From Bacteroidaceae bacterium (GTDB taxonomy: Bacteria > Bacteroidota > Bacteroidia > Bacteroidales > Bacteroidaceae), in the NCBI GenBank assembly GCA_024697785.1, contig JAILEU010000201.1:1-33157 (forward strand): a stretch of DNA of 33,157 nt, given 5' to 3'. The position numbers and the translations under genes were made by a program. Each line of letters opens with the position of its first letter. Positions within the stretch are counted from its first letter, which is position 1. Positions 1-33,157 of this stretch are shown piece by piece. The notes beneath the pieces were generated by a model. It was not told where the DNA came from, searched no databases, and was given only the letters and a program-made list of their open reading frames with translations.

Positions 1-16
1 TCAAACTCTTCATTGT
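1..16 (-). rRNA. 16S rRNA, extreme 5' end only
   Basis: Read on the minus strand, the first 16 bases give ACAATGAAGAGTTTGA, the conserved start of bacterial 16S rRNA that contains the beginning of the universal 27F primer site. The rest of the gene lies outside the window. A strong promoter and a long leader sit upstream in the same direction, which supports an rRNA operon start rather than a chance match. Confidence 0.87.
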
Positions 17-318
17 AATATGTAATGTTTTGTTCTGTTCCTTCTCGTGATGACCTATCCTTTCTTTATCTTCCTTATTAAAGGAATCACTTGACGGTTC
101 GTTCTTTTCCTTTGTTCTTGGACTTTTCTCTTCACTGCCGAGCTTGCCTTCCCAGACTCACCGGAAATCCGGAATCGGGGCGACAAGGCACGGCTGCTCT
201 TGTACTACTTCGTCTGTATGGAAATGATTTCAAAGATCGCTCTGGTGCTTTTTCGGAAGGCGCAGAAAAAAATAGCCCTCGGCTAAGAGGGGGATTCCTC
301 TGCTCTTCCTCCGAAAAG
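17..318 (-). other. rRNA operon leader (non-coding)
   Basis: This stretch lies between the rRNA promoter and the 16S 5' end and I see no credible gene in it. On the transcript it carries a terminator-like hairpin close to the transcription start (266-291), a sequence at about 229-239 (GATCTTTGAAA) that loosely resembles a boxA antitermination element, and a small perfect stem TTCCTT/AAGGAA at 71-86 near the 16S end. The boxA reading is weak. Confidence 0.7.
266..291 (-). terminator. Terminator-like hairpin inside the rRNA leader
   Basis: On the minus strand a CCCTC/GAGGG stem with a 6-nt loop is followed, after three bases, by seven T residues. It lies roughly 30-50 nt after the predicted start of the rRNA transcript, so it would act as an attenuator unless antitermination overrides it. 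The stem is only 5 bp, so efficiency is uncertain. Confidence 0.5.
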
Positions 319-324
319 CGGATG

Positions 325-356
325 CAAAGGTACACCGACTTTTTCATACCACCAAA
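325..356 (-). promoter_or_regulatory. rRNA operon promoter, Bacteroidetes type
   Basis: On the minus strand TTTG (353-356), a 20-bp spacer and TACCTTTG (325-332) match the Bacteroidetes primary-sigma consensus TTTG-N19/20-TAnnTTTG exactly. It points toward the 16S gene. AT-rich sequence directly behind it could serve as an UP-like element. Start of transcription is expected near 318. Confidence 0.85.
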
Positions 357-385
357 TCTTTTTGCAAGTTTTTTCAGAAAAACAT

Positions 386-585
386 GAAAAAAGAGCAAAA
401 AACAGGAGAAAATGGCCTTTCCTAAGCGCGAAAAGGCCTTTCAGCGATGGGAAAAGGCCTTTCTACGCAAAGAAAGGGGCGTTCGCAGCAGGAAAAGGGG
501 CGTTCGCAGCAGGGAAAGGGGCGTTTACCGCAAAACGAAACGTTTGAAAAACGCTGACGAAACGTTTCAACCTGGACTTTGGAAC
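386..585. repeat. Phased GAAA array behind the rRNA promoter
   Basis: GAAA blocks begin at 386, 408, 430, 451, 472, 492, 514, 537 and 559, with a GGAA variant at 581, a spacing of 20-23 bp. Several units are small palindromes such as GAAAAGGCCTTTC, and the middle ones share AAAGGGGCGTTCGCAGCAGG. The spacing is close to two helical turns, so the blocks face the same side of the helix. It lies directly upstream of the rRNA promoter and may bend DNA or bind an activator (inference). Confidence 0.75.
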
Positions 586-596
586 GTTTCGTCAGC
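548..596 (-). terminator. Intrinsic terminator of the leftward peptidase-like block
   Basis: Bases 553-568 and 581-596 form a 16-bp stem with a single G-T pair and a 12-nt loop. On the minus strand the hairpin is followed by GTTTTT, as expected for an intrinsic terminator. It lies about 85 bp past the stop of the last gene and before the rRNA promoter, so it insulates the rRNA operon from read-through. Confidence 0.75.
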
Positions 597-681
597 TGAC
601 GGAAGGGCCTTTTCCGTTCAGAAGAGAGGGGTGAAGCGGTTTATATGCGCTATTGAAGACGGGAGAAGCGGAGCTGTGCCA

Positions 682-2022
682 TCAGCGCAGGGCGGCCTTG
701 AACGTGTAGAGATATGGAACGGGAACACGCTCCACGGGCCGCTCGCGGTCGGTAGGGATGGTGGGAACGGGGTCGTCGGGCATCGCGACGGGACGACGGC
801 GGCGGAAGGGTGGCTGGTGGTCGGCCGGTGCAGCCATAACGACAAGAAACACCTTCGAGGCATCAGAACCGAGCTTGAACGACATCTTCGCCAGCTTTGA
901 CTTGGAAGAGAGCGTGTGCATAGGACTATAGACGGAATGCCCGTCGCGGTTCACCACGACGAAGCCGCAGCGGAAGCCACCCTGCTCGACGGGTACCGTG
1001 GTGCAGAAGGAGACGATAACCCTCATACCCTTTTCAGGCATAGCCAGCGGAATGACATTGAAACCATAGTTCTCAGGCACATTGGAGGCCTTAGGCGCAT
1101 ACCAGCCGTCGCCCAGCGTATCAAGCTCGGTGGACATCTGGCAAGCATAGGGACGAGTAAGACTCCAACAGCGGGGATAGTCAAGATTGACAATGTGGCA
1201 GACCGCATCGTACATCTCGTCGCAGAAGGCTGCCTGCGAAAGGTGGTAGAGTTGCTTGTAAGTGATGACGGGGTCGTCGCCACGCTTACCGGCCCGATAG
1301 AGGTCACTGATGGAGGAGAGCCCACGCTTCATGCCCCAGTACTCTATTATATAAGGAGAGCGGTAAATGTTCTCGAAGCTCAGATAGGCCTTATGGGTAT
1401 TCTTGCAGAAGGCATCCCAATGGTAGCGCTCGGACCCAATCCAGTTGGGGTTCACCTGCCAGAGCATCCACTGGCTTGTCATCTCGAAGAAACCGCTTCC
1501 GCCCCAGGCCTCGCCCTCGCCGTCGCACATAATTTGGCTTTGGAAGCAGTGTCCCAATTCGTGGGCGATGCAGTTGAGCGTCTTGTCCCGCAACCGATTG
1601 GGAGCCACCCAAAGGGCGCCGATGACGCCGTCGTAGTCGCCGCCATAGGCGGTGCCCTCGAGGCTATAGTTGATCATGACCATCATGCGATATTTGTCGC
1701 AAAGAGAACCTGCGTGGGCAAATTGGAGGGTGTTGTAGTAATAGTCGTAGAACGTCTCGAGGCGCTCGCAGAGGTTATCGAGGTCAACGTCCATCTTGTG
1801 TCCGTCAAGATCGGGCGGAGAGGAGAGGTCGTCGCCAAAGCCATCCTCCCAAAATACGACGAAGTTGTCCGTCAGGCGGCTGTGGGCATAGCACCAGCGA
1901 GAGGAAGGATTATTGAAATCGTTATCCTGCAAGTCCTTGGGGATGTATATCTCCTTACCGTCGGCAAAGCATAGAGCCGAAAACGAAAGGAGAAGAGCGG
2001 ATAAAGCAAACAGTCGTTTCAT
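682..2022 (-). CDS. Secreted putative zinc metallopeptidase, DUF6055-like
   Basis: A 446-residue protein with a type I signal peptide (residues 1-20, ending ALCFA). The core holds IAHELGHCFQ with the zincin motif HELGH at 154-158, and Glu180 in GGSGFFEMTSQW is a candidate third zinc ligand (gluzincin-like). The pattern NFVVFWEDG near residue 55, followed by a helical segment ending FYDYYYNTL and then DGVIGALWV, matches the neighbouring paralogue, and I place both in the family I know as DUF6055. A peptidase role is inferred from HExxH; no activity is known to me. It is the last gene of the leftward block, 33 bp after its paralogue. The C-terminal tail (about 45 residues, Arg/Pro-rich) is poorly conserved against that paralogue. 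Confidence 0.8.
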   Translation of the reverse strand: MKRLFALSALLLSFSALCFADGKEIYIPKDLQDNDFNNPSSRWCYAHSRLTDNFVVFWEDGFGDDLSSPPDLDGHKMDVDLDNLCERLETFYDYYYNTLQFAHAGSLCDKYRMMVMINYSLEGTAYGGDYDGVIGALWVAPNRLRDKTLNCIAHELGHCFQSQIMCDGEGEAWGGSGFFEMTSQWMLWQVNPNWIGSERYHWDAFCKNTHKAYLSFENIYRSPYIIEYWGMKRGLSSISDLYRAGKRGDDPVITYKQLYHLSQAAFCDEMYDAVCHIVNLDYPRCWSLTRPYACQMSTELDTLGDGWYAPKASNVPENYGFNVIPLAMPEKGMRVIVSFCTTVPVEQGGFRCGFVVVNRDGHSVYSPMHTLSSKSKLAKMSFKLGSDASKVFLVVMAAPADHQPPFRRRRPVAMPDDPVPTIPTDRERPVERVPVPYLYTFKAALR

Positions 2023-2029
2023 AGAAGGT

Positions 2030-2058
2030 GGGGGATTGGGGTTAGGGGCTAGGGGTTA
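2030..2058. repeat. TTAGGGG telomere-like array, G-quadruplex motif
   Basis: On the plus strand G-runs at 2030-2034, 2038-2041, 2045-2048 and 2052-2055 are separated by ATT, TTA and CTA. Four G-runs of at least four with 3-nt loops are a textbook intramolecular quadruplex motif. It fills the gap between the two DUF6055-like genes, and its last TTA is the reverse complement of the upstream gene's stop codon. The mRNA carries the C-rich strand. Confidence 0.8.
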
Positions 2059-3867
2059 GCGGCCACTGGGATTGGTGCCGTTGAACTGAACCTGCCAAGG
2101 CCATTTATTGTCGTCGGTGTCGGTGTCGGCCTTACTAGCTTCGGTGGGCCAAGGATGGCGTTCGTAGTTCTTGGGTGCGCCGCTGACGACAAACCACAGC
2201 TTGGCGGAGTTAGCGGGGACGTTGAAGGTAGCCGTTCCGCTGGCATCGGAGAAGATGTCGCCATAGGTCGTGCTGCCGTCTCTGTTGTAGGAGACGAAGC
2301 CGTATCGCCAGCCGGCGTTGTTGCGCGGTCCGCACTTGTATGTCGAACCCTGCATGGCGTAGAGTCCCTCGAACGAGGCCGTTACGGTCTTACCCGCCGC
2401 GCCGTTCAGCAGCATGGCGTTGAAGCCGGTGCTCTCGGGAGCCTTGTTGTCGGCAATGCGCCACCAGCCGTCGACCTTCGAGAAGTTGGTGACGGCGACG
2501 TCGCCGACAGCGTTTTTGCCATAGCTGCGTACCTCGCCCAGGTCGTAGGTGACGATGTGGGCTGCATAGCGCCAGATGTCGTCGTTGAAGGCCGCATTGT
2601 CCATGCCCGTCAACCGCATATAGGTCTCACACGGATCCTCGGGGTAGCACGACTCGCGCCATAGCTTGCCGATGAAGTCGATGCCATACTTATCGACCCA
2701 GTACCACTGGATGAAATAGTTGGCATAGCGGGGACGCTCGTGGAGGACGTGGAGATTAGCAGAGGCGGTGAACTCGCCATGCCATCCGGCAAAGGCCTGA
2801 GGCTTGTAGTCCTCGGACGCCGAGAAGCGCTGGAGGCTCTGCCACTGGGCACACTGTTCCCACCAGCCGCACCCGCCGCTGCCGTTTGCGCCGAAGCCAT
2901 AGCGCCAGCCGGGTCCCTGTGTGCCGCTGGCGCTGGGGCGCTGGCTCTCGGGCATGCCCTTCTGCTCGAGATAGTCGCAGAACACCATGTACTGGAACGA
3001 GTGGCCAATCTCGTGAGCAATGGTGCTGCCCACGGGCTTGCAGGTGCTGGGGTTGACCCACAGCGCACCGATGACGTTGTCGTAGCCGCTGCCCGTCGCC
3101 AGCCATTCGCTCTGGTAGAGGATATAGATCTCCATCTTATAGCGGTCGAGGACGGACTTGCCCTTACCGGTTTCGGCAAACCGGAGCGTACCGATGTTCA
3201 TGTCGTAGAACAGTTCAGCCTTCCGCAGCAGGTCGTCGATATCGACCGCCATGCTGCTGACCTTACAGGTGGTTGGCGACGTGTCGGCCGTGCCTTTGCG
3301 CGAGCCGAAGAGGCCGTACTCGCCGTACTGCCTGTCCCAGAAGACCACGAAGTGCTCGCTCTGCTTGCTGCGGCACCAGCTCCACTTGCTGTCGCTGCGC
3401 AGCATATCGAAGGTGAACTCGCGGGGTTTGTAGTACTTGTCGAAGTCGGGCACGTCGGCCTCGGTGAGCACAAGGGGCGCCACGCCCTGGGTAACAGAGA
3501 CGCGTTTCTTGGATTTGCCCGAGCGGACGGTGACGACAGCCGAACGGATCTCGGGCGTATTGTTAGCAGCGGCATAGAGGTAAATCTTATAGGCCTGCAG
3601 CGAGTCGCCCCAGGTCTGGCTGACAGAGAGCCAGTCTTTAGCCTCGTCAGGGATATCGACATACCAGAGGTAGGAGGACCTAATCTTTAGCACCACGCGT
3701 CCCGAGTCGGCGGGAGCCTCCCACGAATTGCGGTTGATGGACATCTCGACTCCCGTACGATTGGCGTCGTAGTTGGCCATGGGGTCGGGTTCGTCGGGTG
3801 TACAAGATACGAAACAAGCGCCCGCCACGAGCGGCAGGACAAGCAGGGAGAATAAAAACTTCTTCAT
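2056..3867 (-). CDS. BACON-like + DUF6055-like lipoprotein, putative metallopeptidase
   Basis: A 603-residue lipoprotein. I start it at the ATG complementary to 3865-3867 because that gives a normal lipoprotein signal peptide with Cys22 (CFVSC); a longer frame upstream adds only a non-secretory leader. Residues about 35-128 look like a BACON domain (beta-rich, ending VSVTQG). The remainder parallels the downstream gene: EHFVVFWDRQ, DNVIGALWV and the zincin motif HEIGH at 285-289 in TIAHEIGHSFQ, with Glu337 in GWWEQCAQWQ as a likely third ligand. The gap between HExxH and that Glu is about 47 residues, against about 21 in the paralogue, so the two probably differ in substrate. It is presumably surface-anchored and would act alongside the SusC/SusD pair. 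Proteolytic function is inferred. Confidence 0.8.
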   Translation of the reverse strand: MKKFLFSLLVLPLVAGACFVSCTPDEPDPMANYDANRTGVEMSINRNSWEAPADSGRVVLKIRSSYLWYVDIPDEAKDWLSVSQTWGDSLQAYKIYLYAAANNTPEIRSAVVTVRSGKSKKRVSVTQGVAPLVLTEADVPDFDKYYKPREFTFDMLRSDSKWSWCRSKQSEHFVVFWDRQYGEYGLFGSRKGTADTSPTTCKVSSMAVDIDDLLRKAELFYDMNIGTLRFAETGKGKSVLDRYKMEIYILYQSEWLATGSGYDNVIGALWVNPSTCKPVGSTIAHEIGHSFQYMVFCDYLEQKGMPESQRPSASGTQGPGWRYGFGANGSGGCGWWEQCAQWQSLQRFSASEDYKPQAFAGWHGEFTASANLHVLHERPRYANYFIQWYWVDKYGIDFIGKLWRESCYPEDPCETYMRLTGMDNAAFNDDIWRYAAHIVTYDLGEVRSYGKNAVGDVAVTNFSKVDGWWRIADNKAPESTGFNAMLLNGAAGKTVTASFEGLYAMQGSTYKCGPRNNAGWRYGFVSYNRDGSTTYGDIFSDASGTATFNVPANSAKLWFVVSGAPKNYERHPWPTEASKADTDTDDNKWPWQVQFNGTNPSGR

Positions 3868-3920
3868 TTCTTTTCTTTGGATTGGTTTTTTGGGGCTACA
3901 GGATTCGATTTCCTTTTTTA

Positions 3921-3980
3921 TTCTTTGGAGCCTTAGACGGAATCGAACCATCTGTTCTACAGTCCACTGAAGGCAAAGAA
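3921..3980 (-). other. Structured element with a tRNA-like T-arm
   Basis: The ends pair (TTCTTTG with CAAAGAA, CCTT with AAGG, 3-nt bulge). On the minus strand the inside holds two possible small hairpins, CAGT-GG-ACTG or CTGT-AGA-ACAG, and GATGG-TTCGATT-CCGTC. The last matches a tRNA T-arm in stem length, 7-nt loop and the TTCGATT loop sequence, and is followed by TAAGGCTCCA. No D-arm or full anticodon arm can be built upstream, so this is not a working tRNA. It may be a tRNA 3' fragment or a leader structure for the DUF6055-like lipoprotein gene. Confidence 0.45.
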
Positions 3981-3982
3981 GC

Positions 3983-4018
3983 AGGGACGCCACACACGGA
4001 GGAAGGTATGGCGTCCCT
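3983..4018 (-). terminator. Hairpin after the surface lipoprotein gene
   Basis: AGGGACGCCA (3983-3992) and TGGCGTCCCT (4009-4018) are a perfect 10-bp inverted repeat with a 16-nt loop. It starts 14 bp past the stop codon of the gene ending at 4033. The T-run after it is poor, so it could be a partial terminator or an mRNA-stabilising 3' hairpin that sets the relative level of the downstream peptidase-like genes. Confidence 0.6.
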
Positions 4019-4032
4019 GAAGGGAGTGGGAT

Positions 4033-5835
4033 TTATTCCACACGGAGTGTCACCGTGCAGGTGATGTGCTGCAGCGTCTCGATGTTGGCCAGACGGACAA
4101 TGGTCGAGAAAGTGGTGGCAGAGGTGACGTTGTCGGGATGGATGCCGGTGCCGAGGTAAAAGTAGTTCTCGTCGGTGTTGAAGTAGCTCTCGATGAAGAA
4201 AGCGCCACCGTCGCCCCACGAGCCTACGGAACCGTCGTTCTTATACCAGAATCCGCCACGCTCGCCGTTGGCCGTGTACTCCATGCCGCCGTCCTTGTCG
4301 AAGAGTTTGAATGCGGTCTGGAAGTTTTCAGCGGTGATGCCGATGGCACTGAGGTCGACCTTCAGTTGCGGGCCGCTGTAGCCGTCGGCCACAGCCTGTG
4401 TGCCCTCAACGCTGATGGCAGCCACCTCGGTGGTGGCATAGCTCTTTGCTTCGTCAACGGTCATGTTGAACGTCAGCACAGCCTGCTTGTCGCCATTCAC
4501 AATGGCCAGTTTGACCGTCTGTGCATAGCCGCTCTCCTGCCAAAGTCCGCAGCCGAAATTATAGTCGCCACGATATTCGACGTAAGCGCAGAAGTCCTCA
4601 GAGCCCCAGTTGGTGACATTGCTCTGGCTACTGAACCAGTAGCCGTTGTTGGCTGTGTAGCCGCCGTCGTAGAGCGAGCCGTCAGCCTGAACGGCCTTGA
4701 TGGGGTACGTATCGCCGATGAGTGAGGCAGCCACGCTGTCCACGCCGAGGGCTGCAGCCAGAGCTGCCAGGTTCTTCTCGTTCAGGGTGTAGAGGGCCTC
4801 GCCTTCCTCGTAGGAAACGAGCACATTGAAGGCCAGAAAGTCGATGGTGGAAAGTGTAGCCGCCACCTTGACAACATAAGCCTTGCTGTTCTGAGGATTA
4901 ACGAAGGCGATGGCGCCCTTGCAGGTCTGGCCGCCGAGCGAGTCGTCGGGATAGTTACAGATGGCCCAGAAGCCGCCGTCGTGGTTGATGTCGATGCCGC
5001 AGCCGTCGCCATAGTTCATGACGTCGCCAGCCACACTGAACCAGAAGTTTGTCCTGGGGATGCCGAAGAACGTTCCGTCGGCGTTGACGCCATAGACCGT
5101 TGCATCGGTAGCGCTGATGCCGATGGCCCCCTTGATGGCATCGAAGTCAATCAGCTCTTCGATGCTGGTGGCAGCCCAAGCGCCGTCGTAGTCGGCAGCG
5201 AGGGCGATTTCCTGCGTGCCCACAACGTCGACCTTCACCTCAGGCAGTTTGTCTGTGACGTTGATGTTAAACTGCACGGCCACCGTGGTCTCGTCGTCGG
5301 CAAAAGCCTCGATGATGGTGTACTTCTCGCCACCCTTGACACGGTCAGGGAAGTTGCCAAGCGTAATCTGGAGGTTCTCATTGCTGACGAAGTATCCTTC
5401 GGTAAAGAAATAGGCATCGTCGCCCCATCCGCAGACGTCGCCCTGGGCGGTGAACCAGTGTCCCCAGCCATTGGTGGTGGAGACGGTCTCGTTCAGATAG
5501 CCTGTCGAGCCGTCGATGGCGCAGAAGCTGATGGAGTTGCCGACCTGAGCGCCGCCGTCAGCCACGTCATCGGTGCCGAGAGCCTTGATGAAGTCAGCCT
5601 CACTGTTCAGGCCAAAATGCTCCCAGATGTGCTTTCCGTCCTTGACGAAGTCGGCATAGTTGAGCGCTGTGCCATCGTAGCCATAGCCGGAATAGTAATC
5701 GACATTCACCTCGTAGAGGACGTCATAGGCTTTGTCATCGTCTTCGGGGATAACGATGGGTTCGGGTTCGGGTTTCTTACATGAGGCGACCACCACGACG
5801 AGCAGCGCCAACAGGGCATAAAAATACTTTTTCAT
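4033..5835 (-). CDS. Four-module surface lipoprotein in SusE/SGBP position, DUF4859-like
   Basis: A 600-residue lipoprotein (Cys19 after VVVVAS, followed by a Pro/Glu linker). It follows the susD-like gene, the usual place for a SusE/F-type surface glycan-binding protein. I see four repeats of about 132 residues. Each carries an aromatic-Gly motif: GWGHWFTAQGDVCGWG (123-138), NFWFSVAGDVMNYG (263-277), GYWFSSQSNVTNWG (398-411) and GFWYKNDGSVGSWG (528-541). The modules match what I know as DUF4859, found in Bacteroidetes surface proteins. Exposed Trp/Tyr clusters suggest ligand binding by stacking. The ligand is unknown. A role as the outer-surface receptor for the SusC/SusD importer is inferred from order and anchoring. 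Confidence 0.8.
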   Translation of the reverse strand: MKKYFYALLALLVVVVASCKKPEPEPIVIPEDDDKAYDVLYEVNVDYYSGYGYDGTALNYADFVKDGKHIWEHFGLNSEADFIKALGTDDVADGGAQVGNSISFCAIDGSTGYLNETVSTTNGWGHWFTAQGDVCGWGDDAYFFTEGYFVSNENLQITLGNFPDRVKGGEKYTIIEAFADDETTVAVQFNINVTDKLPEVKVDVVGTQEIALAADYDGAWAATSIEELIDFDAIKGAIGISATDATVYGVNADGTFFGIPRTNFWFSVAGDVMNYGDGCGIDINHDGGFWAICNYPDDSLGGQTCKGAIAFVNPQNSKAYVVKVAATLSTIDFLAFNVLVSYEEGEALYTLNEKNLAALAAALGVDSVAASLIGDTYPIKAVQADGSLYDGGYTANNGYWFSSQSNVTNWGSEDFCAYVEYRGDYNFGCGLWQESGYAQTVKLAIVNGDKQAVLTFNMTVDEAKSYATTEVAAISVEGTQAVADGYSGPQLKVDLSAIGITAENFQTAFKLFDKDGGMEYTANGERGGFWYKNDGSVGSWGDGGAFFIESYFNTDENYFYLGTGIHPDNVTSATTFSTIVRLANIETLQHITCTVTLRVE

Positions 5836-5885
5836 TGCTTTGTTGTTTGTTTTTTATGGGTTAATACGATTGATAATAAAAATTG

Positions 5886-5913
5886 GTTTAACGTTTAACG
5901 CTTAATGTTTAAC
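5886..5913. repeat. 7-bp tandem array, GTTTAAC x4
   Basis: Four contiguous heptamers: GTTTAAC (5886-5892), GTTTAAC, GCTTAAT, GTTTAAC (to 5913). GTTTAAC carries a palindromic core, so the array can fold locally. It is in the 220-bp gap between the susD-like gene and the surface lipoprotein gene. Confidence 0.75.
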
Positions 5914-5932
5914 GACCATGCGGCAGGACATC

Positions 5933-6049
5933 TTTAGACTTTCAGACTTTCTTTTTTGACTTTTAGACTACCAGATGATTGTTTCAAGGACTGCTTCGTT
6001 GCTGCACTATTATCTGCCAGTCTGTTAGTCTGATAGTCTGTCAGTCTGT
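5933..6049. repeat. Inverted 8-bp arrays, AGACT-type and AGTCTG-type
   Basis: The left arm has TTTAGACT and TTCAGACT at 5933-5948 and a further TTAGACT at about 5962-5968. The right arm is four contiguous octamers CAGTCTGT, TAGTCTGA, TAGTCTGT, CAGTCTGT at 6018-6049. The arms are roughly complementary and could form a hairpin around the middle of the gap. The array ends 6 bp from the susD-like stop, so it may reduce read-through from the importer genes to downstream genes. Confidence 0.7.
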
Positions 6050-6055
6050 TTCCTA

Positions 6056-7945
6056 TTAATTAAATCCGGGGGTCTGGACGAGGTTCTTGTTGCCGTTCAT
6101 GTACTCGATGTAGATGGGACCGGCGTTGTAATGGTTATCCTTCACGTCCTGAACGCGATCCTTGCAGAACCACGACTTGCCGTTCCAGACGTTCTGTCCG
6201 GTGGAGGTCATCTTGAAGCGGATGAGGTCCTGCCGACGGTGGTGTTCGAAGACGAACTCCCAAGCCAATTCGTCGAGCAGTCCGCCGAACTCGATGTCGG
6301 CGCCGCCACGATAGGGAGCATCCTCAGCGGGACCTTCGTCGTAGTGCTGGGCATCCCACGTGTAGGAGGTATATTTAGCAGGGTCGTAGCCGTCGGCAAC
6401 GTGGTACTCGCTGTGGCCGTAGTTATAGCTGCTGCCCCCCTTGAGGTCGGCGAGTGTGCGCGTAGCTGCTGTGGGATTGGCGGGAACGTTGAAGGTCTTA
6501 GTGTTGCGGCCCTTAAAGGCACGGGCACGAACCATGTTGACAAAGTTGACGGCGTCAGCCTCGCTGTAGGTGCCCTTGCCGCCCAGACGAAGGGCGCACT
6601 CAGCAGCCATCAGGTAGGCGTCGGCCAGACGGAAGAAGTTGACGTCGTCGCCCCACGTGCCGTCGGTGCCGGGGACAATCTCAAGCTTGACGTTGCGGTA
6701 GCCTTCCAGCATATAGACGCCAGGGTTGTCGACGCTGTGGATATTCTTCGTATAGAAGACGTTGACGGTTCCCTTCAAGTCAGCCTCACCCGTTGTGAGC
6801 GGGTCGCCCGACTGTGCGCCGCCCTCGTCGGTGTAGGCATACTGCTGGTCGTGTGCCCAGGTGTCGTCGAAACGGGTGTCGTGAGGGTGATAGGTGTCGA
6901 TAAACTGGGGGATGCCGGCGCCGCCGTTCCAGCAGGCGTTGGTGAATCCGTAGGCGGCAGCACCAGCGGTGATGAGGCTCTCGCAAATGGTGTAGTTGTG
7001 CGAGGCGTAGGTCTTGTCGAGAGGGATAGCGAAGATGCACTCGGTGCACCCTCGGAGGTCTGCACGGAAGTTGTCCTTGAAGTTCGCCTCGAGGGTGTAG
7101 CCGCCATTGTCAATGACATCCTTGAGCACCTGCTCGCACTTCCTGTACCATTCGTCGCTGATGCGGTTGCGGTAGGTGTCGCCCGTCTGAACGCCTTCGC
7201 GAAGCTGGTCGGCACTAACGATGTTGTCGAACCAGGCATTATGGTTGAGGTACATCTTGGCGAGAATCATGTCGGCCACGAAGCGGTTGGGGTGTCCGAA
7301 GACATGCTGCGTGCCGAGGTCGTCGCGGACGGCAAGGAGTTCCTGCTCCACCCAGTCGAACACCTTGTCGGGGTTAGCCTGAGCAGGGAGGAAGCCTGCC
7401 TCCTGCTCTTCGTCGGCGCCTGTCAGCAGGGGTATCCAGCGGAAGTTGTCGAAGAGGATGTAGTAGCTGAGTGCCCTGAGGCAGCGCACCTTGGCGAGGG
7501 TGAGGCTCTGGCCCTCCGTCAGCGTGCCGCCCTGCTTCTCACGGACGGTTTCCATAGCGCGGCAGAACTGGTTGGCATACGTGATGGCCACGTAGTTGTA
7601 GTACCAGTCGGTAGAGTGCATGTTGGCATTTTCGCTCGTCACCTCGTGCTTGTGGTAGCTGATGTAGTAGTCGCCCCAGCCGATACCGATCTTCGAGGGC
7701 ATTACGTAGAGGTCGCAGGCTTCCTCGGTGAGATCCATCAGGCCGTAGTAGCCCCAGTACATAAAGCGGATGTTGGAATAGACCGATGCCGAGAGGGCCT
7801 CGAGGGTGCTCTCCTCTGTCAGGTCCACATTCTCTTCGGTCAAGCTGCTGTAAACGGTCTCGCTCAGGTCGGTGCAGGAGGCGCCGACGATGGCGAAGAG
7901 TGCCGTCAGGGCAGCGGTTGCGGCGTGTTTGAGTTGCTTTTTCAT
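6056..7945 (-). CDS. susD-like: SusD/RagB-like outer-membrane nutrient-binding lipoprotein
   Basis: A 629-residue lipoprotein with Cys24 in IVGASC. The protein forms the surface lid of a SusC-type TonB-dependent transporter. Typical SusD features are the N-terminal TDLSETVYSSLT segment, the helical TPR-like first half (for example YVAITYANQFCRAMETV and KVRCLRALSYYILFDNF), and the C-terminal FRLADAYLMAAECALRLGG, NMVRARAF and ELAWEFVFEHHRRQDLIRF signatures. The start is 16 bp after the susC-like stop, so the pair is certainly cotranscribed. Length is at the long end of the family. The substrate cannot be read from the sequence; the neighbouring peptidase-like genes make protein or glycopeptide an open possibility. 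Confidence 0.93.
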   Translation of the reverse strand: MKKQLKHAATAALTALFAIVGASCTDLSETVYSSLTEENVDLTEESTLEALSASVYSNIRFMYWGYYGLMDLTEEACDLYVMPSKIGIGWGDYYISYHKHEVTSENANMHSTDWYYNYVAITYANQFCRAMETVREKQGGTLTEGQSLTLAKVRCLRALSYYILFDNFRWIPLLTGADEEQEAGFLPAQANPDKVFDWVEQELLAVRDDLGTQHVFGHPNRFVADMILAKMYLNHNAWFDNIVSADQLREGVQTGDTYRNRISDEWYRKCEQVLKDVIDNGGYTLEANFKDNFRADLRGCTECIFAIPLDKTYASHNYTICESLITAGAAAYGFTNACWNGGAGIPQFIDTYHPHDTRFDDTWAHDQQYAYTDEGGAQSGDPLTTGEADLKGTVNVFYTKNIHSVDNPGVYMLEGYRNVKLEIVPGTDGTWGDDVNFFRLADAYLMAAECALRLGGKGTYSEADAVNFVNMVRARAFKGRNTKTFNVPANPTAATRTLADLKGGSSYNYGHSEYHVADGYDPAKYTSYTWDAQHYDEGPAEDAPYRGGADIEFGGLLDELAWEFVFEHHRRQDLIRFKMTSTGQNVWNGKSWFCKDRVQDVKDNHYNAGPIYIEYMNGNKNLVQTPGFN

Positions 7946-7961
7946 AGTGCTTTCAGGGGGG

Positions 7962-10900
7962 TTAGAAGGTTAATGAAACGCCGGCGGTGAAGCTGCGGAT
8001 GGTGGGATACTTGTCGCGCTCGTCGAGTCCTGACGAGAAGGGGTCACCGTTGCCGAGCTCAGGGTCGAGGCCGGTGTAGCCGGTGAGACAAAGGATGTTC
8101 TCGCCTGAGACGTAGCCACGTACGCTCTGGAGGTACTTGCGGGCATTGCCCTTGACGTCGTAGGTGTAGCCGAGAGTGACATTGTCGATCTTTACATAGT
8201 CGCCCCGCTCCAGGTAGGCGCTGACAACGCATTGCTGCTGAGCGGTAGAGAGCTTGACTACCTCGCCGGTCTTCTGTCCTGTCTTGACGTCGACGACGGG
8301 TTTGCCGACGGCTGCCACGTAGAGGCGGTTGTAGGCGATGGAGTTGTTCTCGTAGAAGGCGCGCTGGCTGTTGAAGATGTAGAAGCCGAGCTGGCTGCTG
8401 AGCTGTACGCCGAGGTCGAAGCCGCGGTAACGGAACGTGTTGCCCCAGTTAAGGTATACCTTGGGCAGGCCGTTTCCGCAGTACTGGCGGTATTCGTCGC
8501 TGTTGTACTGGGTGGAATAGACGACGTAGCGGTCGGTCTCGTTGCCGTCCTTGTCGAGCCACTTGTCGCCCTGCTGGGTGACGGCGTTGGGATTCTCGAT
8601 GACCCATTTGCCCTTGTCGTTGACGCCGACGGACTTCAGCATCCAGAAGTTGCCGAAGGGCTTGCCTTCCTCGATGCGGTGTGTGCTGACGCTGATTGGG
8701 TCGCCGACACCGCCCCAGTTGAGGTAGCTGTCGGTCTCGTAGAGCTCGTTGGAGAGGCTGACGAGGAGGCTGGAGTTATGAGAGGCGGTGAAGGTGGTGT
8801 TCCAGTCGAAGTACTTGGTGCGGATGGGGTTAGCCTCGATGAGGAGCTCGACGCCCATGTTCTGGAACTTGGCTGCGTTGGCCGTCGTGGAGGTATAGAT
8901 GTTGGGCGGGACGGGCACCGTGTAGTAGTAGAGAAGGTCGTTGGTGACCTTGCGGTAGGCATCGATGGTGACGTTCAGGCGGTCTTTCAGGAAGCCCATG
9001 TCGAGTCCGACGTTGAACTCCTCGGCGGTTTCCCACTGGAGCTTCGGGTTGGGGTTCTGGGTGGTCTTGAGGCCGGTGACCCACTGTCCGCTGGTGTTGA
9101 GGTAGCGACCGTAGGAGGTGTCGTAGTCGTACATGGTGAGCGAGCCGTAGCTGCTGCCGGGGATGTTGCCAGTCTTACCGTAGCCGATGCGCAGCTTCAT
9201 GTTGGAGATGGCGCTGACGCTCTCCATGAACTCCTCGTTGCTGACGGTCCAGCCGAAGGAGGCCGAGGGGAAGTTAGCCCACTTGCGGTCGGCGCCGAAC
9301 TTGCTGCTGCCCTCGTGGCGGAGGGAGAGCAGGATGTTGTAGCGGTCGTCGTAGCCGTAGCTGACACGTCCGAAGAAGCCGATGAGCTTGTCGTCGCTCT
9401 TGCTGCTGTCCATGCCTCCGCGAGGATTCTCCTTGTCCTTCAGGTAGGTGCCGGCTGAGAGGCTGTTATAGCGGTAGACCTCGGTGGGGAAGTTGCCGTT
9501 GCTGGCCCAGAAGCTGCTATAGACGTTGTAGTTATAGCTGTAGCCGACGATGGCGTCGATGCGATGGGCGCCGAAGGTGTTCTTGTATTCGCTGGTGAGC
9601 TCGAGGTTGTTCGAGACGTAGTCGCTTTGCGACTTCGAGGCGGAGCCGTTGGCGGGATCGGTGCTGCCGGGGGTGTTCTGCGGCGCCAGGGTGTAGTAGC
9701 GCGAGGTGTAGTAGTTCTCGCCCACGCTCATGTAGCGATAGGTGCTGAGCATGAGGTTGGTGCGCCAACCCTGGACGGGCTCGAAGGTGATGTTGCCCGT
9801 CATCTTCGTGTCGTTCGAGCGCGTATCGCCGATCTGCTCACTGAGGATTTCGACGGGGTTATAGTACTGGAAGCGGTTGAACTCCTCGTTGTAGCCCAGC
9901 GAGGGGTCCTCCTGGCCGTCGGCATTGACGTTGTAGATGGGCGACGTGGGGTTGTGGATGACGGCCTGGCGATAGGCGTACGAGGGGTTGTTCTGCGGGT
10001 TCTTGCTGAAGCCGAGGTTGCCGTTGAGGTTGAACTTCAGGATGCCGTTCATAGCCTTCTGGGTGACGTCGAACTGCATGCGCATACGTTCGTTGCCGGT
10101 GTTCATCATCACGCCCTTCTCGTCGCGATAGCTGAAGCCAGCGGCATAGGCGGTGTTGGCCGAGCCGCCCTCGAGGGTGAGCGAGTGGTTCTGGGCGAGG
10201 CCCGTCTGCGTGACGGCGCCGAGCCAGTCGGTGGTGAAACCCTCGTCGCTGAAAGCGGTGGCCCCACGGATATTACGGATGTCATCAGCCGTCATGAAGT
10301 GGAGGTTATCGTAGAAATCAGAGGCGCTGACGTAGCCGGAGTAGGTGACCTTGGCGGTCTCGCCGAATTGTCCGCCCTTGGTGGTGATGAGGATGACGCC
10401 GTTGGCACCTCGTGTACCGTAGATAGCAGCAGCGGAGGCATCCTTCAGGACGTCAATGGAGGCGATGTTCTCAGGTGCCACTTCGGTGATGTCGCCAGGA
10501 ACGCCATCAACGAGCACCAGGGGATCGAGGCTACCGGTGAGGGTGGTGACACCACGCAGACGGATGGTGCTGGTGGCGTTGGGGTCGCCCGAACCCTTGG
10601 TGATGTTAAGGCCGGCCACCTTGCCCTTGACGAGCTCAGCAGCATCCTGGATGTTACCGATGTTGAAGTCTTCGGGCTTGACGCTCGCCACAGCGGACGT
10701 GATGTCGCCCTTCTTCATCGTACCGTAGCCGATGACCACGACGTCGGAGAGCAGCTTGCTGTCCTCCTCGAGGGTGATGCGGAGGTTGGTGCGGCCACCC
10801 AGAGCCACCTCCTGGGTGGCATAGCCGACATAGCTCACCACCAGCGTAGCCTGACTGCTCTTCACCTGAAGGGAGAAGGCACCGTTAATGTCGGTGATGA

Positions 10901-11054
10901 CGCCATTGGCAGGCGTACCCTTCTCAACCACGTTGGCACCGATGACTTCGTCGCCGTTCAGATCTACTACGGTTCCTCGAATGGTGGTCTGAGCATTTCC
11001 GACCAACCACGAGCCGAGCATCAGCGCAAGCGAGATAAAAATGCGTGCTTTCAT
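7962..11054 (-). CDS. susC-like: SusC-like TonB-dependent outer-membrane transporter
   Basis: A 1030-residue protein with a signal peptide ending VGNAQ (about 1-22). A carboxypeptidase-regulatory-like domain (about 23-100, TIRGTVVDLNGDEVIGANV to YVGYATQEV) is followed by the SusC linker VVVIGYGTMKKGDITSAV and the plug with SIDVLKDASAAAIYGTRGA. The beta-barrel runs to the C-terminal SFTAGVSLTF, ending in Phe as outer-membrane porins do. There is no N-terminal secretin/STN domain, so it does not look like a transducer that signals to an anti-sigma factor. Transcription starts from the promoter at 11160-11190, leaving a leader of about 100 nt that carries CCCCTAA repeats. It imports oligomers captured by the SusD-like partner into the periplasm using TonB energy. 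Confidence 0.95.
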   Translation of the reverse strand: MKARIFISLALMLGSWLVGNAQTTIRGTVVDLNGDEVIGANVVEKGTPANGVITDINGAFSLQVKSSQATLVVSYVGYATQEVALGGRTNLRITLEEDSKLLSDVVVIGYGTMKKGDITSAVASVKPEDFNIGNIQDAAELVKGKVAGLNITKGSGDPNATSTIRLRGVTTLTGSLDPLVLVDGVPGDITEVAPENIASIDVLKDASAAAIYGTRGANGVILITTKGGQFGETAKVTYSGYVSASDFYDNLHFMTADDIRNIRGATAFSDEGFTTDWLGAVTQTGLAQNHSLTLEGGSANTAYAAGFSYRDEKGVMMNTGNERMRMQFDVTQKAMNGILKFNLNGNLGFSKNPQNNPSYAYRQAVIHNPTSPIYNVNADGQEDPSLGYNEEFNRFQYYNPVEILSEQIGDTRSNDTKMTGNITFEPVQGWRTNLMLSTYRYMSVGENYYTSRYYTLAPQNTPGSTDPANGSASKSQSDYVSNNLELTSEYKNTFGAHRIDAIVGYSYNYNVYSSFWASNGNFPTEVYRYNSLSAGTYLKDKENPRGGMDSSKSDDKLIGFFGRVSYGYDDRYNILLSLRHEGSSKFGADRKWANFPSASFGWTVSNEEFMESVSAISNMKLRIGYGKTGNIPGSSYGSLTMYDYDTSYGRYLNTSGQWVTGLKTTQNPNPKLQWETAEEFNVGLDMGFLKDRLNVTIDAYRKVTNDLLYYYTVPVPPNIYTSTTANAAKFQNMGVELLIEANPIRTKYFDWNTTFTASHNSSLLVSLSNELYETDSYLNWGGVGDPISVSTHRIEEGKPFGNFWMLKSVGVNDKGKWVIENPNAVTQQGDKWLDKDGNETDRYVVYSTQYNSDEYRQYCGNGLPKVYLNWGNTFRYRGFDLGVQLSSQLGFYIFNSQRAFYENNSIAYNRLYVAAVGKPVVDVKTGQKTGEVVKLSTAQQQCVVSAYLERGDYVKIDNVTLGYTYDVKGNARKYLQSVRGYVSGENILCLTGYTGLDPELGNGDPFSSGLDERDKYPTIRSFTAGVSLTF

Positions 11055-11097
11055 TGTTCTGTTTCGTTGAGGATTTGTATGAATTAATAATAAAAAA

Positions 11098-11123
11098 GGT
11101 TAGGGGTTAGGGGTTAGAGGTTA
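11098..11123. repeat. TTAGGGG array in the susC-like leader
   Basis: On the plus strand GG, GGGG (11103-11106), GGGG (11110-11113) and a GAGG variant are each followed by TTA, the same heptamer as at 2030-2058. It lies inside the predicted 5' leader of the susC-like mRNA, which carries CCCCTAA repeats. Only two full G4 runs are present, so a quadruplex is less certain here. Confidence 0.75.
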
Positions 11124-11159
11124 ACATGGCACTTTGACTTTATTCTCTCTACTGAGTGG

Positions 11160-11190
11160 CAAAGTTACGGCATCTTTTTCAATCGTCAAA
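11160..11190 (-). promoter_or_regulatory. Promoter of the susC-like operon
   Basis: On the minus strand TTTG (11187-11190), a 19-bp spacer and TAACTTTG (11160-11167) match the Bacteroidetes primary promoter. The predicted start near 11153 gives about 100 nt of leader before the ATG at 11054. Confidence 0.8.
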
Positions 11191-11208
11191 ACAAAAACGA
11201 CTATTTAA

Positions 11209-11371
11209 ATTGAAGATTGAAGATTGAAGATTGAAAAAAACAAAGACCAAAAACTAAAACTAAAACGTAGAAGAATGTTTTACAAGCTGCATGCAAGACA
11301 ATTCAGAAGTTTTAGTTTTAGTTCAAAGTTTTCGTTCTAATGTCCATCTTCAATCCTCAATCCTCAATTCA
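11209..11371. repeat. Nested inverted repeat arrays between the giant gene and the susC-like gene
   Basis: The gap 11055-11378 holds no gene. An outer pair of heptamer arrays, ATTGAAG x4 (11209-11236) and TCAATCC-type x3 (about 11349-11370), is roughly complementary. Inside it lies a perfect 15-bp inverted repeat, AACTAAAACTAAAAC (11252-11266) with GTTTTAGTTTTAGTT (11309-11323), around a 42-bp loop. On the minus strand the inner hairpin is followed by a T-rich run, so it probably ends transcription of the giant gene just before the next promoter. Confidence 0.75.
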
Positions 11372-11378
11372 AAAGAGG

Positions 11379-14300
11379 TTATCGGCGGATGACCTTTTGA
11401 CCGTTCTGGATGTAGATGCCTCGCGTGGGATGGAGGACACGACGTCCCTGAAGATCGTAGTAGGGAGCCTCGTCCTGCTCAAGGGCGCGAGGTGCGACAC
11501 CTTCGGCAATGATCTGCATCCAGCTGACGCTCTTGCCCTTGTCGCCGTTGAAGCCTTCAGCATCGATGATGTCGGCCGTCTGGACGGTGAGGACATAATA
11601 GCCCGTGGCCGCGGTGAGGTCGCCGAAGCGGAGCTCAAACAGGTCGCCCTCGCCTGCGACAGGAAGGATGGCCATCGTGGAGACGTCGAGGCGCTTGCCC
11701 TCGTGGTTCAGGAGCACGTCGTCAGCGGTAAACGTCTGCTCCATGATGGGTTTGTTGAAGCGGACGGTGAGGGAGGTGACGGGCGTGACGGTCCATGAGT
11801 CGGCATCGGGCACAGTGAAGATGTCATCGACAGCAAGCCAAACGGCGGGCATGGGTTCGAAGGTGATGCGATAGACCTCGCCTGCCGCTCCGGTCAGTCC
11901 GGCAAAGTGGAGACGGTTCTCGGGCACGGGCTTCTTGGCATCGTTGAAGACGTACTTCGTCAGCCAGCAGCATCGGAGTGGGATGTCGGCGCCGTCGCTC
12001 AGACGGGTGATGGACGTCACCTTGCCGTGACCGTCGGTCGGGTCGGCCATCCAGCCATATATCCAATCGGTGGCGGCAGCAGGAACGTAGATGTCGCAGG
12101 TGTTGTCGCCCATCAGCCCTGTGGTGGTCATCTCGGTCGTGGTCGTGACGGGAGCCGTGGTGCCGTCGGCGAAGTAGATGACGTCGGGATAGGCGTTGTA
12201 ATCGATGTTGTCATTGGCAAGGAAGGCAGCCCGCTCCGTGCCGTCGGCATCGCGGACGGCGATGCTGTGGATGAGCTCGTGGACGTGGATGGTGTCGAGA
12301 AGCGAGAGGTCGGGATTGCCGTAGCTGGTGACGTGGGTGGCTTCAATCTCGTAGTCGATGAAGTGGCCGTAGATAGAGCTGCGCATCCACCACTGGGCGT
12401 AGGCCGACGAGTGGGGGGCGATGTCGCCAAACTCGGTGGCGACGCTCTGGCCGAGGGCAAGAACCTTGTCGCCGCCGTTGAGCTGCGAGCCGATCATGTC
12501 GTAGTTGATGAGCAGGCCTTTCTCGTTCTCCACAATCTCGGGTTGGTTGGTGACCATGCGGAGGTCGGTGGCCGTGCCGTTGCCTTTATTTAAAAGGATG
12601 AGTGAGAACTCGGCATCCTCGGCAGGCTCCACTTCCTCCGTGAAGGGGTCGTCGCTCATGACGTCGCGCTGGACGAAGTAGATCATCTCCAGGACGGGCG
12701 AGGGTTTGACGGTGATATCCACGGGCACCAGTTCGCGTGTCACCTCGTAGCCGTTGAAGGGGTCGATGTAGGTCAAGCTTCCGCCGATGGTATAGACGAC
12801 GGGCTCGTCGGGAGCGGCATAGCGCGTGGGGATGAACTTGATGGTTGCCACGCCCGTCTGCTGGGCATCGAGAGTCCATTTACCGTCGAAGGCCAGCGCG
12901 CCGCTGAAGCCGTCCAGCGTCTCCATGTGCATCTCCATCTCGTGCGAGGTGGCGACGTTACCGTTCGAATCGGCGACGGTAAGGTTGAGGCGGACGTCCT
13001 TCATAGGCTCGTCAGAATGTCCGTTGAAGACGGTAAGGGTGCCGAGGAAGGCCTGACGGGTGAAGGTCATGGTCTGGCTAATCTGAATCTTAACCGTGGC
13101 GCAGACGGCTCCGTCTTCCTGGTCAAGGGCCTGTTCGACCAGAGGTACCTCGGTCTTCCACATGTCGTCTGTCGAGACGTAGCCCTCCTCGCGTGCCTTT
13201 GCCTCACATGCCTCGATGATGGCGTACTGGGCTTCGATAAGCTCCATATCCACCTGATTGTCCGGATTAGTTCCCTTCATACGTTCGATGAGGGCATCGA
13301 AAGCCTCGTCGCTGACGCCAGCCGGTTTCAGGTGGCGCAGGTCGTCGGCAGAGAAAGACTGATGGTCGGCAGGAACAGCCTGGAAAAGGCGCGAGAGATC
13401 CTCCGCATTCACCCCATCCCAGGCATCCGGGTCGCCCACCAGCTCGTTGTAGATGGCATGGAACGCCTCCATCTCCTCCACGGCGACAAGCGCTTTTTTC
13501 TGGAAAGCCTGAATGTAACGAGGCAGTTTCTCAACACGACGTGCAGGAGCTTTCTCGCCGTCCTCGCCGCCATCCGCATCCTTGTAGCAATCGACAGAGG
13601 CAAAGCCCTTGATGCAGCCGATTGTGTTGAGGACAGCACCGCCTATCGGACCTGCCACGCCGCCGCCGATGACCAGTATCCAGTCAACGGCATCCTTTGC
13701 CGTAGCCGCGCCGACAGCCGTGCCCACGTAGGGGATGTAGCCTACCAGACAGAGTCCGGCAGCCTCGGCGAACAGCTTCACGCACTCCTTGCAGCCCTTG
13801 AAGACACGTGTGACGCCCACGGGGGAATCTCCCCAGGTGCTTCCACCGCCGTAGCCTCCGCCGCCGTAATAACCTCCGCCGCCTAAGCCGCCAAAGCCTT
13901 CCGCAGCGCAGACACGCTGGTAGATGATTTTGGCCGAGTTGGCCCAGAACCAGTCATCGCCACAAGGCCACTTCCAGATGACCTTCTGATCCAGATAGCA
14001 GGACATACCGCCATCGTCAGCACGGCGCTGGGGGCTATACTCAGGCCATGTGCCTGTACGGCGATAGCGCATGGACGCTTCGGCATCTTCGCCCGGATAG
14101 AGGCGTGTGACGCGGACGGGGATAACCACCGACTGCTGGGCCTCCAGGCTGTCGGGCAGATCGACCAGCGGCGTGAAGCTGAAGTATTCGTCGTTGGGGA
14201 ATTCCAACTCAAGACCCTGGGCACGGATGAGACCGCGGTTGATGAGTACCGTGTTATAGACAAGGCTCTGGCCGAGCTCCATCGCATCAAGAGGCTGTTC

Positions 14301-17300
14301 CTCCACCTGCATATCCACTACGGGTTGTGGCACGTAGGTCTCGAAGGTCATGGTGGTGACAATCTTGTACTCGTCCGTTTCGCCTACCTCGACCACGTCG
14401 AAGTCGATGGTGATGGCCTGGAAGCAGAGGTTGACGGTAAGATTAGTCGTTCGCGAGGGGTCGATGCTGACGTTGTTCTGGTAGCCGCTGTGCTTGTCGG
14501 CCTTGACGGTAATGGTGTACCATCCGGCGGGGAGGTCGAAGGCGGCCTTGCCGTCGGCAGCTGTGGTGCCCTCGGCTATGACGGCTCCGCTGATGGGATG
14601 GGTCACGGTAACCGTAGCTCCGCTGACGTGGGGGGCCTCGGCCGTGTAGTAGGTGTTTTCGTCGCAGACATCGACCACCAGGCGGCCCTGCACGTCGCTG
14701 ACGGGCTCTACGCTATAGGGTAGCGTGAAGCCTTGTCCGTTTTCGACATTGACGGCTATGCGGCCCGTGAGAGGCACGTTGAGTTGCATCTTGTCGTCGG
14801 GCGTGAAGCGAAGCTGTATGTCAGCCTTCTCGCCAGGCTTGAGCGACGGCATCGAGACGGGTGTCAGGGCGCTCATCCACCCCACGTCGGGCAGGGAGAG
14901 CGTCACCTCGCCCGTTGCGGCAGCTCCCTCGTTGGTGATGCTGAAGATGTAGTCAGTAAAGCCGCCCATCAGCATCGTGGTGTTGATTTCGTTGATGTTG
15001 GCCGTCAGGAGGGCTGTCGGGTTGACGTTGTAGTACCAGACGGTCAGCTCCTTCGAGGGGCCTTCGGCTGTGGCGATGCGCAGGCGCAGCTCTTCGTACT
15101 GGTCGCCGCTGGTGGGTGCCTTGGCCTTGACGGCGAGGTGGAGGACGGCCTTCTCGTCGGCCTCGAAGGTCGAGACGCCCGTGAGCGTCACGTCGAGATT
15201 GGCGTTCTTCGACACCTGCGTGAAGGTGACGCCCGTGAGGGGTATGACGCCCGGGTTGCGGACGGTGATGTCGGCCTGATAGGTCGAATCGACCACGAAG
15301 GTGCGCCAGCCGTTCCAGGCGTCGTCGGCCTTCCACTGCGGACCTTCGGTCTGGAAGCCGCGGATGTCGAACGTGCAGGCCGCGAAGGCTTCGTCGCCGG
15401 GCCAGCTCTGGGGATAGACGGCGGCCGCCATGAAGTGGCCGGTCCACGACTCGTAGGTCGCCCAGGGATAGCTAAAGGCTCCGTTCTCGTCGGTGACGAC
15501 GTTGAAGGTCTGGTCGCCGCCTTCGGCGTTGCGGACGATGAGCTTCAGCTGGCTGAAGGCTTTCTTCGCGCCGGCAATCTGGCCGGTGAAGCGGACGGTC
15601 TCGCCCGCGTCGTAGAGGGTCTTGTCGGTGGCGAGGGTGGCCGTGTAGGGGGGCACTACCTTTATAATATAGGAGTCAGCGGCGGAGTTGTTGTCGTAGC
15701 GGATCTCCTTGAAGGCCCGCGAGCCGTTCACCCAGGCCTGGGCGGTGACCTCGGTGGCGTAGTCGGTGACCACCAGCGTGGGCGTCAGCCTGAGCGACTG
15801 CCCGACAGGAATCTCCTGACGGGTGCGATATTCCCAGTCGCCATCCTTCCAGGGGCCGCTGATGTGGACGTCTAGACCGGCGGGCATGGGCTCGTTGCCG
15901 GTGTTGGCAATGACGACGACGGCCTCGACGCTATCCTTCGCCTGCACCTCGGTGGGGCTGATGGTGAACTCGCTGATGGAGACGTCTGGGCCTGTGTTGG
16001 GGTCGTACTGGCTGTCGGGCACGTTGCCGATGCAGAAGAGGACGCTCAGCTGCTGCTTCTCGCCTGCGGCGATGGTGCGCCCCCGCCAGCACCAGCCCAT
16101 GCCGCTGTCGTACTGGCCGTTCTCGATGAAGAGGCCGTTGATTTCGGCGATACTCTCGTGGAAGAGGCCAAGGCCGAGGTCGGCATTCTGCCAGCCATAG
16201 TCCTGATGGACATACATGGCGATGTAGTTCTTTCCGTTGAGGTTGAGGGCATTGACGGCCTCCTCGTTGATGTCGCGGAAGTCGAGCCAGTCCATCCACG
16301 GGTCGCCTGAGTAGGCCAGCACGCCGTTGAACCAGACTTGGCAGCCATCGTCGTGATAGAGGCGCATGCGCAGGAACTTCAGGTCGTCACGGCTGACGTT
16401 GTTGAGGGTGACTTCCTTGCGCATCCAGATGTGCTCGGTGTTCCACTGGCCTCTTCCGTTATTGTCCGGATTGAAGGGGGTGAATCCCTGCTCCCAGCCG
16501 CTGTCGTCGAAGGACGGAGTGTTCCAGTTGTCGGCAGGCTGCGTGGTGGTATAGCGCCATTTGTCGCCGCCCTGATCGGCATCCTTGACGAAGGTGACGT
16601 ATTCATCTATGCCGTTGACGGCTCCATGCCAGAGGCCTTCCTGGAGGCCGAGGGCGATGTCGAGCGTCTGCCCGCCCCAGGTGTTGTAGGAGTAGGCGGC
16701 GATGGTGTTGGTGCCGTGCAGATTGAGGGCGGCACGGGCAGCATCGCTGATTTCGTAGTCGTAGTATTCGGAGTAGTACTCAGGATTGCTGAAGGCAAGG
16801 ACGCCGTTGATATAGACCTGATTGGCACCGGCGGAGTTGTGGAATATCTTCAGGCGGAGGAACTGTGCCTGCTCGGCGGTGATGTCGAGGTTGAAGGTAC
16901 GGCGGAGCCAGATCTTATGGTCGTCACCATCCCAGAGGGTGCGCACATGGTCACGTCCTTCCGAGCCGAAGCCGGCAGCGCCCTCGTTCCAGCCGCTGTC
17001 GTTGAAGGCTGGGGTGAACCAGTTGGCGGCGGGCTCGGTGAAGGTGTATCGCCACATCTCCGTGACGTCCTCGGCCTCGGGAGCGATGATGGTCTCCGTG
17101 AAGTCGTTGGGATACCAGCGGGGGCTGGTGTAGTTGCCGGCCAGAGCCATTCCGCTGGTGTTCAGCCCGCAGGCGCCGAACCAGTAGTCATCGACGTCGC
17201 TCACGCCCGAGCGCCCCTTGAAGAGGAACTGCAGGGTAGCCGCCTCGTCGGGATTGGTGCTGTTGGCCATCTCCAGGCCGAAGGGCTTGCCATTCTTGTC

Positions 17301-17903
17301 GCGGAGCACGGCGATGGGTGCCGTATCGTTGTCGCCAATCTGCAGGTCGGCGCGGCTGCCCAGCGAATAGGTGTGGGGCTTGGTGTCGGTATTCGTCACG
17401 TTATAGACGACGCGGGCATACTCGCCCAGCGGCTCAACGGTCACCATGACGTCCACGCCGTGAGCGTGGCTTTCGACGAACGCATTGTGATACCACTGGT
17501 AGTTGTCGTTGTCACCCTCCGCCTGCCAGTACCTCATGTTGTCGCGATACCATTTGATGTCGCTCAGCCCGACGGCGTCCTCTTCTTCATCCACATAGAT
17601 GGCCGAAGAATAGCCGCCTGAGGAGTAGGTGGAGCCGTAGTAGCTGAGATTGAACTTGCCGAGGAGGTCGAAGACGGCGCTATCGTTCCTCACCCACAGG
17701 CTGGTAGTGCCCAGACGGGTGTAGTCAGAGGGCAGGTCGTCATCGACGTAGATGATGCGCTGCGGGGCTCTCTTCGCCTCGGCGGGCATGAAGTTACGAT
17801 GGGGCGAGTCCACTCTTTCGGACTGCGCAGACATGGGCATACAAATGCCAAGCATCAGAGCCACAAGGGAATAGACAAACGGAAGGGTGTGTTTTTTCAT
17901 CAT
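11379..17903 (-). CDS. Giant secreted multidomain surface protein with C-terminal sorting-type tail
   Basis: About 2174 residues. I start at the ATG complementary to 17901-17903 (the next codon is also ATG), because an ATG at 17936 lies inside the promoter. A signal peptide ends near PMSAQ. Two jelly-roll, GH2-N-like repeats follow (about 282-430 and 446-600, each with WRYT..PA.NW..P.F.DSGW and IWLR or IWMR). Next come a CARDB-like Ig domain (638-735), further beta-rich domains and a carboxypeptidase-regulatory-like domain (1089-1150). A Gly/Tyr-rich linker (about 1335-1356), a Cys-containing and strongly hydrophobic Gly-rich segment (1367-1435) and a helical region (1460-1575) interrupt the beta architecture. 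More Ig-like domains lead to a tail YYDLQGRRVL..GIYIQNGQKVIRR that resembles a type IX secretion sorting tail. I do not recognise the full family. A binding or adhesin role beside the uptake locus is a guess. Confidence 0.82.
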   Translation of the reverse strand: MMKKHTLPFVYSLVALMLGICMPMSAQSERVDSPHRNFMPAEAKRAPQRIIYVDDDLPSDYTRLGTTSLWVRNDSAVFDLLGKFNLSYYGSTYSSGGYSSAIYVDEEEDAVGLSDIKWYRDNMRYWQAEGDNDNYQWYHNAFVESHAHGVDVMVTVEPLGEYARVVYNVTNTDTKPHTYSLGSRADLQIGDNDTAPIAVLRDKNGKPFGLEMANSTNPDEAATLQFLFKGRSGVSDVDDYWFGACGLNTSGMALAGNYTSPRWYPNDFTETIIAPEAEDVTEMWRYTFTEPAANWFTPAFNDSGWNEGAAGFGSEGRDHVRTLWDGDDHKIWLRRTFNLDITAEQAQFLRLKIFHNSAGANQVYINGVLAFSNPEYYSEYYDYEISDAARAALNLHGTNTIAAYSYNTWGGQTLDIALGLQEGLWHGAVNGIDEYVTFVKDADQGGDKWRYTTTQPADNWNTPSFDDSGWEQGFTPFNPDNNGRGQWNTEHIWMRKEVTLNNVSRDDLKFLRMRLYHDDGCQVWFNGVLAYSGDPWMDWLDFRDINEEAVNALNLNGKNYIAMYVHQDYGWQNADLGLGLFHESIAEINGLFIENGQYDSGMGWCWRGRTIAAGEKQQLSVLFCIGNVPDSQYDPNTGPDVSISEFTISPTEVQAKDSVEAVVVIANTGNEPMPAGLDVHISGPWKDGDWEYRTRQEIPVGQSLRLTPTLVVTDYATEVTAQAWVNGSRAFKEIRYDNNSAADSYIIKVVPPYTATLATDKTLYDAGETVRFTGQIAGAKKAFSQLKLIVRNAEGGDQTFNVVTDENGAFSYPWATYESWTGHFMAAAVYPQSWPGDEAFAACTFDIRGFQTEGPQWKADDAWNGWRTFVVDSTYQADITVRNPGVIPLTGVTFTQVSKNANLDVTLTGVSTFEADEKAVLHLAVKAKAPTSGDQYEELRLRIATAEGPSKELTVWYYNVNPTALLTANINEINTTMLMGGFTDYIFSITNEGAAATGEVTLSLPDVGWMSALTPVSMPSLKPGEKADIQLRFTPDDKMQLNVPLTGRIAVNVENGQGFTLPYSVEPVSDVQGRLVVDVCDENTYYTAEAPHVSGATVTVTHPISGAVIAEGTTAADGKAAFDLPAGWYTITVKADKHSGYQNNVSIDPSRTTNLTVNLCFQAITIDFDVVEVGETDEYKIVTTMTFETYVPQPVVDMQVEEQPLDAMELGQSLVYNTVLINRGLIRAQGLELEFPNDEYFSFTPLVDLPDSLEAQQSVVIPVRVTRLYPGEDAEASMRYRRTGTWPEYSPQRRADDGGMSCYLDQKVIWKWPCGDDWFWANSAKIIYQRVCAAEGFGGLGGGGYYGGGGYGGGSTWGDSPVGVTRVFKGCKECVKLFAEAAGLCLVGYIPYVGTAVGAATAKDAVDWILVIGGGVAGPIGGAVLNTIGCIKGFASVDCYKDADGGEDGEKAPARRVEKLPRYIQAFQKKALVAVEEMEAFHAIYNELVGDPDAWDGVNAEDLSRLFQAVPADHQSFSADDLRHLKPAGVSDEAFDALIERMKGTNPDNQVDMELIEAQYAIIEACEAKAREEGYVSTDDMWKTEVPLVEQALDQEDGAVCATVKIQISQTMTFTRQAFLGTLTVFNGHSDEPMKDVRLNLTVADSNGNVATSHEMEMHMETLDGFSGALAFDGKWTLDAQQTGVATIKFIPTRYAAPDEPVVYTIGGSLTYIDPFNGYEVTRELVPVDITVKPSPVLEMIYFVQRDVMSDDPFTEEVEPAEDAEFSLILLNKGNGTATDLRMVTNQPEIVENEKGLLINYDMIGSQLNGGDKVLALGQSVATEFGDIAPHSSAYAQWWMRSSIYGHFIDYEIEATHVTSYGNPDLSLLDTIHVHELIHSIAVRDADGTERAAFLANDNIDYNAYPDVIYFADGTTAPVTTTTEMTTTGLMGDNTCDIYVPAAATDWIYGWMADPTDGHGKVTSITRLSDGADIPLRCCWLTKYVFNDAKKPVPENRLHFAGLTGAAGEVYRITFEPMPAVWLAVDDIFTVPDADSWTVTPVTSLTVRFNKPIMEQTFTADDVLLNHEGKRLDVSTMAILPVAGEGDLFELRFGDLTAATGYYVLTVQTADIIDAEGFNGDKGKSVSWMQIIAEGVAPRALEQDEAPYYDLQGRRVLHPTRGIYIQNGQKVIRR

Positions 17904-17933
17904 AGGGATATGTGTGTTGGTTTTTTTACGATG

Positions 17934-17976
17934 CAAAGATAATCATTTTTTTTCAATCGCGCAACCCCTATGGGGT
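17934..17976 (-). promoter_or_regulatory. Promoter of the giant protein gene with an adjacent palindrome
   Basis: On the minus strand GTTG (17962-17965), a 20-bp spacer and TATCTTTG (17934-17941) fit the Bacteroidetes consensus. Immediately upstream, ACCCCTATGGGGT (17964-17976) is a 5-bp-arm palindrome overlapping the edge of the -33 element, a plausible operator. The promoter position rules out the ATG at 17936 as the start codon. Confidence 0.75.
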
Positions 17977-18133
17977 AAAAAAAAGTCTATTTCAAAAAAA
18001 AAAAAATTTTGATTATCCGCAAGAATTGCGCCATCGGGGCGCGCTGTTGAGGTAGGGGTAATTCTGTGGATAATCACCCTTTTTCATCTGCGCCCGTTCT
18101 GATTTTCTGGCTCCAACTGCGCGAAGCGCTTAA

Positions 18134-18196
18134 CGCAGTGGGCTGCGGTCGCCGCCCACTACGCTGTGCCGACAGCCCACTGCGCTGTGCCGACAG
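18134..18196. repeat. GC-rich tandem and inverted repeat
   Basis: A 21-bp unit beginning CCCACT and ending GCCGACAG is repeated directly (18155-18175 and 18176-18196) with one A/G difference. CGCAGTGGGCTG at 18134-18145 is the exact reverse complement of CAGCCCACTGCG at 18173-18184, so the block can fold into a GC-rich hairpin. Its composition contrasts with the AT palindrome 150 bp away. Confidence 0.75.
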
Positions 18197-18281
18197 CGTT
18201 TGGGAATGGGCGCCAGACCACCTTGTCGTTCCGAAAAGGGCGATAAGCGTAGGGGGCATCGCGGCTCCCTAACGGCCTTCG

Positions 18282-18436
18282 GTGTTGCAGTGTTGCAGTG
18301 TTGCAGTTCCAAAACAGGTTCTACGATAGTCAAAAATAAACTCTATATTTATATTAATATAAATATAGAAGTATTTTAGGGTATGCGGAATCCCCAACAC
18401 GAACTGCAACACTGCAACACTGCAACACTGCAACAG
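18282..18436. repeat. 28-bp inverted repeat of 8-bp units around a 28-bp AT palindrome
   Basis: Bases 18282-18309 (three GTGTTGCA units plus GTTC) are the perfect reverse complement of 18401-18428, and the right side continues with one more octamer to 18436 (TGCAACAC-type units). In the 91-bp loop, 18342-18369 is itself a perfect 28-bp palindrome of A/T with one C/G pair, centred on TTAA. Neither divergent transcript passes through it, so it is not their terminator. Cruciform formation, protein binding or a recombination site are all possible. Confidence 0.85.
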
Positions 18437-18456
18437 CTTGTACTACCATGAAAAAA

Positions 18457-18655
18457 GTTGAATGTTTTTTACCTTAACCCTGCCATAGGTTGAATGCTTG
18501 TTGAAAACCATAATTCCTAACCCTGGCAAAAGTTGAATCAGTCCCTCACTGAAATGGAAGGCTCTTTTAAGGGGTTTCCATTCAGGCGGACATTGTGGCC
18601 CAGGCTGCATAAAAACGCATCGACAAGCCCTTCTCGGTGCAATCGAACCCTGGCA
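18457..18655. repeat. Repeated AACCCTGSCA and GTTGAAT motifs upstream of GH97
   Basis: AACCCTGCCA (18476-18485) and AACCCTGGCA (18519-18528, 18646-18655) recur, and GTTGAAT follows the first two at a constant 13-bp offset (18489-18495, 18532-18538), with another GTTGAAT at 18457-18463. Two copies 43 bp apart with fixed internal spacing suggest a regulator site for the hydrolase genes to the right. The binding protein is unknown. Confidence 0.5.
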
Positions 18656-18783
18656 GGAACGAAATGTTGTATCTTTGCAGCGTGAAAGGGAAAAGCCTTC
18701 CGGCGGATTTGCTGGCCGGAGGACAATCGCACAACAGCCACGAAAAAAAATGCGCAAGCCCCATGTTTTCCACCCCTAAAAAT

Positions 18784-18815
18784 TTTGGTGGTTCCGAAAA
18801 GATTTCGTAACTTTG
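18784..18815 (+). promoter_or_regulatory. Promoter of the GH97 gene
   Basis: TTTG (18784-18787), a 20-bp spacer and TAACTTTG (18808-18815) match the Bacteroidetes consensus exactly. The predicted start near 18822 leaves a leader of about 32 nt before the ATG at 18854. Confidence 0.85.
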
Positions 18816-18853
18816 CATCGTCAATCAAAAGCCCCCGTTAACCCCCTGTTATC

Positions 18854-20839
18854 ATGAAAAAAGCCTCCTTCCTTCTTCTCATCTGTATGGCGCTGCTGGC
18901 ACTGCCCCTTGGCGCCGTCACGAAGGCACACCGCCTCACGTCGCCCGACGGACGCACCGTGGTCACCATCGCCGCCGAGGCGCCCCTCTCCTACTCCGTC
19001 ACACGCGACGGCAGCGTGCTCGTAGCCCCCTCGCCCATCGGCCTGACGCTGGCCGACGGCACCGTCATCGACCGCCCCGTGAAGGCCTCGCGCCCACGCA
19101 TAATAAAAGAGGAGACCGACGCCCCCTTCTACCGCCAGCCACACATCAGCACCGTCTGTAACGAGCTGACGCTGACGCTCACAGGTGGCTTCACGCTCAC
19201 CTTCCGCGCCTACGACGAGGGCGTGGCCTACCGCTTCGGCTACACCCGCAAGGCGCCCCTCGCCATCGCAGCCGAACAGGCCACCTTTGCCTTCGAGGGC
19301 GACCCGAAAGTTTGGCTCGCCCACTCGACCAACGAGAAGTCTCCCTTCGCTATGGCCTTCCAGAACCTCTACGACGAGTCGCCCCTCTCGGACGCCGGCA
19401 GCGTGCCCGCCTTCCTGCCAGCCACCGTCGAGGTGGGCTCCACCAAGGTCACCATCCTCGAGAGCAATCTCGAAGCCTACCCGGGGATGTTCCTGACGCC
19501 CGGCAAGACCTGCCTGAAGGCCGCCTTCCCGCCCTATCCGAAGTCGTTCCGCAAGAGTGCCTACCGCCAGCAGATGCACGTGGCCGAGGCCGAGGACTTC
19601 ATCTGCCGCGTGGACGGCGCACGCAGCTTCCCCTGGCGCATCCTCGCCATCACCGACGACGACACCCAGATGCCCCTCAACAACCTCGTCTATGCCCTCG
19701 CCTCACCTAACCGCATCGGCGACACGTCGTGGATCCGTCCCGGCAAGGTGGCGTGGGACTGGTGGAACGCCTGGAACCTCAAGGGCGTACCCTTCAAGGC
19801 CGGCATCAACATGCCTACCTATAAGTATTACATCGACTTCGCCGCCAAGAACGGCATCGAGTACATCGTGCTCGACGAGGGCTGGTACGACCCCAAGAGC
19901 GGCGACATGCTCACCGTCATCCCCGACCTCAACCTCGAGGAACTCATCGCCTACGGACGGCAGAAGGGGGTCGACATCGTGCTCTGGACGGTGTTCAACG
20001 TGCTCGACGACCAGCTCGACGAGGCCTGCCGCAAATACTCGGCTATGGGCGTCAAGGGCTTCAAGGTCGACTTCCTCGACCGCAACGACCAGACGGGCGT
20101 CGAGATGGCCTACCGCATCTGCGAGAAGGCCGCCCAGTACCACCTCTTCCTCGACTATCACGGCTTCTACAGCCCCACCGGCCTCAATCGCACCTACCCC
20201 AACCTGCTCAACTACGAGGGCGTCTTCGGCATGGAGGAGGTGAAATGGAAGCCCGAGGACAAGGACATGCCTCACTACGACGTCACGTTCCCCTTCATGC
20301 GCCTGATGTGCGGCAACGTCGACTACACCCCGGGCGCTATGCGCAACGCCACGCGCGCCGACTGGCGGCCCATCTACTACAGCCCCGTCAGCCAGGGCAC
20401 ACGCTGCCACCAGGCCGCCATGTACGTGGTGCTCGACAGCCCCTTCACCATGCTTTGCGACACCCCCACCAGCTACGAGGCCGAGCCCGACTACACCCAG
20501 TTCATCGCCTCCATCCCCACCGTCTGGGACGAGACCGTCATCCCCAGCGGACGCATGGGCGAGTACATCGTCACCGCCCGCCGCAAGGGCGACACGTGGT
20601 ACGTCGCCGGCCTGACGGACTGGCGTGAGCGCGACGTCACCATACCCCTCTCGTTCCTCTCTGAAGGCGACTACTTGGTGAAATGCCTCGCCGACGGCAT
20701 CAACGCCGCCAGGAATGCCGAGGACTACCGCCTCGACACCCAGTTCCTCCCCAAAGGCGGCACGCTCACCATCCATCTGGCCCCAGGCGGAGGCTTTGTG
20801 CTGCAAATCAGCAAGCTCACCGTCGCCGACCACCTCTAA
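18854..20839 (+). CDS. GH97 glycosidase, retaining alpha-galactosidase-like type
   Basis: A 661-residue secreted enzyme with a signal peptide of about 21 residues (LLALPLGA). The N-terminal GH97 beta-sandwich is followed by a TIM barrel with WDWWNAWNLKGVPFKAGI (301-318) and YIVLDEGWYDP, then a small C-terminal beta domain. GH97 has two mechanistic groups. The inverting SusB type lacks the barrel Asp, while the retaining type (such as BtGH97b, an alpha-galactosidase) uses an Asp nucleophile and a Glu acid/base. Here GFKVDFLDR supplies Asp406 and NYEGVFGMEE supplies Glu455, so I predict the retaining type. It has its own promoter and probably cotranscribes with the next gene 118 bp downstream. 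Coding GC appears high, as in most neighbours. Confidence 0.92.
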   Translation: MKKASFLLLICMALLALPLGAVTKAHRLTSPDGRTVVTIAAEAPLSYSVTRDGSVLVAPSPIGLTLADGTVIDRPVKASRPRIIKEETDAPFYRQPHISTVCNELTLTLTGGFTLTFRAYDEGVAYRFGYTRKAPLAIAAEQATFAFEGDPKVWLAHSTNEKSPFAMAFQNLYDESPLSDAGSVPAFLPATVEVGSTKVTILESNLEAYPGMFLTPGKTCLKAAFPPYPKSFRKSAYRQQMHVAEAEDFICRVDGARSFPWRILAITDDDTQMPLNNLVYALASPNRIGDTSWIRPGKVAWDWWNAWNLKGVPFKAGINMPTYKYYIDFAAKNGIEYIVLDEGWYDPKSGDMLTVIPDLNLEELIAYGRQKGVDIVLWTVFNVLDDQLDEACRKYSAMGVKGFKVDFLDRNDQTGVEMAYRICEKAAQYHLFLDYHGFYSPTGLNRTYPNLLNYEGVFGMEEVKWKPEDKDMPHYDVTFPFMRLMCGNVDYTPGAMRNATRADWRPIYYSPVSQGTRCHQAAMYVVLDSPFTMLCDTPTSYEAEPDYTQFIASIPTVWDETVIPSGRMGEYIVTARRKGDTWYVAGLTDWRERDVTIPLSFLSEGDYLVKCLADGINAARNAEDYRLDTQFLPKGGTLTIHLAPGGGFVLQISKLTVADHL

Positions 20840-20844
20840 CCCCC

Positions 20845-20934
20845 TCCAGAATCTCCAGAATCTCCGGATAATCCAGAAAATCCGGAAAATCCAGATAATC
20901 CAGATAATCCTGAATCTCCAGAATCTCCAGAAAA
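20845..20934. repeat. Ten-copy 9-bp array before the arabinofuranosidase gene
   Basis: Ten contiguous units of exactly 9 bp, consensus TCC(A/G)GAWWM, mostly TCCAGAATC, TCCAGATAA or TCCAGAAAA, fill the gap between the GH97 and DUF1680 genes and end 23 bp before the ATG. Copy-number change would shift the distance between the two genes without breaking either frame. The array is in frame with the downstream gene but lies before its signal peptide start. Confidence 0.9.
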
Positions 20935-20957
20935 ACCCAGCCCATCCCCCAATAACT

Positions 20958-23462
20958 ATGAAAAAAGAACTCCTCCCCGCGCTGCTTGCGCTGACACTCC
21001 TCGCCAGCTGCGCCAACAACAAAAAAGGCACCTTTGGCAATGCCGTCGACGGCTACCCCATCACCCCCGTCCCCTTCACCTCCGTCAAGGTAGCCCCCGA
21101 AACCTTCTGGGGCCAGCGCCTGCAGGCCTCACGCGAGGTCACCATCCCCCTTGCCTTCAGCAAATGCGAGAGCGAAGGCCGCTACCGCAACTTCGAGAAC
21201 GCCGCCAAGCAGATGGCCAGCCCCACCAACCTCGGCTTCAAGGTCGGCGGCTACTCCTTCGACGACACCGACGTCTATAAGACCATCGAGGGCGCCTCGT
21301 ACCTCCTGCAGACCTACCCCGATGCCAAGCTGAAGGCCTACATCGACAGCGTCATCGCCATCATGGCATCCGCCCAGGAGCCCGACGGCTACCTCTACAC
21401 CGCCCGCACACAGAACCCTGAGCATCCCCACGAGTGGGCAGGCCGCGAGCGCTGGGAGACCGTCGAGAACCTCAGCCACGAGTTCTACAACCTGGGCCAC
21501 ATGGTCGAAGGCGCCATCGCCCACTATCAGGCCACCGGACAGCGCAACTTCCTCGACATCGCCATCCGCTATGCCGACTGCGTCTGCCGCGAGATTGGTC
21601 CGGGCGAAGGGCAGAAGGTGCGCGTGCCGGGACATCAGATTGCCGAAATGGCGCTGGCCAAGCTCTACCTCGTCACAGGCGACAAGAAATACCTCGACGA
21701 AGCAAAGTTCTTCCTCGACATGCGCGGCAAAACCGAGCGCAAAGACCAATACAGCCAGGCCGACAAGCCCGTCATCGAGCAGACCGAGGCTTGGGGACAC
21801 GCCGTGCGCGCCGGCTACATGTATGCCGGAATGGCCGACGTCGCGGCCCTCACAGGCGACGAGAGCTACGTCCACGCCATCGATGCCATCTGGAACAACA
21901 TCGTCAGCAAGAAACTCTATGTCACAGGCGGCGTGGGCAGCACCAACAACGGCGAGGCTTTCGAGGGTGACTACATCCTGCCCAACATGAGCGCCTACTG
22001 CGAGACGTGCGCCGCCATCGCCAACGTCTATGTCAACTACCGCCTCTTCCTGCTCCACGGCGAGAGCAAGTACTACGATGTCCTCGAGCGCAGCCTCTAC
22101 AACGCCGTCCTCAGCGGCATCAGCCTCGACGGAGGCGGCTTCTTCTACCCCAACCCGCTGGAGAGCATGGGCCAGCACCAGCGCCAGTCGTGGTTCGGCT
22201 GCGCCTGCTGCCCCAGCAACGCCTGCCGCTTCATCCCCTCGCTGCCGGGCTATATGTATGCCGTCAAGGACAACAATGTCTACGTCAACCTCTTCAACAC
22301 CAGCAACGTCGCCCTCAAGGTGAACGGCAAAGCCGTCGAGCTGGAACAGGAGACGGGCTACCCCTGGGAAGGCAAGATCACCCTGCGTGTGAAGAAGAAC
22401 AAGGCCGGCAAGTTCAACCTCAAGGTGCGCTATCCGGGCTGGGCAAAGGGCGAAGCCGTCCCTTCGGACCTCTATACCTTTGTGAATAATCAGGACTATC
22501 TCCAAAGCATCGTCGTCAACGGGCAGAGCATCATCGAGCCCAACCAAGCGAATCCCTCCTACCTCACCCCTGACGGCTATATTACCGTCGCAGGCGACTG
22601 GAAGAAGGGCGACACGATGGAGGTGGAGTTCCGCATGGATTCCCGCTTTATCCGCGCTAACGAGCACGTAGAGGCCGACCGCGGCAAGGCCGCCATCCAG
22701 CGAGGCCCGCTCGTCTATTGCGCCGAATGGCCCGACAACGACTTCAACGTCCTCTCAACCGTCATCAGCGGCGACGCCAGCCGCATCGCCGAGATGAGCA
22801 CCATCACCATCAAGACCACACCAGCCAATCAGGGTGACGAAGTGAAGGAGCAGACCTACCCCATCGTCCGCATCAGCATGGACGCCGAGGCCCTCAGCTA
22901 CGACGACAACCTGAACATCACCCGCAAGAACGTCACCCTCAACCTCATCCCCTATTACGCCTGGGCTCATCGCGGCCGAGGCAACATGGAGGTCTGGATT
23001 GCCACAGATGAGGGTGCCGCCAAACCCACCTGGCCCGACACCTATGCCTCAACCAGCAAGATTACCGGCAGTCATCGTGCCAACTACAGCGCCATCAAAG
23101 ATCATCTGCTTCCGAAGGACAGCAACGACCACTCCATCCCCTACTTCCACTGGTGGCCTAAAGAGGGCACCACAGAGTGGATCTGCTACGAGTTCCCCAA
23201 GGCGGGCAAGGTGAGCGAGAGTACCATCTGGTGGTTCGACGACGGCCCCTGGGGCGGCTGCCGCGTGCCCAAGAGCTGGAAGCTCTATTATGAAGATGCT
23301 GCCGGCAACTTCAAGCCCGTGCAGGCCAAGACCGCCTACGGCACAAAGAAGGATGTTGCCAACCGCGTCACCTTCGTCCCCGTCGTCACCAAGAAGCTGA
23401 AGCTCGAGGTCCAGCTTCCCGACCACCACGCCGCAGGCCTCTTCGAGTGGGAAGTAAAGTAA
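20958..23462 (+). CDS. DUF1680-clan beta-L-arabinofuranosidase (GH127/GH146)
   Basis: An 834-residue lipoprotein (LLASC, Cys18). The ATG at 20958 is chosen because the signal peptide begins there; open frame upstream is only the 9-bp array and the GH97 end. The (alpha/alpha)6 catalytic part contains NFENAAKQ, DVYKTIEGASYLLQ, AQEPDGYLYTAR and LPNMSAYCETCAAIANV. In HypBA1-type enzymes a zinc site made of one Glu and three Cys holds the nucleophilic Cys. The matching residues here are Glu349, Cys351, Cys417 and Cys418 (GCACCPSN). The long Bacteroidetes form with extra C-terminal beta domains fits GH146 as well as GH127. The last 140 residues look like a discoidin/galactose-binding fold. It should release L-arabinofuranose from arabinan or arabinosylated glycans. 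Confidence 0.9.
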   Translation: MKKELLPALLALTLLASCANNKKGTFGNAVDGYPITPVPFTSVKVAPETFWGQRLQASREVTIPLAFSKCESEGRYRNFENAAKQMASPTNLGFKVGGYSFDDTDVYKTIEGASYLLQTYPDAKLKAYIDSVIAIMASAQEPDGYLYTARTQNPEHPHEWAGRERWETVENLSHEFYNLGHMVEGAIAHYQATGQRNFLDIAIRYADCVCREIGPGEGQKVRVPGHQIAEMALAKLYLVTGDKKYLDEAKFFLDMRGKTERKDQYSQADKPVIEQTEAWGHAVRAGYMYAGMADVAALTGDESYVHAIDAIWNNIVSKKLYVTGGVGSTNNGEAFEGDYILPNMSAYCETCAAIANVYVNYRLFLLHGESKYYDVLERSLYNAVLSGISLDGGGFFYPNPLESMGQHQRQSWFGCACCPSNACRFIPSLPGYMYAVKDNNVYVNLFNTSNVALKVNGKAVELEQETGYPWEGKITLRVKKNKAGKFNLKVRYPGWAKGEAVPSDLYTFVNNQDYLQSIVVNGQSIIEPNQANPSYLTPDGYITVAGDWKKGDTMEVEFRMDSRFIRANEHVEADRGKAAIQRGPLVYCAEWPDNDFNVLSTVISGDASRIAEMSTITIKTTPANQGDEVKEQTYPIVRISMDAEALSYDDNLNITRKNVTLNLIPYYAWAHRGRGNMEVWIATDEGAAKPTWPDTYASTSKITGSHRANYSAIKDHLLPKDSNDHSIPYFHWWPKEGTTEWICYEFPKAGKVSESTIWWFDDGPWGGCRVPKSWKLYYEDAAGNFKPVQAKTAYGTKKDVANRVTFVPVVTKKLKLEVQLPDHHAAGLFEWEVK

Positions 23463-23484
23463 AAAAAGTATTTTCGCCTACTCC

Positions 23485-23563
23485 GTTTATAAACAGGGGC
23501 CGTGTTTATATAAACAGGGCCCACGTTTATATAAACTGGGGCGCTGTTTATAAAAAACAGCAA
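23485..23563. repeat. GTTTATA-type palindrome array, about 21-bp period
   Basis: Four copies of GTTTAT(AT)AAAC-type palindromes start at 23485, 23504, 23525 and 23546, separated by G/C runs such as AGGGGCC and TGGGGCGC. Each core is self-complementary and the period is about 19-21 bp. The array begins 22 bp after the stop of the preceding gene. Confidence 0.8.
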
Positions 23564-23675
23564 CGATTGCAAAAATCCAATCGGTGTGCGAAGCCATCAT
23601 CGCAAAGTTAATTCGTACAATCCGAATAATTCGCCGTTTCTTATTCAACTTTCGCAGATGATGCCGTAGTCTTCG

Positions 23676-23784
23676 GATTTATGTAGATTTATGTAGATTT
23701 ATGTAGTTATTTGGGGGTATCTACATAGAACAACATGCAATCTATCAACGCACTAATCAATTCCATGTAGATATGTAGATATTT
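23676..23784. repeat. 10-bp GATTTATGTA array with inverted TCTACAT partners
   Basis: Three contiguous GATTTATGTA units occupy 23676-23705. ATCTACATA follows at about 23719, and two ATGTAGATAT-type copies lie near 23764-23784. Inverted copies allow several alternative hairpins in the region upstream of the leucine-rich repeat gene. Confidence 0.7.
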
Positions 23785-23884
23785 TTTTAAGTTAAGGAGA
23801 GGAAACAAGCACATCTTCTTTCATGACCTTTGTGGCACGATTACACCACCAGAAACACTTTTTCCTTATTATTTCGTTCATTAC

Positions 23885-23916
23885 TTTGCACGTTCCCATT
23901 TTTATCACTATCTTTG
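23885..23916 (+). promoter_or_regulatory. Promoter of the leucine-rich repeat gene
   Basis: TTTG (23885-23888), a 20-bp spacer and TATCTTTG (23909-23916) match the Bacteroidetes consensus exactly. The expected start near 23922 leaves about 55 nt before the ATG at 23978. Confidence 0.85.
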
Positions 23917-23977
23917 CCCCGAAGTTTTTTAAGAAAAAAAACGCGATTATAAACTTTAACCTTCCATTCATACGTTT

Positions 23978-25558
23978 ATGAAAAAACAAATCATTTTCTT
24001 TAAGACATCTTTGATGCGGGCAGCGGTAGCGCTGTTCGCGGGCTTGCTGACCTTCGCCGAGGCGCGGGCCGACGTAGTGATCAACGAAGAGAATTTCCCT
24101 GACAAGAACTTCCGCCGTTGGCTGTCAGGACAGAACTATGGCGCTGACGGTGTGCTTACGGATGAAGAATTATCTGGTATTACGGAAATGAGTGTTACCA
24201 ACCTTAGCATCCAGTCGTTGAAGGGAATAGAATTCTTTACGGCGCTACAGTATTTATGGTGCTACGATAACAAACTTACCTCATTGGATGTGTCGAGCTG
24301 TACGGCATTGAGTGTGTTATCTTGCTTTACGAACAAGCTTACCTCGCTGGATGTGTCAGGCTGTACGTCGCTGCGGTCTTTATGGTGCTATAAGAACAAA
24401 CTTGCCTCGCTGGATGTATCGAAGAACACGGCGCTAGAATCGTTACGTTGCTTTGAGAACCAGCTTACCTCATTGGATGTATCGAAGAACACAGCGCTTA
24501 AAGAGTTATATTGTTATTGTAACCAGCTTCAGGGCACAGCCATGGACGGTCTGATTGCCAGCCTGCCGAATCAGGAAAACGCAGAAATCTATATTTACGT
24601 AAAAGCTTACAGAGTTTTGGGATTGAGTAAGCCTGACGGCAATGTATTTACCGAGGATAATGTCAACGCGGCGAATGCCAAAGGATGGACGGTACTATAT
24701 TATAAGGATGCCAAAGGATGGAAGGAGTACAATAGTGGTGGGGCTATCGTGGTGATTAACGAGGAGAACTTCCCGGACGAGAACTTCCGCAGCTATCTGT
24801 TAGAACAGGACTATGGCGCTGACGGTGTGATTACGGGTGAAGAATTACCTGATATTAAGGTAATAAATGTTTACGAGCATGGCATTAAATCGCTGAAGGG
24901 AATAGAATTCTTCAAGGAGATGAAACAATTATTTTGTGCTTATAATCAGATTTCCTCGCTGGATGTGTCGGGCTTTCCGGCGCTGCAATACTTAGATTGT
25001 GCTTATAACCAGCTAACCTCGCTGGATGTGTCAGGCTTTACGGCGCTGGGGATTTTATGGTGCGACAATAACCAGCTTACCTCATTGGATGTTTCGGGCT
25101 GTACGGCGCTACAGTTGTTTCACTGTAATGTGAACCAGCTTACCTCTTTGGATGTGTCGGGCTGTCCGGCGCTGGAACAGTTATATTGCTATGGAAACCA
25201 ACTTCGCGGCGCAGCTATGAACGGCTTGATTGCCAGCCTGCCGAATCAGGAAGGGAAAAACGCAAAGCTCTATGTTTACGCAGAAGATTACGAAACAGCA
25301 AAGCTGGCTGAGCCTGACGGCAACGTGTGTAGTAAGGATAATGTCGCCGCAGCGAAAGCGAAAGGCTGGTCGGTGGGGTATTATGATAAGGACTACAACT
25401 GGAAGGAGTACGCAGGTGACGACGGAAGCCGCGTGGACGGCATCAAGACCCCAGAGGCCGACGGCAAGTGGTACGACCTCACGGGAAGGCGCCTCGACGG
25501 CAAACCCGCACGGACAGGAATCTACGTGAAGGACGGAAGGAAGGTTCTTGTGAAATAA
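23978..25558 (+). CDS. Internally duplicated leucine-rich repeat surface protein
   Basis: 526 residues with a signal peptide to about residue 31. Two copies of one module (about 33-252 and 258-478) each have a cap VVINEENFPD..F, an EF-hand-like loop (DYGADGVITGEEL in copy 2), and Cys-rich LRRs of exactly 21 residues. The LTSLDVS motif recurs at 100, 121, 142 and 163, then 325, 346, 367 and 388. Each module closes with a beta segment (PDGNV..DNV..A.AKGW.V.YY). The repeat resembles the InlJ-type cysteine LRR of bacterial adhesins. The C-terminus WYDLTGRRL..GIYVKDGRKVLVK is a sorting-type tail like that of the giant protein. Base composition is visibly more AT-rich than in the hydrolase genes around it, hinting at separate origin. 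Likely role is adhesion or ligand binding. Confidence 0.88.
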   Translation: MKKQIIFFKTSLMRAAVALFAGLLTFAEARADVVINEENFPDKNFRRWLSGQNYGADGVLTDEELSGITEMSVTNLSIQSLKGIEFFTALQYLWCYDNKLTSLDVSSCTALSVLSCFTNKLTSLDVSGCTSLRSLWCYKNKLASLDVSKNTALESLRCFENQLTSLDVSKNTALKELYCYCNQLQGTAMDGLIASLPNQENAEIYIYVKAYRVLGLSKPDGNVFTEDNVNAANAKGWTVLYYKDAKGWKEYNSGGAIVVINEENFPDENFRSYLLEQDYGADGVITGEELPDIKVINVYEHGIKSLKGIEFFKEMKQLFCAYNQISSLDVSGFPALQYLDCAYNQLTSLDVSGFTALGILWCDNNQLTSLDVSGCTALQLFHCNVNQLTSLDVSGCPALEQLYCYGNQLRGAAMNGLIASLPNQEGKNAKLYVYAEDYETAKLAEPDGNVCSKDNVAAAKAKGWSVGYYDKDYNWKEYAGDDGSRVDGIKTPEADGKWYDLTGRRLDGKPARTGIYVKDGRKVLVK

Positions 25559-25691
25559 GTGAATATACAGCTGCGTTATTCCCTCCCCTCCTCATCATCT
25601 ATGATAGCACGAACTGTAGAGAAATCGATACAAGCAGACTTCAATAAAAAGAAGGCGCTATCGTTTTGCTTGGTCCCGCTAAAAAGTTGAT

Positions 25692-26681
25692 ATGAAAAAA
25701 TTGTTTGCAATCTCCCTGCTGCTCTTGCTGACATCCCACGTGATGTCGCGCGAAAGCTTTGTGTGCTGCACAAGTGGCGAATACGCATCTCTTATGATGA
25801 GCGACGAAGGCATCGTGCAGAAAGAGGGTATTATTGATTACCTGAACTCCGCCCAGCTCACCCGCGTGACAACGTTTCAGAGCGATTCCGCACGGGCTTT
25901 TCAGGGAATGGCCATCTATGGCGACTATCTCGTCAGCGTGCAGAACAAGGGGATAGCTACCATCTATCACCTGCCGGAGATGAAGAAGGTGAGCCCAACC
26001 TTCCCCTTAGGCTCTTTTGCGGATTACAATCATGCCAACGTGGCAGCTTTCGGCGTGGAGAAATACAGGAAGAAGGACCCCATGCCCGTCCTCTATGTCT
26101 CCCAAGCTTATAGGAAACCCGTCAACGGCAAGAAGGACCTCTGCTACGTGGAGCGTCTGGGCCTCAACGGCAGCAGCAAGACTGTGCAGACGATTATGCT
26201 CGACGACGACACACACCTCTTCGGCTATGCCCTGCAATGGACCATTGATGCGGAGAACCGCCGCCTCATCGGTTTTGGGAACACCGAGGGGAACTTTGGC
26301 GTAAACAACGAACTGCGCCTCATCATCTTCCCCCTGCCAAAACTCAGCAAAGGCAAGGAGGTACACCTCAAGGCAAGCGATGCCATCGACTGCTACACCC
26401 TGCAGCAGTTCGACCCCCGCTATCCGCATCAGGTCGTTGGGCAAGGCGCCTGTGTCCGCGACGATTATCTGATTTTGCCCACAGGCTTCGGCGAAAAAGA
26501 CACACCCAGCATCATCTACGTATGGGACCTGAATAAAAAGACATTAGCCGCTGCCATCGACCTGCGTGGCAAGCTCGACCACGAAATGGAAGATGCGGAC
26601 TTCTACCAGGGCGAACTCTACATCCAAACCAACGGCGCCGGCCTCGTGAAACTTCAGGAGATAAAAGACGGAAACAAATGA
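25692..26681 (+). CDS. Secreted protein of unknown function, possibly beta-propeller
   Basis: 329 residues with a signal peptide (about 1-19). I do not recognise the family with confidence. Repeating short beta-strand patterns such as GMAIYGDYLVSVQNKGIATIYHL, PMPVLYVSQAY, LQWTIDAENRRLIGFGN and DDYLILPTGFG recur about every 45-50 residues, which suggests a beta-propeller. No catalytic motif stands out. The stop codon overlaps the next start (ATGA at 26678-26681), so it is translationally coupled to the CE1-like esterase and probably works on the same substrate or complex. No clear promoter is visible in the 133-bp gap before it, so it may be read from the leucine-rich repeat transcript. Confidence 0.75.
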   Translation: MKKLFAISLLLLLTSHVMSRESFVCCTSGEYASLMMSDEGIVQKEGIIDYLNSAQLTRVTTFQSDSARAFQGMAIYGDYLVSVQNKGIATIYHLPEMKKVSPTFPLGSFADYNHANVAAFGVEKYRKKDPMPVLYVSQAYRKPVNGKKDLCYVERLGLNGSSKTVQTIMLDDDTHLFGYALQWTIDAENRRLIGFGNTEGNFGVNNELRLIIFPLPKLSKGKEVHLKASDAIDCYTLQQFDPRYPHQVVGQGACVRDDYLILPTGFGEKDTPSIIYVWDLNKKTLAAAIDLRGKLDHEMEDADFYQGELYIQTNGAGLVKLQEIKDGNK

Positions 26682-27541
26682 AAAAGATATTATCAACCTT
26701 CATCGCCGTCATTTTCTGCGGCATGTTTGCCACAGCCGCAGAACCCGTCCTTGATTCCCTGAAGATTCAAGGCCAGATACGCCGCTTCTGGATCTACCTG
26801 CCAGAAGGCGTACAGCAGGATGCGCCGCTGGTGTTCGTGCTGCACGGCTATAGCAATCCAGGTAAGAAAGAGACGTGGATGAACAAGGCTGCGGAGAAGC
26901 ATAAATTCGCGGTATGCGTACCTCATGGATGGAAAGACCCTAAAGGCAAGCCATCGTGGAATGTCGGCTATCCCTTTCAGGCAGGATGGAAAGTCAATGA
27001 AGTGGCCGGTATGGAAAAACTCGCCAAATATGTGCAGAAGAAGTACCATCTCAGCCGCAAGAATACGTTCATGACGGGCATGTCTAACGGCGGAGAGATG
27101 TGCTACCTAACTGCCTACAGCAAGCAGCATACGTTCAAGGCCGTGGCTCCCGTCTCGGGTTTGACCATGGAATGGATCTACCGCACCATGGAAGCTCCGC
27201 GCCCCATGCCCCTCTTCGAGATTCACGGCACGGACGACCACACCTCGGAATGGGGTGGCGACCTTGAGAACAAAGGCGGTTGGGGCGCCTACATGTCCGT
27301 GCCTATTGCCATCGGCTATTGGATTGCCAAAAACAAGTGCGAGTGCGAAACCGTCGAGCACGTCGAAGGACTCAACAAAGAGAATGGCCGCTCCATCATT
27401 AAGCATAAGTACACCGGCGGCCCAACGGGCTGCGAGGTCTGGCTCTACGAAGTCGTAAAGGGGCCCCACAGCTGGTTCGACAACGACATCGATACCGGCG
27501 AAGAGATATGGTCTTTTTTCAGTAAATACATAGAGTATTAA
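26678..27541 (+). CDS. CE1-like secreted esterase (feruloyl/PHB-depolymerase superfamily)
   Basis: 287 residues with a signal peptide of about 20. The fold is an alpha/beta hydrolase: an oxyanion motif VFVLHGYSNPG (53-62), nucleophile Ser136 in GMSNGGE, an acid in HGTDD (Asp186 or Asp187) and His264 in KGPHSWF. Family relatives include feruloyl and acetyl-xylan esterases and LpqC/PhaC-depolymerase-like proteins, so ester side groups on plant polysaccharide are the likely target. Specificity cannot be decided from sequence. It starts inside the stop of the preceding gene and its own stop codon forms part of the terminator stem shared with the convergent GH2 gene. Confidence 0.85.
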   Translation: MKKILSTFIAVIFCGMFATAAEPVLDSLKIQGQIRRFWIYLPEGVQQDAPLVFVLHGYSNPGKKETWMNKAAEKHKFAVCVPHGWKDPKGKPSWNVGYPFQAGWKVNEVAGMEKLAKYVQKKYHLSRKNTFMTGMSNGGEMCYLTAYSKQHTFKAVAPVSGLTMEWIYRTMEAPRPMPLFEIHGTDDHTSEWGGDLENKGGWGAYMSVPIAIGYWIAKNKCECETVEHVEGLNKENGRSIIKHKYTGGPTGCEVWLYEVVKGPHSWFDNDIDTGEEIWSFFSKYIEY

Positions 27542-27570
27542 GCGACCGAGTTTACCCGCTCGGTCGCTTA
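27539..27570. terminator. Bidirectional terminator between convergent genes
   Basis: TAAGCGACCGAG (27539-27550) and CTCGGTCGCTTA (27559-27570) are a perfect 12-bp inverted repeat with an 8-nt loop. The first three bases are the stop codon of the esterase gene. The GH2 stop lies 7 bp beyond the right arm, so one hairpin serves both converging transcripts. Confidence 0.88.
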
Positions 27571-27577
27571 ATATATG

Positions 27578-30500
27578 TCAGCGGACAGGGCGGATGACGT
27601 AGGTGTAAGCATAGTCGCCATAAGGCATTTGATACTCAGCTCTTGGCCAGGCGCCCCAACTGTTGACACAGCCGAGGCCGAACTGCCCCTTGTCGATGCT
27701 CACCACGGTGAAAGGCCTCTCCATCAGGTCGCCGCTATGACGCTGCGCCTTGTTGACGCCGTCGTCCAAGTCGCTTTGCAGGTAGTTCAGCGCCGTAGCG
27801 TTCAACGGCTCTGTGCCGTAGAACTCAAGACCCTTTCCTGCGCCGTTCAGCACTTTCCAATAGCGGACACCCGTGTGGTTGCCGTTTTCCTGCGGACGGA
27901 TATAGGGGAAGAACTGCTCGGCAACCGTCTGCTTGTAGTGTGCCACCATCTGGTCGCTCTCGCGGTCGGCATAGCACTCGCCTGGACCCTTGCCGTAATA
28001 ATCGACGCTGACGTACTCCTTCGGCATCACCAGCTGCATGCCAAAGCGGAAGAGATTGGGCTTCTCCCTCAGCGGCTCAACGACCTCCTGCGGACGACGG
28101 ACACGACGGTCACCCTGCGCCATTTGCGGCATCGGCTCCTGCTCGAACTTCACGTTGGCCTCCAGATTCTGGTTGACGATAAGCTGCCCATCGGGCGTGA
28201 CGATGTACTTCAGATGGAGCACAGCCTCCAGAAGCCGCAGCTCGTAGTCGGCCGTGACGACATAGCTGCCGTCCTGCTGCTCGCCCTTGAACGAGCCGCG
28301 CTTCAGCCTTAGGCCTGGGTTCTCCCACACGCGGAAACGCGTCTGCAGGTTAGCGCCGAAATCATTGTCCGTCGGAGCACGCCAGAAGTTGGGCATCAGG
28401 CTGTAGCCATTCTCCAGCATGGGCTTGCCATCAACATCGATATAATCGACAAAGCCCGTCCTGCGGTTCCACGTCACCGTCAGACCGCCGGCGTTGACAA
28501 TCAGGCACGAGTTGTCTTCGATGACATCGCTGACGCTGCCCTTCGCCTTTGCCTCAGCCACGATGCCTTCGACCGTGGGATAGGCATACTCCGTGAGGTT
28601 GAACTGCTCGTGGGCCACCATCTGGTCTTTCTTCATCAGCGGCTCGGCCTCCTTCAGACGGAACTCAACGGTAAGCAGATACTCCTTGTCGCCGTCGGTC
28701 GGCGCCTTGAAGCCAGGCAGCGTCACGACCTTCTTCTGCTGGGCAGCCACAGGCAGCTTGTCCAGCGTTCCCTCTGCCACGGGTTCTCCGTCGGCCAACA
28801 CCGTCCAACACAGATAGTAGTTGCTGAGGTCGGTAAAGAAGTTCTCGTTGAAGACTTCTATCTGTCCCTTGGCCAGATTCTTGGCCGTAGCATGGATGTT
28901 CTGGTAGCAATACTTCACTTCGTAGGCCGAGGGATTGTAACGACGGTCAGGAGCGATGAAACCATTGCAGTTGAAGTTGTTGTCCGTAGCCGGATAGCGC
29001 CCGTAGTCGCCTCCGTAGGTAAAGATTTCCTTGCCCGTGATGGGGCTCTTGTCGCGCACGGCCTGATCGACGAAGTCCCAGATGAAACCGCCCTGCAGCG
29101 AGGGATATTTGCGGTAGAGGTCCCAATACTCCTTCATGCCGCCTACGCTGTTGCCCATCGCATGAGCATACTCACACTGGATGAAGGGTTTGTCAGGATT
29201 CTGGCCGCGACGCTCCACTTCGTTATAGTCGGCGTACATCGGGCAGCGGATGTCGGTGTACTCTGCGTTATATTCGTAGAGGCCGCGTTCGTACTGCACA
29301 GGACGGCTTGGGTCGTACTCCTTGATCCATTTGTAGGCAGCGATGAAGTTGGGTCCCATGCCGGCTTCGTTGCCAAGACTCCAGAAGATGATGGAGGAGT
29401 GGTTCTTGAAGTTCAACACGTTGCGCTCGTTTCGCTCCATGTGTGAGAGGGCGAAAGCGTCGTTCTTGGCCAGCGTAGTCGCGCCGTAGCCCATTCCGTG
29501 GCTCTCGATGTTGGCCTCAGCCACCAGATAAATGCCGTATTCGTCGCAGAGGTCATACCAGCGGGGGTCGTCAGGATAGTGGCAGGTACGGACGGCGTTG
29601 ACGTTTAGGTCTTTCATTATCTGGATGTCCTGCACCATGCGGCTGACGGGCACCACGTAGCCTCCGTCGGGGTCGAGCTCGTGGCGGTCGGCGCCCTTGA
29701 AGAGTACCGTCTGGCCGTTCACCAGCAGCTGGGCGTTCTTGATTTCCACCTTGCGGAAGCCTACACGCTGCGGAATAGCCTCAACGACTGTGCCGCCATC
29801 GAGAAGCTCCGTAACCAGCGTGTAGAGATAAGGCGTTTCCGCCGTCCACTTCTTGCAGCCTGCAGCCTTCAGCTGCACACTCACATCAGCTCCAGCGCCC
29901 GCCGTCTGCGTAGCAATCTGCTTGCCGTCGGCATCGCGAAGGGTGAAACGCAGCGTCCTGCCCTCGGCGCCGGTGGTCGAGGCCTTGATGTTCAGCACGC
30001 CGTTCTTGTAGGCTTTGTCGAGGTCAGGGGTGATGAAGAGGTCGGTGACGTGGGCTTTCGGACGGGCGTAGAGGTAGCACTCGCGGGCAATGCCCGTAAA
30101 GCGCCAGAAGTCCTGGTCCTCAACATACGATCCATCGCACCAGCGCATCACCTGCATGGCGATAAGGTTCTCCTCGCCCGGCTTCAGATAGGGCGTGATG
30201 TCGAACTCTGCCGCCACTTTGCTGTCCTCGCTGTAGCCCACATACTGGCCGTTGACCCATACGGAGAGGTTGCTGGTGGCTGAACCGATGTGCATATAGA
30301 CGTCCATCCCCTTCCAGTCGGCAGGGATGCGGAACGTGCGGCGATACGAGCCCGTGTAGTTGTTACGTTCCTCTATATAAGGAGGATTAGGCGTAAACTG
30401 GTTGCTGAAGGGGTAGCCGGCATTCTTGTAGATGCGGTCGCCATAGCCGAGCATCTCAAACAGGCCGGGCACGGGGAAGCGGTCCCAGCGGCTGTCGTCG

Positions 30501-30796
30501 AAATCAACGGCCTCGAAACCCTTGGGAGCTTTGTCGTGATCAACAGCGAAGTCGAATTTCCACTTGCCCTCGATAGAGAGGTAGCGGTTCGAGGCTTTCT
30601 TGCCCCAGGTGTCGTCCTTCGCTACTTCGTAGGGACGGGCGGCCTGAAGCGCCAAATCGGTTGTCTCGTAGGCGAAGAACGTCGAGCGGCTGGGCGCACG
30701 GTTCTCAGCATTCACGTTGGGGTTCATCCATTTGGGCTGGCCGAAAGCCATCACGCCCACTAAGGAGAGCCCTGCAAAAAGAAGGATTTTTTTCAT
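27578..30796 (-). CDS. GH2 beta-galactosidase, LacZ type
   Basis: 1072 residues with a signal peptide MKKILLFAGLSLVGVMAFGQ. I start at the ATG complementary to 30794-30796; a further upstream ATG lies inside the promoter. The LacZ five-domain layout is clear. A sugar-binding jelly roll (RYLSIEGKWKF, SRWDRFPVPGLFEMLGYG, YTGSYRRTFRIP) and an Ig-like domain precede the TIM barrel with FKGADRHELDPDGGY and VRTCHYPDDPRWYDLCDEYG. The acid/base is Glu477 in SLGNEAGMG and the nucleophile is Glu542 in IQCEYAHAMGNS. The C-terminal beta-galactosidase small-chain domain includes NFWRAPTDNDFG and ends in the LacZ-type NSWGAWPRAEYQMP. The full-length LacZ layout favours beta-galactosidase activity on galactosides in the periplasm. 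Confidence 0.93.
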   Translation of the reverse strand: MKKILLFAGLSLVGVMAFGQPKWMNPNVNAENRAPSRSTFFAYETTDLALQAARPYEVAKDDTWGKKASNRYLSIEGKWKFDFAVDHDKAPKGFEAVDFDDSRWDRFPVPGLFEMLGYGDRIYKNAGYPFSNQFTPNPPYIEERNNYTGSYRRTFRIPADWKGMDVYMHIGSATSNLSVWVNGQYVGYSEDSKVAAEFDITPYLKPGEENLIAMQVMRWCDGSYVEDQDFWRFTGIARECYLYARPKAHVTDLFITPDLDKAYKNGVLNIKASTTGAEGRTLRFTLRDADGKQIATQTAGAGADVSVQLKAAGCKKWTAETPYLYTLVTELLDGGTVVEAIPQRVGFRKVEIKNAQLLVNGQTVLFKGADRHELDPDGGYVVPVSRMVQDIQIMKDLNVNAVRTCHYPDDPRWYDLCDEYGIYLVAEANIESHGMGYGATTLAKNDAFALSHMERNERNVLNFKNHSSIIFWSLGNEAGMGPNFIAAYKWIKEYDPSRPVQYERGLYEYNAEYTDIRCPMYADYNEVERRGQNPDKPFIQCEYAHAMGNSVGGMKEYWDLYRKYPSLQGGFIWDFVDQAVRDKSPITGKEIFTYGGDYGRYPATDNNFNCNGFIAPDRRYNPSAYEVKYCYQNIHATAKNLAKGQIEVFNENFFTDLSNYYLCWTVLADGEPVAEGTLDKLPVAAQQKKVVTLPGFKAPTDGDKEYLLTVEFRLKEAEPLMKKDQMVAHEQFNLTEYAYPTVEGIVAEAKAKGSVSDVIEDNSCLIVNAGGLTVTWNRRTGFVDYIDVDGKPMLENGYSLMPNFWRAPTDNDFGANLQTRFRVWENPGLRLKRGSFKGEQQDGSYVVTADYELRLLEAVLHLKYIVTPDGQLIVNQNLEANVKFEQEPMPQMAQGDRRVRRPQEVVEPLREKPNLFRFGMQLVMPKEYVSVDYYGKGPGECYADRESDQMVAHYKQTVAEQFFPYIRPQENGNHTGVRYWKVLNGAGKGLEFYGTEPLNATALNYLQSDLDDGVNKAQRHSGDLMERPFTVVSIDKGQFGLGCVNSWGAWPRAEYQMPYGDYAYTYVIRPVR

Positions 30797-30835
30797 AAAC
30801 GGAACGATTTTTAAAGATGAAAATATTTTGCTGCG

Positions 30836-30866
30836 CAAAGGTAGGACAATAAAACGAAAAATGCAA
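30836..30866 (-). promoter_or_regulatory. Promoter of the GH2 gene
   Basis: On the minus strand TTG (30864-30866), a 20-bp spacer and TACCTTTG (30836-30843) fit the Bacteroidetes promoter. Transcription should begin near 30829, leaving about 33 nt before the ATG. Confidence 0.75.
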
Positions 30867-30922
30867 GGTAGAAAAAATAATTATTTCTCTCGGAAAAGAT
30901 AACATAAAAATAAAAAACATTG

Positions 30923-30930
30923 TACCTTTG
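30923..30930 (+). promoter_or_regulatory. -7 element for the GH92 gene
   Basis: TACCTTTG is a full Bacteroidetes -7 box, but no TTTG is found 19-21 bp upstream, where the sequence is A-rich. It is divergent to the GH2 promoter 80 bp away, so one regulator bound between them could control both genes. Leader length would be about 64 nt. Confidence 0.6.
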
Positions 30931-31000
30931 CAAAAACAAAAAAACGAAGTAAACCCATAGCGGAAAACTTTTTCATAAACCATAAAAAAAACATCGTAAA

Positions 31001-33154
31001 ATGACGAAGCAGATCATCACCTTGGCAGCAGCCGCCTGCCTGACGCTGACAACCGCTGTGGCGGAAAGCGTAACCAGCCACGTCGATACCCGTCTGGGCA
31101 CCACTACCCTGTGGACGCCCGAGGACCTGGGGTTCACCCACACTCGCGACAAGCGGCCCTGGGGCGGCGAAACCTTCCCCGGGGCTGCCACACCCAACGG
31201 CATGGTGCAGCTGACGCCCGTCACGAAATATGGTTCTGGTGGCGGATATCAGTATGAGGACCTGAATATCTATGGGTTTGCCCACACCGCGATGGGCCAT
31301 TGGAACCTGCTGAACGTGCCCATGCTGCCCGTGACGGAGGCGGGGTTCTATCGTGCCGACAGCTATGCCTCGCACTATAGCCACGAACGCGAGACGGCAC
31401 GCCCAGGCTACTATCAGGTCTATCTGGAGCGGTATAAGGTGAACGCCGAACTGACGGTGACGCCCCGCTGTGGTTTCCATCGCTACACCTTCCGTCCCGA
31501 GGACGAGAAGCTGCTACTCATCGACATCACCCGTGCCAACGGCCGCCCTCGCCGCAGGGAGGTGACGAAAGTGGGCGAGCGCGCCTTTCAAGGGCGTCAG
31601 GACGGCGTCTGGTTCTATGCCCAGGCGAACTATGACATTGACGAAGTACGTCAGGAACAGGGATTTGGCGACCCCGTGATGGTCGTCACCTTCAAAAACA
31701 GCCGCGGGGCCACGCCGCTGGAGGTGAAAGTGGGCCTCTCGTTCACCTCGATGGAGAATGCGCGGCTCAATCTCGAGGCGGAGCTGGCCGACAAGAGTTT
31801 CAACGAGGTGAGGCGTGATGCCGACAGCCAATGGGAGACGCTGCTGGGCCACGTGCGCGTCATTGGCGGCACGGCACAGCAGACCGACATGCTCTACTCA
31901 ACCCTCTACCGCGCCTTCCTCTGGCCGTCGCTGCGCAGCGATGTGAACGGCGAATATCGCGACAACCGCGGACAGGTCATCCAGGAAACGTCATTCCTCT
32001 ACTACACTAACCCCGCCTTCTGGGACGAGGCCCGCAACCAGCTCACGCTGCTGACCATGCTCAACCCACAGGTAGCCACCGACGTCATTAAGTCGTCCAT
32101 CGACCGCGGCGAGAAGCAGGGTGGCTACATGCCCACCTACTTCCACGGCGACCATGCATCAACGTTCATCTCGGGCGCATGGCTGCGCGGGCTGCACACC
32201 TTCGACCTGCAGCGGGCCTACCAGCTCATTCTGAAGAATGCCACCGTACCCGGCCGGGGAGGAAGGCCTTATTTAGAGGAATACATGGCCCAGGGCTGGA
32301 TTGCCGAGAAGGACACCTTCAATGTACCAACGTGGAACGAATACAAGGCTGCCGTCACCAAGACCCTGGAATACGCCTACGACGACTATGCTGTGGCGCT
32401 CGCGGCCCATGAGCTGAAAGATAAGAAAAACGAACGGCTGCTCATGGAGCGGGCCAAGAACTACCGCAACGTCTATGACCCTGTGACGGGCTTCATGCGC
32501 GGCCGCATCGCCGACGGCTCGTTCATCAAGGATTTCGACCCTTATTATCCTTATTATGCCTACCAGTATCGCGAGGCCAACGCCTGGAACTCGCTGTTCT
32601 ACGCCCCCCACGACCCCGAGGGCATTGTCGGGCTCTACCCCTCGCCGCTGGCTGTGGAACAGAAGCTCGACTCGCTCTTCAGCGAGCCTTACCGCGACTA
32701 CGAGGCCGACAACTTCTCGGGCTTCATCGGTAATTACTGTCAGGGCAACCAGCCCGGCCACACCATCCCCTTCACCTACTACTTCATCGGTCGGCAGGAG
32801 AAGAGTCAACAGGTCATCAACAAGATACTGAACGAATACTATGGCCGGGGTCCGGAACACCTTGCCCTGCCCGGCATGGACGACGGCGGCGAGATGTCAT
32901 CGTGGTATGCCCTTACCGCCCTCGGCATCTACACCTACTCGCCCGCCGACCCTGAATACATCGTGTCTGTACCTTTGTTCGATCGTGTGGAGTTCGACCT
33001 TCCTCACTCGGGCAAGACCTTCACCATCGTCCGCAAAGGCGCCGGCACCAAGATTAGCCGCATCCTCGTGGGCGGCAAGCCGCTGAAGGGCTGGTTCGTC
33101 AGCCATAACGACCTGGCGGCAGGCAAAGAGATTACCATCGAAGTGGAGCAATAA
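31001..33154 (+). CDS. GH92 family glycosidase, divergent alpha-mannosidase-like
   Basis: 717 residues with a signal peptide ending TTAVA. GH92 enzymes are calcium-dependent inverting exo-alpha-mannosidases with an N-terminal beta-sandwich and an (alpha/alpha)6 barrel. Family landmarks visible here are RPWGGETFPGAATPNGMVQLTP (52-73), YGFAHTAMGH, GGYMPTYFHGDHAS and YREANAWNSLFYAPHDPEGI, where Glu525 matches the catalytic acid. The usual GNEPSHH motif reads GNQPGHT (582-588), and the catalytic-base segment usually written G-D-x-D-x-G-x-M-S reads GMDDGGEMS (625-633), keeping Asp627 and Asp628. These changes place it in a side branch whose sugar preference may differ. The gene is complete and ends with TAA followed at once by TAG at the window edge. 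Confidence 0.9.
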   Translation: MTKQIITLAAAACLTLTTAVAESVTSHVDTRLGTTTLWTPEDLGFTHTRDKRPWGGETFPGAATPNGMVQLTPVTKYGSGGGYQYEDLNIYGFAHTAMGHWNLLNVPMLPVTEAGFYRADSYASHYSHERETARPGYYQVYLERYKVNAELTVTPRCGFHRYTFRPEDEKLLLIDITRANGRPRRREVTKVGERAFQGRQDGVWFYAQANYDIDEVRQEQGFGDPVMVVTFKNSRGATPLEVKVGLSFTSMENARLNLEAELADKSFNEVRRDADSQWETLLGHVRVIGGTAQQTDMLYSTLYRAFLWPSLRSDVNGEYRDNRGQVIQETSFLYYTNPAFWDEARNQLTLLTMLNPQVATDVIKSSIDRGEKQGGYMPTYFHGDHASTFISGAWLRGLHTFDLQRAYQLILKNATVPGRGGRPYLEEYMAQGWIAEKDTFNVPTWNEYKAAVTKTLEYAYDDYAVALAAHELKDKKNERLLMERAKNYRNVYDPVTGFMRGRIADGSFIKDFDPYYPYYAYQYREANAWNSLFYAPHDPEGIVGLYPSPLAVEQKLDSLFSEPYRDYEADNFSGFIGNYCQGNQPGHTIPFTYYFIGRQEKSQQVINKILNEYYGRGPEHLALPGMDDGGEMSSWYALTALGIYTYSPADPEYIVSVPLFDRVEFDLPHSGKTFTIVRKGAGTKISRILVGGKPLKGWFVSHNDLAAGKEITIEVEQ

Positions 33155-33157
33155 TAG

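What the first reader, a model, noticed from the sequence alone, without database searches (positions are those of the whole stretch)
682..11054. SusC/SusD locus with two HExxH proteins and no glycoside hydrolase
The operon susC-like, susD-like, DUF4859-like lipoprotein, DUF6055-like lipoprotein, DUF6055-like secreted protein has full uptake machinery, but the only candidate catalytic proteins are two zincin-motif proteins. That suggests a protein or glycopeptide utilisation locus rather than a polysaccharide one, a type rarely described. The family assignments come from memory of DUF6055 and DUF4859; the proteolytic role is inferred from HELGH/HEIGH plus a downstream Glu.
Basis: partly seen in the sequence, partly recalled or inferred. 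Interest (0 to 1): 0.72.

Follow-up and report, generated by a model that had tools for sequence, protein, structure and literature searches.

The report
Putative plant-extensin utilisation locus
A gut-type Bacteroidales bacterium carries a nutrient-uptake gene cluster that pairs two probable protein-cutting enzymes with sugar-removing enzymes next door, and the best reading is that it feeds on extensin, a sugar-coated structural protein of plant cell walls.

Summary
The operon is real: SusC, SusD, a triple-DUF4859 lipoprotein and two DUF6055 proteins. HExxH and a downstream Glu are invariant in 26 of 26 aligned DUF6055 proteins; 25 of 26 remotely match the Svx/AvrXca peptidase model. Svx cleaves plant extensins (PMC13164431). 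'No glycoside hydrolase' is true only of the operon as drawn: a divergent GH97-GH127 pair (18854-23462) belongs to the same locus, since G211, of another family, has the same divergent layout plus GH43. In 80 named DUF6055 loci, GH127, GH97, DUF4859 and CotH are commoner than in 40 other SusD loci; GH43 and DPPIV are not significantly so. The closest GH127 homologues occur in 12 genomes, 10 of them DUF6055-positive. In G106, hydroxyproline dehydratase lies beside SusCD, GH97, DPPIV and GH127. The glycosidases fit extensin's alpha-Gal-Ser and alpha-Araf-(beta-Araf)3-Hyp. Best reading: a hydroxyproline-rich-glycoprotein (extensin) utilisation locus. Arabinogalactan-protein is the main rival. Nothing was tested biochemically.

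The parts
682..2022 (-). DUF6055a: secreted 446-aa predicted gluzincin peptidase (HELGH at codons 1549-1563, third-ligand Glu 1483-1485)
2056..3867 (-). DUF6055b: BACON-DUF6055 lipoprotein, second predicted gluzincin (HEIGH 3001-3015, Glu 2857-2859); the open frame runs to 3993
4033..5835 (-). Three-DUF4859 lipoprotein, modelled as tandem beta-sandwich domains (moderate confidence); probable surface glycan/glycopeptide-binding protein (inferred)
6056..7945 (-). SusD-like outer-membrane lipoprotein
7962..11054 (-). SusC/RagA TonB-dependent transporter
11379..17936 (-). 2185-aa secreted multi-domain protein (CarboxypepD_reg, MG2, Big_5; NEW3 and HYDIN Ig-like below cut-off); membership in the locus uncertain; lies where relative G211 has a second GH127
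18854..20839 (+). GH97 of the retaining alpha-galactosidase type
20958..23462 (+). GH127 beta-L-arabinofuranosidase-like lipoprotein (open frame from 20715; likely start 20958)

Best explanation
The window holds most of a locus for eating hydroxyproline-rich glycoproteins of plant cell walls, most likely extensins. Proposed working: (1) the DUF4859 lipoprotein and SusD hold the glycoprotein at the cell surface (inferred); (2) the lipoprotein DUF6055b, an Svx/M60-like zinc gluzincin, cuts the glycosylated backbone outside the cell (motif shown, fold predicted for its partner DUF6055a, activity inferred); (3) SusC/SusD import the glycopeptides (inferred from family); (4) in the periplasm the short DUF6055a cuts again, GH97 removes alpha-galactose from Ser, and GH127 (with GH43 and a second GH127 in relatives) removes the Hyp-linked arabinose chain (families shown, specificity and location inferred); (5) proline-specific exopeptidases finish the peptide, and the genome has hydroxyproline dehydratase HypD for the freed hydroxyproline (genes shown, use inferred).
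For: H/E/H/E invariant in 26 of 26 aligned DUF6055 proteins. Spacing in the window is HExxH-X21-E and X47-E; Svx has X22 (PMC9266454, passages). 25 of 26 match the Svx/AvrXca model at E<=0.01, best 1.4e-20. Best Foldseek PDB hit is ZmpB, the M60 O-glycopeptidase also reported as closest to Svx; many further hits are carbohydrate-binding beta-sandwiches, which I take to match the beta-rich C-terminal half (aligned ranges are not printed). Recurrent gene order SusC-SusD-DUF4859-DUF6055-CotH-GH43-GH127-DPPIV, with GH97 near by in some loci. Named examples: Bacteroides mediterraneensis L080 and B. ihuae L083. Same divergent layout as the window in G211. 80 named DUF6055 loci against 40 other SusD loci of DUF6055-positive genomes: GH127 22 vs 1 (p 4e-4), GH97 20 vs 1 (p 0.001), DUF4859 18 vs 0 (p 3e-4), CotH 16 vs 0 (p 9e-4). 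GH127 genes within 10 kb of DUF6055: 12 of 90 vs 0.93 expected; GH97 6 of 69 vs 0.54. Of 12 genomes with the closest GH127 homologues (>1100 bits), 10 have DUF6055, vs 11 of the other 283. GH97 scores 655 bits to a retaining alpha-galactosidase, 174 to the best alpha-glucosidase. HypE-like/HypD beside SusC-SusD-GH97-DPPIV-GH127-M64 in G106 and beside DPPIV-GH43-GH127 in G032; 3 of 117 GH127 places, in these two loci, lie within 20 kb of a HypD against about 0.74 expected. HypD in the window's own genome, with an Xaa-Pro-aminopeptidase-like gene beside it. Extensin glycans are alpha-Araf-(beta-Araf)3 on Hyp and alpha-Gal on Ser (PMC13164431, results section).
Against: The window proteins score 53 and 34 bits against the Svx cut-off of 625, and their matches end at Svx profile positions 263 and 448 of 601, so the C-terminal Svx domain needed for extensin cleavage (PMC13164431) is not matched. 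Svx sugar-site residues W136/G137 have no conserved counterpart. Foldseek TM-score to ZmpB is only 0.32, rmsd 15. The closest solved GH127 is 6ex6, which I recall to be BT3674; BT3674 belongs to a B. thetaiotaomicron arabinogalactan locus (PMC3243724, PMC10850190 passages). Only 8 of 25 and 32 of 80 DUF6055 loci have any of GH127/GH97/GH43 in the fetched stretch. In one search, GH43 (5 of 80 vs 0 of 40, p 0.13) and DPPIV (7 of 80 vs 1 of 40, p 0.19) are not significantly enriched in the named set; nor are GH97 (p 0.15) and DPPIV (p 0.33) in the 25 unnamed loci, whose proteins also served to build the search models. HypD/DUF6055 co-occurrence is weak (12 of 21 vs 89 of 274, p 0.022). The window lacks GH43, a second GH127 and a DPPIV; its genome's DPPIV homologue is on other contigs and no close GH43 relative was found (best 133 bits, 40% over about 300 residues). 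GH2 and GH92 genes lie further along the window and extensin does not call for them.
Confidence: 0.6

Rival explanations
1. The locus targets arabinogalactan-proteins or a pectic arabinan/arabinogalactan side chain, and the DUF6055 peptidases only trim the protein core.
For: BT3674, a GH127 of a B. thetaiotaomicron arabinogalactan PUL, helps degrade larch arabinogalactan (PMC10850190 passage; PMC3243724 table). The window GH127 hits 6ex6 with 952 bits, which I recall to be BT3674. Arabinogalactan-proteins also carry hydroxyproline. A GH2 beta-galactosidase-like gene lies 4 kb beyond the GH127 in the window.
Against: Among 66 proteins of 20 DUF6055- or GH127-centred loci that my models did not label, no glycoside-hydrolase or lyase family occurs in two or more members at E<=1e-10 (25 of 68 families printed, so single occurrences are not excluded, and proteins labelled GH43 were not sorted by subfamily). 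GH2 is not enriched beside DUF6055 (1 of 80 vs 3 of 40). The adjacent GH97 is alpha-galactosidase-like, which fits Ser-alpha-Gal.
Confidence: 0.2
2. A mucin or general-protein utilisation locus, one form of the first reader's idea.
For: Gluzincin motif and weak ZmpB fold match; M60 peptidases recognise GalNAc on glycoproteins such as mucin (PMC9266454 passage).
Against: Neighbouring enzymes are arabinofuranosidase-type and an alpha-galactosidase type. Svx itself did not degrade gastric mucin (PMC13164431, results section). At least 18 of 80 record titles name a ruminant host.
Confidence: 0.08
3. DUF6055 proteins are not peptidases: the HExxH site serves another hydrolase or a binding function.
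For: No Pfam peptidase family is hit convincingly by the 26 members at E<=1 (best Reprolysin_5, E 0.0013); no convincing solved relative by sequence (one hit, E 0.48).
Against: Full gluzincin signature invariant; remote similarity to Svx, in which changing the HExxH Glu or the third-ligand Glu lowers activity 3.1- and 3.5-fold and EDTA abolishes it (PMC9266454 passages); a fungal DUF6055 protein is assigned to peptidase family M106 (PMC11241649 passage).
Confidence: 0.08
4. The SusCD-DUF6055 operon and the GH97-GH127 pair are unrelated neighbours.
For: In the window they are divergent, 7.8 kb apart, with a 2185-aa gene between; 17 of 25 and 48 of 80 DUF6055 loci show none of GH127/GH97/GH43 in the fetched stretch.
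Against: Same divergent arrangement in G211; single-strand runs with both in L080 and L083; co-occurrence in 10 of 12 genomes.
Confidence: 0.04

Closest known systems
Svx/AvrXca peptidases of Pectobacterium, Dickeya, Xanthomonas
   Same: Remote sequence similarity over the peptidase domain; HExxH with a downstream Glu; signal peptide; ZmpB is the closest solved fold in both cases (PMC9266454).
   Different: The window proteins are far below the curated cut-off; the Svx C-terminal acyltransferase-like domain is not matched, and BACON, DUF4859 or a CBM-like part is found instead; the genes sit with a SusCD transporter.
HypAA/HypBA1/HypBA2 system of Bifidobacterium longum and Xanthomonas euvesicatoria
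   Same: GH43 and GH127 arabinofuranosidases acting on hydroxyproline-linked arabinose (PMC6085000 abstract); both families recur in the DUF6055 loci.
   Different: GH121 was not searched for; a second GH127 is present in relatives; GH97, SusCD and peptidases are added.
Arabinogalactan PUL BT3674-87 of B. thetaiotaomicron
   Same: SusCD locus with a GH127 (PMC3243724, PMC10850190 passages).
   Different: DUF6055, DUF4859, CotH and, in some loci, proline-specific peptidases here; no other glycosidase family recurs among the unlabelled proteins. The BT3674-87 genes were not compared directly.
M60-type O-glycopeptidases (ZmpB and relatives)
   Same: Gluzincin motif; best fold match.
   Different: No M60 family among the 25 of 26 Pfam families printed for the 26 members; substrate expected to be plant.

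Membership tests
DUF6055 (PF19527) | Score above Pfam gathering cut-off (27 bits) | tested here: met
   419 and 432 bits
Gluzincin metallopeptidases | HExxH plus downstream Glu third ligand | tested here: met
   Invariant in 26 of 26 aligned DUF6055 proteins; spacing X19-X47, wider than the X8-X28 given in PMC9266454 in part of them, the longer window protein included
Gluzincin metallopeptidases | Zinc-dependent proteolysis and zinc-site geometry | not testable with these tools
   Model of the 446-aa protein has mean pLDDT 88 but coordinates are not given; no assay
Svx/AvrXca (NF040510) | Curated cut-off of 625 bits | tested here: not met
   53 and 34 bits
Svx/AvrXca (NF040510) | C-terminal acyltransferase-like domain | tested here: not met
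   Best stretches of the two window proteins reach only profile positions 263 and 448 of 601
Svx/AvrXca (NF040510) | Predicted sugar-site residues W136, G137, N171 | tested here: inconclusive
   W136/G137 places not conserved; N171 place is Gln in 23 and Asn in 3 of 26
M60 peptidases (PF13402) | Pfam match | tested here: not met
   Not among the 25 printed of 26 families hit by 26 members at E<=1
Bacteroidota SusCD utilisation locus | SusC/SusD pair with surface lipoprotein and enzymes | tested here: met
Retaining GH97 alpha-galactosidase | Closest to alpha-galactosidase structures, with the Asp that is changed in entry 5e1q | tested here: met
   655 vs 174 bits; Asp406 aligned; that this Asp is the nucleophile is recalled
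GH127 beta-L-arabinofuranosidase | Cys motifs of the zinc-thiolate site | tested here: met
   CETCA and CACCP aligned to solved GH127; role of these Cys recalled
GH127 beta-L-arabinofuranosidase | Activity on hydroxyproline-linked arabinose | not testable with these tools
   needs assay; GH127 of other specificity exist (BT1003, PMC10850190 passage)
Extensin utilisation system | Growth on and cleavage of extensin | not testable with these tools
   needs bench work

The most novel reading that the evidence does not exclude
Gut Bacteroidales carry a dedicated, complete pathway for a plant structural glycoprotein: a surface glycopeptidase, SusCD import of hydroxyproline glycopeptides (not oligosaccharides), removal of alpha-galactose and beta-arabinose in the periplasm, proline-specific peptidases, and hydroxyproline dehydratase. 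Carbon and nitrogen of extensin would both be used, and DUF6055 and DUF4859 would gain a function.
Probability: 0.35. Interest if true: 0.85.

Novelty: new variant of a known kind. Interest (0 to 1): 0.7.

Why it matters
It would turn two domains of unknown function into a testable hypothesis. It names a substrate, extensin, for which I saw no described SusCD locus in the listings of the searches made (open-licence papers only, lists capped), and it ties gut use of plant cell-wall protein to hydroxyproline metabolism. Extensins strengthen plant cell walls (PMC9266454), so such enzymes could affect how rumen and human gut bacteria open plant tissue.

Tried and rejected
HypD linkage as decisive proof: rejected. 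Two clear clusters exist (G106, G032), giving 3 of 117 GH127 places within 20 kb of a HypD against about 0.74 expected (p 0.039, two independent loci). Of 20 HypD neighbourhoods fetched, one (L221) had GH127 or DPPIV, three an aminopeptidase-P-like gene and two an M64-like gene.

DUF4859 structure search: the model (mean pLDDT 75, pTM 0.47) matched only generic Ig-like and cadherin-like arrays with TM-scores below 0.25; no specific function follows.

Profile search of solved structures with 26 DUF6055 proteins: one hit, E 0.48, not used.

Weak PF19527 hits (E above 1e-12) were not counted as DUF6055 in the distance test. Three of them (G233, G014, G052) are over the cut-off and are counted among the 21 genomes.

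Rows dropped and biases: I left out the 13 weakest of 103 GH127 rows and the 24 weakest of 93 GH97 rows. The 40 control SusD loci are not random: they are the first (best-scoring) SusD per contig in the cut list, from 13 of the 18 genomes, minus two within 20 kb of DUF6055. The models were built from the window and some of the 25 unnamed loci, so that set is partly circular; the 80 named loci are not, except that L038 and L083 are the same locus. The 80 were chosen by similarity to the window's short DUF6055 protein. The 1100-bit line was drawn after seeing a gap in the list. Fisher and Poisson values are not corrected for relatedness, and clustering of sugar-enzyme genes inflates the Poisson values. 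The lipoprotein pattern was crude: 20 of 44 long and 11 of 79 short DUF6055 proteins matched.

Full report
What is there. The window is one whole contig, C178 of genome G000. On the minus strand lie SusC (7962-11054), SusD (6056-7945), a lipoprotein with three DUF4859 stretches (4033-5835), a BACON-DUF6055 lipoprotein (open frame to 3993, likely start 3867) and a shorter secreted DUF6055 protein (682-2022).

Upstream of SusC is a 2185-aa secreted protein. After it comes a divergent pair on the plus strand, GH97 (18854-20839) and GH127 (open frame 20715-23462), then an LRR protein, an esterase-like protein, GH2 and GH92. The GH97 scores 655 bits against a solved retaining alpha-galactosidase and 174 against the best alpha-glucosidase; the Asp that is changed in entry 5e1q is present. 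The GH127 has the CETCA and CACCP motifs of solved members; its best hit, 6ex6, scores 952 bits, and 3wkw (recalled as Bifidobacterium HypBA1) 339.

Are the DUF6055 proteins peptidases? In 26 aligned proteins the residues H154, E155, H158, E180, Y220 and D250 are invariant. The gap from HExxH to Glu is 21 residues in one window protein and 47 in the other, 19 to 47 overall. Svx of Pectobacterium is a gluzincin with X22: EDTA stops it, and changing either Glu lowers activity 3.1- and 3.5-fold (PMC9266454, passages read). The Svx model is matched by 25 of 26 members, best E 1.4e-20, but the two window proteins score far below its cut-off. The 446-aa protein models well (mean pLDDT 88). Its best solved match is ZmpB, an M60 O-glycopeptidase, E 2.7e-4 but TM-score 0.32 and rmsd 15; many further matches are carbohydrate-binding modules, which I assign to the beta-rich C-terminal half because aligned ranges are not printed. 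ZmpB is also the closest fold reported for Svx (PMC9266454). A fungal DUF6055 protein has been filed in peptidase family M106 (PMC11241649, one passage). I put peptidase activity at about 0.85.

Neighbourhood in relatives. In a draw of 295 genomes of the order, 21 have DUF6055 over the cut-off. I fetched 25 DUF6055 loci from them, 15 far regions of the same contigs, and 80 named loci from the genome collection. The named hits include Bacteroides cellulosilyticus, B. timonensis, B. oleiciplenus, B. ihuae, B. mediterraneensis and B. reticulotermitis, many Prevotella and unclassified Bacteroidales; at least 18 of 80 titles name a ruminant host. A recurring order is SusC-SusD-DUF4859-DUF6055-CotH-GH43-GH127-DPPIV, in whole or part, with a second GH127 upstream of SusC and GH97 near by in some loci. 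L080 (B. mediterraneensis) has GH127b-SusC-SusD-DUF4859-DUF6055-DUF6055-aminopeptidase P-EamA-GH97-GH43-GH127 on one strand. L083 (B. ihuae) has GH127b-SusC-SusD-DUF6055-GH97-GH43-GH127-DPPIV. Two or more DUF6055 frames occur in 37 of 105 loci (one of them, L054, is a gene in two pieces), usually one long and one short, as in the window.

Same layout as the window. In G211, of another family, the minus strand reads DUF6055-CotH-DUF6055-DUF4859-SusD-SusC-GH127b, and the plus strand, starting beside GH127b, reads GH97-GH43-GH127. The window has the same two divergent operons, without CotH and GH43, and with the 2185-aa gene in the place of GH127b. I therefore take GH97-GH127 to be part of the locus.

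Controls. Forty other SusD loci, the best-scoring SusD per contig from 13 of the 18 DUF6055-positive genomes, gave GH127 in 1, GH97 in 1, DUF4859 in 0, CotH in 0, GH43 in 0 and DPPIV in 1. The 80 named DUF6055 loci gave 22, 20, 18, 16, 5 and 7: the first four differences are significant (p 4e-4, 0.001, 3e-4, 9e-4), GH43 (0.13) and DPPIV (0.19) are not. The 25 unnamed loci, some of which supplied the models, gave 6, 3, 5, 5, 5 and 2, with GH97 (0.15) and DPPIV (0.33) not significant. None of the 15 far regions had any of these. GH127 genes within 10 kb of DUF6055 were 12 of 90 against 0.93 expected, GH97 6 of 69 against 0.54; within 20 kb 16 against 1.7 and 9 against 1.0. The closest GH127 homologues (>1100 bits) sit in 12 of 295 genomes; 10 of these have DUF6055, against 11 of the other 283 (p 2e-11; p 2e-10 without the window's own genome). 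Genomes whose best GH127 is in the next band (600-970 bits) give 6 of 46. These p values ignore relatedness.

Which substrate? Extensin carries alpha-galactose on serine and alpha-Araf-(1-3)-beta-Araf-(1-2)-beta-Araf-(1-2)-beta-Araf on hydroxyproline (PMC13164431, abstract and results section read). GH127 HypBA1 removes Ara from Hyp, and a GH43 removes the alpha-1,3-Ara (PMC6085000, abstract). GH43, GH127 and GH97 of these loci fit those linkages. Proline-specific peptidases join in some loci: a DPPIV-like S9 in 2 of 25 and 7 of 80 (1 of 40 controls), and an M24 aminopeptidase P in 0 of 25 and 3 of 80 (0 of 40 controls; confirmed by Pfam only in L080). The one control locus that carried GH97 and GH127 (L166/L172 in G106) begins with a HypE-like activase (below its own cut-off) and HypD, which matches trans-4-hydroxy-L-proline dehydratase with 1268 bits against a cut-off of 1100. 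Its SusCD pair is only distantly like the window's. It also has DPPIV and, after GH127, an M64 peptidase, as if the peptidase type were exchangeable. In G032, HypE-like/HypD is divergent to DPPIV-GH43-GH127; this GH43 is not of the close type. The window's genome has HypD (1141 bits) with an aminopeptidase-P-like gene beside it and a DPPIV homologue, cut by a contig end, 64% identical to that of B. ihuae.

Limits. HypD is common in the order (101 of 295 over the cut-off). Its link with DUF6055 is weak (12 of 21 vs 89 of 274, p 0.022) and with GH127 rests on two loci (3 of 117 places, 0.74 expected). Many DUF6055 loci show none of the three glycosidase families in the fetched stretch (17 of 25 and 48 of 80), so DUF6055 may have wider uses. 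The best-matching GH127 structure may come from an arabinogalactan system, which keeps arabinogalactan-protein as the main rival. Svx needs a C-terminal domain for extensin cleavage that the window's DUF6055 proteins do not match; the CBM-like, BACON and DUF4859 domains may do that job, which is a guess.

Novelty. I searched the paper library for DUF6055 (one paper, the fungal degradome above), DUF4859 (none), extensin with Bacteroides, GH127 and PUL terms, a mixed set, hydroxyproline dehydratase with extensin and plant-glycoprotein PUL terms. In the rows listed I saw no described extensin locus of this kind. A genome paper on Latescibacteria proposed extensin use from a GH127 (PMC4454575, passages), and plant N-glycan breakdown by gut Bacteroides is described (PMC9522356, listing only). 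Subscription papers are largely missing from this library, so novelty is likely, not sure.

Noticed in passing
window 11379-17936: 2185-aa secreted protein with CarboxypepD_reg, MG2 and Big_5 stretches, sitting where relative G211 has a second GH127; function unknown.
   Followed up: partly
window 23978-25558: LRR protein with 63-base tandem repeats, matching among others the LRR domain model of EndoS.
   Followed up: no
window 27578-33154: GH2 beta-galactosidase-like and GH92 genes on opposite strands; GH92 includes alpha-mannosidases (recalled), so possibly a second, N-glycan-related set.
   Followed up: no
window 406-525: Imperfect 21-base tandem repeats near the contig end, outside the genes described.
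   Followed up: no
window 18154-18435: Stretch between the divergent operons with several short tandem repeats.
   Followed up: no
L166 190-19757 (G106:C2): HypE-like activase, HypD, SusC, SusD, GH97, DPPIV, GH127, M64: a hydroxyproline-linked variant without DUF6055 in the fetched stretch.
   Followed up: partly
L221 (G032:C45): GH127-GH43-DPPIV divergent to HypE-like/HypD.
   Followed up: partly
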